This document shows, piece by piece, positions 1-64,000 of a stretch of DNA of 64,000 nucleotides; the stretch's first letter is position 1, and the number at the start of each line of letters is the position of its first letter. The stretch covers positions 434,001-498,000 of the forward strand of contig NZ_CP012150.1 in NCBI RefSeq assembly GCF_001187505.1, given 5' to 3'. The notes under the pieces are model-generated. The model was not told where the DNA came from. It ran no database searches and saw nothing but the letters and a program-made list of their open reading frames with translations. This DNA is from Mycolicibacterium goodii (lineage in GTDB: Bacteria; Actinomycetota; Actinomycetes; Mycobacteriales; Mycobacteriaceae). The position numbers and the translations under genes were made by a program.

Positions 1-456
1 GGTGTCTCCGCCGTGGAAGAACCTCTGCCCGTCGGCTTCGACAACCCAGTTCACCTGCGGGTCACCCAGGCCGTCCACGGCGGGCACCGCTGTCACGAGG
101 AACGGCGCGATGTCGATACGTTCCCATTCGGTGACTTCGCGCGCGGTCATCGACGTCGCCGCGAGTCTCTGCTCGGCGGGTTCGGTGAGGGGCCTCCCCC
201 CTGCAACTGCCAGCGGCCGGAGAGGACGCAATACCAAGCCGTTGGGACCCACAGCGGATGCGATCGCGTCGATGTCCGTGTGGTCCTCGTGGAGATGGGT
301 GACGAGAGCGGCGAGCGCCGGTTGCCTGGCCGGCGCGTAGGCGCCCTGCGGCTGGCTCGACGTGAGAAGGGGAAAGTCGGTGATGTAGTCGATCACCAGT
401 GAGGAGCCGCCCGCCGTCAGTTCGATTCCGGCCCAACCGAGCCGCCGAATCATCAT
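1..456 (-). CDS. Metallo-beta-lactamase-fold hydrolase, partial at the window edge
   Basis: A reading frame begins at ATG 456 and runs without a stop to base 1, so its C-terminus lies outside the window. The N-terminus (MMIRRLGWAGIEL, then VIDYITDF) and the metal-binding motif HLHEDH near residue 54 are typical of MBL-fold metal-dependent hydrolases of the UPF0173/UlaG-like kind. The last visible residues, FFHGGDT, match the third conserved histidine/aspartate region. Reading ATG 456 followed by a second ATG at 453, with AAAGG about a dozen bases upstream, sets the start. The substrate cannot be told from the sequence. Confidence 0.85.
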   Translation of the reverse strand, partial: MMIRRLGWAGIELTAGGSSLVIDYITDFPLLTSSQPQGAYAPARQPALAALVTHLHEDHTDIDAIASAVGPNGLVLRPLRPLAVAGGRPLTEPAEQRLAATSMTAREVTEWERIDIAPFLVTAVPAVDGLGDPQVNWVVEADGQRFFHGGDT

Positions 457-529
457 TGCTGGGTTGGCCTTTCATAAGGGTCCCAGTCGGGTGCTGTGAC
501 GTGCCAGACGGGGCGGTAGTCGACCGGTG

Positions 530-1369
530 TCACTGCACCACCGCCGACAGCGGTGTCGGCGGTCGGTGAGTCCAGTTCTCGACCACCTCCGTCACCGTAG
601 CCAGATAGCCCCCGCGGATCGCCGCACCGAATGAGGTGAGAAGGGCCGCCACATGGTCTGGCATGCCGGCCTTCGTCAGCTCATCGAGAAACACCGCGTC
701 GTCGACGTCGACGACCTCTACGGTGTCTCCGGCAAGTGCTGCGAGGCCGTGCGCTGACACCGCCTCGGGCCCGGTGACGTCGTAGCTGCCTCGTGCGTCG
801 CGTCGGGTGGTCAATGCACTCGCGGCGACGGCGGCGCAGTCGCCGCGAGTCACGTACGCGGCCGCCCCAGCGCCGCTGTTGGAGATCAGCCGCCCGGTCG
901 CTGCGGCCCGTTCGATCACTGTCCGTTGCAGATCCGCGTAGAGATTGTTGCGCAGCACGGCCCATTCGAGTCCACTGGCCTCCAGGGCCTCCTCGGTCGC
1001 GCGGTGGTCGGGAACCACCAGCGCAGGGTTCTCAGATATCGGTTGGGGGACCGAGGTGTAGACGATTCTGCGCACTCCGGCGCGCCTGGCAGCGCCGATA
1101 GCCCTCAAATGACCGTCAAGTCGGTCACCGACGCGATCAGTGGAGATGATGAGCAGGTCCTCGATACCGTCGAAGGCAGCGACGAGGGTTGATCGGTCGC
1201 TGAAGTCGGCCAGACGAACCGACGCGCCTCGGTCCGCGAACCCCTGCAGGAGCGGAGTCAACGCTCGCGAGGTCAACACGATGTGTGCAGGAGTCGCCTT
1301 TCGCATCAAGTTCTCGGCCACCATGCTGCCCAGCTGACCCGAGGCCCCTGTTACGCCGATCGTCCTCAT
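530..1369 (-). CDS. NmrA-like NAD(P)-binding oxidoreductase (QorB-like quinone reductase family)
   Basis: This 279-residue protein starts MRTIGVTGASGQLG, the glycine-rich TGASGxxG dinucleotide-binding loop of atypical short-chain dehydrogenases. Length and layout match NmrA/QorB-type proteins that bind NAD(P)H and reduce quinones or act as redox sensors. The ATG at 1369 was chosen because the glycine loop normally starts within ten residues of the N-terminus; the longer in-frame extension would run through the shared promoter. It is divergent from an Rrf2 regulator with two operator-like palindromes between them, so it is probably that regulator's target. The substrate is not known. Confidence 0.85.
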   Translation of the reverse strand: MRTIGVTGASGQLGSMVAENLMRKATPAHIVLTSRALTPLLQGFADRGASVRLADFSDRSTLVAAFDGIEDLLIISTDRVGDRLDGHLRAIGAARRAGVRRIVYTSVPQPISENPALVVPDHRATEEALEASGLEWAVLRNNLYADLQRTVIERAAATGRLISNSGAGAAAYVTRGDCAAVAASALTTRRDARGSYDVTGPEAVSAHGLAALAGDTVEVVDVDDAVFLDELTKAGMPDHVAALLTSFGAAIRGGYLATVTEVVENWTHRPPTPLSAVVQ

Positions 1370-1387
1370 CTGAGATGACCCATCTGT

Positions 1388-1432
1388 AATCAGTGTGATT
1401 GCGAATTTCTTCCGAACGTAACCAGACTGATT
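1388..1432. promoter_or_regulatory. Two operator-like palindromes between the NmrA-like and Rrf2 genes
   Basis: The site at 1388-1400 is AATCAGTGTGATT, a perfect AATCA-N3-TGATT palindrome. The site at 1420-1432 is AACCAGACTGATT, the same palindrome with one changed base. They are exactly 32 bases apart, three helical turns on one face. Both lie between the divergent starts, where an autoregulated Rrf2 protein would bind. Binding is an inference. Confidence 0.6.
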
Positions 1433-1453
1433 GCGGTGTGTCAAACTCGACCT

Positions 1454-1888
1454 GTGCCCACACCGACGAGTACGCAGTTTGCGGTCGCCGTTCACGTGCT
1501 GACGTATCTGGCCGGCGTTCGAGACAACCGGCCTGTCACCTCGCCCGAGCTTGCGGGCAGCGTGTGCACTAGTCCTGAGTACGTACGCCGGGTGATGATT
1601 CCGCTGCGGACGGCAGGGATAGTCAGCTCAACCCCAGGCGCCAACGGGGGTTGGAGATTGGCGCAGAGCGCCGAATCGATCACCTTGGCCGAGATATGGC
1701 ACTTGACCCGCGGGACGGAACCGTCGATTGCCATGCACGCCCCCGACCCCTCCTGCATGACGGGCCGCGGCGTGCAGACAGCATTGACCGATATCGAACA
1801 TGACGTCGCCGATGCCGTAACTCAACGTCTTCAACACTGGACGATCGCCGCACTCCTGGAGCGCGTCGCCCGCCAAGCGCGCCCGTAA
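1454..1888 (+). CDS. Rrf2 family transcriptional regulator
   Basis: This protein of about 144 residues has the Rrf2 winged helix: STQFAVAVHVLTYLAG, then VTSPELAGSVCTSPEYVRRVM and GIVSSTPGANGGWRLA. The GANGG wing is diagnostic. The region that carries three cysteines in iron-sulfur members (IscR, NsrR) has a single cysteine here (PDPSC), so this looks like the cluster-free YwnA/CymR-type branch that senses small molecules or thiol state. GTG 1454 is preferred; an in-frame GTG at 1436 would add six residues. The divergent NmrA-like gene is the likely target. Confidence 0.88.
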   Translation: MPTPTSTQFAVAVHVLTYLAGVRDNRPVTSPELAGSVCTSPEYVRRVMIPLRTAGIVSSTPGANGGWRLAQSAESITLAEIWHLTRGTEPSIAMHAPDPSCMTGRGVQTALTDIEHDVADAVTQRLQHWTIAALLERVARQARP

Positions 1889-2223
1889 TCGGATCGATCA
1901 CACATCGACGACGCCGACACCGGGGAGCGGACTTAGCCCGTTTATCGTTCGATGCCTTGGGTGGAGATGAGCGCAATGTGTTCGGGGATAGACTCATACG
2001 CCCCACAGACCGAATGAACACCCAGCCAACCCAGGCCGCGGTCACCACACCATTGCTGGTCCGCCACCGCCGCGCTGTTGCCCAACACGTGACTTCGTGA
2101 GGCTGGCATGAACTGCTCCCGGCACTATGCCGAGGGTCTACCGGGCGTCCCCACGGAAATCTGCGAGACGCATAGAGTGTTGAGCAGACTCAAGGTATTG
2201 CCAACTGATACCGACACTATCGA
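1889..2223. other. Intergenic stretch with no gene recognised
   Basis: The 335 bases between the Rrf2 gene and the insertion element carry no open frame with family features on either strand. The sequence is less GC-rich toward 2160-2230, next to the IS110-type element, and may be old junction DNA. Confidence 0.4.
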
Positions 2224-2243
2224 CACCGCAACGATCTGCGGTG
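2224..2243. terminator. Small perfect hairpin downstream of the IS110 transposase
   Basis: CACCGCA (2224-2230) pairs perfectly with TGCGGTG (2237-2243) around a six-base loop. It lies about 22 bases past the transposase stop on the minus strand and could end that transcript or form part of the element's end. There is no T-run. Confidence 0.35.
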
Positions 2244-2264
2244 AAAGGACTCTCAATGAAGATG

Positions 2265-3473
2265 TCAAGCCGCCGATTTGGTGATCGGGGGTGAATCGGG
2301 TTGCCAGGTGCGGTTGTCGCGGATGAGGGCGTAGAGGACGTTGGTGCGTCGGCGTGCCAGGCAGATGGTGGCGGGGATTGGTCGTTTTCCTTCGTCTCGT
2401 TTGCGCTGGTAGTAGGCCTTGGAGTGCGGGTCGCAGCGGATGGCGGTCAGCGCGGACATGTACATCACCCGGCGCAGTCGTCGGCTGTAGCGCTTGGGTG
2501 CGTGCAGGCGTCCTGTGCGTTTTCCGGAGTCTCGTGGCACCGGGGCCAGTCCGGCCCAGGCGGCGAGTTGGTCGGCCGATCCGATCAGGGCGGGATCGCC
2601 GACGGCGGCCAGGAACTCCGCGCCGAGGCGGAAACCCATGCCGGGCAGGCTGGTGATCACTTCGGCCGCGGGATGGCGGCGAAATCGGTCCTCGATGTCG
2701 GCGTCGGTGGTTTTGATGCGGTCATCGAGGGCAATCACCTCCCCGGCCAGGTCGGCGACGAGCCCGGCGGCGACGTCTTCGCCGGGCAGGCGCACGGTCT
2801 GCGATTTGGCGGCGGTCACTGCTGCGGCGGCGATGGTGGCCGCGTTGCGCACCCCGGCATCGCTGAGCATCTTCGTCAGTCGCGAAACACCGGTGCGGCG
2901 AATGGCTTTCGGGCGCTGATACCGCGCCAACAAGACCACCCAGCCGCGGTCCTGGGTCAGCTGCGCGGCCCGCTCCAACGCTGGGCAGACCGCGATGAGT
3001 TGTTGACGGAGCCGGTTGATCGTGCGGGTGCGATCAGCGACCAGATCAGCGCGATGGGCGGTGTGCATCCGCAGTTCGGTGATCACGTCGTCGTCGGGAT
3101 GCAGCACCGGCAAATCGGCGCCACGCATCCGGGATTGGTCGGCGATCACACGTGCGTCTTTGGCATCGGTCTTGGCCTCCCCGCCGCGGTAGACGCTCGC
3201 AGCTTGCCAGACCGCACGGCCGGCCAGGTAACGGACCGACTTTCCGGAATCGGCCAGCACCGTCAACAGCAGGCTGGCGTACACCGTGGTCAAGTCCACC
3301 GTCCAGGACACGTCGTGGCTCAGCGCATCGACCTCGCCGATCAGTTCGCGGATCGTCTGCTCATCGTTGGCGAGCTTGCGCGACAACACCGCCACACCGT
3401 CACTGTTGACCACACAGTCCCAGTGGTGTTCCTTGCCGACATCCACACCGACCCACAACTGGCCCGTACCCAT
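2265..3473 (-). CDS. IS110 family transposase (DEDD recombinase)
   Basis: This 402-residue protein begins MGTGQLWVGVDVGKEHHW, the first catalytic Asp segment of the N-terminal DEDD (RuvC-like) domain. Further acidic positions include WTVDLTTV and TDAKDARVIAD. The C-terminal transposase domain follows (ITSLPGMGFRLGAEFLAAVGD, then LAAWAGLAPVPRDSGKRTG), with the conserved serine region typical of IS116/IS110/IS902. Length is usual and there is no frameshift, so the copy looks intact. ATG 3473 is chosen because AGGAGG sits seven bases upstream and the catalytic motif follows at once; a longer in-frame extension exists but runs into the non-coding end. Confidence 0.93.
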   Translation of the reverse strand: MGTGQLWVGVDVGKEHHWDCVVNSDGVAVLSRKLANDEQTIRELIGEVDALSHDVSWTVDLTTVYASLLLTVLADSGKSVRYLAGRAVWQAASVYRGGEAKTDAKDARVIADQSRMRGADLPVLHPDDDVITELRMHTAHRADLVADRTRTINRLRQQLIAVCPALERAAQLTQDRGWVVLLARYQRPKAIRRTGVSRLTKMLSDAGVRNAATIAAAAVTAAKSQTVRLPGEDVAAGLVADLAGEVIALDDRIKTTDADIEDRFRRHPAAEVITSLPGMGFRLGAEFLAAVGDPALIGSADQLAAWAGLAPVPRDSGKRTGRLHAPKRYSRRLRRVMYMSALTAIRCDPHSKAYYQRKRDEGKRPIPATICLARRRTNVLYALIRDNRTWQPDSPPITKSAA

Positions 3474-3610
3474 CGAACCTCCTGTTCTGTTGTTACCCAC
3501 CATGTTCCCCACGGACATCCCCGCCAGCGTTTCCTTAAACAAGCGATCAGATCGCAGATCTCAATCAGCGGCCAGAGAAGTCCAGGCAGGTCGGGCGGCC
3601 AGTCCTTTCA
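3474..3610 (-). ncRNA. Candidate IS110 bridge-RNA region
   Basis: The segment between the transposase start and the outer inverted repeat is non-coding on the minus strand and lies where IS110-group elements transcribe a structured RNA that pairs with target and donor DNA. It contains GATCTGCG (minus strand, about 3552-3559), which also occurs just outside the other end (2233-2240). That would suit a guide loop but is short enough to be chance. No fold was computed. Confidence 0.35.
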
Positions 3611-3720
3611 AGCCGCACCCACAGGCCGGCAAAGACGATGCAGCCTCACCCGACCCACCCGGGTTACAGCACAACGTAATAACACGAAGTAACTGCAACT
3701 ACGAACTTAAGGACATCGCG

Positions 3721-3905
3721 ATGTCAGACCACATCGTCGCCGGACCCGTTCCGCCGACCCTCATCGCCGACCTCACCGGCAAGACAGCACTGGTAACCGG
3801 TGGTTCTAAGGGAATTGGGGCGGCCACCGTGGCGCGGTTCGTCGCCGGGGGCGCCACAGTGTTGACCTCGGGGCGGTCTGAGCCGGACTCCCTATCAGAC
3901 GGGTT
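3721..3905 (+). pseudogene. N-terminal fragment of a short-chain dehydrogenase
   Basis: From ATG 3721 (AAGGA upstream) the frame encodes an SDR N-terminus: LTGKTALVTGGSKGIGAATVARFVAGGATVLTSGR, here given only to show the TGGSKGIG cofactor loop near residue 24. After about 60 residues SDR similarity stops and the same frame continues into an unrelated FAD-oxidase segment. The catalytic Ser-Tyr-Lys part is missing, so it cannot be a functional dehydrogenase. A deletion beside the IS110 element is the simplest cause. Confidence 0.75.
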
Positions 3906-4369
3906 GTCAGCAGGCCTGCAAGTCAGTGTCCGCGGCGGTGGCCACAACGCGGCGGGCACCGCGCTGTGTGACGGTGTCGTCGTCGATCTCCGCCGACATG
4001 AATGCTGTCGAGGTCGATCCCGTGGCGCGTCGTGCGCGCGTACAGGCCGGGGCCACGTGGCGCAATCTCGACAACGCCTGCCACGCACACGGATTGGTCG
4101 TCCCCGGCGGGGTGGTCTCCGACACCGGGGTAGCCGGGTTGACGTTGAGCGGTGGTCACGGGTGGGTCCGGCGGGCGCTCGGACTGAGTTGTGACCACGT
4201 CGTCGGTTTCCAGGTCGTTCTCGCCGACGGATCGCGGGTGCGAGCCGACGCGGATCACCACAGCGATCTGGACGGCGCGCTTCGCGGCGGCGGCGGGTTC
4301 TGCGTCGTCACCGCATTCGAATTCGACTTGCACCCGCTCGGCCCCGAAGTGTTCGCCAGTCGCCTGTAG
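3906..4369 (+). pseudogene. Frameshifted fragment of an FAD-linked (berberine-bridge type) oxidase
   Basis: Directly after the SDR fragment the frame encodes VSVRGGGHNAAGTALCDG, the N-terminal FAD-binding motif of PCMH/BBE oxidases. At about 3990 the homology shifts by one base into another frame: MNAVEVDPVARRARVQAG, then GHGWVRRALGLSCDHV and GGGGFCVVTAFEF. It stops at 4367-4369, before the substrate and BBE domains. The joined SDR-FAD frame plus the frameshift shows a decayed chimera. Bases 4370-4623 downstream show only weak, out-of-frame remains. Confidence 0.72.
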
Positions 4370-4623
4370 CACCGCGCCTGCCGCGAGTACCGCCTCACAC
4401 ACCGGGGCCAACGTGTCACCATCCCGCCCGAATTCGTACCTGCCTCATGCGTTTTCGCGTCTGTCGGGTCGTGCACAATCGCAACGGTGGCGCACGCTGA
4501 CTGGAGTCGTAGGGATGACATCGCTCGACGCCCGCGGCTGAGTTCAAAGGGCGTTAGGTGTAGCCAGCCTGTAAGTGGTGCGGCTGGTTGCGGCGACGCG
4601 ACGCCGCTACGTCACTGCGAATC

Positions 4624-5496
4624 TTACCGCTGCGCTGCCGCGGCCACTCGCTCGCGAAGTAGGTCAAGTTTCGCGGCGTCGCGACTACCCGGGACAGCCC
4701 AATTGAGCACGATGTGCAGGTCGGCGCGCTCGATGGTGAGGATGTCGCAATCGAGGGTGATGCCGCCGAGTTCGGGGTGCACGATCGTCTTGTGTGATCC
4801 GCCCAGGGGCAGAGTCTCGTACCGTGCCCACAGATCGCCGAAGCGCGAGTTCGTTTCACGGAGGCCGGTGATCAGTTCGGTAACCGCACGGTCGTCCGGG
4901 TAGCGCTCGGCGGCGCGCCGTAGATCGGAGACCATCATGCGCTCGAAGGCGTCGGTGTGTGCCGCATCACGCTCCACCACCGACGCACCGTCGGGACTGG
5001 CGCCAGCGAAGTGACCCCAGACCATATTTTGGGCCGGACCGCCGACCGGTGCAGTGATGTCGAGGCTGCTAGGCACGCCGAACAATTCGCTCCACAGCGG
5101 GTTGCACTGCACGGCGTCCCAGGCGGCGGTGAAAACGGCCACGGGCGTTTCGCTCATCCGGTCGATCATGCGCTGCACACCAGGTGGGATCGCGCGCGGC
5201 ACCGACCCCGCCGGCGGGACGATGGAGCCGGCCAGGCGAAAGAACGCTTCGCGATCTACGGCGTTGAGTTGCAGGACCCTCGCCAAGGCCTGGAGCACCT
5301 GGGGCGAAGGATTCGTCGCGCGGCCCTGCTCCAATTGCACCAGGTAGTCGAACGAGATTCCGGCCATGAGCGCGAGTTCCTCACGCCGCAGGCCGGGCAC
5401 GCGGCGGTCGCCGCCACCGGAGAGGCCCACCTGAGCCGGGCCGGTGTTCTCGCGCCATGCCCGCAGGGCGCTGCCTAACTCAGTCCGGGTCGCCAT
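4624..5496 (-). CDS. XRE family regulator with MmyB-like ligand-binding domain
   Basis: This 290-residue protein has an N-terminal helix-turn-helix (about residues 35-75: LRREELALMAGISFDYLVQLEQG, with the RREEL motif typical of this group). A long C-terminal domain (about 110-285) follows with the MmyB pattern NPLWSELF and a run of conserved acidic and aromatic residues. Such proteins usually control a neighbouring dehydrogenase and may bind a fatty-acid-like ligand. The gene lies downstream of and convergent with the SDR fragment, and divergent from the NAD(P) reductase at 5723, the more likely surviving target. Confidence 0.88.
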   Translation of the reverse strand: MATRTELGSALRAWRENTGPAQVGLSGGGDRRVPGLRREELALMAGISFDYLVQLEQGRATNPSPQVLQALARVLQLNAVDREAFFRLAGSIVPPAGSVPRAIPPGVQRMIDRMSETPVAVFTAAWDAVQCNPLWSELFGVPSSLDITAPVGGPAQNMVWGHFAGASPDGASVVERDAAHTDAFERMMVSDLRRAAERYPDDRAVTELITGLRETNSRFGDLWARYETLPLGGSHKTIVHPELGGITLDCDILTIERADLHIVLNWAVPGSRDAAKLDLLRERVAAAAQR

Positions 5497-5722
5497 CGCT
5501 CAAGTATGCGCTGCCGCCGCAGCGACTGGGTGGTACCGACAGTCATAGGGAAGGCAACGCCTGGTGCGGCATGGCCAACCGAGATCAGGATCGTGTCGTG
5601 GGTTCAACGCTGACCACCCACACGTGTTGTGACGGGTCACGCCTTCGGATGAACCCGTCAGCGACGACAGCAGACCCCGACGGCCATTAGCCGTCACCGA
5701 CTCAGAATCGAGATTTCCACCC

Positions 5723-6523
5723 ATGACGCAAACAATCGGGATCATCGGCGCCGGCTTGGTCGGCGGCGCGACCGCCCGTCTGGCCATCGACGCGGGCTAC
5801 AACGTCGTGCTCAGCAACTCGCGAGGACCGGAATCGATCGCGAAGCTGGTCCAGGGACTCGGCCCGTCTGCACGGGCGGGAACGGTTGAGGAGGCCATCG
5901 ATGCCGGCGACATTGTAGCCATCCCCCTACCCATAGGAGTCTTCGAGACTCTGCCCGCCGACAAGTTCGCCGGGAAGGTGGTCATCGACCAGACCAACTA
6001 CTACCCCGAGTTCTGGCGGAACACCGAGCTGGACAACGGGGAACTCACCTCCAGCGAGCTCATTCAGCGCCACCTCAAGGACGCCCACGTCGTCAAGGCG
6101 CTGTACAACCTGGACTGGAACCACATGTACTCCAACGCCCGCCCCCAGGGCGACCCCGAACGCACCGCACTGCCGATCGCCGGTGACGACGCCGCCGCCA
6201 AGCAGGCCGTAACGCAGTTCCTGGAGACCGTCGGGTACAACGTCGTCGACGCCGGCCCGCTCGCCGAGAGCTGGCGCATCGAGCCCAACACCGAGATCTA
6301 CTTCTGGCCCTACGCCCCCGCCATCCCGGACGGACTGTTTGAGGACGAGCAGAAGAGCTACTACCTCCAGCACCCGGTCCCCCCCGTCTCGCCGGAGACC
6401 GCGGCCAAGATGATCGCCGACGCCGAGCGCCCGTCACCGATCGGCGGGACGCTGGCGGCCATGCCTCCGGCCCACGTCGCGATCTTCATGGACCAGGCGA
6501 GCGAAAACACCATCAACAAATAA
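5723..6523 (+). CDS. NAD(P)-binding reductase of the NADPH:F420 oxidoreductase-like family
   Basis: This 266-residue protein begins MTQTIGIIGAGLVGGATARLA, a Rossmann GxGxxG loop, then NSRGPES, the usual NADP-phosphate-binding position. A DIVAIPLP strand and KVVIDQTNYYPEF follow, as in COG2085 proteins (F420-dependent NADP reductase relatives). The C-terminal part is longer than in the core family. Its substrate is unknown. The XRE/MmyB gene upstream is divergent, with 226 bases between them. No pseudogene signs. Confidence 0.82.
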   Translation: MTQTIGIIGAGLVGGATARLAIDAGYNVVLSNSRGPESIAKLVQGLGPSARAGTVEEAIDAGDIVAIPLPIGVFETLPADKFAGKVVIDQTNYYPEFWRNTELDNGELTSSELIQRHLKDAHVVKALYNLDWNHMYSNARPQGDPERTALPIAGDDAAAKQAVTQFLETVGYNVVDAGPLAESWRIEPNTEIYFWPYAPAIPDGLFEDEQKSYYLQHPVPPVSPETAAKMIADAERPSPIGGTLAAMPPAHVAIFMDQASENTINK

Positions 6524-6886
6524 CTCGGCATGCGGACCGCAGGCGTCAGCTTGAATCGGAGAAGACAGGCACTCTCGATACTGACACCGTGAGACCGACT
6601 GTCGAGCAACGGCTCTGAGACTGAGTCTGCTTGCGGACAGAGCACCGAGACTGCGGCACACTCGTCGAAGCCGCAGGCTTCGACGAGTGTGCCGTTTAGC
6701 CCTGATCGCGCCGGAAAGGCACACGCGAGGATCCTGCGGCGCTCGCCGACATGACGAATGCCCCAATGCGCCAAGGTTTCTGACGATAGGCGCAGCCAGC
6801 GCTCTTGCTCGGTCGTGCCGATTCCATACCGACGGTGTACTAGCCTGGACGATATGGCGGCCACGGTCGGTCCGGACGGGCTCGAC
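6524..6886. other. Intergenic stretch with a long perfect hairpin
   Basis: No gene is recognised between the reductase and the IS630 remnant. The only strong structure is the inverted repeat at 6655-6693, described separately. The frames that cross this stretch have no family features. Confidence 0.4.
6655..6693. terminator. Perfect 18-bp inverted repeat with 3-base loop
   Basis: GGCACACTCGTCGAAGCC (6655-6672), loop GCA, then its exact complement (6676-6693), followed by GTTTAGC. The position, 130 bases past the reductase stop, suits a transcription terminator; mycobacterial terminators often lack a long T-run. A mobile palindrome is the alternative, since an IS630 remnant follows. Confidence 0.5.
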
Positions 6887-7032
6887 ACGTTGGTTCGCCG
6901 AGGCGACCACCAAGAAACTGCGGCGCGGGCACCCCCACATCGGTGCGCCAACTCAACGCCGACATCCGCGCGTGGATCCAAACCTGGAACGGCAACCCCC
7001 GGCCCTACGTCTGGACCCGTCCACACGATGTC
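6887..7032 (+). pseudogene. Decayed C-terminus of an IS630-type transposase
   Basis: The segment encodes RWFAEATTKKLRRG in one frame and, after a one-base shift near 6930, VRQLNADIRAWIQTWN and NPRPYVWT in the next. This is the conserved end of IS630/Tc1-like transposases just after the last catalytic acidic residue. The catalytic domain is missing and the end of the protein is lost. It abuts the 3' end of the amidase gene. Confidence 0.75.
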
Positions 7033-7056
7033 CAGTTGGACGTGGAAGTGAGAACT

Positions 7057-8496
7057 TCACCCGGCAGGAGTCCGGCGTGCTCCTTCAAAAGCCAGTGTCG
7101 GGTGCAGGTCACGGACGGGACTGAGGTCTTCGAGTGCGGTGGCGATGTGGAGGACCGTGGATTCCGCGTGCCAGTTGCCTGCAATCTGAATTCCGATGGG
7201 GAGGCCATCGCTGCTGGTGCCGAAGCGCATCGACAACGCGGGCAAACCGGTGATGTTGAATTGGACGGTGAATGTTTGAACGTGGTTGGCATCGACGGTT
7301 TTTCCATCGATGATGAACTTCGTCAGGCCGTGCTGGTGAGCTGGGATGGGCAGCACGGGTAGCAGCAGCGCGTCATACCGGGTGAAAAATTCGGCGTAGC
7401 CGTCGCGGATTCTCTCGAAGCCCTGCTCGGCAGCGATGTAACCCTCGATCGACGTGTCGGGGGTGTTGAGCATCGATGTGGACATCGTGAACATCTCCGC
7501 CTCGCGGCCCCTGGTCGCTGCGGCCATCGCAGGTTTGAGTTCCATCACGTGCTGCAGGTTGAACAGCGCCAGCGGGTTGTCGCGTTCGAGCGCGGGGATT
7601 GTGACTTCCTCGACGTGTACGCCGGTGCTTGCGAGGGCGTTCGCAGCGTCGCGGACGGTGGCTGCGACTTCCGGATCGACGGGTCCCAGACCGGAGTCGA
7701 CGAGCCAGCCGACGCGCAACGGGCGGTTCGGGCTGTCTCCGCGGCCGCTGTCGAAGGCCCTCGGTGTCACTGCGAAGCCGTCCGCGCCGTCGGGTCCGGA
7801 CAGCAGCGAGTAGGTAAGGGCGATGTCGCGGACGGTTCTGGCCATAGGGCCGACATGCCAGTTTCGACGCGGGACGCGAGGCCAGACTCCGGTCATCGGG
7901 ATGCGCCCGTGCGTGGGTTTGAGTGCAACGATTCCGGTCTGGGCGGCGGGGCCGCGCACCGATATGGCCAGGTCGGTGCCGAGGCCGAAGGGGCTCATGC
8001 CGGCTGCGATCGCCGCTGATTCGCCGCCGCTGGATCCTCCGGGGGTGCGTTCCAGGTTCCAAGGGTTGTTGGTCCGCCCGGTGAGCAGGTTGTTGCTCTC
8101 GGTCGAGTACGAAAACTCCGGCAGGTTGGTCTTGGCCAGTAGGATTCCGCCAGCGTTCTTGATTCGAGCCACGCTGGTTGCGTCTGTTGTAGGGGTCCGC
8201 CCCGCGAAGATCGGCGAGCCTCGTTGGGTGAGCACGCCTGCCGTGTCGATCGAGTCCTTCACCGTGAAGGGCACACCGTGCAAGGGACCCACGTCGTGGC
8301 CCGCGGCCAGGTCTACGTCGGCGGCGTGCGCGGCGTCGAGAACGTCCTCCGCGATGGTCACGATGGCGTTGATGTCCGGGTTGGTGGCCTCGATCCGTGC
8401 CAGGTGCGCACGCACCAGGTCGACCGATGACACAGCCCGGGTGCGGATCAGCTCTGCCATGGAAGTGGCGTCGTTGTAGATCAGTTCGTCGGACAT
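7057..8496 (-). CDS. Amidase signature family hydrolase
   Basis: This 479-residue protein fits the amidase signature family, which hydrolyses carboxylic amides with a Ser-Ser-Lys triad. The catalytic lysine is in VPFTVKDS, the cis-serine is in PGGSSGGESAA, and the nucleophile is expected in GTDLAISVRGPA. The usual form of that last motif is GSDIGGSIRxPA, so the two glycines of the oxyanion hole are replaced by Ala-Ile, which could alter activity. ATG 8496 has AAGGAGG upstream; a longer in-frame extension would cross the operator. The TetR gene at 8590-9177, upstream on the same strand, shares its operator sequence and probably controls it. Confidence 0.88.
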   Translation of the reverse strand: MSDELIYNDATSMAELIRTRAVSSVDLVRAHLARIEATNPDINAIVTIAEDVLDAAHAADVDLAAGHDVGPLHGVPFTVKDSIDTAGVLTQRGSPIFAGRTPTTDATSVARIKNAGGILLAKTNLPEFSYSTESNNLLTGRTNNPWNLERTPGGSSGGESAAIAAGMSPFGLGTDLAISVRGPAAQTGIVALKPTHGRIPMTGVWPRVPRRNWHVGPMARTVRDIALTYSLLSGPDGADGFAVTPRAFDSGRGDSPNRPLRVGWLVDSGLGPVDPEVAATVRDAANALASTGVHVEEVTIPALERDNPLALFNLQHVMELKPAMAAATRGREAEMFTMSTSMLNTPDTSIEGYIAAEQGFERIRDGYAEFFTRYDALLLPVLPIPAHQHGLTKFIIDGKTVDANHVQTFTVQFNITGLPALSMRFGTSSDGLPIGIQIAGNWHAESTVLHIATALEDLSPVRDLHPTLAFEGARRTPAG

Positions 8497-8519
8497 GATT
8501 CCTCCTTGATGCGCTCTAG

Positions 8520-8534
8520 TAGACCGGTCGACTA
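8520..8534. promoter_or_regulatory. TetR operator upstream of the amidase
   Basis: TAGACCGGTCGACTA lies 24 bases before the amidase start. It differs at one base from the palindrome ahead of the adjacent TetR gene (9198-9212). The pair points to one regulator controlling both genes. Confidence 0.65.
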
Positions 8535-8589
8535 TCACTAGATAGGGGTTGGTTGGTGGTCGAGATGGCCAGCGTGCGGGAGCGGATTG

Positions 8590-9177
8590 TCAGATGTGCA
8601 ACACCTGATGTGTGTAAGCCATCACCGTGTCGAGGTGCTCTGGATTGCGATTGACCTTCGCGAGGACGCTCGCCCCAATCCATGCGCTGTAGAGCGTGTT
8701 CGCCGCGACCGCGGGCGTGACCTCCAGTGACACTGAACCGTCTTCGACGCCGGCGGCCAGCATTCCTTCGAGGCGGTCCAGGATGCCCGCCGTGCCCTGC
8801 TGCAGGATCAGCCGCATCGGCTCCGACAAGTCGGACACCTCAGCGGCCAATTTCACGACGAGGCAACGGCCTTGACAGTCGTCGACAGTCTGCTTGTCGT
8901 AGAACTGCTGCCAGTAGGTCATAAGCTGCTCTGCGGGGCTGGCGCCCGGCATGGCGATTATGCGGTTCATGTTGGCCAGATAGCTGGTGAAGTAGTTCTG
9001 GAGCATCGCCTCACCGAACGCGTCCCTCGAGTTGAAGTAGTGATAGAAGGAGCCTTTCGGAACGCCGGCCGCCGTCAGTATTTCAGTGAGGCCGACGGCC
9101 GAGTACCCCTTCTGAACCATCAGCTGTTCGGCTGTGTCGAGGATCGTCTGCCGGGTGTCGGTCTTCGCCGTTGTCAC
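8590..9177 (-). CDS. TetR/AcrR family regulator
   Basis: This 195-residue protein has an N-terminal TetR helix-turn-helix (residues about 8-54: RQTILDTAEQLMVQKGYSAVGLTEIL, then GVPKGSFYHYFNSRDAF, with the FYHYF recognition signature). The C-terminal ligand domain resembles the TetR_C_16/NemR-like group, with a single cysteine in DDCQGRCL. It starts at GTG 9177. The same palindrome lies 20 bases upstream of it and upstream of the amidase, so it probably represses both. Confidence 0.9.
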   Translation of the reverse strand: MTTAKTDTRQTILDTAEQLMVQKGYSAVGLTEILTAAGVPKGSFYHYFNSRDAFGEAMLQNYFTSYLANMNRIIAMPGASPAEQLMTYWQQFYDKQTVDDCQGRCLVVKLAAEVSDLSEPMRLILQQGTAGILDRLEGMLAAGVEDGSVSLEVTPAVAANTLYSAWIGASVLAKVNRNPEHLDTVMAYTHQVLHI

Positions 9178-9197
9178 GTTTCGACGCTAACACCGAG

Positions 9198-9212
9198 TAG
9201 ACCGGTCGTCTA
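9198..9212. promoter_or_regulatory. TetR operator, autoregulatory copy
   Basis: TAGACCGGTCGTCTA is a perfect TAGAC-N5-GTCTA palindrome, 20 bases ahead of the GTG start of the TetR gene. A one-mismatch copy precedes the amidase. Confidence 0.65.
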
Positions 9213-9331
9213 GTCCTCAATTCGTCTTGCGGGGTCCGGTTACCCGGACCTGAAGGTGTCGCCGGCACCGGAAGGCGGTCGTGTGTCACACAGAACCGTT
9301 GTCAAACGGCTCGCGATACGGCTCGTGACCC

Positions 9332-9670
9332 TCAATCGCGCATCAGGGCCGCGACGCCGAGCGTCCAGAACGGCCGCAGGGCGATGCCGGGGCCCTGTGC
9401 CGGCCACCCGTCGAAGCGGACATCGTGATGGTCGTCAGGGTCGACGGTGTTGTGCCGGAACCGGATCCGTCGACCGACCCAGCGCTCAGGCGAGCCCCAT
9501 CCGTCTTCCTCGCCCCGGCCCCCTCGGTGGGGCCAAACCCGCCGACGAGTGCCGGCACCTCCGGTGCCGCCGTCGAGGGAGTACCCGTCTCCGCCCTGCG
9601 GCGTTGAGTGAGATCGGTGTTCTTGCTGATCGCCGAACTGATTGGTCAGGGTGTTCAACACCCATGGCAT
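9332..9670 (-). CDS. Unrecognised short reading frame downstream of a TetR gene
   Basis: From ATG 9670 the frame encodes about 112 residues (MPWVLNTLTNQFGDQ near the start, DPDDHHDVRFDGWPAQG and LRPFWTLGVAAL near the end). I do not recognise a family. The central part is rich in Gly and Arg, which is common in frames that are not translated in high-GC DNA, but the C-terminal third looks protein-like. It follows the TetR gene at 9718 in the same direction. It may be a remnant. The rest of 9213-9717 shows nothing. Confidence 0.3.
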   Translation of the reverse strand: MPWVLNTLTNQFGDQQEHRSHSTPQGGDGYSLDGGTGGAGTRRRVWPHRGGRGEEDGWGSPERWVGRRIRFRHNTVDPDDHHDVRFDGWPAQGPGIALRPFWTLGVAALMRD

Positions 9671-9717
9671 CAACGGGCGTGCTCTGCAGCGTGCGTCCGG
9701 TGTCACAGCGGCGCGCT

Positions 9718-10269
9718 TCAGCAGTCGAGCACGGCCTTCACGGCAGCCGCAACCAGTTCTGAATCCGCGTCGTCGATTGCGGCTCCGAGTGGTGGCTGCG
9801 AAAGCGCAATGACGATGTGCAACAGCATCTCTGGCGGGTAGTGGGTGGTGACGATCCCGTCCCGCTGCGCTGCGCGGATCGCATCCAACTTCGCTTCGGT
9901 TGCCGCGACGACCGACGCGAGTCTCAAGCCCGCCCCGTCACGTTCAAGACGGTCCCAGGTCGCGATGCGGAGGATCTTCGGATTCCGTCGGTGCTGTTCG
10001 AACAGTGCCGCGGCGTATGCCGGCAGATTCGCGACATCCAGCGGTACCGCGTCGACGGTGGCCACGACGATGGCATCGAAGACGGCGTCAAAGAGAAGAT
10101 CTTTACTCCCGAAGTAGCGATAGATCATCGCCTTGTTGCTCTTGGCTGCCGCCGCGATCCTGTCGATCCGTCCCCCCGCGAGCCCGAACGACGCGAATTC
10201 GTCGATTGCCGCGTCGAGGATGCGTTGCTTGGTCAACGCTGAGTCCTTCGCCCGGGACGGGGTGGTCAT
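9718..10269 (-). CDS. TetR family regulator
   Basis: This 183-residue protein has a TetR DNA-binding domain at residues about 13-60 (LTKQRILDAAIDEFASFG, then RIAAAAKSNKAMIYRYFGSKDLL, with the IYRYFGSK signature). The C-terminal part resembles the TetR_C_17-like group. ATG 10269 is chosen because an upstream extension would run into the divergent promoter. It is divergent from an MDR reductase at 10381 with a long inverted repeat between them, so autoregulation and control of that reductase are likely. Confidence 0.9.
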   Translation of the reverse strand: MTTPSRAKDSALTKQRILDAAIDEFASFGLAGGRIDRIAAAAKSNKAMIYRYFGSKDLLFDAVFDAIVVATVDAVPLDVANLPAYAAALFEQHRRNPKILRIATWDRLERDGAGLRLASVVAATEAKLDAIRAAQRDGIVTTHYPPEMLLHIVIALSQPPLGAAIDDADSELVAAAVKAVLDC

Positions 10270-10287
10270 GACGGTTGAGACTAGTGC

Positions 10288-10349
10288 AAGTAACCAGTCG
10301 TTTGCATGTAACGTACACTCGACTTCGCGGTGCAACTAACTGGTTACTT
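10288..10349. promoter_or_regulatory. Paired 11-bp inverted repeats in a divergent promoter
   Basis: AAGTAACCAGT (10288-10298) and ACTGGTTACTT (10339-10349) are exact inverted copies separated by 40 bases. The second copy also contains TAAC-TG-GTTA, itself a palindrome. The two sites lie between the TetR gene and the MDR reductase and are good candidate operators. Confidence 0.6.
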
Positions 10350-10380
10350 ACATCGCCGAAGAAGCTTGGAAGGGACTGAC

Positions 10381-11394
10381 ATGCGGAAGTGGATCATCAA
10401 ACCTCATGAGAGCGGGCTCGACGCCTTGACGTTGGTGGACGGCGCGATACCCGAACCAGGGCCAGGACAGGTGCGCATCGCAGTCAAGGCGGCGTCCTTG
10501 AACTATCGCGATCAAATTATCCTCAACGGCGGCTACGGACAGGTCATCACGACGGACACAATCCCCGCATCCGACGCCGCCGGCGTCATCGACGCGGTCG
10601 GTGAGGGTGTCGACAGTTGGGCCGTCGGTGATGACGTCATCACTGTCTACTTCGCCGACTGGGTCGACGGACCGCCGCCCACGGGAATGGGCTTCGGACT
10701 GGGGTCACCCGGCGAGGACGGTGTGCTGGCCGAGTACATCACGCTGCCCGCCGACCGAGTCGTCGCGAAACCCAAGTCTCTGGACTACATTCAAGCCGCC
10801 ACTCTTACATGCGCCGGACTGACGGCGTGGACCGCGTTGACCGAAGAGCACCCGGTCCTGGCCGGGCAAACCGTTCTGACATTGGGAAGCGGTGGAGTGT
10901 CGGTGTTCGCGCTGCAACTCGCCCAGGCGATGGGCGCCACGGTCATCGTAACCACCGGCGGCAATGACAAGAGCGCTCGGCTGATCGACCTGGGGGCCGC
11001 CCGCGTCATCAACTACCGCACCGACGAAACCTGGGGTGAGACCGCGTACGCAGCGACTGGCGGAGCCGACAAAGTCGTCAACGCCGCGGGCGGAGACGCC
11101 ATGCTCCAATCCATCATGGCGGTCGCGAACGGAGGTGAGATCGCTGTCATGGGCGTGTTTTCCGATGGCGACGCCCCGCCGCCGCTGCCGATCCTCATGG
11201 CCAAGGGGGCATCCATTCGCGGTACCGCAGTTGGTGGCCGCGTGGCGTTGCAGCGTCTCGTCGAGTTCGTCGACACCCACGGCATCGCGCCGGTGATCCA
11301 TAAGGTGTACGGGTTCGACGACGTCAAGGAGGCCTACGCCGCCCAGGCGAGCCCCGACGTCTTCGGCAAGGTGGTCATCGCGATCACCAACTAG
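10381..11394 (+). CDS. MDR superfamily zinc-free NAD(P)-dependent alcohol dehydrogenase / quinone reductase
   Basis: This 337-residue protein has the GroES-like N-terminal domain of medium-chain reductases (SLNYRDQIILNGGYG, then PASDAAGVIDAVGEGV) and a Rossmann domain (about residues 160-300) with LTLGSGGVSVFALQLAQ. The cysteines that bind catalytic and structural zinc are absent, which places it with quinone reductase/NADPH-dependent members. ATG 10381 follows GAAGGGACTGAC; the frame is open further upstream but crosses the operator. Substrate unknown. It is divergent from, and probably regulated by, the TetR gene at 9718. Confidence 0.88.
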   Translation: MRKWIIKPHESGLDALTLVDGAIPEPGPGQVRIAVKAASLNYRDQIILNGGYGQVITTDTIPASDAAGVIDAVGEGVDSWAVGDDVITVYFADWVDGPPPTGMGFGLGSPGEDGVLAEYITLPADRVVAKPKSLDYIQAATLTCAGLTAWTALTEEHPVLAGQTVLTLGSGGVSVFALQLAQAMGATVIVTTGGNDKSARLIDLGAARVINYRTDETWGETAYAATGGADKVVNAAGGDAMLQSIMAVANGGEIAVMGVFSDGDAPPPLPILMAKGASIRGTAVGGRVALQRLVEFVDTHGIAPVIHKVYGFDDVKEAYAAQASPDVFGKVVIAITN

Positions 11395-11625
11395 TGTTGC
11401 GCGTCATCAAGGAGTTCACAGTCTGGGATGATGGTGTATCCCGACGACGGCTGCCAAGCCATCCGCCGCGGCTCCTTCAACAGCGTGAAAGAACTGATGA
11501 CCACCATCACCGCACTCACCCACGGCTGAAACCAACGCTGCCACCCATCCATTCGTCTGGACCAAACCCGCCGACGAATCCTGCCCCACACCCGTAAACC
11601 AAATTCAGACGCGAGGCACTAGATG
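11395..11625 (+). pseudogene. Decayed C-terminus of a second IS630-type transposase
   Basis: The segment encodes RRGSFNSVKELMTTITALTH, then HG followed by a stop where the family has Trp-Asn, and after a two-base shift PFVWTKPADE. This is the C-terminal end of an IS630-type transposase, different in sequence from the remnant at 6887. The stop and the frameshift show it is dead. It lies between the MDR reductase and the terpene operon; the remaining bases to 11714 show no gene. Confidence 0.75.
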
Positions 11626-11714
11626 CATTTGAGTGAATAGTCATCTCATGTCAGCTGCACGGGCTGTTGGTCGCGTAGGGGTTCGGCTCGGCACGCGTAC
11701 GCCGGCGCTTCGCG

Positions 11715-12812
11715 TTACTCATCGAGAGCGTCCCAGTACCACTGGATGGATTTCGGCCGCGGGAACGGAGTGGTGAACGATCGATCGTGGCTGACCTCGT
11801 GGATAGGCTGGACATCGAAGCCGTTGTCGCCGACGTCGGCGATCTGTTGTGGGGACAGGATGTAGCGCGGTAAGAGTCGTTGCCATTCAAGCGTGCCGCG
11901 AACGATATTGGACATGTCTTCCAGGTAACCGTCGAGCTCCGGATCGCCCAAACGTACGAGTTGGGCCTTCAAGTCGAGAAAGACTTGCATGATCTGCTCC
12001 ACGAAGTGCCGGGAATGGTCGATGGCCTCGGGGATGGAACAGCCTCGTTCGTTGGCGATTATCGCAACGATGTTGGATTCCAATGACCTTTGATGCCGCT
12101 CCCACCCGTACGACGCGATATCAGTCGGCACTGTGAGCAACACGATCGAGGCATGGGTGATTGCCCGGACTGCTCGCATGCTTGTGTAATCGGCGTTGAG
12201 CCACCGTCGGCTTGCCACTTGTGTGAAATAGAGACTGCTCGCGTTTCCGCCGTCCATCGGTCGCACGATGAGATGTTCATCGAGGTTCCGAAGGTGGGAA
12301 CTCACACGGTCGCTGACACCGCAGTACGCTCCGACCATCCATTGGAAGTGTTCCAACCCGATGGCCGAAGCTACCAGGTAGCCAGACCGTGCCTCGACTC
12401 GCGAAAAGATATCTTGGAGGGACATTTCGAATCCGCGCAGCGTGTCGTCGCCTGCCGACAACTCGCGCGGATTCAAGCACCGAGTCATCATGCTGGCCGC
12501 TACATACCCGAATCGTGAGGGATCTCGGGCAATATCGCCGTCATCGCAGTATGCGTCGTCGAAGAGCAGTGCCCACATGAGCCAGTCGCTGAGTAACTGG
12601 ACACCTTCTTCGTCACCTTCCGGCGCGTAATACGACGCTAGACGGCCTGTGCCCATCGCCTTCGTAGTTCGGAGCGACTGGGCGTCGAAGCCGCATGCTT
12701 CGAAGAACTTTTCGGAGGCCGCTTGATATTTCTGCGCGTCCGGCTTCTCTTTCAATTCGATTGGGCACCAAAGCGGGCCAATGTCGAGCCCCCTCGTCAG
12801 TTCAGCGGTCAC
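11715..12812 (-). CDS. Class I terpene cyclase
   Basis: This 365-residue protein matches bacterial class I terpene synthases, which ionise a prenyl diphosphate and cyclise it. The aspartate-rich motif DDAYCDD is at residues 85-91. The NSE-type triad reads TDIASYGWE at 230-238, so Thr replaces the usual first Asn while Asp231, Ser234 and Glu238 are kept. Arg184 lies 46 residues before the triad, as the diphosphate sensor should, and the C-terminal RY pair is at 316-317. GTG 12812 has AGGAGGG ten bases upstream. It is the last gene of the terpenoid operon, 105 bases after ispG. The product is unknown; the prenyl synthase upstream suggests a C15 or C20 substrate. Confidence 0.88.
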   Translation of the reverse strand: MTAELTRGLDIGPLWCPIELKEKPDAQKYQAASEKFFEACGFDAQSLRTTKAMGTGRLASYYAPEGDEEGVQLLSDWLMWALLFDDAYCDDGDIARDPSRFGYVAASMMTRCLNPRELSAGDDTLRGFEMSLQDIFSRVEARSGYLVASAIGLEHFQWMVGAYCGVSDRVSSHLRNLDEHLIVRPMDGGNASSLYFTQVASRRWLNADYTSMRAVRAITHASIVLLTVPTDIASYGWERHQRSLESNIVAIIANERGCSIPEAIDHSRHFVEQIMQVFLDLKAQLVRLGDPELDGYLEDMSNIVRGTLEWQRLLPRYILSPQQIADVGDNGFDVQPIHEVSHDRSFTTPFPRPKSIQWYWDALDE

Positions 12813-12917
12813 TGGCGTTCCCTCCTAATTGGGTGTTGTCGCACACGCGGTCGATGGGTCTGTGGTGATAAACGTCTTTCGGCCCCAGCCACGCCATCGG
12901 CGGTCACGGGGCTCATA

Positions 12918-14054
12918 TCAATCGCGGGTCGGTGATTGCGAGAGGTGAAGTGCCTCTTCGATGAGTGTCTCCACGATCTGGGCCTCGGGCACGGTCTTGA
13001 TGACCTCGCCCTTGACGAAGATCTGGCCCTTGCCGTTGCCGGAGGCCACACCGAGATCGGCCTCGCGGGCCTCACCGGGTCCGTTGACCACGCAACCCAT
13101 CACGGCGACCCGCAGCGGGACATCCAGACCGTCCAGACCCGCGGTGACCGCGTTGGCCAGCGTGTAGACATCGACCTGGGCGCGTCCGCACGACGGGCAC
13201 GACACGATCTCCAGTCCGCGCGGCCGCAGGTTCAGCGATTCCAGGATCTGGTTGCCGACCTTGACCTCCTCGGCCGGCGGCGCCGACAGCGACACCCGGA
13301 TGGTGTCGCCGATGCCCTTGGACAGCAACGCCCCGAACGCGACCGCCGACTTGATGGTGCCCTGGAACGCCGGGCCCGCCTCGGTGACACCGAGGTGCAG
13401 CGGATAGTCGCACTGCGCGGCGAGCTGCTCGTAGGCCGCGACCATGATCACCGGATCGTTGTGCTTGACGCTGATCTTGATGTCGCCGAAGCCGTGCTCC
13501 TCGAACAGCGAGGCCTCCCACAGCGCCGATTCCACCAGCGCCTCGGGGGTGGCCTTGCCGTACTTCTCCAAAAATCGCTTGTCCAGCGAGCCCGCGTTGA
13601 CGCCGATGCGGATCGGGATGCCCGCATCCCCGGCGGCCTTGGCGACCTCCTTCACCCGGCCGTCGAACTCCTTGATGTTGCCCGGATTCACCCGCACCGC
13701 GGCACATCCCGCGTCGATCGCGGCGAAGATGTACTTGGGCTGGAAGTGGATGTCGGCGATCACCGGGATCTGGCTGTGCCGCGCGATCTCGGCGAGCGCA
13801 TCGGCGTCCTCCTGACGCGGGCACGCCACCCGCACGATGTCACAACCCGACGCGGTCAGCTCGGCGATCTGCTGCAGCGTGGAGTTGACGTCGTGGGTCT
13901 TGGTGGTGCACATGGACTGCACCGCGATGGGATGCTCGCTGCCCACCCCGACACCACCCACATCGAGCTGTCGGGTTTTGCGCCGGGGCGCCAGCGTGGG
14001 CGGCGGCTGTCCAGAACCCATAGCCGGCATACCCAGATCCGTGGTCGCTGTCAT
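12918..14054 (-). CDS. ispG: 4-hydroxy-3-methylbut-2-enyl diphosphate synthase (flavodoxin/ferredoxin type)
   Basis: This 378-residue enzyme makes HMBPP from MEcPP, the penultimate step of the MEP isoprenoid pathway, using a [4Fe-4S] cluster. The cluster ligands are Cys286, Cys289 (CPSCGR) and Cys321 ([11 protein letters not shown]), with the fourth ligand Glu328. The TIM-barrel half is complete ([18 protein letters not shown]). It lies 34 bases after dxs in the same operon. Its base composition looks different from its neighbours: 60-base rows counted by hand gave mostly about 70% GC, against 52-67% in the cyclase and dxs. It may therefore be a copy recruited from the host's own ispG. Confidence 0.95.
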
Positions 14055-14088
14055 AACGTCATCAATCGGTGTCGGGTCAAGGTGGTGG

Positions 14089-15888
14089 TCACGTGTAGGC
14101 CTCTACTTCGTTCCGCCGTAACAGATTTAAGCCTTTACGCACGATGCCGGGGGCGTCGAGCTCATATCGGCTGAGCAACGCGCTGCGGCTTGCCGCAGGC
14201 AGGAAACGTGTCGGCAGCGCCATCGTGTGGACTTGTGTGTGCGACATACCATCGAGTGCGGACGTCAAGCGGGAACCCAACGATCCCAGGGCAATTGTGT
14301 CCTCAGCGGTGATGACCACGCGATGCTGTCGGGCGAGGTCGACGAGGCTGCGGTCGATCGGGCTGGTCCACCGCGGGTCGACGACCGTAACACCCACACC
14401 GTGCTGACGTAAACCGTCAGCGGCCGACAGGCATGTTGCGGCCAGCGGACCCACAGGGATGAGCAGCACCTCCGCATCGTCATCGGCGCGCAGAACATCA
14501 CACGCCCCGACGCGCTGCAACGCGGGGATAGGCTCTGCTGCCGGGCCTTTCGGGTATCGAATTACCGTAGGCGCCGGCATCGCAACTGCTTCTCGCAGCA
14601 GGACGCCAAGCTCACGCCCGTCACGTGGGCAGCCGATATGAAGGCCGGGAACGGCGCCGAGAATCGCCGTGTCCCACATACCGTTGTGACTCGGCCCGTC
14701 CGGCCCGGTAATCCCTGAACGGTCCAGCACCATCGTCACCGGAAGGTGGTGCAACGCCACATCCATCATGACCTGGTCGAATGCCCGGTTCAGGAAAGTC
14801 GAGTACACGGCGACAACCGGATGCAGCCCCGCCAGAGCCATGCCGGCAGCAGAACAGACAGCGTGCTGTTCAGCGATGCCCACGTCGAACACGCGGTTCG
14901 GGAACACTGCGGCCATCGGGCCGAGCCCGACCTGGTCTCGCATCGCAGCCGCAACCGCTACGACCTCGGCGCGCTCGGCGGCTAGCCGGGTGATCTCCTC
15001 GGCGAAGATATCGGTCCATGTGGTGCTCACAGGTGTGCGTGGAGCTCCGGTTACGGGGTCGATAGCCCCGATAGCGTGCATGCATTCGGCGTCGTCAGCC
15101 TCGGCAAGCGCATAGCCTCTACCCTTTATCGTCTGGGTGTGCACGACGACTGGTCGACGCGACTCAGCGGCCTCGCGGAGCGCGTCTTCGAGTTGCGCAA
15201 GGTCATGACCATCCACAGGGCCGATGTACTTGAACCCCAGCGCACCGAAGAAGTCGACAGGAGTGCCCCGATCTGCTGACGTTCCATTCAGTAGACGTGA
15301 CAGGCTGCCGGCGGTGGGCGCGTACGAGCGGCCGTTATCGTTGAGCACGAGGACGACCGGCCGATCCTGGGCTCCGCCGATGTTGTTGAGCGCCTCCCAG
15401 GCCATCCCGCCGGTGAGGGCACCGTCCCCGACCACCGCGACTATTCTGCGGTGCTGTTGACCGGCGAGTTGGCGCGCTTTGGCGAGCCCGTCAGCGTAGG
15501 ACAATGCTGTTGATGCGTGCGAATTCTCGATGACATCGTGCACGGACTCACTACTGGACGGGTACCCGGACAAGCCACCCTCCTGTCGCAGCGTGGAGAA
15601 GAGCGCGCCTCGGCCCGTGATGATCTTGTGTACGTAGGCCTGGTGGCCGGTGTCGAACAAGATGGTGTCTGAAGGGGATTCGAATACTCGATGCAAGGCG
15701 ATGGTCAATTCCACAACGCCGAGATTCGGTCCGAGATGACCGCCAGTGGTGGTCACTTCGTTGATCAGATGCCGACGAATCTCGTCGGCCAGCCCCGATA
15801 GGTCGTCGTCGTCGATACGACGCAGCGTCTGCGGGCTGAGGTCCACCAGCGTGGTCGGGGGCATCGGATGTGCCGGTGTGCTAGTCAT
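14089..15888 (-). CDS. dxs: 1-deoxy-D-xylulose-5-phosphate synthase
   Basis: This 599-residue thiamine-diphosphate enzyme condenses pyruvate and glyceraldehyde-3-phosphate, the entry and main flux-controlling step of the MEP pathway. Visible motifs are GHLGPNLG (50-57), [13 protein letters not shown] (81-93), the ThDP/magnesium motif GDGALTGG...NN (154-169) and the catalytic Glu340 in [24 protein letters not shown] is also present. It is somewhat shorter than housekeeping mycobacterial Dxs (about 640) and looks complete. Its ATG overlaps the ispH stop by four bases (ATGA), indicating translational coupling. It is comparable in setting to M. tuberculosis dxs2. Confidence 0.95.
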
Positions 15889-16838
15889 GGCTGCTTGCGA
15901 GTGGCTGGCGTCGCGAAATGCACTGTCTCACGGGTGAATTCATACTCATCAACCTCCAACGGTCCGAACTGGCGAAGCCGAGCGATGACCCCATCGACCA
16001 GATGTGACGGGGCTGAGGCCCCCGCGCTGAGTCCGATCGTCCGGACACCGTTGAGCCAATCCGGCGAAATTTGTGCCGCGTCGTCGATCAGGTGCGCAGA
16101 CGCGCCGCAGCTGCGCGCGACATCGACAAGACGTTGCGAGTTCGACGAGTTGTCGGACCCGACAACGAGTACGAGCTCGGACTGAGCTGCCACAGCGGCG
16201 ATCGCCTGTTGCCGATTTGTCGTCGCATAACAGATGTCTGACGTCGGCGGATCGATCAGGTCCGGAAACCGTTCGCGTAACCGCGCGATGATCTCGGTTG
16301 TCTCGTCGACCGCCAACGTTGTCTGCGTCAGATATGTCACTCGGGATGCATCTGGTGCCACAACACGGTCGACATCCTCGACATGTTCGACGAGTTGGAT
16401 CACTTCAGGCGCATGTCCCAGTGTTCCTTCGACCTCTTCGTGACCCGCGTGGCCGATCAGCACAACCGTGTCCCCGCGGCGCTGGAGGCGCCGTGCACGT
16501 GCGTGGACTTTCGACACCAATGGGCACGTGGCGTCGATGACCCGCAAGTTTCTGGTGGCCGCTTGCTCCCGAACCTGCGGTGATACGCCGTGAGCGGAGA
16601 AGATGACCAGGGATTCGGGAGGGACGTCGTCAAGCTCTTCAACGAAGACCGCGCCGCGAGCCTCCAGATCGGCAACAACGTGTGCGTTGTGGACGATCTG
16701 CTTGCGCACGTAAACCGGTGGCCCATTGTCGGTCAAGGCATGTTCGACAACATCTATCGCGCGTTCAACTCCGGCGCAGAACGATCTGGGCGCGGCGAGC
16801 AGAACTCTACGCACTCCAGGAAGCTGGTTCTCATTCAT
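15885..16838 (-). CDS. ispH: 4-hydroxy-3-methylbut-2-enyl diphosphate reductase
   Basis: This 317-residue iron-sulfur enzyme converts HMBPP to IPP and DMAPP, the last MEP step. The cluster cysteines are Cys21 (SFCAGVERA), Cys105 (DATCPLV) and Cys203 (DICYATTNRQ). Substrate-binding residues include VHNAHVV, GHAGHEEVEGT with the proton-relay Glu137, and GSDNSSNSQRL. ATG 16838 is chosen because the first cysteine motif normally lies about 20 residues in; a longer in-frame extension would overlap the prenyl synthase gene. It sits 19 bases after that gene and overlaps dxs by four. It resembles M. tuberculosis lytB1, the accessory IspH copy near the tuberculosinol genes. Confidence 0.94.
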   Translation of the reverse strand: MNENQLPGVRRVLLAAPRSFCAGVERAIDVVEHALTDNGPPVYVRKQIVHNAHVVADLEARGAVFVEELDDVPPESLVIFSAHGVSPQVREQAATRNLRVIDATCPLVSKVHARARRLQRRGDTVVLIGHAGHEEVEGTLGHAPEVIQLVEHVEDVDRVVAPDASRVTYLTQTTLAVDETTEIIARLRERFPDLIDPPTSDICYATTNRQQAIAAVAAQSELVLVVGSDNSSNSQRLVDVARSCGASAHLIDDAAQISPDWLNGVRTIGLSAGASAPSHLVDGVIARLRQFGPLEVDEYEFTRETVHFATPATRKQP

Positions 16839-16857
16839 AGGTAGGTTCGCCTTGTTG

Positions 16858-17907
16858 CTAGTACGTGCGATCGCACACTCGCGCGGCAAGCGCTGCGAGC
16901 TCGGCAACAGCAGGAGGGTGCAGGTTCCACGTGGCGAGGTTTGACAGTGCCTCCTGGACCCGCCGCTCAGCTTCCGATGTCGCCCACTCCTTACCGCCTG
17001 CAGCATCCACCAGCCGTGCGGCGCGATTCAGTTCAACATCGGTCAGATCCCGCCGAATCTGGTACAGCGTCATCAACTCTTCGGCGGCACGCGTACCGCT
17101 GTTCATCGCGAACACGACCGGCAGAGATTTCTTCCGGCTCTGCAAGTCGGACCGCGCCGGCTTACCGGTTCGCTTGGGATCGCCCCAGATGCCCAGAACA
17201 TCGTCGATGAGTTGGAAGGCAAGCCCGAGTTCCTCGCCGAACACGCTCATCTGTTGCACCAGTGCGGCATCTGCTCCCGCGCTCAGCGCGCCAAGGGCGC
17301 ATGCGCCGCCCAGCAGCGCCCCGGTCTTCGCCCGTGCCATCGCGATGCACTCACTCAGTTTCACTCCACCGGTTCGTGATTCAAGACGGATATCGGCATC
17401 TTGACCGAAGATCATGCGTTCCACGGACCGCGAGAGGTGCCGGACCGCCTCGAATGGGTCAGGAGAAAACTCCGCATCAGCCAACACTTCGTAGGCAAGA
17501 CCCAACAGCGCATCGCCGACCAAAATGGCTGCTGGAATGCCGAATACGGTCCACACTGTCGGCCGGTGTCGGCGACGCTGGTCACGGTCGATGACGTCGT
17601 CGTGCATCAGTGAGAAGTTGTGCACCAATTCCACGGCAACTGCGGCCGACACTGCCTTTCCGGGCGTGCCGCCCGCGGCACGGCTGACCAAAAGCGTTGC
17701 AGCTGCGCGGATCATCTTGCCGTTGGCCGCGTTGATGGGATGACCCGATTCGTCGCACCAACCAAGGTGATAGCTCATAACCGTCTGCATTTCGGCGGGC
17801 AGCTCCGTCGCCACCGATCGCAACGCGGGATCAACCAACCTGTGTGTGTCACCGAGAATCTGCTCGATACTGCGAGAGCTTCCTGGTGCGAGTTCAGCTG
17901 CCGTCAC
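16858..17907 (-). CDS. Polyprenyl (probably geranylgeranyl or farnesyl) diphosphate synthase, IdsB-like
   Basis: This 349-residue all-helical prenyltransferase condenses IPP with allylic diphosphates. The first aspartate-rich motif DDVID is at 103-107 and the second, DDVLGIWGD, at 235-243. Phe98, five residues before the first motif, is a bulky chain-length-limiting position and fits a C15-C20 product. GTG 17907 is chosen because AGGGGA lies seven bases upstream; the in-frame ATG at 17928 has no ribosome site. It is the first gene of the terpenoid operon and should supply the cyclase with substrate. M. tuberculosis idsB occupies the same place beside lytB1 and dxs2. Confidence 0.9.
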   Translation of the reverse strand: MTAAELAPGSSRSIEQILGDTHRLVDPALRSVATELPAEMQTVMSYHLGWCDESGHPINAANGKMIRAAATLLVSRAAGGTPGKAVSAAVAVELVHNFSLMHDDVIDRDQRRRHRPTVWTVFGIPAAILVGDALLGLAYEVLADAEFSPDPFEAVRHLSRSVERMIFGQDADIRLESRTGGVKLSECIAMARAKTGALLGGACALGALSAGADAALVQQMSVFGEELGLAFQLIDDVLGIWGDPKRTGKPARSDLQSRKKSLPVVFAMNSGTRAAEELMTLYQIRRDLTDVELNRAARLVDAAGGKEWATSEAERRVQEALSNLATWNLHPPAVAELAALAARVCDRTY

Positions 17908-18277
17908 AAGTAATTCCCCTTTTTTCATATGGCGCAGAAGAACAACGCGCCATCCACAGCGGTCACAACGATTGTTTGCCCGAAATCTTTCTCGCGGCTG
18001 CGAGGGACCGGCAGTCTGCTGATACAACCAATCGCATCGTCAGATACGGTGATGAATAAATACGTTTGCTGCAGAGGCGGCGGTCGCGAGGTGTTTTCCA
18101 GCGCCCGCGCCGTGCATACCGCTCTTACGCGGGTTTGCGGCGATTCAAAGATCCCCCGAATGTTTTGTTCATTGGCTGATGTCAAGATCATGAGCTTCAG
18201 CAGCAACGCTTGTCAACTCGGATCAGGCCCATCAGATCAGACATTCCGCAAAGTCTGAGAGCGCATACATTTGCTGA

Positions 18278-18295
18278 TAGTTGCCAATGCAACTA
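18278..18295. promoter_or_regulatory. MarR-type palindrome upstream of the terpenoid operon
   Basis: TAGTTGC-CAAT-GCAACTA is a perfect 7-bp-arm palindrome of the form bound by many MarR-family regulators (TTGC-N4-GCAA core). It is about 370 bases upstream of the prenyl synthase start. No MarR gene is present in the window, so the regulator, if any, is elsewhere. Confidence 0.5.
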
Positions 18296-18550
18296 CATGC
18301 TCCTCGCGACGCAGCGGCGGCTGCGCTGACGGACATTGGGTGAGATCCCGGTCGCTGTCACGCCTTCACGCCGGCCCTGGCTGTCAACGGCACTTCGAAG
18401 CATCAACCGTCGGTTACCTGCCAATATCGACGCACAGCGAACCTTCAGACGTCGAGAACGCGCTACGTTTCGGCAACGGCGGCGAAAATTAAGGGCATCT
18501 AGCAAAAGGCGATGCGCTGATGCACGCCAACTGCCGACCACCAAACGTCG

Positions 18551-18591
18551 TCAGGCCGGGCCGTACCTCAGGCCCCTGAACGTCTCAGGCC
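18551..18591. repeat. Three TCAGGCC direct repeats at 17-base intervals
   Basis: TCAGGCC starts at 18551, 18568 and 18585, exactly 17 bases apart, with unrelated spacers. The array is short and its role is unknown. Confidence 0.4.
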
Positions 18592-18975
18592 GCTCGGCGC
18601 ACAGTGAACGGTAGGTGCCCGCCGCGCCGGGTGGAACCCGAGCTTTTCAGCAAACGAGTAAACCGAACGGGTGATTGCGAAGTATTTGAAAAACGCCGCC
18701 GAAACTCCTCCGATCAATTTGATGACCGATGAGGTCTCGAGACGCAGGGGTTGAGCGCTAGGAGGCAAACGTGGGTGCAGCACTGCTTGCCCCCCGCAGT
18801 CCGCCGCCACGACCGATCACCAGACAACTGCGGAAGTGACCTTTGAAATCGCGGCGTCGACGGGGCCCACGACGAGCGGCAGTAACGCACCGCGCGAGGG
18901 CGGCGCGGCATGGGCCACAAACGACTTCGGTGGTCCGTCAACGCCATTCCCGCGCACGGTCACCGGCTCCACGCT

Positions 18976-19518
18976 TCACCCGAACGCCGGCGCCACGAAC
19001 CGTTCGACCAACTGCGCTTCCGCCGCCGCATCCGCAAGCGGCCAGACCGCCAGTGACATCACGACGCGCACGATCCACTGGGCTGCCTGTGGGTCGTCGG
19101 TGATGCCGGTGAGTTCGGCGGCAAGACGCCCCAGCACGGGTGATTCAGTCAGCTCGCTCAGATCGCGGCCCGCGCCGAGGCCGACCATCATCTGACGCAT
19201 CGGGTCGGACCGGATGTGTTCCAACGCGACCGTGATGGCGTCGACCACGCGTTCGCGCCCGGTGAGGTGCTCGACTGCGTGGCGCACCGAGTCGACGATG
19301 CCGGCCGCCAGGCGCAGTAGCACGGCATCGCGGATCTGCGCCTTGCCGCCCGCATAGCGGTAGATGGTGGCGCGCGAGCAGTGCACCCGGGCGGCCAATG
19401 TGTCGATGTCCAAGGCGTCGAGGCCGTCGCGCAGCACGAGTTCGGTGGCCGCGGCATAGATGCGCTCGGCGGCCGCCGTGCGGCGCTCACCGCCCAATAG
19501 CCAGTCGGCCACGCGCAC
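18976..19518 (-). CDS. TetR family regulator divergent from a P450
   Basis: This 180-residue protein has a TetR DNA-binding domain (residues about 15-62: AAAERIYAAATELVLRDG, then VHCSRATIYRYAGGKAQI). The IYRYAGGK recognition helix is slightly unusual, since most members have IYRYFxxK. It starts at GTG 19518, with GAAGGGG just upstream. A 16-bp perfect palindrome (19543-19558) lies 24 bases ahead, between it and the P450 gene, so it probably controls itself and the P450. Confidence 0.88.
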   Translation of the reverse strand: MRVADWLLGGERRTAAAERIYAAATELVLRDGLDALDIDTLAARVHCSRATIYRYAGGKAQIRDAVLLRLAAGIVDSVRHAVEHLTGRERVVDAITVALEHIRSDPMRQMMVGLGAGRDLSELTESPVLGRLAAELTGITDDPQAAQWIVRVVMSLAVWPLADAAAEAQLVERFVAPAFG

Positions 19519-19542
19519 CCCCTTCGAACGAACCCTTGTATC

Positions 19543-19558
19543 GTCTCAGTCCTGAGAC
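19543..19558. promoter_or_regulatory. TetR operator between the TetR and P450 genes
   Basis: GTCTCAG-TC-CTGAGAC is a perfect palindrome with seven-base arms in the divergent intergenic region. It lies close to the TetR start, as an autoregulatory operator would. Confidence 0.65.
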
Positions 19559-19696
19559 AAACTAGTAGGTGTTTCTCAGTGTCGGGGCAGGTACGCCGCG
19601 TCGCGTGAGACGACGTCCAGCCGACCACGACAGGGTCGGTTTCGACATTGCCGGCACCCGTTGACGCTGCCCACGGCGGCCATCACGTTTGGATGC

Positions 19697-20947
19697 ATGA
19701 CGCCTGCTGACGGCCTCGGCCTCGAGTTGTTCCGCCCCGAGTACATCCAGGACCCGCATCCCCTGTACCGGCGGATGCTCGAGACCGCCGCGGTCCACCC
19801 GATCGGCGATTCGGGCTTCTACGCGGTGTGCGGTTGGGATGCCGTGAGCGACGCCATCGCGCGTCCCGAGGATTTCAGCTCGAACCTGACCGCCGCCATG
19901 ACGTATCAACCCGACGGCACCGTGGGCGCCTTCGAGATGGAGGGCCTTGGCGGCAAGAGCCACGTATTGGCCACCGCCGACGAACCCGCACACACCGCCC
20001 ACCGCAAGGCGTTGCTGCCGCAACTGGCAGCCAAACGCATCCGCGCCTTCGAGCCGTTCATCACCGACACCGCAAACACACTCTGGCACAGCAACCTTCA
20101 CGATGGACGCATCGAATGGATGAGCGCCGTCGCCAACCGGCTGCCGATGATGATCGTCGGACGCATCATCGGTGTCCCCGACGCCGACATCGACAAGCTG
20201 GTGCGGTGGGGCTATTCGGCAACCCAGGTGGTCGAGGGCCTTGTCAGCGAGGACCAGCTCGCGCAGGCCGGCGTCGCGGTCATGGAGCTCGCCGGCTACA
20301 TCACCGAGCTGTTCCGGCACGCGGCGAAGGACCCGCAGGACGATCTGCTCGGCGATCTGGTGACGGCGTGTGCGGCGGGCGAGATGGACGAGCCCACCGC
20401 GCAGGCCATGATGATCATCCTGTTCGGCGCCGGCGGCGAATCGACGGCATCGCTGATCGGTTCTGCGGCTTGGGTTTTGGCGACCAGGCCGGACCTCCAG
20501 CAGCATGTGCGTTCTCGACCCGAGTCGCTCGGCGCGTTCCTCGAAGAGGTGCTGCGCTTGGAACCACCGTTTCGTGGCCACTACCGCCACGTGGTCCGGG
20601 ACACCGCACTGGGCGGCGTCGACCTTCCGGCGGGGTCGCGTCTGCTGCTGTTGTGGGGCGCGGCGAACCGCGATCCGTCGCATTTCGACGATCCCGACGA
20701 GTTCCGTCTGGACCGGCCGGGCGGGAAAGGTCATCTGAGCTTCGGCAAGGGCGCGCACTTCTGTGTGGGGGCCGCTCTCGCCCGCCTTGAGGCCCGGGTG
20801 GTGCTGCGCCACCTGCTGGAACACACGTCGAACCTGGACGCCGCCGATGTCGGGCCCTGGCTGCCGAGCCTGCTGGTGCGCCGCCTCGCCCACCTGCATC
20901 TACAGTGCCATCCCGCGGGTCGTGCTCAAACCGTGATGATTACTTGA
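19697..20947 (+). CDS. Cytochrome P450
   Basis: This 416-residue soluble bacterial P450 would oxidise an organic substrate using electrons from a ferredoxin and reductase encoded elsewhere. The heme-binding motif FGKGAHFCVGAA places the thiolate at Cys356. The ExxR motif is Glu284-Val-Leu-Arg287. The I-helix reads AGGEST (245-250), where the usual (A/G)GxxT oxygen-activation pattern is kept. ATG 19697 is the second of two nearby ATGs, the other being out of frame. The divergent TetR gene and shared palindrome suggest induced expression. The terpenoid operon begins 1.8 kb away, so a terpene-tailoring role is possible but unproven. Confidence 0.92.
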   Translation: MTPADGLGLELFRPEYIQDPHPLYRRMLETAAVHPIGDSGFYAVCGWDAVSDAIARPEDFSSNLTAAMTYQPDGTVGAFEMEGLGGKSHVLATADEPAHTAHRKALLPQLAAKRIRAFEPFITDTANTLWHSNLHDGRIEWMSAVANRLPMMIVGRIIGVPDADIDKLVRWGYSATQVVEGLVSEDQLAQAGVAVMELAGYITELFRHAAKDPQDDLLGDLVTACAAGEMDEPTAQAMMIILFGAGGESTASLIGSAAWVLATRPDLQQHVRSRPESLGAFLEEVLRLEPPFRGHYRHVVRDTALGGVDLPAGSRLLLLWGAANRDPSHFDDPDEFRLDRPGGKGHLSFGKGAHFCVGAALARLEARVVLRHLLEHTSNLDAADVGPWLPSLLVRRLAHLHLQCHPAGRAQTVMIT

Positions 20948-21041
20948 CCGAATTGCTTGTGCACGAGAGCTTTCGCTGAGCCCCCGCACCCCTACCATCC
21001 TTATTGACAAACTTGTAATTTACGAGGGAAATCGGAAGCCA

Positions 21042-22058
21042 ATGCGTGTGGTCTTATGGGGTGCGCTCGCGGCCGTAGGCGTCTCGGCCGGTGCCGGCAT
21101 GGCACCGGTGGACATCGACCTGGTTTCCGCGAACCAGTCGTACCGATCTGCCATCGCGTCGGTGGCACCGGCGCAGGATGCGGTCGTGGGCATCGGCCAT
21201 CCCATCGTGGTGACCTTCAAGACGCCGGTCACCGACCGCCGCGTCGCCGAACGCGCCATCGGCATCAAGTCCCGCCCTGGCATGACGGGCACCTACGAGT
21301 GGGTCGAGAACAATGTCGTGCAATGGGTTCCCGACGAGTACTGGCCCGCCCACAGCACCGTGGCCCTCTCGGTGGGCAACATTCCCTTGCAGTTCAAGAC
21401 GGGTCCCGCGGTCATCGGGGTCGCCGACATCTCCGATCACACCTTCGTGGTGAGCATCGACGGTGTGCCGGCCGGGCCTCCCGAACAGGCACCCGCCCCG
21501 CCACCGGAGCAGGCGCCCGAACCCAACCCCGAGGTGCCGGTGCGCGTGACACCGGCAGACGACCCCCGCATGCCCGAGGTGATGGTGCGCCTGCCCGCGA
21601 AGGACGCCGCGCCGAAACCGCCCGAGCCGCCGGAGGCCCAAGAGACGCTTGAGATTCCGGGCATGACACCCACACCGGACATCCCGCCCGGCCCGCCGCT
21701 GCCGTCACCGCACCACCGACTGCACTGGGGCCAACCGGGTGTGTTGCCCGCAACGATGGGCAGGCCGGAGTATCCGACGCCGGTCGGCAAGTACACCGTG
21801 CTGGCCAAAGAGCAGTCGGTGACCATGGATTCGAGCAGCGTGGGCATCCCGGTCGACGCGCCCGACGGCTACCTCATCGACGTGGACCACGCCGTCCGGT
21901 TCACCCACCGTGGACTTTTCGTCCACCCCGCACCGTGGGCCGAGAACTCGATCGGTTATCAGAATGTGAGCCACGGCTGCATCGGCCTGAGCCCCACAGA
22001 CGCGGAGTGGTACTTCAACGCGGTCAACGTCGGCGACCCGATCATCGTCCAGGAGTAG
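21042..22058 (+). CDS. L,D-transpeptidase (YkuD domain) with proline-rich insertion
   Basis: This 338-residue exported protein should cross-link peptidoglycan through 3-3 bonds. A short hydrophobic N-terminus is followed by an Ig-like domain (about 35-125), as in mycobacterial Ldt enzymes. The catalytic residues are His295 (FVHPAPW), His311 and Cys313 (SHGC), and MDSSSVGIPV is also typical. Unusually, about 85 residues rich in Pro (143-230) separate the first predicted YkuD strand (TFVVSIDG) from the rest of the fold (RPEYPTPVGKY). No lipobox cysteine follows the signal. ATG 21042 has GGAAG upstream. Confidence 0.88.
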   Translation: MRVVLWGALAAVGVSAGAGMAPVDIDLVSANQSYRSAIASVAPAQDAVVGIGHPIVVTFKTPVTDRRVAERAIGIKSRPGMTGTYEWVENNVVQWVPDEYWPAHSTVALSVGNIPLQFKTGPAVIGVADISDHTFVVSIDGVPAGPPEQAPAPPPEQAPEPNPEVPVRVTPADDPRMPEVMVRLPAKDAAPKPPEPPEAQETLEIPGMTPTPDIPPGPPLPSPHHRLHWGQPGVLPATMGRPEYPTPVGKYTVLAKEQSVTMDSSSVGIPVDAPDGYLIDVDHAVRFTHRGLFVHPAPWAENSIGYQNVSHGCIGLSPTDAEWYFNAVNVGDPIIVQE

Positions 22059-22390
22059 CGCCGCCGTGTTCACCGACCCCCGCGTGGCGCGGGCAGTCCC
22101 GTTGCCACCCAATGCCTTTCACCAGCTCCCACTTGGCGGGTCCGGCCGGGCCGCGAGCGGCACGGCGCACCGCGGCATGGTTGCTGAGTGCCATATGCAG
22201 CGCCATATGTGTTGCCCGGCAACGCCGAACGTCACCGTTCGGACACGATGCGGTGCGGCGCGTGTCGCCCTGCACCACGACTGCCGACAATTAACGCAGT
22301 CGATTAAACCCGACTTCAGCAGGGATGAGCGGTTTTGCTGCTCGACACCGAAGCTGATTTGTTCGAGCACGAATGAAGGAGTCAACGTCC
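22059..22390. other. Intergenic stretch with short palindromes and a dispersed repeat
   Basis: No gene is seen. The stretch contains two copies of GCCATATG (22190-22197, 22202-22209), the palindrome GTTGCC-C-GGCAAC (22211-22223), and TCACCGTTCGGACACGAT (22232-22249). The last recurs at 60055-60072 upstream of another L,D-transpeptidase-like gene. Confidence 0.5.
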
Positions 22391-22897
22391 ATGGCGATCT
22401 TTGATCGATTCAACTGCGGGGTAGTTGCTGCGGGGGCTGCGTTGTGTGGGGTCGCTCTGGTCTTGAGCCCAGTCGCGTCGGCCGTCACAGCGCGCATCAC
22501 CGGCGGCGGTGCGTGTCTGTACGAACAGGCCGGCACGGTGGGCGCGGCGGGCGAACCCGCGGCGTGTGCCGCCGCCCCGATCAACGAGATGGCGGCGGGT
22601 GTGCCACTGGCCGCGCCCGGGCCAGTCCCACCGGTTCCGGTTGCCCCACCACCGGTGGTCCCGCCGATCGTTCCGCCGCTGGCCCCGCCGGTGCCTCCGG
22701 TGCCGCCGGTGGTCCCGCCCGCGGGCGTGCCGCCGATCGCGGCGGCCCCGATCGCCGCTGCCGCCGGTCCCGTCGCGCCGGCAGGCGCACCGCTGCTGGA
22801 GATGTCGGGTCTCGGCGGCAAGGGCCAGCCGACCGGTCCCGCACCCGCGGACGCGCCGAAGCCCGGCCAGCCGGCGTTCCCCGGCCCGCAGCACTGA
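22391..22897 (+). CDS. Secreted proline-rich protein of unknown function
   Basis: This 168-residue protein has a signal peptide (hydrophobic stretch about 10-28, then SPVASA and a likely cut after Ala). A short mature head with two cysteines (GGACLYEQAG, PAACAAAP) follows, then a long Pro/Val/Ala-rich segment with PPVVPPIVPP-type repeats and a Gly/Pro tail. It resembles mycobacterial exported proline-rich proteins, but I cannot name a family. ATG 22391 has GAAGGAG ten bases upstream. The two cysteines could form a disulfide. Confidence 0.75.
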   Translation: MAIFDRFNCGVVAAGAALCGVALVLSPVASAVTARITGGGACLYEQAGTVGAAGEPAACAAAPINEMAAGVPLAAPGPVPPVPVAPPPVVPPIVPPLAPPVPPVPPVVPPAGVPPIAAAPIAAAAGPVAPAGAPLLEMSGLGGKGQPTGPAPADAPKPGQPAFPGPQH

Positions 22898-23054
22898 CCC
22901 GACGGTGACGACGGTGCCGCTGCCATCACGGCGGCGGCACCGTTTCCGCATCGGGAACGTAACGGTCCTGACCGCGGTGTTTGGCCGCCCCGCCCGTGGG
23001 TACAAGAGATCTGCTGTTGTTCGCAGCTGTGCAGCGAGTTCTCTTGGAGGTTCT

Positions 23055-23714
23055 GTGTCCGGCCTTGGCGGGATTGACACCGCGCAAATCGAAGCGGCAT
23101 TCGCGGAGCTCGTCCGCACGTCCGCTGACCCTGACCCCTTTGTGATCTTGGCCCGGATCACGATGGCCGCCGTGGATGAGCTGCCTTCGGTGCACCACGC
23201 CGGCGTCACCCTGCTGGGCGAGCAGGGCGTGATCCGCTCACTGGCGGCCACCAACGGCCATCCCCTGGTTCTGGACAATATCCAGCGGCAGTGCGGTGAC
23301 GGTCCGTCCTTCACCGCGGCCCTCGACCCCGAGGTGACGCGCATCGACGACCTGACCAGCGAGACCCGCTGGCCGGAGTTCACTGCGCGTGCGGTCGCCG
23401 CGACGCCGATCCGGTCGATGCTGCAACTGCCGCTGTCCGGTCACGGGACCGCCAGCGCGACCCTGAACCTGTATTCCGACAAGATCGGCGTGATGGACGA
23501 CGACACCGTCGCCGCCGGTCTGGTGATCGCACGGTACGCGTCGCAGATCTTCGAACCGCGCCGCGCCCGTCGCCGGTCCAGGAAGGCCACGACGCGTCCG
23601 GTGACCGACAAGGCCAAACTTCCGCTGCCCCGGCATCATCTCGATGCGGTGGCGGTGATCGAGAGCCGTCGGTCGGTGCCGAGGCACATTCGTGCGCAGC
23701 ACGATTGCGCCTGA
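23055..23714 (+). CDS. GAF domain protein
   Basis: This 219-residue protein has one GAF sensor domain at about residues 15-165 (DPFVILARITMAAVDELPSV, HHAGVTLLG, then QCGDGPSFTA and IRSMLQLPLSG). In actinobacteria such domains usually carry a C-terminal ANTAR RNA-binding module, which is absent here; the tail is instead basic (RRARRRSRKA). GTG 23055 is chosen because TTGGAGG lies just four bases upstream, a short spacing. The ligand is unknown. It stands alone between unrelated genes. Confidence 0.8.
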   Translation: MSGLGGIDTAQIEAAFAELVRTSADPDPFVILARITMAAVDELPSVHHAGVTLLGEQGVIRSLAATNGHPLVLDNIQRQCGDGPSFTAALDPEVTRIDDLTSETRWPEFTARAVAATPIRSMLQLPLSGHGTASATLNLYSDKIGVMDDDTVAAGLVIARYASQIFEPRRARRRSRKATTRPVTDKAKLPLPRHHLDAVAVIESRRSVPRHIRAQHDCA

Positions 23715-23798
23715 GTCGCCTGACACCGTTTCAGCCGCTGCTCGTGGGGTACCTCCGGACTGCGTCACGTTCAGGTGGCGGAGATCCGAGGAGACCGT

Positions 23799-24947
23799 AT
23801 GCGAGCCATGGTGTATCGCGGACCGTACAAGGTCCGCCTGGAAGAAAAGCCGATTCCCGCGATCGAGCATCCCAATGATGCCGTCGTCCGAGTGACCAAA
23901 GCCGCGATCTGCGGATCGGATCTGCACCTGTATCACGGCATGATGCCCGACACGCGCGTCGGCACGACGTTCGGACACGAATTCATCGGCGTGGTCGAGG
24001 AAGTCGGCCCGTCGGTGCAGAACCTCGCGGTGGGTGACCGGGTGATGGTGCCGTTCAACATCTTCTGCGGATCCTGTTACTTCTGCGCGCGCGGGTTGTA
24101 CTCGAACTGTCACAACGTGAACCCCAATGCCACCGCGGTCGGCGGCATCTACGGCTACTCGCATACCTGCGGCGGTTACGACGGCGGTCAGGCCGAGTTC
24201 GTGCGGGTGCCGTTCGCCGACGTCGGCCCGTCGGTCATCCCCGACTGGCTCGACGACGAAGACGCCCTGCTGCTCACCGACGCGCTGGCCACCGGATACT
24301 TCGGCGCGCAACTGGGCAACATCGCCGAGGGTGACACCGTCGTGGTGTTCGGCGCGGGCCCGGTCGGCCTGTTCGCGGCGAAGTCGGCATGGTTGATGGG
24401 TGCGGGCCGGGTGATCGTGATCGACCACCTGGAGTACCGGTTGGACAAGGCACGCACGTTCGCCCATGCCGAGACCATCAACTTCGTCGACTGCGACGAC
24501 ATCGTCGTGAAGATGAAGAAGACCACCGACCATCTTGGGGCCGACGTCGCGATCGACGCCGCGGGCGCCGAGGCCGACGGCAATTTTCTGCAGCACGTCA
24601 TGGCGTCGAAGCTGAAGTTGCAGGGCGGTTCCCCGATCGCGTTGAACTGGGCGATCGATTCGGTGCGCAAGGGCGGCACGGTGTCGGTGGTGGGGGCCTA
24701 CGGACCGATGTTCAGCGCCGTGAAGTTCGGCGACGCGTTCAACAAGGGATTGACGCTGCGGATGAACCAGTGCCCGGTCAAACGCGAATGGCCGCGGCTG
24801 CTGTCGCACATCCGTAACGGCTACCTCAAGCCGAACGACATTGTCACCCACCGGATTCCGCTTGAGCACATCGCCGAGGGCTACCACATCTTCTCCGCCA
24901 AGCTCGACGACTGCATCAAGCCGGTCATCGTCCCCACCGCCAGCTGA
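23799..24947 (+). CDS. Zinc-dependent alcohol dehydrogenase (formaldehyde-dehydrogenase-like MDR)
   Basis: This 382-residue medium-chain dehydrogenase binds zinc. The catalytic site is shown by ICGSDLH and GHEFIGVVEEVG, and the structural zinc site by CGSCYFCARGLYSNC, four cysteines. The Rossmann domain has VVVFGAGPVGLFAA near residue 185. The long insertion and the GGYDGGQAEFVRVPFA segment are typical of glutathione-independent formaldehyde-dehydrogenase-like members. ATG 23799 follows GAGGAGACC. It is 11 bases ahead of a small hypothetical gene, probably in one transcript. Confidence 0.92.
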   Translation: MRAMVYRGPYKVRLEEKPIPAIEHPNDAVVRVTKAAICGSDLHLYHGMMPDTRVGTTFGHEFIGVVEEVGPSVQNLAVGDRVMVPFNIFCGSCYFCARGLYSNCHNVNPNATAVGGIYGYSHTCGGYDGGQAEFVRVPFADVGPSVIPDWLDDEDALLLTDALATGYFGAQLGNIAEGDTVVVFGAGPVGLFAAKSAWLMGAGRVIVIDHLEYRLDKARTFAHAETINFVDCDDIVVKMKKTTDHLGADVAIDAAGAEADGNFLQHVMASKLKLQGGSPIALNWAIDSVRKGGTVSVVGAYGPMFSAVKFGDAFNKGLTLRMNQCPVKREWPRLLSHIRNGYLKPNDIVTHRIPLEHIAEGYHIFSAKLDDCIKPVIVPTAS

Positions 24948-24958
24948 AAAGGACTCTC

Positions 24959-25528
24959 ATGGCTTACACCGCACAGGGACCGATCCGTCCCGACAGCGAC
25001 GTGCTCCGCGCCCGCATCCCCGGATGGGGTGTCGACCTGCCCGCGCAGCCGCCGTCGGATCAGAAGGTGGCCGAACCGATTGCCGAGGCACACTGGGAGT
25101 TCCCCGACCTGCAACCGGAGAACCGGCCGCGTGAACGGTCCATCGAACACAAGATGCTCACCCCGGTGTTCGGAACCACGGCGCCGCTCAAAGGGCTCTC
25201 CGGCGCGATCCGCAGACACGCCTACGCGAAATACAGCGAGACCAGGGCCGCGCACTGGCTCCTGCTGCTCGGCGCCGACCGCGTCGACGCCGTCGAGGCG
25301 CACATCGCCTCGCTGTTCACGCTGCGCCCGGACAACCCGATCACCGAGACCGGCATCAAAAGCGAGTTCACCCACCACGGTTTCAGCTCGCGGGTGGGCC
25401 GCAAACGCGCGGACCGTTCGCACACCTGGATCGACCCGATCCTGGTGGCGGGTCCGTGGGTGTTGTTCGGGATCGCGGTGGTGCGCGGTGCCGGGCGCCT
25501 TGCCGCACTCACCCGCCGGCGGGGCTAG
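24959..25528 (+). CDS. Conserved hypothetical protein with a C-terminal membrane helix
   Basis: This 189-residue protein has no recognised catalytic motif. The N-terminal part is polar; the middle (YSETRAAHWLLLLGADRVDAVEAHIASL) is helical; and a likely membrane segment near the C-terminus (DPILVAGPWVLFGIAVV) is followed by Arg-rich residues, as in an anchored protein facing the cytoplasm. It follows the alcohol dehydrogenase by 11 bases with AAAAGGA upstream. Its stop codon shares the bases CTAG (25525-25528) with the stop of the convergent gene. Confidence 0.7.
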   Translation: MAYTAQGPIRPDSDVLRARIPGWGVDLPAQPPSDQKVAEPIAEAHWEFPDLQPENRPRERSIEHKMLTPVFGTTAPLKGLSGAIRRHAYAKYSETRAAHWLLLLGADRVDAVEAHIASLFTLRPDNPITETGIKSEFTHHGFSSRVGRKRADRSHTWIDPILVAGPWVLFGIAVVRGAGRLAALTRRRG

Positions 25529-26466
25529 TTCGACCCCGGCGGGTACGGCAGCCCGAACTCGTCGGCGAGCAGGCTCTGCACGATGATCTTGGCGGCCTGC
25601 GAGCCCGCCGCGATCGCGGAGGCGACCGAGGGCTCCTCGGTGCACGTGTCGCCGGCGGCGAACACCGAGTGCACCGAGGTGCGGTGCATCTCGTCGATGC
25701 CGATGGCGTCCGAGGCGAGCTCGCCCGCGGCGCACTGCGCCCCGAGTTGGCCGGCGAGGTCGTCACGCTGCCGCAGCGGTGCCTCGACCAGCAACCCGTC
25801 GCGTTCGAGCCGGGTTCCGTCGGCGAACGCGATCGCGGTGAGCCGATCGTCCTGTCCGATGAGTTCGACGACGCGACGTTCGTCGACGCCGACCTCGGCG
25901 TTGTCGAGCAGGCGCCGCTGGTCGGCGGAGAGTTCCGACGGCCCGTCGGTGAGCAGCACGACGTCGTCGCTCCAGCCACGCAGCATGAGTGCGGTGTTGA
26001 CGCCCTCGGCGCCTGCCGCCAAGGTCGCCAACCGCCGGTCGCGCAGCTCCCAGGCGTGGCAGAACGGGCATTGGAAAACCGTTACGCCCCAGAGCTGCTC
26101 GATACCCGGGAGCGGCGGTGGGCAGTACTGCATACCGGTGGCCAGCAGGACGCGCTTGGCCGTCACGCGCGAGCCGTCATCGAGATCGAGCACCGATCCG
26201 CCGTCGGACCGGGCACCGCGGAGCACGCATCCTTCGCGGAACGTCACGCTGGGATAGGCCTGCAGTTCCCGCCGCCCCTGTGCGTACAACTCGCGCGGTG
26301 GTCGCCGGTCATGGCCCAGCAGACCACCGATCACCGGGGCCACGCCGTTGCTCGGTTCTCCCGCGTCCACCAGCAGCGTGCGCCGCCTGGCCCGTCCGAG
26401 CACCAGCGCGGCGCTCAACCCGGCCGCGCCGCCACCGACGACGACGCATTCCCATTCGTGGTCCAT
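25525..26466 (-). CDS. Thioredoxin-reductase-like FAD/NAD(P) oxidoreductase
   Basis: This 313-residue protein has an N-terminal FAD loop VVVGGGAAGLSAALVLGRA, an NAD(P) domain, and a second FAD motif VFAAGDTC near the C-terminus. The redox motif QCPFCHAWE matches the CPYCHGWE-type centre of the thioredoxin-reductase-like family found in actinobacteria, in which the partner is often not a standard thioredoxin. ATG 26466 places the FAD loop nine residues in; the longer in-frame start adds a weak extension. It is convergent with the preceding gene with overlapping stops. Confidence 0.88.
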   Translation of the reverse strand: MDHEWECVVVGGGAAGLSAALVLGRARRRTLLVDAGEPSNGVAPVIGGLLGHDRRPPRELYAQGRRELQAYPSVTFREGCVLRGARSDGGSVLDLDDGSRVTAKRVLLATGMQYCPPPLPGIEQLWGVTVFQCPFCHAWELRDRRLATLAAGAEGVNTALMLRGWSDDVVLLTDGPSELSADQRRLLDNAEVGVDERRVVELIGQDDRLTAIAFADGTRLERDGLLVEAPLRQRDDLAGQLGAQCAAGELASDAIGIDEMHRTSVHSVFAAGDTCTEEPSVASAIAAGSQAAKIIVQSLLADEFGLPYPPGSN

Positions 26467-26503
26467 CCGGCCACCCATACCCCCAAGGGGGACGATCAAA
26501 CCC

Positions 26504-26716
26504 TCAGCTGCGGCGAGCCGAGCGGCCGACGCGCCATCCGGCCAATGCGATGACGACCCCGACGAGCAGGATGATGGGGCCGAGGATCGACCACGTGGTG
26601 GTGTTGCTCATCGGGCTGCCGCCCACCACACCGAAACCCTGCAGCGCGAACAGCAGGCCGCAGAGCGTGACGAACACACCCACGATGCCGAGAACAACCG
26701 CGGCGACACTTCGCAT
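26504..26716 (-). CDS. Small two-helix membrane protein
   Basis: This protein of about 70 residues has two hydrophobic segments (SVAAVVLGIVGVFVTLCGLL, and ILGPIILLVGVVIALAGW) joined by a short polar loop with NTTTW, and an Arg-rich tail. It looks like a small inner-membrane protein of unknown function. It is in the same direction as, and 37 bases ahead of, the thioredoxin-reductase-like gene. An in-frame ATG at 26725 would add three residues. Confidence 0.6.
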   Translation of the reverse strand: MRSVAAVVLGIVGVFVTLCGLLFALQGFGVVGGSPMSNTTTWSILGPIILLVGVVIALAGWRVGRSARRS

Positions 26717-26756
26717 ACCCATCACAGTAGCGACTCCGAGCCGAGTATCGCCGAAC

Positions 26757-27935
26757 TCAGCCGATCGTGCCCAGCAGCGCCTGCGGTCCGCGGTTCATCA
26801 GCTGACGGGCCACGATGAGGCGCTGGATCTCACTGGCGCCTTCCCAGATCCGTTCGACGCGCAACTCGCGGAACATGCGTTCGGCGACGTTCTCCCGCAT
26901 GTAGCCGCGGCCGCCGAACACCTGCACGGCACGGTCGGCGGCCCGCCCGGCCATCTCCGAGCAGTACAGCTTGGCCATCGAGGCCAGCCCGTGCAGGGTC
27001 TTGCGGTCCAGCCCGGCATCGATGGACCGGGCCACCTCGTAGAGCATGGTGCGGGCCGCGAACAGTTCGGTCGCACTGTCGGCGAGCATGCCGGCCACGA
27101 GCTGGTGTTCGCCGAGCGGCCTGCCGTCGACGATGCGGGTCTCGGCGAACACCGTCGTCTCGTCGAGCAGGCGCGCAGCGGCCCCGACGCAGCGCGCCGC
27201 GACCATGAGCCGTTCGAAGCGGAACCAGTCCTGCGTGAACGTCATGCCCTGCCCCTCGGCGCCGACGAGGTGGGTCGCGGGAACCCGGACATCGGTGAAC
27301 GAGACGATCGGATGCTCGTCGGCGATGTGGTGGCTGTACTGCGGGGTCCGCACCACCTCGACGCCGGGGGACGGCAGATCCACCACCAGCAGTACGTGAT
27401 CGCCTGCGTGCTCGCCATTTTCGAGCACGGCCTGCACGAACACATAGTCGGCGAGATTGAACGACGTGACATGCCACTTGACCGCGTTGATGACGTAGTC
27501 GTCGCCGTCGCGGCGCGCGGTCGCGGCCAGATCGGAGACATCCGAACCGGCGAATTCCTCGGTGATCGCGTAGGCCTCGTGTTTCTCGCCGCGCACCGTG
27601 GGCAGCAGCCAACGTTGCCGCTGATACTCGGTGGCGACGTCGACCCACCACTGCGGCGGGGTGTGCATGACCCAGGCCAGACCGTTGGTCACGCGGCCGA
27701 CCTGCTCCTGCACCAGGACCTGCTGCAGCGCGGTACACCCGGGACCGCCCGCCGACGTCGGGATGTTCGTAGCGTACAAACCCAATTCGATCGCGCGGGC
27801 CCGGAACTTGTCGGTGAGTTCCTTCGGCATCTTGCCGCCGGAGGCCTCGGCTTCGACCTCATAGGGCATCAGGGATTCGGCGAACGCCGCCGCCGTGCCG
27901 CGGATGCGTAAGTCCTCGTCGCTCAGACCGTACAT
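26757..27935 (-). CDS. Acyl-CoA dehydrogenase
   Basis: This 392-residue flavoprotein has the acyl-CoA dehydrogenase layout: an N-terminal helical domain, the FAD/substrate segment AYAITEEFAGSDVSD with the beta-domain, and a C-terminal helical domain ending WEGASEIQR, with catalytic Glu365. QVFGGRGYMRE is the usual FAD-contact motif. It is divergent from a DAO-family oxidase, with a perfect GACTGA-N4-TCAGTC palindrome between them. The palindrome is shared with other genes in the cluster, so it is probably co-regulated with them. The acyl substrate is unknown. Confidence 0.92.
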   Translation of the reverse strand: MYGLSDEDLRIRGTAAAFAESLMPYEVEAEASGGKMPKELTDKFRARAIELGLYATNIPTSAGGPGCTALQQVLVQEQVGRVTNGLAWVMHTPPQWWVDVATEYQRQRWLLPTVRGEKHEAYAITEEFAGSDVSDLAATARRDGDDYVINAVKWHVTSFNLADYVFVQAVLENGEHAGDHVLLVVDLPSPGVEVVRTPQYSHHIADEHPIVSFTDVRVPATHLVGAEGQGMTFTQDWFRFERLMVAARCVGAAARLLDETTVFAETRIVDGRPLGEHQLVAGMLADSATELFAARTMLYEVARSIDAGLDRKTLHGLASMAKLYCSEMAGRAADRAVQVFGGRGYMRENVAERMFRELRVERIWEGASEIQRLIVARQLMNRGPQALLGTIG

Positions 27936-27975
27936 GCGGTGCACCCCATCTCTGCGGCAGCGGACCCGACCTCTT

Positions 27976-27991
27976 GACTGATCGTTCAGTC
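27976..27991. promoter_or_regulatory. Shared TetR-type operator, site A
   Basis: GACTGATCGTTCAGTC is a perfect six-base-arm palindrome between the acyl-CoA dehydrogenase and the DAO-family oxidase. Close copies lie at 32984, 36390 and (weaker) 39620. Confidence 0.7.
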
Positions 27992-28010
27992 TATGCCACG
28001 GTTTCGGAGT

Positions 28011-29222
28011 ATGACCAGCTCAACTTCCACGGCCGATGTGGTGGTGGTCGGCGGCGGCACGGTGGGGGCGTGGACCGCCGTCCTGCTCGCCGAAAGCGGT
28101 GTGAAACAGGTGGTTCTGCTCGAATCGGCCACCCTCGGGGACGGTGCGAGCAGCCGGGCCGCAGGCATGGTGCGCGCGCAGGGCGGCACCGAGACCGCCA
28201 TCAAACTGGGCATGCGGGCGCAACAGTTCTACCGCGAGAGCGGCGACCGCTTCCCGCTCGACTGCGGGTTCACGGCGCAGGGCTATCTCATGCCGTGCTT
28301 CAGCGAGCCGGAGGTGGAACAGGCACACGCACGCATCGCGCTGCAGAAGAGCCTCGGACTGCAGGTCGAATGGCTCTCGGCGGCCGACATCGACGCCAGG
28401 CACACCGGGCTGGCTCCCGGCGTGACATTGGGCGCCTCCTACGCGCCCGGTGACGGCTACATCGATGCCCCGCGAAATGTGCTGGCGTACAGCGCCGCTC
28501 TGGCCGTGCACGGCGTCGACGTGCGTGAGCACTGCACGTTCCTCGGTTTGCGGACCGCGGCGGGCCGCGTGGTCGGCGTCGACACCTCCGCGGGACCCAT
28601 CGACACCGGTCACGTGGTGCTCACCGGCGGCCCGAAGCTCGCCGACGTCGGCGCCCGCGCCGGTGGCCGCATCCCGGCCGGCGGCACCCGCCATCAGGTC
28701 GTGGTCACCGAACCGCTGCCCGTGGACGTGTACGCGCTGCCCATGGTGTTCGACCTGGTCTCGGGAATCTATTGGCGGCCCGGCGAATCCGGGGGTCTGC
28801 TGTGGGGTATGAGCAACCCCGATGAACCGCCCGGCGTGGCCCGCGAGTTCGACTGGGTGTACTACGACAAGATGCGCCAGCGCATCGGTGAACTGCTGCC
28901 GGTGGTCAAGGGACTGGGCCTGCGACGCGCCTGGGCCGCGACCATCGACTACACGCCCGACCATCTGCCCATCCTGGGACCGCTGCTGGGCGAGGACGGG
29001 CCGATCGACGGCACGGTGGTGGCAGGCCCGGCCGGTCACGGCATGATGTGGGGCCCGGCGGTGGCCCAGGTGGCCGCCGAACTCACCATGACGGGAACCT
29101 GCACGTGGCTCGATCTGACCGACCTGGGTCTCGACCGATTCGACGCCGACGGTCACAGTCGGGTTGCGCCGGAACCGATTTCGCTGCCGTTTCCCGAGCA
29201 GGTCAGCCGGACGCCGAGCTAG
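28011..29222 (+). CDS. FAD-dependent amine oxidase of the DAO family (sarcosine/dimethylglycine dehydrogenase-like)
   Basis: This 403-residue protein begins with a DAO-type FAD loop (DVVVVGGGTVGAWTA, 14-19 GGGTVG) and SSRAAGMVRAQGG. A C-terminal ATIDYTPDHLPILGPL and VAGPAGHGMMWGPAVA close the FAD site. This is the layout of sarcosine oxidase beta subunit and related N-methyl amine or amino acid oxidases. ATG 28011 is chosen so that the FAD loop lies at the N-terminus; the extra upstream residues would overlap operator site A. Its stop overlaps the convergent CoA ligase by 20 bases. The exact substrate is not determinable. Confidence 0.88.
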   Translation: MTSSTSTADVVVVGGGTVGAWTAVLLAESGVKQVVLLESATLGDGASSRAAGMVRAQGGTETAIKLGMRAQQFYRESGDRFPLDCGFTAQGYLMPCFSEPEVEQAHARIALQKSLGLQVEWLSAADIDARHTGLAPGVTLGASYAPGDGYIDAPRNVLAYSAALAVHGVDVREHCTFLGLRTAAGRVVGVDTSAGPIDTGHVVLTGGPKLADVGARAGGRIPAGGTRHQVVVTEPLPVDVYALPMVFDLVSGIYWRPGESGGLLWGMSNPDEPPGVAREFDWVYYDKMRQRIGELLPVVKGLGLRRAWAATIDYTPDHLPILGPLLGEDGPIDGTVVAGPAGHGMMWGPAVAQVAAELTMTGTCTWLDLTDLGLDRFDADGHSRVAPEPISLPFPEQVSRTPS

Positions 29223-31230
29223 CCAGCGCCAGCGCGTCCACCGCAACCGCGCCGGTGGGCGACGCGATCACCGGGTTCGCCTCCACCGCGTCGAACGTGT
29301 CGCCGAGCTCAACCGCCATGGTCGAGAACGCGACGATCACCTCGACGAGCGCGTCGATGTCGGCGGGCGGTGCGCCGCGCCAGCCGCCGAGAAGAGGGGC
29401 GATCCGCAGCCGATCGAGGATCCGGCGGGCCGAGTTGCGCGACACCGGCGGGCACACGACGACACGGTCACCGTGCAGTTCCACCGCCACCCCGCCGGCC
29501 GCGACCACCACGAGCGGCCCGAACGCCGCGTCGCGCACGAACCCGACCGAGACCTCGACGCCGGCGGGCACCATGGCGTCGACGGTGACAGCCGGGCCCA
29601 GGCGGGCCGCCAGATCGTCGTACACGCCGGCCAATTCGTCCGGCCCGGAGACGTCCAGCGCCACTCCCCCGACATCGCTCTTGTGCGCCGCGGCCGCGGT
29701 TTTCACCGCGACCGGATACCCGATCTCGGCGGCGGCCGCGATCGCCTCGGCGCGGGAATGCACCATGCGCGACGCGGGCACCGCGATGCCGTAATCGGCC
29801 AGCAGGTCGAAGGCGGGCCCCGGCGCCCGGCACCACCGGGCGCGCCGATCCTCGTCGATGCCAACGGTTTCCGGGTCCACCGGGTCTACCGGCAGCGGCC
29901 ACCCGGCGAGGTGCCCCATGGCGGCCAGACCGCTGCGCATGCCCTCCAGCACGGCCACACCCCGGTCCCGCAGCCGCCGCGCCATCGCCGGGTCGATCGC
30001 CGACGGCACCGAGGCCAGCACCGCCAGCGGCGCCCGACCCGCGACGTCGAGCACGGCGTCGGTGTAGGCCGTGTCGCCGTCGTATTCGGTGACGAGGTCG
30101 ACCGCCAGCGCCGTGACCGCCACCGCGGAATCCTCGACCATCGCGCGCAGACACCCGCCGAACAGGGCACGCGTATCGGCACCGGTGCCCCAGATGTCGA
30201 GCGGATTGGACGGGGTCAGTCCGTCGTCGAGGAGATCCCCGATGACATCCAGCGTCGTCGGGGACAGTTCGGCGAACTCGACACCGAGGTCGTGGGCGAT
30301 GTCGGCGCACAGGGCGCGCTCGGCGCCGGAGTCGTGCACGGTCGCGATGCCGCCCCGCGTCGGGCGCCGGGCCAGCCGTCCGGCACGTGCCTCGCACGCG
30401 AAAAGCTCCAGGGTGTCGGTGAACTCGGCAAGGTCGGTGGTGCGGATCGCGCCGGTGGCCGCGCAGAACGCGGCCCACCCGGCGGCGTCGCCGGCCAGCG
30501 CACCGGAATGCGCGGCCACCATCGCGCGTCCGCGGGGTGATCCGCCGACGGTGAGGATGACGACCGGGACGTCGCGTTCGGCGGCCCGCCGCAGCGCGTC
30601 GCGCAGACGCGGCGCCGCGCGGGGTGTCTCCAGCAGCAGCGCGATCACCCGGGTGCCGGGGTCGTCGAGCGCGTACTCGAGATAGTCGGCGGTGTCGGTG
30701 ACGAGTTCCTGCCCGGAGGACACCGCGAGGCGGTAGCCAAAGCCGCGCCGGGCCCGCAACAGCGTGGAGAACGCCGATCCCGAGTGGGTGACCAGCGATA
30801 CCCCGCCCTCGGGCAGCGGATCCGGTTCCAGGTAGCCGAGGGCGCGCACACCGGTGACGGGGTTGACGAAGCCCATGCATGCGGCGCCGCACACCGCCAT
30901 ACCCGCACGGGTGGCGATGTCGGTGATCGCGGCGCGCAGGCCCGGCCCGTGCGCCGACCCGAACAGCACCGCCGAGCGCACACCGGCGGCCGCGGCGGCC
31001 TCCAGCTGCCCGATCAGGGCGTCGTCGGGCACACCCAGCAGCACCAGATCGGGAACCTCGTCGAGGTCGTCGAGCGACGCGAAGCACGGGGTGTCGCCGA
31101 TGCGGCGGTGGCGGGGGTTCACCAGATAGGTTCGGGCCGAGCCGCGTCGGGCCTCGATGACCATCCGCTCGCCGAAGCTGCCCGGGCGGGCGCTGGCGCC
31201 GACCACGGCCAGCGACCGCGCCCCGAGCAT
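29203..31230 (-). CDS. ADP-forming acyl-CoA ligase (fused CoA-binding and ATP-grasp domains)
   Basis: This protein of about 675 residues joins a CoA-binding Rossmann domain (VVGASARPGSFGERMV at the start, SHSGAL-like AHSGALAGD in the middle) with a succinyl-CoA-synthetase-like centre and a C-terminal ATP-grasp domain (YPVAVKTAAAAHKSDVGGV). Such fused enzymes convert an acid, CoA and ATP to acyl-CoA and ADP. The start is uncertain: ATG 31230 is the first good codon, but conserved-looking residues (DPTARRTAVG) continue upstream toward the stop of the preceding gene at 31284. It follows the desaturase-like gene in the same direction. Confidence 0.85.
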   Translation of the reverse strand: MLGARSLAVVGASARPGSFGERMVIEARRGSARTYLVNPRHRRIGDTPCFASLDDLDEVPDLVLLGVPDDALIGQLEAAAAAGVRSAVLFGSAHGPGLRAAITDIATRAGMAVCGAACMGFVNPVTGVRALGYLEPDPLPEGGVSLVTHSGSAFSTLLRARRGFGYRLAVSSGQELVTDTADYLEYALDDPGTRVIALLLETPRAAPRLRDALRRAAERDVPVVILTVGGSPRGRAMVAAHSGALAGDAAGWAAFCAATGAIRTTDLAEFTDTLELFACEARAGRLARRPTRGGIATVHDSGAERALCADIAHDLGVEFAELSPTTLDVIGDLLDDGLTPSNPLDIWGTGADTRALFGGCLRAMVEDSAVAVTALAVDLVTEYDGDTAYTDAVLDVAGRAPLAVLASVPSAIDPAMARRLRDRGVAVLEGMRSGLAAMGHLAGWPLPVDPVDPETVGIDEDRRARWCRAPGPAFDLLADYGIAVPASRMVHSRAEAIAAAAEIGYPVAVKTAAAAHKSDVGGVALDVSGPDELAGVYDDLAARLGPAVTVDAMVPAGVEVSVGFVRDAAFGPLVVVAAGGVAVELHGDRVVVCPPVSRNSARRILDRLRIAPLLGGWRGAPPADIDALVEVIVAFSTMAVELGDTFDAVEANPVIASPTGAVAVDALALASSASG

Positions 31231-31283
31231 CGTGCCGACCGCGGTCCGGCGTGCGGTCGGATCGCCGACGGCGATATGCGTGT

Positions 31284-32945
31284 TCAGGAGCGCCCACCCA
31301 GCACGGCGGGCAGCCGCCTCCGCAGGGCCCCGGCGCGTGCGGCCCGCTTCTTGTCGGCCAGCACGGCGCGGGCCGCCTGCCACCCGGGAATGCCGCACAC
31401 GCCGCCGCCGGCGTGGGTGGCCGAACTGCCGTTGTACAGACCCGCGATCGGCGTGCGGTAGTCGGCGTAGCCGGGCGCCGGCCGCATGTGGAACAGCTGC
31501 TCGAGGGACAGTTCGCCGTGGAAGATGTTGCCGCCGATCAGGCCGTATTCGGTCTGCATCTGGTGCGGGCCGACGATGTCGCGGTGGGTGATCGACGATT
31601 TGAACCCGGGAGCCACCTGGTCGTAGAGGTCGATCACGCGGTCGGCGTACGCGTCGAGTTCCTCGATGTGCGGTTCGGCCGCCCAGTCCGCGGGCACCCA
31701 CTGCGTGAACAGCGACATGATGTGGGTGCCATCGGGATTGAGCGTGGTGTCCAGCGTGGTCGGGATGACCCCGTCACTGAACGGCATCAACGCGGGTTTG
31801 CCGTTGCGGGCGTCCTGGAACGCGGCCTCGATGAACTCCATGGTCGGGGCCATCTCCACCGAGCCGGTGTGATGCTCGGCGATGCCGGAACTCGGGTCGG
31901 CGGTGAAGTTCGGCAGTTGGTCCAATGCGAGGTTGATCTTCACGACACCGCTGCGGGACTTCCAGTGCTCGATGTCGCGCACGAACTCCTCGGGCAGTTC
32001 GTTGCGCGGAATGTGGTCCAGGAACGCGATTTTCGGGTGCAGCGTGGTGACAACCACCGGTGCGCGGATCTCGTCGCCATTGTCCAGCACGGCTCCCTCG
32101 ACGCGTCCGCTGCCGACCAGCAGCCGCGAAACCCGGGCATCGGTTCGGATTTCGGCGCCGAAGCTGCGGGCCGAGCGCGCGATCGCCGCGGACACCGCAC
32201 CCATGCCGCCTTCCGGGAATCCCCAACTGCCCAACTGGCCGTCGCCGACGTCGCCGATCGAGTGGTGGGCCATCACGTAGGCGGTGCCGGGTTCGTAGGG
32301 CCCGGCCCAGGTGCCGATCACCCCGTTGACCGCCAGTGCGCCCTTGATCTGGGGCGATTCGAACCAGTCGTCGAGCAGGTCGGCGATGCTCATCGTCAGC
32401 AATCGGGTGATGTCGGCAACGGCGCGCGTGGTGATTCCGCGTTGACCCCAGACCAGCTTCGCCAGATCCAGCAGGTCGCCGGGCCGGTGCGAGCCGATGT
32501 TCGGCGGCACCTGGGTGAGCAGCGGGCCCATCACGTCGGCGATGCCTTCGAGCCAGGCGTTCCACCTCGGCCACGCGTCGGCGTCCTTCTTGGAGAAGCG
32601 GGCCAGTTGCTCGTGGGTGCGCACCGGGTCGTCCTCGTAGATCGTCAGCGATCCCCCTTCGGGGAAGGCCTGGTAGTAGGGCCCCATCGGATGGACCTTG
32701 TAGCCGTGGCGTTCGAGTGCGAGATCGGCCACGATGGTCGGCGGCATCAGGCTCATGACGTAGGACAGGCGGGTCACCCGCAGATGCGGCGCCTGCTCCC
32801 ATGGCGCTTCGGTGGTGGCGGCGCCACCCAGTGACGATCGCGATTCCAGGACCAGCGTGCGCGCTCCGGCGCGGGCCAGGTAGGCGGCCGCCACCAGCCC
32901 GTTGTGCCCGCCGCCGATCACCAGTGCGTCGTAGTTGTTCGACAT
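31284..32945 (-). CDS. Phytoene-desaturase-like FAD-dependent oxidoreductase
   Basis: This 553-residue protein begins with the FAD loop DALVIGGGHNGLVAAAYLA and ESRSSLGGAATTE, and ends with the C-terminal FAD motif GLYNGSSATHAGGGVCGIPG. The closest families are CrtI-like oxidoreductases and the PYROXD2-type branch, not the true carotenoid desaturases, since no carotenoid genes surround it. Its promoter faces the TetR gene, with operator site B between them. It is followed by the acyl-CoA ligase gene. A reducing or oxidising role on an amine or acyl compound is possible; the substrate is unknown. Confidence 0.85.
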   Translation of the reverse strand: MSNNYDALVIGGGHNGLVAAAYLARAGARTLVLESRSSLGGAATTEAPWEQAPHLRVTRLSYVMSLMPPTIVADLALERHGYKVHPMGPYYQAFPEGGSLTIYEDDPVRTHEQLARFSKKDADAWPRWNAWLEGIADVMGPLLTQVPPNIGSHRPGDLLDLAKLVWGQRGITTRAVADITRLLTMSIADLLDDWFESPQIKGALAVNGVIGTWAGPYEPGTAYVMAHHSIGDVGDGQLGSWGFPEGGMGAVSAAIARSARSFGAEIRTDARVSRLLVGSGRVEGAVLDNGDEIRAPVVVTTLHPKIAFLDHIPRNELPEEFVRDIEHWKSRSGVVKINLALDQLPNFTADPSSGIAEHHTGSVEMAPTMEFIEAAFQDARNGKPALMPFSDGVIPTTLDTTLNPDGTHIMSLFTQWVPADWAAEPHIEELDAYADRVIDLYDQVAPGFKSSITHRDIVGPHQMQTEYGLIGGNIFHGELSLEQLFHMRPAPGYADYRTPIAGLYNGSSATHAGGGVCGIPGWQAARAVLADKKRAARAGALRRRLPAVLGGRS

Positions 32946-32983
32946 CGCAGCCTCCCACCTCGCGTCGCCGCGACCGGCATCCT

Positions 32984-32999
32984 GACTGACTGTTCAATC
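32984..32999. promoter_or_regulatory. Shared TetR-type operator, site B
   Basis: GACTGACTGTTCAATC is a one-mismatch copy of the GACTGA-N4-TCAGTC palindrome. It lies between the desaturase-like gene and the TetR gene, the expected place for autoregulation. Confidence 0.65.
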
Positions 33000-33061
33000 T
33001 AACGAAGTGTTAGGCTTTGGACAAGTAGCAGCGCCGCCACTGAAAGAGGAGTTCGTAGACG

Positions 33062-33757
33062 ATGGCAGATCCGGCACCGGCCACCGAGAACAACGAGGCT
33101 CGGCGGACCCAGATGCTACGCACCGCAGCCGAACTCATCTGCGAGCGCGGATTTTCCGACACCCGCATCGCCGATGTGGCCAAACGTGCGGGAGTCAGCT
33201 CGGCGTTGGTCATCTACTACTTCGGCACACGGGACCGCCTGCTGGTCGATGCGCTACGGCACTCGGAGGATTCGTTCTACTCCGCGGCCGAACAGATGCT
33301 CGCCGAGGTGTCCTCGCTGCGCGAGCGGCTGTCGTTGCTGATCCGTTGGACCTGTGTCCCCGACGGCGGCGCCGACGAGATTCCCGGCGCGTGGGGGCTG
33401 TGGTTCGACCTGTGGGCGCAGGCTTTCCGGCACGATGAGGTCAAGGCCGGCCGCATCGAACTGGACGCGCGGTGGCGCCGGATGATCATCGACGCGCTGG
33501 AATCCGCCGAACCCGGCGAGCTGCGCAGCGGCGTCGACGCCAAGCTGTTCGCCCTGGAGTTCTCGGCGCTGCTCGACGGTTTGTCCATCCAGGTGGCGCT
33601 GGAAGACCCGGAGGTCGACGCGGAGATGGCCTACCAGATCGCGATGCGGTTCTGCGAGCGTGAGCTCGATCTGCCGCCCAAGAAGGCCGCGGGCGGTAAA
33701 CCCCGGAAAGCCACGCAAGCCGCCAAAACCAAGGCATCCGCGGCGCGCCGCCGGTAG
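33062..33757 (+). CDS. TetR family regulator (BetI-like) with a basic tail
   Basis: This 231-residue protein has a TetR DNA-binding domain at about 13-60 (RRTQMLRTAAELICERGF, then AGVSSALVIYYFGTRDRLL). The ligand domain (80-200: WGLWFDLWAQAF) resembles BetI/TetR_C_6 members. Unusually, it ends in about 28 residues rich in Lys, Arg and Ala (PPKKAAGG, then KPRKATQAAKTK and ARRR), like a histone-like tail. Operator site B precedes it, and related palindromes stand before four neighbouring transcription units, so it is the likely regulator of the cluster. Its 3' end is one base from the convergent PotA-like gene. Confidence 0.9.
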   Translation: MADPAPATENNEARRTQMLRTAAELICERGFSDTRIADVAKRAGVSSALVIYYFGTRDRLLVDALRHSEDSFYSAAEQMLAEVSSLRERLSLLIRWTCVPDGGADEIPGAWGLWFDLWAQAFRHDEVKAGRIELDARWRRMIIDALESAEPGELRSGVDAKLFALEFSALLDGLSIQVALEDPEVDAEMAYQIAMRFCERELDLPPKKAAGGKPRKATQAAKTKASAARRR

Positions 33758-33758
33758 C

Positions 33759-34916
33759 CTAGCGCGCGCTGAGTGCGGTTTCCGGCTCCGCGACGGGGTC
33801 GGCGATCACCGCAGCCGGGCTGCGGGACAACACCCGGACCGCGTCGGCGGTGCACACACAGTGCACCCGGGCGCCGGTCTGCTGGCTCACCGATTGCGGT
33901 CCGGCGTGGTTGGGCACCTCGACCACCAGCGCGTTGGTCTCCCCGACATCGACATGGACCTGGGTCGACGCGCCCAGATAGACCACGTGCGACACCGTGC
34001 CCGCGATGACGTTGCATCCCGGCGCCACCGGGGCGTCGGCGCTCTGCAAGGTGATGCGCTCGGGGCGGATGACGATCGCGGCGGGCCCCGGCGCGGCGGC
34101 GCCGTCGACCCAGGCGCGCAGCCGTGTCGACATCGCGCTGCATCCCGCCACCCCGCCGGTCGCCCCGGGGGCCTCGGTGAGCTCGGCGTCGAAGATGTTG
34201 GCAGCGCCGAGGAATCCGGCCACATATGTCGTCGCGGGGGCGGAGTAGATGTCGGTTGGCGCGCCGACCTGTTCGACGCGCCCCGCCGCCATCACCGCGA
34301 TCTGGTCGCTCATCGTGAGCGCTTCCTCCTGATCGTGCGTCACGTAGACGAACGTGATGCCGACCTCGCGTTGCAGTGCGCGCAGCTCGAGCTGTAACTG
34401 CTTGCGCAGCTTGGCATCGAGCGCACCGAGCGGTTCGTCGAGCAGCAGAACCCGGGGCCGCAGCACCAGGGCGCGGGCGAGCGCCACCCGCTGCTGCTGG
34501 CCACCCGAGAGCGCAGCGGGCTTGCGTTTGGCGAACTCCGACATGCGGACCAGCTCGAGGGCCTCGCCGACGCGCCGGGTGATCTCGGCGCGCGGGGCCT
34601 TCTGATAGCGCAGCCCGAATGCGACGTTGTCCCACACGGACATGAACGGGAACAGCGCGTAGGTCTGGAAAACCGTGTTGACCGGGCGCTTGTGCGGCGG
34701 GTCGTTGGCGACGTCCCTGCCGTCGAGTTCGATGCGCCCGGAGTCGGGTTTCTCGAATCCGGCGATCATCCGCAGTGTCGTGGTCTTGCCGCAGCCGGAC
34801 GCCCCGAGCAGCGAATAGAACTGTCCGGCCGGGATGTTCAGGTCGATCCCGGCGACCGCGGGCACTCCCTCGAACGCCTTGGCCAACTGGTGCAGGCGGA
34901 TGGCGCCGCCGGTCAC
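33759..34916 (-). CDS. ABC transporter ATP-binding protein, PotA-like
   Basis: This 385-residue ATPase has a Walker [10 protein letters not shown] (38-46), signature LSGGQ (136-140), Walker B LLLDE (157-161), and a C-terminal TOBE domain (about 280-370). It belongs to the spermidine/putrescine importer type. The matching binding protein and two permeases are on the other strand at 36455-39574. It follows the aminotransferase gene by 16 bases, in one transcript started at operator site C. Confidence 0.92.
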
Positions 34917-34932
34917 CGACCGGCCTCCACGC

Positions 34933-36321
34933 TCAGTTGGTCACCGCCGCGGCCAGGCGGGCGAAGTTGGCGACGAACCGGTCGACATCGGCCTCGTCGT
35001 GCTGGACGGACAGCAGCCATTGCTCCACCTTCCCCCATGGCGGCAGGAAAACACCGCCGTTGTGCTGCATCAACCAGTGCAGATGGCCGAGGCGGTCGTC
35101 GATCTGCAGGAAGTCACGATATTCCCGCACCGGCTCCTTGCGGAAGGTCACGCAGCCTTTCGCACCGACGGCCACCACATGCCAGTTGACCCGGTGCTCG
35201 GCGATCACGTTCGCCAACCGCTCCCGCAGGAACCCCGCGAGGCGGTCCAGATGCGCGTAGGACGCGGGGGTGAGCACCTCGCTGAGGGTCGCGCGGGTGG
35301 CCGCCATCGCCAGCGGGTTGCCGTTGAAGGTGCCGACCTGTTCGTAGCGCCCGTCGGCGATGGCCGCCATCACCCGGGTGGTGCCGCCGATGGCCGCCAC
35401 CGCGATGCCCCCGCCGAGCGCCTTGGCCAGACAGACGATGTCGGGCACCACGCCGCTGAGCGCGGTGATACCGCCCGGACCCGTGGTGAAGCCGGTCTTG
35501 ACCTCGTCGTAGATGAGCAGCGCCCCGGCGTCGTGCAGCAGGTCCCGGATCTCGGCGAGGTAGCCGTCGGCCGGCGGGATGATGCCCGCGTTCATCATCA
35601 CCGGTTCCAGGATCATCGCGGCCACCTGGCCGCGATGCTCGGCGAGCGCCCGGGCGACCGCCTCGGCGTCGTTGAACGGCACCACGACGACGAGATTGCG
35701 GATCGCCTCGGGGATACCGGTGTTGCCCGCCACGCCGACCGGATGGGCACGCGGACCGATCTCGTCGGCCTCGGGCAGCACCGACACCTGCACCGAGTCG
35801 TGGTGCCCGTGGTAGCAGCCCTCGACCTTGATGATGAGATCGCGGCCGGTGACCGCCCTGGCGAGGTGCACCGCATCCATGGTGGCCTCGGTACCGGAGT
35901 TGGCGAAGCGCCACAGCGGCAGGGCGAAGCGCCGCGCGAGTTCCTCGGCGATCCAGATCGCGCTTTCGGTGGGCTGTGCGAAATGCGTTCCGCGCCGGAC
36001 CTGTTCGCTCACCGCCGCGACGATGGCGGGGTGTGCGTGCCCGGCGATCGAGGCGCCGTAGCCACCGTGCATGTCGACGTACTCGGTGCCATCGACGTCG
36101 TACACCTTGGCCCCGCTGCCGTGGCTCATCCAGACCGCCTGGGGTTGGGCGATCTGCCAGTTGGACGTCGCCCCACCGGCGAGGTGCGCGCGGGCCCTGG
36201 CGATGAACTCGGCGCTGCGCGGCTGGCGGCGCAGGAACACCCGTTCCTCGTCGGCGATCAGTTTGTCGACCCGGTCGCTCTCGACATCGTGGGCGGCGGA
36301 GTCGACGACGGACGAGGACAC
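34933..36321 (-). CDS. Class III aminotransferase (glutamate-1-semialdehyde-aminomutase-like)
   Basis: This 462-residue PLP enzyme has the fold-type I class III pattern. It shows YDEVKTGF, in which Asp contacts the pyridine ring, and [18 protein letters not shown] with the PLP-binding lysine. The N-terminal [16 protein letters not shown] is also typical. It is similar in length to glutamate-1-semialdehyde aminomutases but is not in a heme operon. A neighbouring polyamine-type transporter suggests it removes an amino group from an imported compound. It is divergent from the PotD-like gene with operator site C between them. Confidence 0.88.
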
Positions 36322-36389
36322 TTGATTACCTCCACTCAGGTACGGCTCGCATCCGGCCGAAGAGCAGGTGATGCGCGGTTTTGTACCTT

Positions 36390-36405
36390 GACTGAGCGTT
36401 CAGTC
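36390..36405. promoter_or_regulatory. Shared TetR-type operator, site C
   Basis: GACTGAGCGTTCAGTC is a perfect six-base-arm palindrome between the aminotransferase and the PotD-like genes. Flanking bases (CTT before, TATG after) match those of site A. Confidence 0.7.
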
Positions 36406-36454
36406 TATGCGAGAGTCCAAGCAGCGACAAGACTGCGGACCGCAGGAGGCCGGT

Positions 36455-37735
36455 ATGCCTGGACCCACCGGAAACGCACTGCCGCACGGGATGCCCCGTT
36501 CCGGACCCACCCGCAGACAGTTTCTCGCGCGGGCCGCGTTGCTCGCCGCGAGCGCCCCCGCCCTCGGTGTCCTGCTCGACGCGTGCTCGAAGGGTGGGCC
36601 TTCGTCGTCGGGCCCGTCCGCGCCGAGCCTGACCATCGCGTCCCCCAGCAGCCCCGTGACGTGGGACATCCCGCCCGACAACGAACCGATCGCAGACGGG
36701 CTCGCACCCGAGAAGGGGGCGACGCTGCAGCTGTACAGCTACGCCGACTACATCTCCCCCGACGCGGTGCGCTCGTTCGAGGACAAGTACCAGACCAAGG
36801 TGCAGGTCTCGACGTTCAACGACACCGACGAGGCCATCACCAAGATCCGCGGCGGCAACGTCGATTACGACATCTACTTCCCCAGCTACGACCAGATCAG
36901 CCGGCTGGTCAACGGTGGCCTGCTCAAACCGTTGAACCACAGTTACATCCCGAACATCGAGAACGTGTGGTCGGTGTTCACCAACCCGTGGTACGACCAG
37001 CAGTGGCGCTACACCACGCCGTACACCGTCTACACCACCGGCATCGGGTGGCGCACCGACCAGGTGCCCGATGACATCGGCGCGCTCGCCAATCCCTATG
37101 ACGCGCTGTGGGATCCGAAGTACCGGAACAAGACCGCGATCATCGACGACTGGCACACCGCGATGGCGATGGTGCTGCTGCGCAACGGCATCACCGACGT
37201 CAACACGTCGTCGCAGACCGATCTCGACATGGTCGGTGAACAACTGCGGCAGATGGTGGCCGCGACCTCACCCAAGGTCACCATCACGATGTACAACGAC
37301 ATGCCCGCCGGCCAGATCGGCCTGGCGCAGATGTGGTCCGGCGACATCATCCAGGCCCTCGGCTATCTGCCCGAGACCACCCCGCCGGAGGTGCTGCGGT
37401 ACTGGTTCCCGTCCGACGGCAAGGGTCTGGTGGACAACGACCTCATGGTGATCCTGAAGAGCGGCAAGAACCCCGTGCTGGCTCACCTGTTCCTCAACCA
37501 CATGCTGGATCCGGTGTCGGCACAACAGAACTTCACCCAGATCGGCTATCAGCCACCGCAGAAGTCGATCAATCCCGACACCCTGGTGGCCGACGGGTTC
37601 ATCCCGCAGAACCTGACGGCGGCGATCGTCAAACCCGAGTACTTCGACGCCGGGTACCGACTGCTGGAACTCGACGCGGCCAACGATGCCGCATGGCACA
37701 ACGTGTGGCGCGGCTTCAAGGCCGGAGGGTCCTGA
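36455..37735 (+). CDS. PotD-like substrate-binding lipoprotein (Tat-exported)
   Basis: This 426-residue binding protein has a Tat signal (RRQFL at 20-24, then a hydrophobic stretch) and a lipobox LLDAC with lipidation at Cys44. The mature part matches the spermidine/putrescine-binding family: LQLYSYADYISPDAV near the start and GLVDNDLMVILKSG near the end. ATG 36455 has CAGGAGG upstream; an earlier in-frame ATG at 36407 adds 16 residues beside operator site C. It begins a potD-B-C operon. The ligand cannot be told; the polyamine family includes other amine ligands. Confidence 0.92.
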   Translation: MPGPTGNALPHGMPRSGPTRRQFLARAALLAASAPALGVLLDACSKGGPSSSGPSAPSLTIASPSSPVTWDIPPDNEPIADGLAPEKGATLQLYSYADYISPDAVRSFEDKYQTKVQVSTFNDTDEAITKIRGGNVDYDIYFPSYDQISRLVNGGLLKPLNHSYIPNIENVWSVFTNPWYDQQWRYTTPYTVYTTGIGWRTDQVPDDIGALANPYDALWDPKYRNKTAIIDDWHTAMAMVLLRNGITDVNTSSQTDLDMVGEQLRQMVAATSPKVTITMYNDMPAGQIGLAQMWSGDIIQALGYLPETTPPEVLRYWFPSDGKGLVDNDLMVILKSGKNPVLAHLFLNHMLDPVSAQQNFTQIGYQPPQKSINPDTLVADGFIPQNLTAAIVKPEYFDAGYRLLELDAANDAAWHNVWRGFKAGGS

Positions 37736-37739
37736 CTCC

Positions 37740-38681
37740 GTGGCGGTGACGGCCCCACCAGCGGATCCCCCGAGAACCCGCAAGGCATCCCGCGAGCGGC
37801 CCAACCCGCTGTGGCCGCTGCTGGCCTCACCGGGCATCGTCTGGCTGCTGCTGTTCGTGGTCGCCCCACTGTATGTGGTGGCGGCCATCGTGTTCGGGCA
37901 GATCGACCCGCTCTTCCGCACCCCGGTGCCGGTGTGGAACCCGCTGCAGTGGGACTCCACTCAGTTCCTGTACGTGCTGGAACGCATCGGACCCCACGAG
38001 GTGTACGGCCCGGCGCTGATCCGCACCGCGGTCTACGTGGGGATCGCGAGCGTGCTGTGTCTGCTGATCGCGTTCCCCGTCGCGTACTACGTGGCCCGGT
38101 TGTCGGGACGGCGCAAGGGCGTCCTGCTGGCCCTGCTGATCGCCCCGTTCTGGATCAGCTACATGATGCGGATGCTGGCCTGGGTCAACCTGTTACAGGA
38201 TGACGGCATGGTCAACCGGCTGCTGTCGTTCGGCGGCGCCTTCGATGTCGGCGTGCACTGGCTGACCGGCCAACCGGTGGTGGTGATCCTCGGCCTGGTG
38301 TACGGGTACGTGCCCTACATGATCCTGCCGTTGTACGCGGGCCTGGACCGGCTGCCCCAGTCGACGCTGGAGGCCGCCCGGGATCTCGGCGCCGACCGCT
38401 TGGCCTCGTTCTGGCGCGTGACGCTGCCGATGTGCCGGCCCACGATCGTCGCGGCGGTGCTGCTGACCTGCCTGCCGATGCTGGGTGACTACTTCACCTC
38501 CGACATGCTCTCGGCGTCACCCAAGACCGCCATGGTCGGCAACCTCATCAACGACAGCGTGCACGCGCCGGGCCAGACCGGTCAGGCCGGGGCCTTCGTG
38601 ATGCTGGTGCTGGTCGTGACGATCCTGCCGATGTTCTACTACGTGCGCGTCACCTCACGCGGGGACGAGGTGGCGTCGTGA
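37740..38681 (+). CDS. PotB-like ABC permease
   Basis: This 313-residue membrane protein has about six membrane segments and the permease EAA loop (EAARDLGADRLASFWRVTLP) near residue 222 that contacts the ATPase. It starts at GTG 37740, with GGAGGG 11 bases upstream, four bases after the binding-protein stop. It partners with the permease that overlaps its end and with the PotA-like ATPase on the other strand. Confidence 0.92.
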   Translation: MAVTAPPADPPRTRKASRERPNPLWPLLASPGIVWLLLFVVAPLYVVAAIVFGQIDPLFRTPVPVWNPLQWDSTQFLYVLERIGPHEVYGPALIRTAVYVGIASVLCLLIAFPVAYYVARLSGRRKGVLLALLIAPFWISYMMRMLAWVNLLQDDGMVNRLLSFGGAFDVGVHWLTGQPVVVILGLVYGYVPYMILPLYAGLDRLPQSTLEAARDLGADRLASFWRVTLPMCRPTIVAAVLLTCLPMLGDYFTSDMLSASPKTAMVGNLINDSVHAPGQTGQAGAFVMLVLVVTILPMFYYVRVTSRGDEVAS

Positions 38682-39574
38682 GCACCCTGCGGTCGCCGGT
38701 GGCGTGGTGGCGCGATCCGTGGCGGCCGCCGCGAATCCTGCTGGGCGCGACGGTGATCTATTTGGCATGGTCGCTGCTGCCGGTGCTGATCGCGGTGCTG
38801 TTCTCGTTCAACGACGGACGGTCGCGCACCCGCTGGGAGGGCTTCTCGTTCCGGTGGTACTGGGGTGACCCGGTCAGGTCGGTGTGGCATGACGCGGCAT
38901 TGCACACCGCACTGCTGCAGACCCTCAAGCTGGGGATCGTCACGACGGTGATCACCGTGCCGCTCGGGGTGCTGTTCGCGATCGGCATCGACCGCTGGCG
39001 GGGCCGGCTGCCCTCGGGCGCCAACATGCTGATGCTCATCTCGTTCGTGGTGCCCGAGGTGCTGCTCGCGGTGGCCCTGCTGTTCGTGGTGACGTCGTTG
39101 GCACTGCCGATCGGCCTCGGCACATCGGCACAGGTGATCGGGTTGGTCACCTTCCAGATCGCCTATCCGGCGGTGTTGGTTCGCGCCCGGTTGGCCACCA
39201 TCGGCAGACAATACGAAGAAGCCGCAATGGATCTGGGCGCCACACCGCTGGATGCGTTACGCCGGGTGACGCTGCCGATGCTGATGCCCGCGATCTTCGC
39301 GAGCACGGTGCTGGTGTTCGCCGACGTGATCGACGACTTCGTCCTCGTCAGATATCTGTCCAGCGACGCTGCGACCGAACCGGTTTCGGTGAAGATCTAC
39401 AACACCGCGCGGGCGGCCCCCACGCCCGCGCTCAACGCCCTGGCGACACTGCTGCTGCTGGCCGCGCTCGTGGCGATCGTCGTCGGATTCCTGGTGTACC
39501 GCAGGATGACTCGCGGTGACACCATGTCCGACCGCGGCATCGCAGGGTTCGCCGGTGAGACCACCCTCGCCTGA
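38678..39574 (+). CDS. PotC-like ABC permease
   Basis: This 298-residue membrane protein has six likely membrane segments and an EAA loop (EEAAMDLGATPLDALRRVTLP) near residue 182. GTG 38678 overlaps the preceding permease stop (GTGA), indicating translational coupling. It forms the second half of the channel of the polyamine-type importer. Confidence 0.92.
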   Translation: MSTLRSPVAWWRDPWRPPRILLGATVIYLAWSLLPVLIAVLFSFNDGRSRTRWEGFSFRWYWGDPVRSVWHDAALHTALLQTLKLGIVTTVITVPLGVLFAIGIDRWRGRLPSGANMLMLISFVVPEVLLAVALLFVVTSLALPIGLGTSAQVIGLVTFQIAYPAVLVRARLATIGRQYEEAAMDLGATPLDALRRVTLPMLMPAIFASTVLVFADVIDDFVLVRYLSSDAATEPVSVKIYNTARAAPTPALNALATLLLLAALVAIVVGFLVYRRMTRGDTMSDRGIAGFAGETTLA

Positions 39575-39619
39575 ACCGTCCCGCGGCTATGGACCGTGAC
39601 CGGCCCGCCGGGATATCCT

Positions 39620-39635
39620 GACTGTATGTTCAAAC
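39620..39635. promoter_or_regulatory. Shared TetR-type operator, weak site D
   Basis: GACTGTATGTTCAAAC keeps the outer GACTG and the GTTCA core of the cluster palindrome but is less symmetric. It overlaps the ATG of the Rieske oxygenase gene (39626). Confidence 0.4.
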
Positions 39636-40774
39636 AGATCGGTCCCGCGCCCGTGCCTGCCGACGATCTGGCCGCCGCCCTGGCCCCGTTCGGGCAGTCC
39701 CGCATGCTGCCGCGCGAGGCCTACGTTGACCCGGCGGTGTTCGCCTGGGAGCAACAGGCGATCTTCTCGGGATGGACCTGCGTCGGCCATGCCGCCGACC
39801 TCGACGGCCCGGGTGCGCAGCGCGCCGTCGGTTCCGGAGCCGACGGGGTTCTGCTCGTGCGCGGCGAGGACCGCCGGGTACGGGCCTTCGCGAACGCATG
39901 CCGCCACCGCGGTCACGAGTTGTTGTCCTGCGGCGCAACGGCCAGACGCCGCAGCATCGTGTGCCCGTACCACGCGTGGTCCTACCGGCTCGACGGTTCG
40001 GTGCGCAACGCGCCCGGGTTCAGGGATGTCGAGGGATTCGATCCGGGCGGGTTCGGCCTCGTCGAGCTGCGCCTGGTGGACTGGCACGGTTGGCTTTTCG
40101 TCGACGGCAGCGGTCGGGACGTCGATTTCGCGTCGCACGTCGCCGGGCTGGAAGAAGTGGTGGCGCCGTACCGCCCCGAGGATCTCACGATCGTGGCCCG
40201 GCACTCCTACGAACTGGCGGCCAACTGGAAGATCATCGCCGAGAACTATCAGGAGTGCTATCACTGCTCGTCGATCCATCCCGAGTTGTCCCGCATCAGC
40301 CCGCCCACAAGTGGTGAGAACCTCGATCTGCCGGGGTCCTGGATGGGCGGGTGGATGTCGATCGTCGATGGCGCCGAGACGATGTCACTGGACGGCCGCA
40401 GCGGCGGCGTGGCGATCGCGGGCCTGTCCGAGCACGAGTTGCGTACGGTGATGTACCTCGTGGGTTATCCCAATCTGTTGGTCAGCCTGCATCCCGACTA
40501 CGTGATGACCCATCTCATGACACCACTGGCCGTCGACCGGACCCGGGTGGAATGCGCGTGGGCGTTCCCCAGGGAGGCCGTCGACAAGCCCGGATTCGAC
40601 CCGGCGTACGCGGTGGACTTCTGGGATCTGACCAATCGCCAGGACTGGGCGGCCTGCGAATCGGTCCAGCGCGGCCTGTCCTCGCCGCATGCGCGCCCCG
40701 GGCCGTTGGCACCCGACGAGGACGGGGTGTATCAGTTCGTCACCCGCGTCGCCCGGGCGTATCGGGGGGCCTGA
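39626..40774 (+). CDS. Rieske non-heme iron oxygenase, alpha subunit
   Basis: This 382-residue oxygenase binds a Rieske [2Fe-2S] cluster through Cys92, His94 (CRHRGH), Cys113 and His116 (CPYHAW). The mononuclear iron site is ENYQECYHCSSIHPE (His213, His218). The pattern is close to the choline monooxygenase/GbcA/carnitine-oxygenase group, which removes or oxidises N-methyl groups of quaternary amines. No reductase gene is adjacent, so electrons must come from elsewhere. The start ATG 39626 lies within operator site D. Together with the DAO oxidase and amine transporter this suggests breakdown of an N-methylated compound. Confidence 0.9.
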   Translation: MFKQIGPAPVPADDLAAALAPFGQSRMLPREAYVDPAVFAWEQQAIFSGWTCVGHAADLDGPGAQRAVGSGADGVLLVRGEDRRVRAFANACRHRGHELLSCGATARRRSIVCPYHAWSYRLDGSVRNAPGFRDVEGFDPGGFGLVELRLVDWHGWLFVDGSGRDVDFASHVAGLEEVVAPYRPEDLTIVARHSYELAANWKIIAENYQECYHCSSIHPELSRISPPTSGENLDLPGSWMGGWMSIVDGAETMSLDGRSGGVAIAGLSEHELRTVMYLVGYPNLLVSLHPDYVMTHLMTPLAVDRTRVECAWAFPREAVDKPGFDPAYAVDFWDLTNRQDWAACESVQRGLSSPHARPGPLAPDEDGVYQFVTRVARAYRGA

Positions 40775-40848
40775 TTTCGCGCGACGGTGTGCGGAACCCA
40801 GCGGACGCAACGCTGCGCAGCGTTGGCGCGCAAGCGAATCGGTGACGA

Positions 40849-41640
40849 TCACAGCGCGAACGAATAACCCCCGTTGACCGGGATGGTCTGCCCCGTGATC
40901 CACGCCCCGTGCTCGCCGGCCAGTAGCACCGCCAGGTGTGTGACATCCTCGGGCAGCCCGGGCCGACGCACGGCGTAACCGGACAGGATCGCCTTGGCCT
41001 GCGGCGAATCCGCCTGCTCGGCCCACAACGATTCGGTCAGCGGTGTGCGCATGGTGCCGAGTGCGATGTTGTTGGCCGTGATGCCGTGGCGTCCGGTTTC
41101 CAGTGCCAGCGACCGGGTGAGCCCCGCCGCACCGGCTTTCGCCGCGGCGTAACCGGCGCCGTTGGCGTCGCCGGTGCGACCCGCGTCGGACACGATGGTG
41201 AGAATGCGGCCCCATTTGCGGTCGATCATCGACGGCAACACCGCGCGTGTGCAGTGCAGTACGCCGTACAGGTTCACCCGCAGGAAGGGCTCCCAGTCCT
41301 CCGGCGTGGTCTCGGCGAACGGTGCACGGGAGGCGAAGCCTTCGGCGCCTGCGTTGCCGGCGTTGTTGATCAGGATGTCGATGTGCCCGGCGTTCGAAAC
41401 GGCTTCGGACACAGCCGCGGTGACGGCGGCGTAGTCGGTGACGTCGAACGCGGCCGCGGTGGCCGTCGCGCCCTTCGTCCGGATCTCGTCGACGACGGCC
41501 TCGGCGCGTTCGGCGCGCAGATCATTGACCACCACGTCGGCACCGGCCGTCGCGAAGGCCAGCGCGAGACCACGTCCCACGCCCTGCCCCGCGCCGGTGA
41601 TGAGCACCCGCCGACCCGTCAGGTCCAACTGCACCGCCAT
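40849..41640 (-). CDS. Short-chain dehydrogenase/reductase
   Basis: This 263-residue SDR has the cofactor loop TGAGQGVGRG (residues about 13-22), the NNAG motif, and the catalytic Ser-Tyr-Lys (IVSDAGRTG, then YAAAKAG). The C-terminal TGQTIPVNGGYSFAL is typical of the FabG-like class. The cofactor preference and substrate cannot be fixed. ATG 41640 with GGGAGA upstream is chosen; GTG codons at 41643 and 41634 are alternatives. It is convergent with the Rieske gene. Confidence 0.9.
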   Translation of the reverse strand: MAVQLDLTGRRVLITGAGQGVGRGLALAFATAGADVVVNDLRAERAEAVVDEIRTKGATATAAAFDVTDYAAVTAAVSEAVSNAGHIDILINNAGNAGAEGFASRAPFAETTPEDWEPFLRVNLYGVLHCTRAVLPSMIDRKWGRILTIVSDAGRTGDANGAGYAAAKAGAAGLTRSLALETGRHGITANNIALGTMRTPLTESLWAEQADSPQAKAILSGYAVRRPGLPEDVTHLAVLLAGEHGAWITGQTIPVNGGYSFAL

Positions 41641-41770
41641 CACCGTCTCCCGTTCCGCCCGTCGATCGGATTCCGAACCTCCCCCACGTTAATGGAGTTC
41701 CGTCGCGCGCCGACCGGCGCTCTCCTGTTCGAGAACGGCCCTCCCCGGCGCCTCGACATCCCGAGGCGGG

Positions 41771-42817
41771 TCAGTCTGTGCGAACGGGCTTTTCGGCACC
41801 GGCCACCGGTGTCCTGGTGCCCGCCCACAACGCGAAGGCCACCAGCGCGACGAGAGCGATCCCGGACCCGAGCACCGTGAGGTCGAACGGTCGGGCGCCG
41901 GGCCAGTCCGCCTCGGTGCGCGCCGAGCCCCGCAGGAACGGCACCACCACCAGGATCGCGAACCCGACGACGGCCTCACCGAGCACCACGGCGGGGAAGT
42001 GCTCGACCGCAAGACGGAACGTCGAGCGATCCTCACCCTGCCGACGCGCCGCCGCGATCTTCGGGATGAGCACGCGCATGTTGTAGGCGCCGGCCAACAC
42101 CAGGGCGAGGACAAGGACGAGCTTGAGCGCGAGATGGCGGCCGTAGGGCGTCGTGAACAACTGACCGACGGTGCCCACGTGCGTCCACGCCAGCCACGTC
42201 CCGCTCACGATCAGCACGCCGACCGAGCACATCGCCGCGATCGCGAACCGTTCCCACACCTGCATCCAGTCCTCGGTGGCCCGCGATGTCTCGGCCTCGG
42301 GTCCGCGGATGCGGCCAAGCAGCCCGGCGAGCGCCAGCACGATGAGCCCGCCCACCCAGACCTGCATCCCGAGCACGTGGGCGGCGGTCAGCAGATTGTG
42401 CGCGAGACCGTTGAGCGTGAACGAGAACGGCAGGTTCGGGACGAAGGCGGCGAGCAGGGTGACGATCGCGATCCCGCCTGCCAGCGGCCGCGACGGCCGC
42501 CGCCACACCAGCACCAGACCGACACCGGCCAACACCAGGCCGCCGATCTGCAGGGCCGCGAGCAGACCGGCATGCGCAGCCCCGCCGCGCCCGCCGCCTG
42601 CGGCGAGGACCTTCACCAGCGCCGTGACGAGCACCAGGACGGCCGCGGGCAGCGCCAATGTGCGGACCCGCTTCGCCACGACGCCGCCGCGCTCCTCCGG
42701 CATCGCGAGCGCGGCGATTGTCATGCCCACTCCCAACGGCACCGACAGCGCGAGCCACTGCAGCACTTCGGTGCCGATATCCACCAACGACGGGGCTGGC
42801 GGCCCTGCTCCGGCCAT
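41771..42817 (-). CDS. CopD-like multi-pass membrane protein
   Basis: This 348-residue protein has about eight to nine hydrophobic helices. The pair LLTAAHVLGMQVWVGGLIVLAL and ALKLVLVLALVLAGAYNM (quoted in part) matches the CopD domain of copper-resistance membrane proteins, with His in AAHVLG and in RHLALK as possible metal ligands. It probably moves or handles copper or a related metal at the membrane. No CopC partner is visible nearby. Confidence 0.75.
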   Translation of the reverse strand: MAGAGPPAPSLVDIGTEVLQWLALSVPLGVGMTIAALAMPEERGGVVAKRVRTLALPAAVLVLVTALVKVLAAGGGRGGAAHAGLLAALQIGGLVLAGVGLVLVWRRPSRPLAGGIAIVTLLAAFVPNLPFSFTLNGLAHNLLTAAHVLGMQVWVGGLIVLALAGLLGRIRGPEAETSRATEDWMQVWERFAIAAMCSVGVLIVSGTWLAWTHVGTVGQLFTTPYGRHLALKLVLVLALVLAGAYNMRVLIPKIAAARRQGEDRSTFRLAVEHFPAVVLGEAVVGFAILVVVPFLRGSARTEADWPGARPFDLTVLGSGIALVALVAFALWAGTRTPVAGAEKPVRTD

Positions 42818-42967
42818 GCGACTCCTCTACGGCTTCTGCGCGGGCTCTCCGGGCGACGCACCGCGCGCGATCACCACGATCGCCGTCGAACGTAATGACC
42901 CCGGCTGTGACCGCGCTTTGACCGAGCTATGAACGCCTGCGCCGCCGCGCAGGTCGGAAAGGACCGC

Positions 42968-43654
42968 TCAGCGCAGGTAGACCTCGCCGCCCGACGGATA
43001 GCCGCCGCCCTTGGTGGTGATGTGAACGTGGTCGTAGTGACCGTACGAGCCTTTACGTGCACCGCTGGGCGTGTAATAGGTGTCGCGCCATATGCAGTCC
43101 TGCAGCGCGAATCGCTCGGCGTTCCTGAGCGCATATGCCACGATCTCGTTGCCCAGCGCGATGCCCGCGGCGCTGCTGGGGTTGGGGATCATCACGTCCA
43201 GCGCCAGGCCGTTGGGATGCCAGCGCAGGGAATCCGCGCGGACACCGCCGATCTGCTGGATTTCCGGGAAGTCCGCGCTGACGCTGCGGGCGGCGAGGAT
43301 GGTCTTGACCTGCAAGCCGCGTTCCGGAGCGCGCCCGACCGGCAGCAGCTTCGGGATGTTGAGCACCCGCCACCGCGATGCGGTGGCGGGTTCGGCGCCC
43401 GGCAGGCTCACCCCGGCCGGTGTGACGGACGGGTTGGCCGCGGGCGCGGCGGCGACGACCTCCATGCCCGGAACGGGTTGTTCGGTGCCCTTCGGGTCTA
43501 CCGGTGCAGCTGCCGCGGGTTTGGCCGTCGGCTCGGGCGGGAATGGGTTGACATCACCGCCGACCGCGAAGAACACCGCGGCCGGAGCGATGACGGCAGC
43601 CGCGACCGCCGACGGCTTTCGCCTGCGGGGGCTGGCTAACGAGTGTCGGCCCAC
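42968..43654 (-). CDS. Exported zinc-peptidase-like protein (ARB_07466/M15-like domain)
   Basis: This protein of about 228 residues has a basic N-terminus and a membrane or signal segment (AVAAAVIAPAAVFFAVG), a Pro/Ala-rich spacer (residues about 45-95), then a domain with WHPNGLALDVMI and HYDHVHIT. The spacing of His, Asp and His-x-x-His resembles D-Ala-D-Ala carboxypeptidases of family M15, and the domain is the ARB_07466 type found in mycobacterial exported proteins. A cell-wall peptidase role is an inference. The start is uncertain: GTG at 43654 or 43663. Confidence 0.7.
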   Translation of the reverse strand: MGRHSLASPRRRKPSAVAAAVIAPAAVFFAVGGDVNPFPPEPTAKPAAAAPVDPKGTEQPVPGMEVVAAAPAANPSVTPAGVSLPGAEPATASRWRVLNIPKLLPVGRAPERGLQVKTILAARSVSADFPEIQQIGGVRADSLRWHPNGLALDVMIPNPSSAAGIALGNEIVAYALRNAERFALQDCIWRDTYYTPSGARKGSYGHYDHVHITTKGGGYPSGGEVYLR

Positions 43655-43777
43655 GGGCAGCACGATACGGGCGCCGGAATCGCAGGTCAGCAACGCCCTT
43701 GTGGCTCTGAGAGTTCTCTTAAGGTCTCTTCAAGATTAAGAACCCGCCGTTTCTGCTGGTCAAAGGTCACAAATCGG

Positions 43778-44512
43778 TCACGAAACGGTTGCGGAATTCT
43801 TAGCGTGCATAACGACCGTGAACGTCATCCGATCACCGCGATACAGGGAGCGCCGCTGCTCGATGGCAACGTTGTCCCGGTCGTAGGACACCCGGTTGAG
43901 CAGGAACATGGGTGTGCGCGCGTCGACCCCGAGAAGCGCCGATTCCCTGGCGTCCGGCAGGGCCGTGTCGATGGTGTCGACCGTCCGGTCGAACGCGATC
44001 CCGCGGCGCCGGATCTCGGCGTACAGCGACGCCTCGTGATCGAAGGTCTCCCGCAGGCCGGGATAGCGCTCGGCGGGCAGTTTCGTGGTCTCCAGGCCTA
44101 CCCGCACCCCGTCGGTGGTCAGCACCCGCTCCAACTGCAGGACGGGCGCGCCGACGACGATCCCGAGCTGGTCCGCGAGCACCTCGTCGGCGATCAGGTC
44201 GCTCCACGCGACGAGGATGCGGCCCGCACTCAACCCCTGTGCCTTGGCCGCCTCGGTGTAGGAGCCCATGCCGAGGGGTTGGCGGATCTTGGGCCGTGCG
44301 ACGACGGTGGTGCGGCCGCGCCGCTCCACCCGGCCGTCGATCAGCAGTTCACGCAGTGCCTGGCGCACGGTTTCCCTGGCGACCTCGAACTGCTCGGCGA
44401 TCTCACGCTCGGCCGGAAACGGATCACCGATGCGCATGCCGTCGAGCATGCGGTCGAGCTCGGCACGAATGACCTGATGCTTGAGTAATCGTGGCGCCGC
44501 GCCCGCTGTCAC
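43778..44512 (-). CDS. phnF: GntR/HutC-family repressor PhnF
   Basis: This 244-residue regulator has an N-terminal winged helix (LLKHQVIRAELDRMLDG, then FPAEREIAEQFEVARETVRQALREL) and a C-terminal UTRA ligand domain (about 85-240). GTG 44512 gives exactly the 244 residues known for M. smegmatis PhnF and leaves the operators outside the gene; a longer in-frame start would put one operator inside it. In M. smegmatis PhnF represses the adjoining phnDCE operon when phosphate is plentiful. The two operator copies are present between the genes here. Confidence 0.93.
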   Translation of the reverse strand: MTAGAAPRLLKHQVIRAELDRMLDGMRIGDPFPAEREIAEQFEVARETVRQALRELLIDGRVERRGRTTVVARPKIRQPLGMGSYTEAAKAQGLSAGRILVAWSDLIADEVLADQLGIVVGAPVLQLERVLTTDGVRVGLETTKLPAERYPGLRETFDHEASLYAEIRRRGIAFDRTVDTIDTALPDARESALLGVDARTPMFLLNRVSYDRDNVAIEQRRSLYRGDRMTFTVVMHAKNSATVS

Positions 44513-44557
44513 GAGGTCAACGTAACCCACGACCGGGCCCGCCGGTTGGCCTGCGGT

Positions 44558-44569
44558 TGGTATAGACCA
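44558..44569. promoter_or_regulatory. PhnF box 1
   Basis: TGGTATAGACCA, the exact operator reported for PhnF in M. smegmatis, close to the phnF start. Confidence 0.92.
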
Positions 44570-44615
44570 AGACGTATTCGCTTGTTCACCTTCCATTTTC
44601 CCGAGATGCACCCGT

Positions 44616-44627
44616 TGGTATAGACCA
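44616..44627. promoter_or_regulatory. PhnF box 2
   Basis: A second exact TGGTATAGACCA, 58 bases from the first and 82 bases ahead of phnD. The pair allows one regulator to control both divergent promoters. Confidence 0.92.
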
Positions 44628-44709
44628 CCGCACAAGGTGTGTGGGCGAGGCCGCCGATCCCCTGCGTGCCCACAACGACTTCTGATGCCTGTGAAAGGTT
44701 CTGCGCGAC

Positions 44710-45675
44710 ATGAAAATCCGCGTTCACCACAAGATCGCCGCGGCGGCGGCCTGCGTCGCACTGCTGGCCTCGGCCTGTTCTGGCTCCGAGAAATCCGACT
44801 CCCCCACCGCCGAGGGTTTCCCCGAGACCCTCACGCTGGCCGCGGTCCCGGCCGAGAACTCCACCGACCTGAAGGCCAGCTACGACCCGCTGATCAAGAT
44901 GCTGGAGAAGCAGACCGGTTCCAAGGTCGAGTTCGTGCAGGCCTCCGACTACGCCGGCGTCGTCGAGGGCATGATCGCGGGCAACGTCGACCTGGCGTTC
45001 TTCGGTCCGTTCGCCTACGTGGTGGCCGGGGTCAACGGAGCCAAGATGACCCCGCTCGGCGCGGTGATCAAGGACGAGGGGACCGCGCCGGGTTACCAGT
45101 CCTACGGGCTCGCCCGTGCGGACGAGGACAACATCAACGGCCTCAAGGACTTTGCCGGCAAGAAGGTGTGCTTCGTCGATCCGGGTTCGACCTCGGGCTT
45201 CCTGTACCCGACCGCCGGCCTGATCGAAGAGGGCGTCGTGAAATCGGGTTCGGAGGCCGACATCTCGGCGGCGATGTCGCCGATCTTCGCCGGTGGACAC
45301 GACTCGTCGGCGCTGGCGATCGCCAACGGCGACTGCGACGCGGGTTTCGCGTTCGACACCATGGTCGACAAGACCATGATCGAGAAGGGCGACCTCAAAC
45401 CCGGTCAGCTCAAGACGGTGTGGAAATCGGAGATGATCGCCGGTTCGGTGTTCGCCGCCAACGACGCGCTGGGGCCCGAGGCGATCGACAAGCTCAAGAC
45501 GGTGTTCACCCAGGACGCCAACGTGAAAGCCTTCGAGGCAGAAGGCTTCTGCCAGGGTGAGGCATGCCGCATCACCGACGAGCGGGCGTGGGGCGTGGTG
45601 CCGGCATCCGACTCGGACTACGACGGGGTGCGCCACGTGTGCGACGTGACCGGCTCCGAGAAGTGCAAGGGCTGA
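44710..45675 (+). CDS. phnD: Phosphate/phosphonate ABC transporter binding lipoprotein PhnD
   Basis: This 321-residue lipoprotein has a signal ending LLASAC with lipidation at Cys23. The mature protein is a PhnD-type binding protein (LKASYDPLIKMLEKQTGSKV, then FVDPGSTSGFLYP). In M. smegmatis the PhnDCE system imports inorganic phosphate with high affinity. The absence of any C-P lyase gene here agrees with that. ATG 44710 follows GAAAGG. It is the first gene of the phnDCE operon. Confidence 0.93.
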   Translation: MKIRVHHKIAAAAACVALLASACSGSEKSDSPTAEGFPETLTLAAVPAENSTDLKASYDPLIKMLEKQTGSKVEFVQASDYAGVVEGMIAGNVDLAFFGPFAYVVAGVNGAKMTPLGAVIKDEGTAPGYQSYGLARADEDNINGLKDFAGKKVCFVDPGSTSGFLYPTAGLIEEGVVKSGSEADISAAMSPIFAGGHDSSALAIANGDCDAGFAFDTMVDKTMIEKGDLKPGQLKTVWKSEMIAGSVFAANDALGPEAIDKLKTVFTQDANVKAFEAEGFCQGEACRITDERAWGVVPASDSDYDGVRHVCDVTGSEKCKG

Positions 45676-45676
45676 C

Positions 45677-46501
45677 GTGACCCCGGACGCCAGTCCCGTC
45701 GCGGGCGACCTCGTGACCGTCGCGGGCGACGACCTCGTGATCGCCGCCCGCGACGTCACCAAACGGTTCGGTGACACGCTGGCCCTCGATCGCGTGTCGC
45801 TCGACGTGCACCGCAGTGAGCTGTTGGTGCTGCTCGGTCTGTCCGGGTCAGGCAAATCCACACTCCTGCGGTGCCTCAACGGTTTACACCCGGTCACCTC
45901 CGGCAGCGTCGACGTCGGCGGCACACGGGTGGATCAGGCCTCGAATGCCCAGCTGCGTGCCCTGCGGCGTCGGGTCGGGTTCGTGTTCCAGCATTTCAAC
46001 CTCGTGGGCCGGCTCAGCTGCCTGGAGAACGTCCTCATCGGCGGGCTGGGCCGGCTGCGCCTGCCGCGTTACGGTGCCCTGACCTATCCCAGGCAGATGC
46101 GCGCCGAGGCCCTTGCCCATCTCGACCGGGTCGGGCTCGCCGACCACGCCGACCGGCGGGCCGACACGCTCTCGGGCGGACAACAACAGCGCGTGGCGAT
46201 CGCGAGAACGCTGATGCAGCAGCCCGCACTGCTGCTCGCCGACGAGCCGGTCGCCTCACTGGATCCCGAAAACGCCGGTGTCGTCATGGATCTGCTGTTC
46301 CGGGTGTGCATCGAGGAGAAGCTGACGGTGGTCTGCACGTTGCACCAGGTCGATCTGGCGCTGGGCTGGGCGCACCGGCTGGTGGGCCTGCAGAACGGCC
46401 GCAAGGTCCTCGACCGGCCCGCGGTCGGGATGACCCGCGACGACGTCATGGCGATCTACCAGCGCGTCGAACCCGCCGTCACCCCCGCACGTCCCGCATG
46501 A
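45677..46501 (+). CDS. phnC: Phosphate/phosphonate ABC transporter ATPase PhnC
   Basis: This 274-residue ATPase has Walker A GLSGSGKSTL (about 53-62), signature [15 protein letters not shown], and Walker B LLADEPVASLD. It energises the permease encoded downstream. It starts at GTG 45677, one base after the phnD stop, and overlaps phnE by ATGA. Confidence 0.93.
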   Translation: MTPDASPVAGDLVTVAGDDLVIAARDVTKRFGDTLALDRVSLDVHRSELLVLLGLSGSGKSTLLRCLNGLHPVTSGSVDVGGTRVDQASNAQLRALRRRVGFVFQHFNLVGRLSCLENVLIGGLGRLRLPRYGALTYPRQMRAEALAHLDRVGLADHADRRADTLSGGQQQRVAIARTLMQQPALLLADEPVASLDPENAGVVMDLLFRVCIEEKLTVVCTLHQVDLALGWAHRLVGLQNGRKVLDRPAVGMTRDDVMAIYQRVEPAVTPARPA

Positions 46502-48090
46502 CAACCGAACTCACCCGCCCGCAGGCGTCACCCTCGCGACGTTCACAAAAACCCTCACTCCCCGGGCTTTTGCAGCTCGTCGCGATCGCGGCGGTCCTCG
46601 CCACCATCGTCTCGGCGTGGGCCATCGATTTCGCTCCCATCGCCCTGATCGACGGCACCGACCACATCGTCGCCCTGCTGGAGCGGATGATCCCGCCACG
46701 GCTCGACGACCCGGGCCGGGTCACCGTGCTGGCCCTCGAGACCCTGCTGATGGCGGTGCTCGGCACCACGCTCGCGGCGGTCGCATCGGTTCCGCTGGCT
46801 TTCCTCGCCGCACGCAACACCTCCCCGCATCCGTTCGTGCAGGCCGCGGCGCGGGCCGTCATCACGTTCTGCCGCGCCATGCCGGACCTGTTGTTCGCGG
46901 TGCTGTTCGTCCGTGCGCTCGGAATCGGTGTGCTGCCAGGGATTCTCGCGTTGGCCCTGCACTCGATCGGCATGCTCGGCAAGGTGTTCGCCGACGCGAT
47001 CGAGCAGACCGACCCCGGACCACGTGAGGCGGTCCGCAGCACCGGCGTCGGCCGGTTCCGCGAACTGCTCAACGCCGTCGTCCCACAGGTGGTCCCGTCG
47101 TGGATCGCCACGTTCGTCTACCGCATCGACATCAACCTGCGGATGTCGGTGGTCCTCGGTTTCGTCGGTGCGGGCGGCATCGGGTTCGCATTGCAGGATG
47201 CGTTGCGCGGACTGATCTATCCCCGCGCACTCGGCATCGTCTGCGTGATCCTGGCGATCATCGCCGCAATGGAGTTGCTGGTCATCGCGATCCGGCGGAT
47301 CCTGCTGGAACCGGCGCGGTCGGATGCGTTGCGCGACCGCATCATGCGGTTCAGCCTCTCGGGTCTGCTCGTCGCCTCCTGTGTCGCGGCGTTCGTGCTC
47401 CTCAAGATCAACCCGCTGGCACTGTTCACCTGGGTGGGCCCATCGGTCGAGGTCTTCGCGAGAATGGTGCCGCCGGACTTCGATGCGCTCGGTGTCGACC
47501 TGTTCGGTGCGGCGGCCCAGACCGTCGCGATTGGTGTCGTGGCCACGGCAATCGGCATTGTCGCGTCGATTCCGGCGGGAATCCTGGCCGCCCGCAACGT
47601 GACTCCCCACCCTGTGCTGTACTGGCTCGCCCGCGCCTGGATTCTGGTGGTGCGGGCCGTGCCCGAACTGATCCTCGCGGTGGTCTTCGTCGCGGCACTC
47701 GGTCTCGGACCGATCGCCGGGACGTGTGCACTGGCCATCGGGTCGGTCGGGTTCTTGGCCAAGCTGGTCGCCGACGCCGTCGAGGAGATCGACCCGGGAC
47801 CGATGGAGGCGGTGCGCTCGGTCGGCGGGGGTTGGTGGAAGACGTTGTTCGCCGCGGTGCTGCCCCAGTCCATGCCCGCGATGGTCGGTTCCAGCCTCTA
47901 CCTGTTCGACGTCAACGTGCGCACGTCGACGATCCTTGGCATCGTCGGTGCCGGCGGGGTGGGTTTCCTGCTGTTCGAGTCGATCCGCACGCTCAACTTC
48001 GACATCGCCGGCGCGATCGTGGTCGTCATCTTCGTGATCGTCTACGCCATCGAGCGGCTGTCAGGCTGGATCCGCTCGCGTCTGGTGTGA
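46498..48090 (+). CDS. phnE: Fused double-domain permease PhnE
   Basis: This 530-residue protein contains two PhnE permease domains in tandem. The first (about 20-275) and second (about 285-525) repeat the same order: a hydrophobic start, ARNTSPHPF/ARNVTPHPV, then EQTDPGPREAVRSTG/EEIDPGPMEAVRSVG and VVLGFVGAGGIGF/TILGIVGAGGVGF. Typical PhnE is a single domain that pairs with itself or a sister protein, so this is a covalent dimer. Its ATG overlaps the phnC stop. Confidence 0.93.
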   Translation: MTTELTRPQASPSRRSQKPSLPGLLQLVAIAAVLATIVSAWAIDFAPIALIDGTDHIVALLERMIPPRLDDPGRVTVLALETLLMAVLGTTLAAVASVPLAFLAARNTSPHPFVQAAARAVITFCRAMPDLLFAVLFVRALGIGVLPGILALALHSIGMLGKVFADAIEQTDPGPREAVRSTGVGRFRELLNAVVPQVVPSWIATFVYRIDINLRMSVVLGFVGAGGIGFALQDALRGLIYPRALGIVCVILAIIAAMELLVIAIRRILLEPARSDALRDRIMRFSLSGLLVASCVAAFVLLKINPLALFTWVGPSVEVFARMVPPDFDALGVDLFGAAAQTVAIGVVATAIGIVASIPAGILAARNVTPHPVLYWLARAWILVVRAVPELILAVVFVAALGLGPIAGTCALAIGSVGFLAKLVADAVEEIDPGPMEAVRSVGGGWWKTLFAAVLPQSMPAMVGSSLYLFDVNVRTSTILGIVGAGGVGFLLFESIRTLNFDIAGAIVVVIFVIVYAIERLSGWIRSRLV

Positions 48091-48150
48091 CGTGCCGACC
48101 TGCGCGGCAGACCGACACGTTCAACGAAAGCGCCTCGTAGGTCGGCTGTT

Positions 48151-49008
48151 TCAGCCTGCGAACACCCGGATCCAGTCGACCAGCATCTCGGCCGGATAGC
48201 TGCCCCCTGCGGGTTCGCGGCCGCCGGAGCCACCGACGGCGATGTTGAACACCGGCACCATGGTGTAACCCGGATCGTTGAAAGGCCAGTCCTGCAACGA
48301 GTTCGCGGGAACCTGGAAGAACGGCTCCATGCCGGGCTGGTAGTCCTTCCAGAAGTACATGCCCTCGGGTTTCCACGTCATCCGCCAGGTGTGCCAGTTG
48401 CTGTCGACGGGATGCGGGTAGGTGGCGAAGGATTCGCCGTCGAGTCGCGCGTGCACGGTGGTGCCCGACGGCCAGTCCCGATTGCCGTACCACTCGACGA
48501 GGTCGACCTCACCACCGCGGACCGGGTCGTCATTGAGAAGCCAGAAGGCCGGCCAGGCCCCGTCGGTGAGGCAGTTGAGCTTGACGCGGGCCTCCCACGT
48601 CGTCCCGATGCCGCCGCGCCACAGACCGACCACCTTGGCGCTGGCGTACTTCTCCTGGATCGTCGTCCCGGGGCCGCGCGTCGCACGGATGACGAGATTG
48701 CCCTTGCCGTCCTGGAAGGCATGCTCCTGGTCGGTCACGTACCGCCCCATGTTGTACGGCTTGTCCCACTCGACCGGGTTCTTGATGGTCTCGCGGGCCG
48801 GCACCAGGTACCACCACGCCGGGTCCGGTGGCGATCCCGCCGGACCGTTGAACTCGTCCTGGAACAGAAAGGTGGGCTCGGCCGCCGCGGCGGGCCCCGG
48901 ACCGGGCGGGTTATCTCCGATGAGCGGGTCGGCGCCTGCCGTCCCGACGGGAAGCGCAGCGGCTGCCACCCCCAGTCCCATCATGAACATCACACTGCGA
49001 CGATCCAT
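48151..49008 (-). CDS. Exported glycoside hydrolase family 16 (beta-1,3-glucanase-like)
   Basis: This 285-residue enzyme has a Tat-like signal (MDRRSVMFMMGLG) and a GH16 beta-jellyroll with the catalytic motif EVDLVE (Glu167, Asp169, Glu172). WPAFWLLN and GNLVIRAT are typical of laminarinases. It would cleave beta-1,3-glucans outside the cell. M. tuberculosis Rv0315 is the likely counterpart. ATG 49008 is preferred to an in-frame ATG nine bases upstream because it starts the signal. It is convergent with phnE. Confidence 0.92.
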   Translation of the reverse strand: MDRRSVMFMMGLGVAAAALPVGTAGADPLIGDNPPGPGPAAAAEPTFLFQDEFNGPAGSPPDPAWWYLVPARETIKNPVEWDKPYNMGRYVTDQEHAFQDGKGNLVIRATRGPGTTIQEKYASAKVVGLWRGGIGTTWEARVKLNCLTDGAWPAFWLLNDDPVRGGEVDLVEWYGNRDWPSGTTVHARLDGESFATYPHPVDSNWHTWRMTWKPEGMYFWKDYQPGMEPFFQVPANSLQDWPFNDPGYTMVPVFNIAVGGSGGREPAGGSYPAEMLVDWIRVFAG

Positions 49009-49535
49009 TTGAGGCACACGCAGACAATAGCGGGGCCGGGAAGCATACGGCGTATTTCGGTCCTGTCAACCATCGCGGGTCGCCGCTTCCGGAACCGCTC
49101 GCGAAACACAAAGTCCCAGCTGAGGACACATCGCAGCCACGACGAGGGTGGGCAGGCCTCGCCGTCGCGCTCCCGGCGCCATAACAGCGCTTATGGCGCG
49201 CGCGGCGGCCACTGCGTCGGCGGCACAGGACTCCTCGAGGCGAGGTGATTTCGGCCGAGAACCGGACAACTCGGCAGGTCCGGGGAGCGCGGCCGCACCC
49301 TTATCGCCGGAGTCAATCGTTGCGCGAAACGTCACACTCTCGTCATTCTCGCAGTATGTGCGCCTATCTGAGGTGGTCGGACCCGTAGCCACTCCACACA
49401 GATTCCATTTACACAGAAGAAACTTCGGCCGTTCGACTTGCGGACCGTGAATTTTCCCGAAAGATGCTCAACGGCCCACTCAGATGGCGTAGAGCTGTAT
49501 CCGGGGCATCCAAGTTTGGAAATCAAGGGGAATCA
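49009..49535. other. Intergenic stretch upstream of the peptide transporter operon
   Basis: The 527 bases between the glucanase and the oppA-like gene hold no recognised gene. The clearest structure is the perfect inverted repeat at 49176-49199. The region should hold the two divergent promoters; no clear hexamers were seen. AAGGGG lies ahead of the binding-protein start. Confidence 0.45.
49176..49199. promoter_or_regulatory. Palindrome in the divergent glucanase/opp intergenic region
   Basis: GCGCCATAA (49176-49184) and TTATGGCGC (49191-49199) are exact inverted copies around CAGCGC. No T-run follows. It may be an operator for either divergent gene. Confidence 0.45.
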
Positions 49536-51182
49536 ATGATCGCTGGGCGCAAAGTTCTGACCATCGCCAGTGTCACCGCCGTAGCCGTGTTGGGGGTCGC
49601 CGCATGCGGGGGCGGCGGAGGCAGCGGCGGGACTGCCAATGAGGGCGGGGAGGTCAACGTCACCATGACGTCGTTCCCCGACTACATCGACCCGCAGCTC
49701 TCCTACACGATGGAGGGCTGGGAGGTCATGTACAACACCTACGTCCCGCTGCTGACGTACAAGCACGTCAAGGGCGAAGACGGCACCGAGGTGGTGCCCG
49801 GGCTCGCCAAGGACATGCCCGAGGTGTCCCCCGACGGCAAGACCTACAAACTCACGTTGCGGCCGAACATGAAATACGCCGACGGAACTCCCATCAAGGC
49901 ATCGGATTTCACGTACGCCATCCAGCGGCTGTTCAAGGCCGATTCGGGCGGTTCGGTGTTCTACGGCGTCATCGTCGGCGCCAACGACTACGCAGAGGGC
50001 AAGGCGGACACCATCAGTGGCATCCAGACCAATGATGACACCGGTGACATAACCATCAACCTGACCGAGCCGAACGGTACGTTCGACAACCTGCTCGGGC
50101 TGCCGTTCTCGGCGCCGGTCCCGCCGACCACGCCGCTGGACACCGACGCCACCAACAACCCGCCGCCGGGCAGCGGGCCGTTCACCATCACGAGTGTCGA
50201 TGCGCCACACACCTTGACGATGGAGCGCAACCCGCAGTTCCAGACCGTCAAGGACGCTGGCGCCTCGGAGGTGGCCGACGGGCACGTCGACAAGATCATC
50301 GTCACGCAGAACAAGAGCAACAGCGCGCAGGTCACCGACATCGAGCAGAACAAGACCGACTTCATGCACGATCCGCCGGACGCCGACCGGCTGCCCGAGG
50401 TCAAGGCCCGCTACAGCGACCGGTTCCGGCTCGAGGAATCCATCAACACCTACTACTTCTGGATGAACACGCAGAAGGCGCCGTTCGACGACGTCCGCGT
50501 GCGTCAGGCCGTCAACTACGCGATCGACCCCGAGGCGCTCAACCGGGTGTTCGGTGGACGCCTGCATCCCACCCAGCAGATCCTGCCGCCGGGAATGCCC
50601 GGCTACGAGGAGTTCAAGCTGTACCCCGGACCGGACCTCAACAAGGCCAAACAGCTGATCGCCGAGGCGAATCCGGCCGACCGCGACATCACCGTGTGGA
50701 CCGATGACGAGCCCGACCGCAAGCGCATCGGCGAGTACTACCACGATGTGCTCACCCAGTTGGGGTTCAACGCGACGCTGAAAGTCATCGCAGGCGACGT
50801 CTACTGGACCACGATCGGCAATCAGACGACGCCCGATCTCGACACCGGGTTCGCCGACTGGTTCCAGGACTTCCCGCACCCGGACGACTTCTTCCGGCCG
50901 CTGATCAACGGGAAGAGCATCCTGCCGACCAACGGCAACAACTATTCCCGGGTGAACATCCCCCCGCTCGACGCCAAGATGAATGAGCTTCTCACCCAGC
51001 AGCTCACGGACGAGACCAAGAAGGGTTACGCCGATCTCGACCGGGCCTACATGGAGCAGGCCGTCTGGGCGCCGTACGGCAACGAGCAACTTGCGACGTT
51101 CCTGTCCGACCGGATGGACTTCGACAGGAGCTACCACCACCTGTTGTTCAACCAGGACTTCACGTCGTTCGCGCTCAAATGA
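49536..51182 (+). CDS. Peptide/solute ABC transporter binding lipoprotein (OppA/DppA family)
   Basis: This 548-residue lipoprotein has a signal ending GVAAC with lipidation at Cys24 and a Gly-rich linker. The family 5 binding fold follows (GLAKDMPEVSPDGKTYKLTLR, then PFDDVRVRQAVNYAIDPEAL). It captures peptides or similar solutes for the permease and ATPase genes downstream. ATG 49536 has AAGGGG upstream; a longer frame begins at 49464 but lacks a signal. It overlaps the next gene by four bases. Confidence 0.93.
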   Translation: MIAGRKVLTIASVTAVAVLGVAACGGGGGSGGTANEGGEVNVTMTSFPDYIDPQLSYTMEGWEVMYNTYVPLLTYKHVKGEDGTEVVPGLAKDMPEVSPDGKTYKLTLRPNMKYADGTPIKASDFTYAIQRLFKADSGGSVFYGVIVGANDYAEGKADTISGIQTNDDTGDITINLTEPNGTFDNLLGLPFSAPVPPTTPLDTDATNNPPPGSGPFTITSVDAPHTLTMERNPQFQTVKDAGASEVADGHVDKIIVTQNKSNSAQVTDIEQNKTDFMHDPPDADRLPEVKARYSDRFRLEESINTYYFWMNTQKAPFDDVRVRQAVNYAIDPEALNRVFGGRLHPTQQILPPGMPGYEEFKLYPGPDLNKAKQLIAEANPADRDITVWTDDEPDRKRIGEYYHDVLTQLGFNATLKVIAGDVYWTTIGNQTTPDLDTGFADWFQDFPHPDDFFRPLINGKSILPTNGNNYSRVNIPPLDAKMNELLTQQLTDETKKGYADLDRAYMEQAVWAPYGNEQLATFLSDRMDFDRSYHHLLFNQDFTSFALK

Positions 51183-52189
51183 CCGACGTAGCTGAACCTG
51201 TCACGGTGGCCGGGCCCGTCCCGGCCACCGGCCACAGCCCCTGGTACCTGGCCTGGACGCGGCTGCGCCGCAACAAGGTTGCGCTCATCAGTGGTGGGGT
51301 GTTCATCCTCATCGTGCTGTTCTGCCTGGCGGCCCCGCTGTGGGCCGAGCACGTGGCACACACGTTGCCCAACGAGAACCACATCACCGACCAGGTGCTC
51401 ATCGACGGCGAGCAGACCTACGTCGTCTCGCCGGACGGCACCCCGATCGGCCCCGGCCTGCACGGCCGGTACCTACTCGGTGCCGATCAGAACGGCCGCG
51501 ACGTGATGGTGCGGTTGATGTACGGCGGTCGCACGTCGATCTACATCGGTCTCACCGCGGCCCTGGTGACCACCGTGCTCGCGGTGATCATCGGGCTGCT
51601 GGCCGGTTTCTACCGCGGCTGGATCGACACCGTGTTGTCGCGGGTCATGGATGTGGTGTGGGCCTTCCCGGTCCTGCTGCTCGGGATCGCGCTGGGCACC
51701 GCGTTGGCGCTCGGCGGGTTCAAGCTCGGGTTCATCCACGTCGCCGGTGACTCGCTGTGGATCCCGATCCTCATCATCGGCTGCGTGTACGTGCCGTACA
51801 TGGCGCGGCCGATCCGCGGTGAGGTACTCGCGTTGCGGCAGAAGGAGTTCGTCGAGGCCGCGATCGCCATGGGCAAGGGCCCGGTGCGGATCATGGTGTC
51901 CGAACTGCTGCCCAACATCGTCTCGACGATCATCGTGTTCTTCACGTTGAACATCGCCAACAACATGCTGCTGGAATCGGCCCTGTCGTTCCTTGGCGCG
52001 GGTGTCCGGCCGCCGAACGCGTCATGGGGCACGATGATCGCCGACGGGTACCAGACCATCTACACCGCACCGCATCTGACGATCGTTCCCGGTCTGATGA
52101 TCGTCATCACGGTGTTGTCGCTCAACGTCTTCGGTGACGGGCTGCGTGAAGCGCTCGATCCGAAGGCCAAGATCCGGTTGGAGCACTGA
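51179..52189 (+). CDS. Peptide ABC permease, OppC type
   Basis: This 336-residue permease has the OppC layout: a long N-terminal cytoplasmic start, a first helix (VALISGGVFILIVLFCL), an external segment, then five helices with the EAA loop (EVLALRQKEFVEAAIAMGKG). It overlaps the binding-protein stop (ATGA). Here the C-type permease precedes the B-type, the reverse of the E. coli order. Confidence 0.92.
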   Translation: MTDVAEPVTVAGPVPATGHSPWYLAWTRLRRNKVALISGGVFILIVLFCLAAPLWAEHVAHTLPNENHITDQVLIDGEQTYVVSPDGTPIGPGLHGRYLLGADQNGRDVMVRLMYGGRTSIYIGLTAALVTTVLAVIIGLLAGFYRGWIDTVLSRVMDVVWAFPVLLLGIALGTALALGGFKLGFIHVAGDSLWIPILIIGCVYVPYMARPIRGEVLALRQKEFVEAAIAMGKGPVRIMVSELLPNIVSTIIVFFTLNIANNMLLESALSFLGAGVRPPNASWGTMIADGYQTIYTAPHLTIVPGLMIVITVLSLNVFGDGLREALDPKAKIRLEH

Positions 52190-52192
52190 GCC

Positions 52193-53155
52193 ATGGCAAG
52201 GTTCGTCGTGAGACGCGTGCTCGGCATGATCGCGGTCCTGTTCGCGATCTCGCTGCTCGTGTTCCTGATTTTCAACGTGATCCCCAATTCGGATCCGGCG
52301 GCGCGCATCGCGGGCAAGAACGCCAACCCCGCGCTGATCGCCAGGGTCAGCCATGACCTCGGCCTCGATCAACCGCTGCCCGTGCAGTACCTGACGATGA
52401 TGAAGCAGATCGTCACCGGCCAGCTCACCTCCTACGCCAGCAATCGCAATGTCGCCGACCAGATCTGGCAGGGACTGCCCGCCACGATGTCGCTGTGTAT
52501 CGGTGCGGCCGTGCTGTGGATGGCCCTGTCGATCTGGTTCGGCTACCTCAGCGCCGTGCATGCGGGCAAGTTCACCGACCGCGCGCTCACGGTGCTGTCG
52601 CTGGCCGGCATCTCGATGCCGGTGTTCTGGCTGGCCGCGATCCTGCTGTACTTCCTCAGCTTCAAGCTGCAACTCTTCCCGTCCAGTAGTTACGTACCGC
52701 TGGACGAGAATCCGCTGCAGTGGGCGTATCACCTGATACTGCCGTGGATCACGCTGGCGGTGCTGTTCGTCGGGTTCTACAGCCGGGTGCTGCGCACCAA
52801 CATGCTCGACGTCGCCAACGAGGACTACGTGCGCACCGCGAAGGCCAAGGGCATCAGCCCGCGACAGGTCCGGATCCGGCACATCCTGCGCAACTCGCTG
52901 ATCCCGGTGATCACGTTGTTCGGTCTGGATTTCGGTGCCGTGGTCGGTGGCGGGGCGATCCTGACCGAGACGGTCTTCAACATCAACGGGGTCGGGCTGT
53001 ACGCGGGCGAGGCGGTTCGCACACTCGACCTGCCGCCGCTGATCGGCGTCACGATGTACGGCGCGTTCTTCATCGTGCTGTTCAACACGATCGTCGACCT
53101 GGCGTATGCGTACCTCGATCCACGTATCCGGCTCGGAGAGGCGGCCGCAGTATGA
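52193..53155 (+). CDS. Peptide ABC permease, OppB type
   Basis: This 320-residue permease begins ARFVVRRVLGMIAVLFAISLLV and carries NEDYVRTAKAKGISPRQV, the EAA-type loop of DppB/OppB. It starts at ATG 52193, three bases after the preceding stop, and overlaps the following ATPase gene by four (ATGA). Together with the OppC-type protein it forms the channel. Confidence 0.92.
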   Translation: MARFVVRRVLGMIAVLFAISLLVFLIFNVIPNSDPAARIAGKNANPALIARVSHDLGLDQPLPVQYLTMMKQIVTGQLTSYASNRNVADQIWQGLPATMSLCIGAAVLWMALSIWFGYLSAVHAGKFTDRALTVLSLAGISMPVFWLAAILLYFLSFKLQLFPSSSYVPLDENPLQWAYHLILPWITLAVLFVGFYSRVLRTNMLDVANEDYVRTAKAKGISPRQVRIRHILRNSLIPVITLFGLDFGAVVGGGAILTETVFNINGVGLYAGEAVRTLDLPPLIGVTMYGAFFIVLFNTIVDLAYAYLDPRIRLGEAAAV

Positions 53156-54138
53156 GTGCACTTCTTCAGGTGACCGACCTGAAGGTCAGTTTCACCACCG
53201 ACGGCGGGGTGGTCCGCGCGGTCGACGGGGTGTCGTTCGACCTCAAACCCGGCGAGATCCTCGCCGTGGTCGGTGAATCCGGCTCGGGCAAGAGCGTGAC
53301 CGCGCAGACCCTGATCGGGCTGACCCGGGCGTCGAACGCGGCGATCGACGGAGCGATCGACTTCGACGGGCGGGACATCAACACGCTCGACGACGAGGCG
53401 CTGCGCGAGGTGCGCGGTGAGCACATCGCGATGGTGTTCCAGGATCCGATGACGTCGCTGAACCCGGTGTATCGGGTCGGTGACCAGATCATCGAGATGA
53501 TCCGGGCCCACCGCGACGTGTCCAAGGCGCAGGCCCGCGCGCAGGCGGTCGAACTGCTTCGCGCCGTGGGCATCCCGCATCCCGAGCGGCGGGTCTCGGA
53601 CTATCCGCACGAGTTCTCCGGCGGCATGCGCCAACGCGTCATGATCGCCATGGCACTCGCGCTGGAACCCGAGGTGCTGATCGCCGACGAACCGACCACC
53701 GCGCTCGACGTCACGGTGCAGGCCCAGATCCTGCGCCTGGTCGACCGGCTCAACCAGGAGCGCGAACTGGCGGTCGTGCTCATCACCCACGACCTCGGGG
53801 TGGTGGCGGAGGTCGCCGACCGCGTGGTGGTGATGTACGCCGGGCAGATCGTCGAGGACGGCACGCTCGACGACATCTTCTACGATCCGCAACACCCGTA
53901 CACCTGGGGTCTGCTGGGGTCGCTGCCTCGGGTCGAGGACACCGAACGCGGCCGGCTGCAACAGATCCCGGGTCAACCACCGTCGTTGTTGAATCCCCCG
54001 ACCGGATGCCGGTTCGCGGCCAGGTGCGCTCACGCGTTCGACAGGTGCACGCAACCACCGCCGTTGGCGGACCACCTGGGTGACGGACATCTGGATCGCT
54101 GCTGGCTCACGCCGGAGGAAAAGAGGACGCTGCGGTGA
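53152..54138 (+). CDS. Peptide ABC ATPase, OppD type
   Basis: This 328-residue ATPase has Walker [10 protein letters not shown] (about 42-50), signature [14 protein letters not shown], Walker [12 protein letters not shown], and the C-terminal oligopeptide-transporter domain with three cysteines ([14 protein letters not shown]). The cysteines in this domain can hold an iron-sulfur cluster in related proteins. It overlaps its neighbours on both sides by four bases. Confidence 0.92.
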
Positions 54139-55148
54139 CCGCACTGCTGGAAGTGACCGATCTGGTCAAACATTTCCCGATCAAGTCGGGCGTCGTCGTC
54201 GACCGCGAGGTCGCGCGGGTACGTGCGGTCGACGGGGTCAGCCTGACCCTGCAGGAAGGCGAAACCCTCGGTCTGGTCGGCGAATCCGGTTGCGGCAAGT
54301 CCACGCTGTGCCGGGTGATCCTGCAGTTGATCCAGCCGACCTCGGGTTCGGTGCGCTTCGAGGGTCAGGAACTCGTCGGACTCTCACAGCGCGACCTGCG
54401 GCCGATACGCCGTCAGGTGCAGATGATCTTCCAGGACCCGTTCGCGTCGCTGAACCCGCGCAAACGGGTCGGTCAGATCATCGGTGAGCCGATGGAACTG
54501 CACGGCCTGACGTCCGGAGCGGAGACCGGACGCAAGGTCCGAGAGCTCATGGAACGGGTCGGCCTGCAGGCCGAGCACTACAACCGCTACCCGCATGAGT
54601 TCTCCGGCGGGCAGCGCCAACGCATCGGCATCGCCAGAGCGCTTGCCCTGCAACCGAAACTGATCATCGCCGACGAACCGGTTTCCGCACTGGATGTCTC
54701 GGTGCAGGCCCAGATCATCAACCTCCTCAAGGACCTGCAGCAGGAGTTCCGGCTGTCGTACCTGTTCGTCGCGCACGATCTGGGGGTGGTGCGTCATGTG
54801 TCGGACCGCGTGGCGGTGATGTACCTCGGCAAGATCGTCGAGACCGGCGAAGTCGACGGCCTGTACCGCACACCGTTCCACCCGTATTCCGGTGCGCTGC
54901 TCTCGGCGGTGCCCATCCCCGATCCGCGCCGCAACGCCGCGCGGGAACGGTTGGTGCTCGAAGGTGACGTGCCGAGTCCGATCAACCCGCCCTCGGGGTG
55001 CAGTTTCCACACCCGCTGCCCGTGGTCTACCGAGGTCTGCAGGGACGAGCCACCCACGCTGCTCGACCTGGCTCCCGGGCACGCCGCCGCGTGCTTCCAT
55101 CCGCGCAACGTGCAGACGCCGGCACCGCAGCCCGCCGCGCAACCCTGA
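54135..55148 (+). CDS. Peptide ABC ATPase, OppF type
   Basis: This 337-residue ATPase has Walker [10 protein letters not shown] (about 53-61), signature [14 protein letters not shown], and Walker [11 protein letters not shown]. The C-terminal domain has [14 protein letters not shown]. It starts at GTG 54135, overlapping the OppD-type stop. It is the last gene of the five-gene operon and is convergent with the Hsp70-like gene. Confidence 0.92.
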
Positions 55149-55163
55149 ATCGACCCGTACCGC

Positions 55164-57086
55164 TCAGGGGTACGGCTGGAACGGGTTCTGGGGGTACTGC
55201 GGATTCTGGGGGTACTGCGGGTACTGCGGTTGTGGCTGTTGCCGACTCGGCACCTGGATCGGGATCGGCACCGGCACGAACGGCACCGTGATGTAGGTGG
55301 TGGTCATCGGGTTGGTGGTGGTCGTCGGTGTTGTCGTTGCGGTGGTCGTGGTTGTTGTGGTTGTGGTTGTCGTGGGTGTCGTTGTCGTGGGTGTGGTGGT
55401 GGTCGTCGTCGTGGTGGTGGTCGGCGACGTCGTGGTGGTCGTGGTGGTCGTCGTCGGCGCGGTCGTGGTCTGCGTGACGACGTGGGTCTCGGTGACCGGC
55501 GGCGGAGGTGGCGGCGCCTCGGTGACCGTCACCGGCGGTGGCGGCGCAGGGGCCTCGGTGACCGGCGGCGGCGCCTCGGTCACCGGCGCAGGTGCGACGG
55601 CGCTCGGTTCGGGCGCAAGGGGTTTGGGTTCTGCCGTGCGCACCTCGTTCGTCGGGCTGGTGCCGGTAGAACTGGTCAGCACGTACGTCACACCCCCGAC
55701 AGCCACCAGGACCGCCGCCACCGCGATCCCGAAAACGGTGAGCGGCAGGCGCCTCCACCCGCGCTCGGGCTGATCGATCGGCCCGGTCGGCGGTACGTAC
55801 TGCACCGAGGGCCGGGCCGACGTGTCACCGGCATACGGGTTCGCGGCAGGATTGGCGGCGTACGGGTTGGCCACCTCCCCCGCGTACGGCACCACATCGT
55901 CGGGGGCGTCGTCCTCCGACCACGCCAGCGCACGGAACGTCGACGAGCCCTCCTGATCCGGTACCGCGCCTGCCACAGGTGCGCTCGCGGTCGGCACATC
56001 GGACGCGGCCGCGACGCCGAGAGTGGGTGCGGCACCGGTCATCGCCCCCGCGTCGGCCAGACCGGCCGGGTTGACACCGGAGGCCACCAGCGCCGCGCCG
56101 ACCGCCGCGTCGAGCGCGGGCTGCGGCGTGGTCACCACGGCGGCCCGGGAATGCTCCGAAAGCCGTTGTGCCACCAGAGGAATGCTCGCACCGCCGCCGA
56201 TCATCACGACGGCCGACACGGCCGACCAGCTGAACCCGTTGCGCTCCAACGCTTCGTCGAGTGCGTCGAGCACCCCGGCGAAGGGCTGCTGCATGAGCGT
56301 CTCGAGTTCGTCGCGGGTCACCCGGATCGTGGCCGAGTAGCCCGGTAGTTCGACCGGCAGCTCGGTGGCGGTCAATGCCGAGAGGCGTTCCTTGGCGGCG
56401 CGGCACTCCTCGCGCAGACGCGCCAGCGACCCGACCGCGGCGGTGCCTGCCGGGTCGAGTGCGCCGGCCTGGGTGATGCCGTCGAGGATGTGCGTCAGCA
56501 GTGCCTGGTCGATCTGGTCACCCGAGAATTCCGGGTAGCGCGTCGTCTCGTCGATCGGTTCGAAGCCAGAGGCCGCGTCGGCCAGGGTGATGCTGGTGCC
56601 GCTGCCGCCGAAGTCGAGCAGGGCCACCACCCCGCCCGCGGGCAGGCCCGGGTTGACCCGTAGCGCGGCCAGCGAGGCCACGGCATCGGGCACCAGGCGC
56701 GTGGGCATGCCGTCGTGCGACAAACTCGGATTGGTGCGCAGCGCGTGCCGCAGGGCCCGCAGGGTGGTGGGCCCCCAGTGTGCGGGCACGGCGATCACCA
56801 ACTGCTGCGACGGGCCGCCCGCTGCCTCCACCATGGCGTCGAGCGCCTCGACCAGCAGCGTGTCGGCCGGATAGGACGCACCGTCGGGCGCCACCAGCGG
56901 CACCGGGTCGCCGACCCGCTCGACGAATCCGCTCAGGGTGACCCCTGTCGCGGTTTGCGGCACGCCGACCTGCGGCGTCCGGTCGGCCGACAAGGTCAAC
57001 ACGGAACGCCGGATCTCAGGCTGATTGCCGACTCGCGCCGCAACCAAGTTGGTGGTCCCGATCGACAACCCCAACGGGTCGCTCAT
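55164..57086 (-). CDS. Membrane-anchored Hsp70-like protein with Pro/Thr-rich tail
   Basis: This 640-residue protein has an N-terminal actin/Hsp70-type ATPase fold (MSDPLGLSIGTTNLVA at the start, LLDFGGSGTS, and VVMIGGGASIPLV). A linker, a membrane helix (about residues 455-477: LTVFGIAVAAVLVAVGGVTYVL) and an external tail follow. The tail is Pro-rich, then a Thr-rich tract of about 75 residues, then a Gln/Pro/Tyr-rich end with repeated YPQ. There is no peptide-binding domain. M. tuberculosis Rv0312 is the likely counterpart. ATG 57086 puts the ATP-binding start at the N-terminus. Confidence 0.88.
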   Translation of the reverse strand: MSDPLGLSIGTTNLVAARVGNQPEIRRSVLTLSADRTPQVGVPQTATGVTLSGFVERVGDPVPLVAPDGASYPADTLLVEALDAMVEAAGGPSQQLVIAVPAHWGPTTLRALRHALRTNPSLSHDGMPTRLVPDAVASLAALRVNPGLPAGGVVALLDFGGSGTSITLADAASGFEPIDETTRYPEFSGDQIDQALLTHILDGITQAGALDPAGTAAVGSLARLREECRAAKERLSALTATELPVELPGYSATIRVTRDELETLMQQPFAGVLDALDEALERNGFSWSAVSAVVMIGGGASIPLVAQRLSEHSRAAVVTTPQPALDAAVGAALVASGVNPAGLADAGAMTGAAPTLGVAAASDVPTASAPVAGAVPDQEGSSTFRALAWSEDDAPDDVVPYAGEVANPYAANPAANPYAGDTSARPSVQYVPPTGPIDQPERGWRRLPLTVFGIAVAAVLVAVGGVTYVLTSSTGTSPTNEVRTAEPKPLAPEPSAVAPAPVTEAPPPVTEAPAPPPPVTVTEAPPPPPPVTETHVVTQTTTAPTTTTTTTTTSPTTTTTTTTTTPTTTTPTTTTTTTTTTTATTTPTTTTNPMTTTYITVPFVPVPIPIQVPSRQQPQPQYPQYPQNPQYPQNPFQPYP

Positions 57087-57303
57087 AACGCAGGCCACCA
57101 TAGCCGCAGCGGTGGTCACGTTCCATCTGACACTCCGCGCGCGGGCTGATCCAACGCCGTTCGGCCGATTCAGCTTTGGCCACAGCAATCTTGCGCTCAC
57201 CAACGTCGGCACTGGTGAGCCGCGAAATCGCGGCGCGGCAGGAAACATCCGGCGGCGGTTTCGGTGATCGTTTCGATTCGGTCACGACGGGTACAGGGAG
57301 GCT

Positions 57304-58815
57304 ATGACCGCCGCAACATCCCTGTGGCTCGCCGACCGTGCCGAGCGACCCACACCGCCGTATCTGGATGAGACGAATTGTTCCGCCGATGTCGTCGTGG
57401 TCGGAGCCGGCATCACCGGGCTGATCACGGCCGTGCTGCTCGCCCGCGCCGGAAAAGACGTCCTGGTGCTCGAGGCCCACACCGCGGGCGCGGGCACGAC
57501 CGGCAACACCACCGCCAAGATCAGCCTGCTGCAGGGCACCAAGATGTCGAAGATCCTGCGCAAGCACGGGGTGAAGGTCGCCGAGCAGTACGTGCAGGGC
57601 AACCTCGAAGGTCAGGAGTGGCTGGCCGGCTACTGCGATGCGAACGGCCTGTCACTGCAGCGTGAGGACGCCTACACCTACGCCCAGTCCGCGAAGGGGG
57701 TCGCGTCCGCGCGCGACGAGTACGACGCGTGCCGCAAGGTGGGGCTCGACGCCGACTGGGTCGACGACGCCGACGTCCCGTTCCCGTTCGCCGGCGGTGT
57801 CCGACTGCCCGATCAGGCGCAGTTCGATCCGATGCCGTTGCTGGACAGGCTGATTGTGGAACTCGACGAGCGCAACGGCAGGCTCGTGGAGGGCACCCGC
57901 GTGCTGCGGGTGTCCCAGGACTCGGGTGGGTTGAAACTTCACGTGCGCAGCCACACCGGAGCCGAGTTGGACGTGCGGGCCGGGCAGTGCGTACTGGCCA
58001 CCGGCATACCGATTCTCGACCGCGGTGGTTTCTTCGCGCGGTTGTCGCCGCACCGCTCCTACTGCCTGGCGTTCCGGGTACCCGGCGCGGTGACGCGCGG
58101 CATGTACATCTCCACCGATTCCCCCACCCGGTCGGTGCGTTACGCCCCGACCGCCGACGGGGACCGGTTGATCGTCGGCGGGGCCGGGCACACCGTGGGC
58201 CGGCGCCCCCACCCGTCCGACGGCGTCGACGAACTGGCGTCGTGGGCCAAGGTGCACTGGCCCGGGGCCATTCAGACGCACTACTGGTCCGCGCAGGACT
58301 ACACCCCCGTCGACGAACTGCCCTATGTGGGCCCGCTCCTACCCGGCAACGAGAAGATCTATGTGGCAACCGGTTTCGACAAATGGGGAATGACGAACGG
58401 CACGGCCGCGGCGCTCGCGTTGTCCAGCCGGATCCTGGGCGGACGGATGGACTGGGCGCAGTCCTTCGACAGTTGGAGTCCGCATGAGCTGTCCGGGATC
58501 CCGACGGCGGTGAAGATCAACCTCGAAGTCGGCTTCAACATGGCCAAGGGCTGGGTCACCCCGAGCCTGCGCATCGGTGACGGTGCCCCGGAGGACGGCG
58601 GCGTGGTCGCCGGTCCGCCGTGGCACATGCAGGCCTGCAGCGTCGTCGACGGTGTCGAACACCGGGTGTCGCCGGTGTGCCCGCATCTCGGCGGCATCGT
58701 CGAGTGGAACGACTCCGATGAGGCGTGGGAGTGCCCGCTGCACGGATCGCGATTCGCTCCGGACGGCACACTGCTGGAAGGTCCGGCCACCCGCGGCCTC
58801 ACACCGGCACCATGA
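57304..58815 (+). CDS. FAD-dependent oxidoreductase with C-terminal Rieske domain
   Basis: This 503-residue fusion has a DAO-type FAD domain (VVVGAGITGLITA at about 31-43; GTTGNTTAKISLLQG; C-terminal IYVATGFDKWGMTNGT). A Rieske domain at about 420-495 binds [2Fe-2S] through CPHLGG and CPLHGS. The same order occurs in widespread proteins of unknown substrate in actinobacteria and Bacillus. The Rieske domain probably shuttles electrons from or to the flavin. ATG 57304 follows AGGGAGGCT. Confidence 0.92.
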   Translation: MTAATSLWLADRAERPTPPYLDETNCSADVVVVGAGITGLITAVLLARAGKDVLVLEAHTAGAGTTGNTTAKISLLQGTKMSKILRKHGVKVAEQYVQGNLEGQEWLAGYCDANGLSLQREDAYTYAQSAKGVASARDEYDACRKVGLDADWVDDADVPFPFAGGVRLPDQAQFDPMPLLDRLIVELDERNGRLVEGTRVLRVSQDSGGLKLHVRSHTGAELDVRAGQCVLATGIPILDRGGFFARLSPHRSYCLAFRVPGAVTRGMYISTDSPTRSVRYAPTADGDRLIVGGAGHTVGRRPHPSDGVDELASWAKVHWPGAIQTHYWSAQDYTPVDELPYVGPLLPGNEKIYVATGFDKWGMTNGTAAALALSSRILGGRMDWAQSFDSWSPHELSGIPTAVKINLEVGFNMAKGWVTPSLRIGDGAPEDGGVVAGPPWHMQACSVVDGVEHRVSPVCPHLGGIVEWNDSDEAWECPLHGSRFAPDGTLLEGPATRGLTPAP

Positions 58816-58843
58816 GGCCCGCCCGTGTGCTGCAATGGCGGGC

Positions 58844-59335
58844 ATGGGTGACAACCTCCGAGTCGACGGCGACGTCCGGGACGACATCAACGCCATCAAG
58901 CAAGTCAAGTACCGGTATCTGCGCGCGCTCGACACCAAGAACTGGGACGAGTTCGCCGCGACGCTCACCGACGACGTGGCCGGTGACTACGGGCAGTCGC
59001 TGGGCGAGGCGCTGCACTTCACCGATCGCGCGTCGCTGGTGGACTACATGCGGCAGTCGCTGGGGCCGTCGATCATCACCGAACATCGCGTCGCGCATCC
59101 GGAGATCACCGTCGACGGCGACGAGGCCACCGGGACGTGGTACCTGCAGGACCGCGTGATCGCCCCCGAATTCAACTTCATGCTGATCGGTGCGGCCTTC
59201 TACCGCGACACCTACCGCCGCACCCCCGACGGCTGGAGGATCAGCGCCACCGGCTACGACCGCACCTACGACGCCACGATGTCACTGGAGAACCTGAACT
59301 TCCACCTGAAACCCGGTGCGGCGTTGCACATCTGA
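58844..59335 (+). CDS. NTF2/SnoaL-like protein
   Basis: This protein of about 163 residues has a SnoaL-like cone fold (DINAIKQVKYRYLRALDTKNWDEFAATLTDDV, quoted only in part, then ATGTWYLQDRV and YRRTPDGWRIS). Members are enzymes or carriers for small hydrophobic substrates; the family gives no function here. M. tuberculosis Rv0310c is similar in size and position. ATG 58844 or 58835, nine bases upstream, may be used. Confidence 0.82.
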   Translation: MGDNLRVDGDVRDDINAIKQVKYRYLRALDTKNWDEFAATLTDDVAGDYGQSLGEALHFTDRASLVDYMRQSLGPSIITEHRVAHPEITVDGDEATGTWYLQDRVIAPEFNFMLIGAAFYRDTYRRTPDGWRISATGYDRTYDATMSLENLNFHLKPGAALHI

Positions 59336-59366
59336 CCGCGGGTCACTTGGCGGGTTACTTCGCGGG

Positions 59367-60020
59367 CTACTTGGCGACGGCGATCAGCGCACCGGGCCGC
59401 AGCCAGCGGATGATCTGCACCAGCGTCGCGTCGTCGATGGCCACGCAACCCGCGGTGGGCCCGCCGTCGGTGTTGTGCACGAAGAAGGCGCCGCCGTTGC
59501 CCGGCACCCTGGCCTTGTTCACGCCCATCACCACGGCATGACGGTACTGCGGGATGTCCAGATTCTCGGTGCCGCTGCGGGGATCGGTGTCGAACGGGCA
59601 CTGCGCCTTCTTGCACACCTGCATGGTGTTGTAGGTCGGGCTCTTCATGTCGCCGTCCCACCAGTGGTCCGGACCCACCTGCACATACTGCAGTCCGCCA
59701 CCGGGATTGGGCGCGGTGCCGAACGCGAAGTCGAGCGTGAAGATGCCCATCGGCGTCTTCTGCTCGCCGTCGTGGGTCTGCGGCGCCATCCCGTTGGCGC
59801 CGATCCAGGCGTCGATTCCGACCCCGACGGGCTGCCAACCGGTGGCACCGCGCTGGTAGACGTCCATCTTGGCCTTCGAACCACCCACCCCGACAACGGA
59901 AATCACCTGGGTGGCAGCGCCGACCGATTTCGCGAACCACGGATTCTCCACGGCCGTCGCGCTCGGCGCGCACGCCAGTGCGAGCGCCGCGACGCACAGC
60001 GATACCAGTAGTCGGCGCAC
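59367..60020 (-). CDS. Exported L,D-transpeptidase-like protein
   Basis: This 217-residue protein has a signal peptide (RRLLVSLCVAALALACAPSATA) and a YkuD-type catalytic domain. The active-site pattern is HNTDGGPTAGCVAID, with the Cys nucleophile in AGC. TPMGIFTLDFAFG is the typical substrate-loop segment. M. tuberculosis Rv0309 has the same size and neighbours. GTG 60020 is chosen because the signal begins there; the longer frame upstream has no signal. Confidence 0.88.
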   Translation of the reverse strand: MRRLLVSLCVAALALACAPSATAVENPWFAKSVGAATQVISVVGVGGSKAKMDVYQRGATGWQPVGVGIDAWIGANGMAPQTHDGEQKTPMGIFTLDFAFGTAPNPGGGLQYVQVGPDHWWDGDMKSPTYNTMQVCKKAQCPFDTDPRSGTENLDIPQYRHAVVMGVNKARVPGNGGAFFVHNTDGGPTAGCVAIDDATLVQIIRWLRPGALIAVAK

Positions 60021-60054
60021 CCGTCCATCGTCGGGTGCGCACCTATACGCCACA

Positions 60055-60072
60055 TCACCGTTCGGACACGAT
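60055..60072. repeat. Dispersed 18-base repeat, copy 2
   Basis: TCACCGTTCGGACACGAT, followed by one variable base and CGGT, between the transpeptidase-like gene and the PAP2-kinase gene. The other copy is at 22232-22249, downstream of the first L,D-transpeptidase. Confidence 0.5.
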
Positions 60073-60099
60073 CCGGTTCCGGGCGGATAGGTTGGATCC

Positions 60100-61563
60100 A
60101 TGGATGTGCGCAAAATCGGTCGGGGACTCGGAACTCTGGACCGCGAGGTGTTCGAGGCGGTCGCCGAATCCCCAAGTCCGCTGCTCGACGCCGTCATGCC
60201 CAAGCTCACCAGCGCCGCCGACCACTCGAAGCTGTGGTTCGTCATCGCGGCGGGCCTCGGAGCGTTCGGCGGTGCGTCGGCGCGGCGCGGCGCGGTGCGC
60301 GGCGTCGCGAGCCTGGCCGTCACGAGCCTGGTGACCAACCAGGTCGCCAAGCGGATCTGGCAGCGGCCCCGCCCGGACCGCAGCATCATCCCGCTGGTCC
60401 GCCAGACCCGTCGCGTGCCCACGTCGCACTCCCTGCCCTCGGGGCACTCGGCGAGCGCCGCGGCGTTCGCGGTGGGCGTCGGCCTGGAAACCGCGCCGGT
60501 CGGTCTGCCGCTCGCGCTGCTCGCCGGACTGGTGGGGCTGTCGCGCGTGGCGACCGGCGCGCACTATCCGGGTGATGTGTTCGCCGGGTTCGGCATCGGC
60601 GCCACCATCGCGATCCTCGGGGCCCGCATCGTGCCGACCATCCCGGCCGCGAGCCTTCCGACCTCGGCACCGCTCCGGTACAAGACCGGGCCCCGCCCGG
60701 AGGGGCAGGGGGTCACGCTGGTGATCAACCCCGCCTCCGGAAGCGGCACGGGCGCCCGCGTCGTCGACGAGGTGCGCGACGCGCTGCCGCAGGCGAAGAT
60801 CGTCGAGCTCGACGACGGCGACGACATCGAGAAGGTGCTGCAGGAGGCCGCTTCGCGCAGTGAGGTGCTCGCCGTCGGAGGCGGCGACGGCACCGTGGCG
60901 TGCGCGGCGGGTATCGCGGTGGAGGCGGGTGTGCCGCTGGCGGTGTTCCCCGGTGGCACGTTCAACCACTTCGCCAAGGACATCGGCTGCGACACCGTCG
61001 CGCGCACGGTCGAGGCCATCCAGCAGGGCAGCGCCGCCTATGTGGACCTGGTGTGCCTCAACGACCGGCAGATGGTGCTCAACACCGCGAGCATCGGTGC
61101 CTACCCGAAGTTCGTGCGGATCAGGGAGAAACTCGAACACCGCCTGGGCAAGCGGGTGGCCGCGGCATACGCGGCCTACCTCACGCTGCGCCGCGATGAG
61201 CCGGTGCGCATCACCTTCGACGACAAGACCGTGGAGACCTCGCTGTTCTTCCTCGGCAACTCGGTGTACTTCCCGTCCGGTTTCGCGCCGTCGCAGCGGC
61301 CGCGCATGGACGACGGCCTCATCGACGTGCGGATCCTGGAGACGGGCAAGAAGTTCGGGCGGCTGCGGATCGCGCTGGCGATGCTGCTCGGGCAGCTCGA
61401 ACGCAGCCCGCTGTACCACGAGATGCAGGTCCCGCAGTTCCGGTTCGCGACCGTCGACGGACCGACGGTGCTCGCCCACGACGGCGAGGTCGGGGAACCG
61501 TGCACCGAGGCGACGTTCACCGCGCGATACCGCGCGCTCCCGGTGTTTCGTCCGTTGCCGTGA
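60100..61563 (+). CDS. Bifunctional PAP2 phosphatase / diacylglycerol kinase family protein
   Basis: This 487-residue fusion has an N-terminal PAP2 acid phosphatase (KRIWQRPRP, then SHSLPSGHSAS and SRVATGAHYPGD, the three active-site motifs) at about 25-180. A lipid kinase domain (VTLVINPASGSGTGA, GGGDGT at 260-265) occupies about 200-480. PAP2 removes lipid phosphate while the kinase adds it, so the two domains act on different lipids or in sequence. ATG 60100 is preferred. It overlaps the next convergent gene by 47 bases. Confidence 0.92.
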   Translation: MDVRKIGRGLGTLDREVFEAVAESPSPLLDAVMPKLTSAADHSKLWFVIAAGLGAFGGASARRGAVRGVASLAVTSLVTNQVAKRIWQRPRPDRSIIPLVRQTRRVPTSHSLPSGHSASAAAFAVGVGLETAPVGLPLALLAGLVGLSRVATGAHYPGDVFAGFGIGATIAILGARIVPTIPAASLPTSAPLRYKTGPRPEGQGVTLVINPASGSGTGARVVDEVRDALPQAKIVELDDGDDIEKVLQEAASRSEVLAVGGGDGTVACAAGIAVEAGVPLAVFPGGTFNHFAKDIGCDTVARTVEAIQQGSAAYVDLVCLNDRQMVLNTASIGAYPKFVRIREKLEHRLGKRVAAAYAAYLTLRRDEPVRITFDDKTVETSLFFLGNSVYFPSGFAPSQRPRMDDGLIDVRILETGKKFGRLRIALAMLLGQLERSPLYHEMQVPQFRFATVDGPTVLAHDGEVGEPCTEATFTARYRALPVFRPLP

Positions 61564-62188
61564 CGGCGAGATACGGCGGCGCGACGAGCAGGCACACCAC
61601 GAAGAAGGCGTAACCCAGCGCCCAGCCCGCGATGACGTCGGACGGGTGGTGCACGTTGAGCACCACCCGGCCGACGCCGATCGCCAGGATGACCAGCACA
61701 CCCGCGGCGACCGCCCAGCCGCGCCACGCCGCACGCAGCACCGGCCATATGAGCGCCAGCACGGCCAGCACACTGGTCATCACCCCCAGCGCATGTCCGG
61801 ACGGGAACGACGTCCACGCCGCGTACACCAGCGCGGTGGGCGGGCGCGGGCGATCGGCGGTCAGCTTCGCCACCTGGGTGACCACGCCGCTGAGCTCCAC
61901 GGTCAGCAACGCGAACACCGCGACGCGGTAGTACCGCCGCAGCAACGCGAACATGATGAACACCGCGGCCGCCATCCGGAACGCATACGGCCCGAGGACC
62001 GTGCAGAACACATCCCACGCCGTCACCCAGGCCGGGTGCCCGGTGCCGAACCGGAACGCCGGGTCCAGCCCGGCGTCGTCGAACGCGATGAGCCACCCCC
62101 ACCCCGCGCGGTAGCCGAACCACATCAGGGCATAGACCACGGCGGCCAGCACCGCCGTCGTGATCAGCAATCCCCTTGTTCGGTCCAC
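61517..62188 (-). CDS. PAP2 family membrane phosphatase
   Basis: This 223-residue membrane protein has about six helices and the PAP2 motifs: KLTADRPRPP, FPSGHA and RVVLNVHHPSD. It probably dephosphorylates a lipid or prenyl diphosphate at the membrane. M. tuberculosis Rv0308 is the likely counterpart. GTG 62188 begins a short cytoplasmic start before the first helix. Its 3' end overlaps the convergent kinase fusion. Confidence 0.88.
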   Translation of the reverse strand: MDRTRGLLITTAVLAAVVYALMWFGYRAGWGWLIAFDDAGLDPAFRFGTGHPAWVTAWDVFCTVLGPYAFRMAAAVFIMFALLRRYYRVAVFALLTVELSGVVTQVAKLTADRPRPPTALVYAAWTSFPSGHALGVMTSVLAVLALIWPVLRAAWRGWAVAAGVLVILAIGVGRVVLNVHHPSDVIAGWALGYAFFVVCLLVAPPYLAVTATDETPGARGIAR

Positions 62189-62256
62189 CCGACCATCTCT
62201 ACCAGCGCCTGCCGTGGCGCCACCTTCGAGACGTCCCGGCGAGCTACCGTGCAGGG

Positions 62257-62772
62257 GTGGCACTGTTCCTGCGAAAGCTGTTGCGCATCGGCGAACTGCC
62301 CGATGCGCTGCGGGCCGAGGCCGAGACCGAAGGCGTCCTGTTCCTCGCCGAGTACGTCCCGGTGACCAGGCGGTTCAGCGGTGCCATCCCCGGCAAGCGG
62401 GCCGCGGGCAGCGTGTCGAGCTACGCCGGTGCCGTCGTGCTCACCGAGCAACGCGCGCTCGCCACGCTGGCGACGTTGCCGAAGCTGGCGGGCCGCACCG
62501 TCGACCAGCCGTGGTCGGCGCCTCAGCAGGGCGCGGTGGCGGCGCGGATCGCCGCCGACGGCCTCACGATCGAGGCCGACCTGGCCGAGGTGGGCCGACG
62601 CTGCAGCCGTTCGGAAAGCTCTTTCCACAACCATTTCGAAGGCCACCTTTCGCTGCACTACAAGGTCGAGATACCCGAGGACGTCCTCTCACGGTTGCCG
62701 CTGCGGTCGCTGGCGTTCGACGTGGGACCGGAGTACGTGTTCCGCGCCGTGGGCGTGCAGTACCACCCGTAG
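62257..62772 (+). CDS. Conserved hypothetical protein
   Basis: This protein of about 171 residues has no recognised motif. It reads as a soluble alpha/beta protein (GVLFLAEYVPVTRRFSG, then SYAGAVVLTEQRALATLA and SESSFHNHFEGHLSLHYKV). GTG 62257, with GCAGGG just before, is chosen because the residues upstream lack a family look and overlap the divergent phosphatase start. I cannot assign a function. Confidence 0.65.
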   Translation: MALFLRKLLRIGELPDALRAEAETEGVLFLAEYVPVTRRFSGAIPGKRAAGSVSSYAGAVVLTEQRALATLATLPKLAGRTVDQPWSAPQQGAVAARIAADGLTIEADLAEVGRRCSRSESSFHNHFEGHLSLHYKVEIPEDVLSRLPLRSLAFDVGPEYVFRAVGVQYHP

Positions 62773-62855
62773 GGATGAGTTGCTCCCGATGAGCCAAACG
62801 GTTGCGGGACCGCGGCCGAGGCTGTTCGGTCGTCACCGGAACGGAAGGATGCGAT

Positions 62856-64000
62856 GTGACCGAGCCGCAACGGCAGAACCTGCTGATCGTGCACTGGCAT
62901 GACCTGGGCCGACACCTGGGCGCCTACGGCCATGCCGATGTGCACAGCCCCCGGTTGGACCAACTCGCACGTGAAGGCATCCTGTTCACCCGCGCGCATG
63001 CCACCGCGCCGTTGTGCTCGCCGTCGCGGGGTTCGCTGTTCACCGGGCGCTACCCGCAGAGCAACGGCCTGGTCGGCCTGGCCCACCACGGTTGGGAGTA
63101 CCGTGCGGGCGTCCGCACGCTGCCGCAGATCCTGTCCGAATCCGGTTGGCGCACCGCATTGTTCGGCATGCAGCACGAGACCTCGTTTCCCAGCCGGCTC
63201 GGCTTCGACGAGTTCGACGTGTCGAATTCGTTCTGTGAGTATGTCGTCGAGCAGGCCACCCGCTGGCTCGCCGAGCCGCCGAGGCGGCCGTTTCTGCTCA
63301 CGGCCGGTTTCTTCGAGACGCACCGCCCCTATCCGCGTGACCGCTACGAACCCGCCGACCCCGCCGCCGTGGTGGTACCCGGCTATCTGCCCGACACCGA
63401 CGAGGTGCGCGAGGACCTCGCCGAGTTCCACGGGTCGATCGCGGTCGCCGACGCCAAGGTCGGCGAACTGCTCGACGCGCTGGCGGCCGCAGGCCTCGAC
63501 GACGACACCTGGGTGGTGTTCATGACCGACCACGGTCCGGCGTTGCCGCGGGCCAAGTCGACGCTGTACGACGCGGGCACCGGTATCGCGATGATCGTCC
63601 GGCCGCCGCGTTCGGCGGGCATCGCACCGCACCGGTACGAGGACCTGTTCAGCGGTGTGGACCTGCTGCCGACCCTGCTCGAGCTTCTCGGCGTGCCGAT
63701 CCCCGACGACGTCGAAGGCCTCTCGCATGCGGCCGCCCTGACCGACGGCGGAAACGATCCTGCTCGGGATCTCCCGCAGGTGCGCACCGAGGTGTACACC
63801 GCCAAGACCTACCACGATTCCTTCGACCCGATCCGCGCGGTGCGGACCAAGGATTACAGCTACATCGAAAACTACGCTCCCCGAACACTGTTGGATCTGC
63901 CGTGGGACATCGCCGACAGTCCGCCGGGCCGCATTCTCGCCCCCGACGTGCTCGCGCCGCGCCCCAGCCGCGAACTCTACGATCTGGTGGCCGATCCGGG
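62856..64000 (+). CDS. Sulfatase family hydrolase, partial at the window edge
   Basis: At least 381 residues of a type I sulfatase are present. The formylglycine motif CSPSRGSLFTGR places the modified cysteine at Cys54, which needs the FGE maturase. The C-terminal DHGPALPRAK (metal-binding Asp-His) and TLLELLGVPIP are typical. The first metal site, usually Asp-Asp, reads His15-Asp16 (VHWHDLG). It starts at GTG 62856 with GGAAGGA upstream and is cut by the window's end at DLVADPG. The substrate may be a sulfate or phosphonate ester. Confidence 0.9.
   Translation, partial: MTEPQRQNLLIVHWHDLGRHLGAYGHADVHSPRLDQLAREGILFTRAHATAPLCSPSRGSLFTGRYPQSNGLVGLAHHGWEYRAGVRTLPQILSESGWRTALFGMQHETSFPSRLGFDEFDVSNSFCEYVVEQATRWLAEPPRRPFLLTAGFFETHRPYPRDRYEPADPAAVVVPGYLPDTDEVREDLAEFHGSIAVADAKVGELLDALAAAGLDDDTWVVFMTDHGPALPRAKSTLYDAGTGIAMIVRPPRSAGIAPHRYEDLFSGVDLLPTLLELLGVPIPDDVEGLSHAAALTDGGNDPARDLPQVRTEVYTAKTYHDSFDPIRAVRTKDYSYIENYAPRTLLDLPWDIADSPPGRILAPDVLAPRPSRELYDLVADP

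Follow-up and report, generated by a model that had tools for sequence, protein, structure and literature searches.

A class I terpene operon with second dxs, ispG and ispH copies on a genomic island inserted at tRNA-Gly in Mycolicibacterium goodii

Introduction

In Mycobacterium tuberculosis, an (iso)tuberculosinol operon gained by horizontal transfer combines copies of a polyprenyl diphosphate synthase (IDS), IspH and Dxs with terminal terpene enzymes, a class II cyclase and Rv3378c; in the accessible part of that report the IDS is IdsB, Dxs2 is described as an inactive pseudogene, and IspG is not among the operon's enzymes (PMC3470408). In Pseudomonas grimontii, the terpene synthase operon of the pgr cluster likewise includes a DXS, and kindred Pseudomonas clusters bear DXR, IspG or IspH; according to the portion of the study available, pgr also contains IDI and methyltransferases and leads to C17 products (PMC13022886). 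As for terpene cyclases, ArgT from Nocardia argentinensis ATCC 31306 is active in the accessible part of its description, with the sesquiterpene guaia-1(10),11-diene as product (PMC10055836). Among the papers listed in literature searches on M. smegmatis MKD8 and terpenes, mycobacterial terpene synthases, MEP genes in clusters and gene conversion with ispG, none dealt with the operon described below or with ispG conversion.

Here we analyse a stretch of 64,000 nucleotides of the M. goodii contig NZ_CP012150.1 (positions 434,001 to 498,000; "the window", with contig coordinates prefixed C1), which carries genes for an IDS, IspH, Dxs, IspG and a class I terpene cyclase. Like pgr it includes its own Dxs, and like the M. 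tuberculosis operon it unites IDS, IspH and Dxs with a terminal terpene enzyme, but it differs from the latter in its class I cyclase, in the presence of IspG and in an IDS that fails the IdsB model. The M. tuberculosis parallel drawn in a first-pass annotation of this DNA holds for the similar architecture; the dxs2 named there is the copy described as inactive. We consider it likely that this class I terpene operon arrived by horizontal transfer as the right-hand cargo of an island at tRNA-Gly, that its ispG was recently overwritten by the core copy, and that its product is C15 sooner than C20. What is new are the location in an island at tRNA-Gly, a cyclase found in one of 396 sampled genus genomes, an IDS that by score is not IdsB, and the identity of ispG with the core gene over 1,010 bp.

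Results

The ORFs lie as that annotation had described them, with five minus-strand genes in the order IDS, IspH, Dxs, IspG and cyclase (Table 1), and its tight spacing of 19, -4, 34 and 105 bases was reproduced; co-transcription appears plausible. All five proteins score above their Pfam cut-offs, and the Dxs, IspG and IspH of the operon also pass the cut-offs of NCBIfam equivalog models. GC3 is 0.876 in the operon ispG and 0.66-0.71 in the remaining four genes. An Rfam search of window positions 1-30000 gave no matches.

Table 1. Features of the operon and of the island in which it lies (window positions; scores in bits)
Feature	Position	Strand	Details
Island part inside window	1..18958	.	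without counterpart in relative G077
Class I terpene cyclase, ArgT clade	11715..12812	-	GTG start; PF19086 (Terpene_syn_C_2) 64.8 vs 23.7
ispG, second copy	12918..14054	-	ATG start; GcpE 472.2
ispG tract, 1,010 bp	12952..13961	-	no mismatch to core ispG C1:5734348-5735445; likely gene-conversion tract
dxs, second copy	14089..15888	-	ATG start; TIGR00204 528.1 vs cut-off 465.95; DXP_synthase_N 309.4
ispH (HMBPP reductase), second copy	15885..16838	-	ATG start; PF02401 (LYTB) 312.8, scored on longer ORF 15885-17006; LytB1-type side in tree
IDS (polyprenyl diphosphate synthase)	16858..17907	-	GTG start; first gene of operon; PF00348 match (polyprenyl_synt) 185.2, scored on longer ORF 16858-18027
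Right direct repeat, attR-like	18959..18972	.	14 bp; GTCACCGGCTCCAC

A search of the 7.1-Mb genome found, outside the operon, a further ispH at C1:3061305-3062138, a further dxs at C1:5465382-5467190 and the core ispG (Table 1), which rules out that the operon holds the genome's sole dxs, ispG and ispH. Since second copies of all three sit elsewhere, the operon set is accessory, as the first-pass annotation had supposed. The operon IspH is 56% identical to the core copy of the genome, and at most 60% to any in the genus sample. A PF00348 search of the genome retrieved three synthases in total, and a PF19086 search the operon cyclase only. The same annotation had called the operon self-supplying, which has to be given up, as only Dxs, IspG and IspH of the seven MEP enzymes are present. 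With dxr and ispD/E/F absent from it, the operon would therefore act as a flux booster, its MEP genes raising the supply of precursors.

The operon is the right-end cargo of an island of 34,680 bp (C1:418279-452958), and in the collinear relative G077 the flanks of this island meet at an empty site. The left copy of the 14-bp repeat (C1:418265-418278, outside the window) consists of the last 13 bases of tRNA-Gly(CCC), located at C1:418204-418277, plus one base. Insertion at the tRNA 3' end, direct repeats and the empty site of the relative mark this as a tRNA-linked genomic island. A Pfam scan that covered 36 of the 40 island ORFs turned up transposases of the IS3 and IS110 types but no recognisable site-specific integrase; we assume a decayed island, defined as such by its borders. 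The neighbouring TetR and P450 genes (18976-20947), considered as cluster members, were rejected, lying outside the island and being present at the empty site of G077.

In an alignment, the cyclase shows the conserved aspartate-rich motif DDAYCDD, R184 and RY316-317, and its structural model has a class I alpha fold (pLDDT 92.2) with selinadiene synthase as top PDB fold match (TM 0.86). The claim that all catalytic motifs are present stands for these elements, but not for the NSE triad, which reads T-D-I-A-S-Y-G-W-E and not N-D-x-x-S-x-x-K/R-E. In terpene cyclases, the Asn of this triad binds metal. Its position is occupied by Thr in 25 of the 27 aligned rows, the window's included, and in all nine genome loci of the clade, with Asn in the two most distant rows. 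One characterised clade member was found, ArgT (44% identity, E 5.9e-79), which has the triad pattern T-D-x-x-S-x-x-x-E in common with the window's enzyme. Because ArgT carries Thr and is reported to be active, we keep the window's enzyme as a class I member by fold. The terminal enzyme is indeed other than the tuberculosinol pair.

Within a sample of 396 genomes of the genus, taken from a larger group and including the genome analysed here, the cyclase was found in the latter only. Its kin are found in Nocardia and Streptomyces, and in two of the nine clade loci (of which L019 and L021 share a single Nocardia contig and three, L020, L023 and L024, are short) dxs and ispG adjoin a cyclase of the same clade. 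These two, from Streptomyces sp. 549 (L024) and S. pyxinae (L025), resemble the window in that Dxs, IspG and an IDS lie next to the cyclase, while the cyclase identity is 39-41% and no IspH was found within them in a search of 12 loci, among which the genome_contigs loci were L024, L025, L048 and L050 only. Their IspG, 68-69% identical to the window's, is no copy of a mycobacterial core gene. A single-sequence scan of genome_contigs (14 pattern matches) and an alignment scan of viral_contigs (four) yielded no relatives. Cyclase kin and cluster layout point to terpene clusters of Nocardia and Streptomyces.

The motifs of the IDS are type I and GGPP-synthase-like (HNFSLMHDDVID and FQLIDDVLG). 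With the IdsB model NF045549 it reaches 322.5 bits, below the cut-off of 475, whereas the IDSs of all five mycobacterial idsB-lytB1-dxs operons tested pass (G105 594.2, G381 607.9, G113 607.7, G216 601.7, G029 630.6), and the operon is therefore not simply the tuberculosinol supply module. The IDS also separates from the IdsB-type copies of these five operons in a quick tree of 31 chosen rows with long branches flagged. In a similarly quick tree of 20 chosen rows (the window, 17 mycobacterial and two Streptomyces, one of these on the core side), the operon IspH joins six LytB1-type copies from mycobacteria and one from Streptomyces in a supported set that excludes the 11 core copies of mycobacteria; within this set, a single clade with the module copies is not rejected (p-AU 0.205). 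The Dxs is closest to a Dxs of M. smegmatis MKD8 (77%, among 120 listed of 7,997 matches), and in the free tree (quick, 57 chosen rows, 43 of them from those 120) it pairs with that strain's second Dxs, apart from five module Dxs, with p-AU 0.46 for a single clade in a test of 35 rows. M. smegmatis MKD8 gave no cyclase match, and no IDS among 120 listed of 6,455 matches. The notion of a related supply module is only partly borne out: the grouping of IspH agrees with it, but the IDS and the placement of Dxs in the free tree do not, though one common Dxs clade is not rejected.

In three of the mycobacterial operons (G113, G216 and G381; idsB-P450-class I cyclase-ispH-dxs-ispG), IDS, IspH, Dxs and IspG also occur together with a Terpene_syn_C_2 protein. 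They differ from the window in having two P450 genes, an IdsB-type IDS and an operon ispG 80-81% identical to the core gene, and the cyclases of G113 and G216 are different from the window's, with no recognisable DDxxD.

In the window, both ends of the operon ispG diverge from the core copy around the tract without mismatches: the first 90 bases still match apart from a few changes and an insertion of 12 bases, and a sharp break precedes the 3' end. The VTVS tail, present in 10 of 10 core IspG proteins, is absent from the window's operon copy and from all three other mycobacterial operon copies. The identity over the 1,010-bp tract is most simply accounted for by a recent gene conversion by the core ispG. 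It would equally arise if the operon had lately captured the core ispG, or from an assembly error.

Discussion

We propose that the second Dxs would boost entry into the host MEP pathway, of which the middle steps would be carried out by the host's own Dxr and IspD/E/F, while the second IspG and IspH would add capacity at the two late iron-sulfur steps. From there, the IDS may couple IPP and DMAPP to FPP or GGPP, which the cyclase would convert to a cyclic terpene, an ArgT-like C15 compound being likelier than C20. So how firmly can the size of this product be predicted? The PDB matches of the cyclase are a mixture of C15, C20 and C25 enzymes; by sequence, the top matches are designs of SVS, which we take to be the C20 spiroviolene synthase, and the high-ranking fold matches include the diterpene synthase CyS. 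Together with the resemblance of the IDS motifs to those of IdsB copies and GGPP synthases, and with Rv3383c (IdsB) being a GGPP synthase in the available part of its description (PMC3470408), these matches make it possible, if tentatively so, that the cyclase forms a C20 diterpene from IDS-made GGPP. However, ArgT, the sole characterised clade member found, yields a C15 product in the accessible part of its report, and the NCBIfam model that fits the cyclase best describes a C15 synthase, although the score of 107 bits falls far short of the cut-off of 450. On these comparisons, we lean, with some reserve, towards a cyclic C15 terpene. It is highly improbable that the cyclase is inactive through loss of the metal-binding Asn: Thr does occupy the first triad position, but the reading frame is intact, and we reject this Thr as a sign of a dead enzyme, given that it recurs in all nine genome loci of the clade and in nearly all aligned rows, among them that of ArgT, which is reported to be active.

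With regard to origin, the operon could also be a branch of the mycobacterial idsB-lytB1-dxs module, its terminal enzyme exchanged within the genus. The functional set is identical, IspH lies with LytB1-type copies, one clade is not rejected for either Dxs or IspH, and G113, G216 and G381 do combine the module with a class I cyclase. Nevertheless, an IDS that by score and grouping is not IdsB, against five of five operons, and a Dxs that stands apart in the free tree make such a descent improbable, and the similarity of the window's cyclase to those of G113, G216 and G381 is limited to 77-96 residues at 25-26% (L168, L169) or is weaker still (L172). For ispG, the operon may have captured the core gene by recent duplication, with no older operon copy being converted. 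The identity spans nearly the whole gene, extends in altered form into the first 90 bases, and leaves no divergent flanking ispG for comparison. We still regard capture as rather unlikely, since no mismatch in 1,010 bp stands against several changes and an indel in those 90 bases and a sharp 3' break, dxs and ispG have long been neighbours in clusters of this kind, and the missing VTVS tail is like that of other operon copies. Conversion of an older operon ispG thus remains our preferred account.

On this reading, a mycobacterium gained a class I terpene pathway and flux-boosting MEP genes by way of a tRNA island and separately from the tuberculosinol module. As a bounded locus that is absent from a collinear relative, the operon offers a place to test why dxs, ispG and ispH accompany some terpene operons, and the exact ispG match a clear test case for whether core genes overwrite cluster copies. 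A more doubtful extension is that the foreign operon was domesticated via conversion, IspG, an oxygen-sensitive iron-sulfur enzyme, being held identical to the essential-gene copy of the host, and therefore matched to host electron donors, while the other enzymes stay foreign. If true, and repeated across strains, this would mean that a biosynthetic cluster and core metabolism evolve in concert. Furthermore, the window's cyclase adds to a clade with an altered metal-binding triad and one characterised member found.

A search for an SrpI-like encapsulin shell gene gave no match in the genome, but matched in no control genome either. The best NCBIfam match of the operon IDS is NF041169, a family 2 encapsulin cargo polyprenyl transferase, with a score of 430.4 bits that lies under the cut-off of 450.

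Gene content of the operon

The five minus-strand genes of the operon, encoding a polyprenyl diphosphate synthase (IDS), IspH, Dxs, IspG and a class I terpene cyclase, were all confirmed in position, family and spacing by ORF and family-model checks, and both the first-pass annotation's observation and its broad reading are sound. The possibility that these are the only dxs, ispG and ispH of the host can be set aside, as the genome, a single contig of 7,105,933 bases, holds second copies of all three elsewhere: PF02401 finds two ispH genes, the operon Dxs as query finds a second dxs in two matching segments (52% and 66% identity), and an IspG query finds a second IspG at 98% identity. Genome-wide there are three polyprenyl synthases (PF00348), while the operon cyclase is the sole match to PF19086. 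The label “self-supplying”, however, does not hold. The MEP pathway comprises seven enzymes, and since only Dxs, IspG and IspH are encoded here, the operon depends on its host for the other steps; “flux-boosting” fits better.

Relation to other terpene clusters

Scanning genome contigs with the cyclase alignment gave 40 loci, nine of them with a same-clade cyclase (three of these short). In two Streptomyces loci of the nine (L024, L025) the cyclase is accompanied by dxs, ispG and an IDS, and a search for ispH within them found none; three (L018, L019, L021, from two genomes) have an IDS without dxs or ispG, and four have neither. The cyclases of L048 and L050 are more distant, and these loci contain all four of dxs, ispG, IDS and ispH. 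A Dxs matching that of the operon at E 1e-170 or better occurs in 9 of 396 sampled genomes of the genus, its own included. Neighbourhoods of 14-18 kb around the other eight combine IDS, ispH and dxs in five genomes (G113, G216, G381, G105, G029); in G163, G270 and G041 dxs lies with a distant IDS, and ispH and ispG gave no match there. In G113, G216 and G381, ispG, a P450 and a Terpene_syn_C_2 protein lie near dxs; G105 and G029 encode squalene-cyclase-like proteins, like tuberculosinol operons. MEP genes beside terpene genes are also described for the isotuberculosinol operon (PMC3470408) and for Pseudomonas clusters such as pgr (PMC13022886). As such sets recur in other loci, genus genomes and published clusters, this kind of operon is already known and its novelty is modest; unexpected to specialists are the tRNA island, the cyclase's absence from the other sampled genus genomes and the apparent overwriting of ispG.

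The proposal that this is a supply module related to that for tuberculosinol stands in part. In its favour, the IspH tree groups the operon protein, with support, with six LytB1-type copies from mycobacteria and one from Streptomyces, eight in all; the other side of the tree holds 11 core mycobacterial copies and another Streptomyces copy. Nor does the AU test reject a single clade with the module copies, either for Dxs (p-AU 0.46) or for IspH (p-AU 0.205). Against it, the operon IDS scores 322.5 bits on the IdsB model (cut-off 475), which the IDS of all five mycobacterial idsB-ispH-dxs operons pass (594-631), and it clusters apart from them; in the free tree, the operon Dxs is likewise separate from the five operon copies and pairs with that of Mycolicibacterium smegmatis MKD8 (77% identity), its nearest named relative among the matches listed. 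We call the operon a parallel to the tuberculosinol module rather than a member, although its parts may share deep ancestry with it. MKD8 is not represented among the 27 cyclase search matches, and its dxs operon may have a different terminal enzyme.

The operon type of G113, G216 and G381 (L168, L169, L172) is a different mycobacterial terpene operon, with an IdsB-type IDS, P450, class I cyclase, one or two unknown genes (one weakly squalene-cyclase-like), ispH, dxs, ispG and P450; its cyclases have an NDLLS triad, and DDxxD is unrecognisable in G113 and G216. The tuberculosinol-like operons of G105 and G029 (L171, L173), with IdsB, ispH, dxs and the squalene-cyclase-like protein, come from genomes 4.5 and 5.1 Mb in size.

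A genomic island at tRNA-Gly

Compared with G077, the nearest relative met, the genome shows collinear blocks of 83.6-91.6% identity with several gaps on both sides. One stretch lacks a counterpart in G077, where its flanks adjoin, and the operon is its right-hand cargo.

Coordinates of the island, operon and ispG features (C1, the contig in whole-genome coordinates)
Feature	Coordinates	Remark
Island	C1:418279-452958	34,680 bases
tRNA-Gly(CCC)	C1:418204-418277	3' end is the left island border
Direct repeat GTCACCGGCTCCAC, second copy	window 18959-18972	14 bases; 13 of the left copy belong to the tRNA gene
Operon	window 11715-17907	five genes
Operon to right repeat	window 17908-18958	about 1 kb, GC 0.59
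Mismatch-free ispG tract	window 12952-13961	1,010 bp
Core ispG	C1:5734348-5735445	
IS110-type transposase	window 2265-3542	
Apparent enzyme remains beside it	window 3286-4541	
Further stretch absent from G077	window 26506-40845	about 14 kb, at collinear place

Four of the operon genes have GC3 values of 0.66-0.71, and ispG stands at 0.876; in three genes immediately outside, the values are 0.83-0.85. Of the 40 island ORFs of at least 100 aa listed, 36 were run through Pfam; these include IS3- and IS110-type transposases, and no site-specific integrase was recognised among them. The interval between operon and right repeat has no recognisable gene, and the single ORF scanned there had no Pfam match; a promoter or a decayed integration gene may lie in it. 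Frames beside the IS110-type transposase resemble remnants of enzymes, a short-chain dehydrogenase among them, and look like decay within the island.

Origin of the operon ispG

Operon and core ispG are 99.8% identical across 1,055 bp, compared with 80-81% for the operon/core pairs of G113, G216 and G381. Upstream of the mismatch-free tract, the first 90 bases carry a 12-base indel, two mismatches and additional changes; on the downstream side, the two genes diverge immediately. The core locus is native, being 91% identical to G077 across 4.1 kb. The VTVS tail is present in 10 of 10 core IspG copies and missing from this operon copy, as from all three other mycobacterial operon copies. The simplest reading of these sequences is a recent conversion of the operon ispG by the core gene. 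A rival is that the operon gene is a recently captured duplicate of the core gene. The identity may also reflect an assembly error. Retaining a host-matched IspG could matter, because IspG requires electron donors from the host.

The cyclase and its product

Among the 396 sampled genus genomes, the cyclase was found in just one, its own. Its protein search returned 27 matches including itself, the nearest at 60% and 53% identity and the rest mostly from Nocardia and Streptomyces. In the alignment of the cyclase with its 26 relatives, Thr occupies the first NSE position in 25 of 27 rows, with Asn in the two most distant, and it does so in all nine same-clade genome loci (L017-L025; 39-48% identical). 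ArgT, a same-clade sesquiterpene synthase of Nocardia argentinensis (44% identical), has the triad TDVASFARE and is reported to yield guaia-1(10),11-diene in S. albus (PMC10055836). The predicted structure is confident (pLDDT 92.2); among its fold matches, selinadiene synthase ranks first, ahead of SVS designs, one diterpene synthase and one sesterterpene synthase, so the fold leaves chain length unfixed.

A C15 product has a slightly better than even chance; it is favoured by ArgT and by the best NCBIfam match, whose score lies far below that model's cut-off. A C20 product is a tentative alternative, its chance appreciable and short of even: the operon IDS is GGPP-synthase-like, and designs of SVS, which we take to be spiroviolene synthase, are among the PDB sequence matches of the cyclase.
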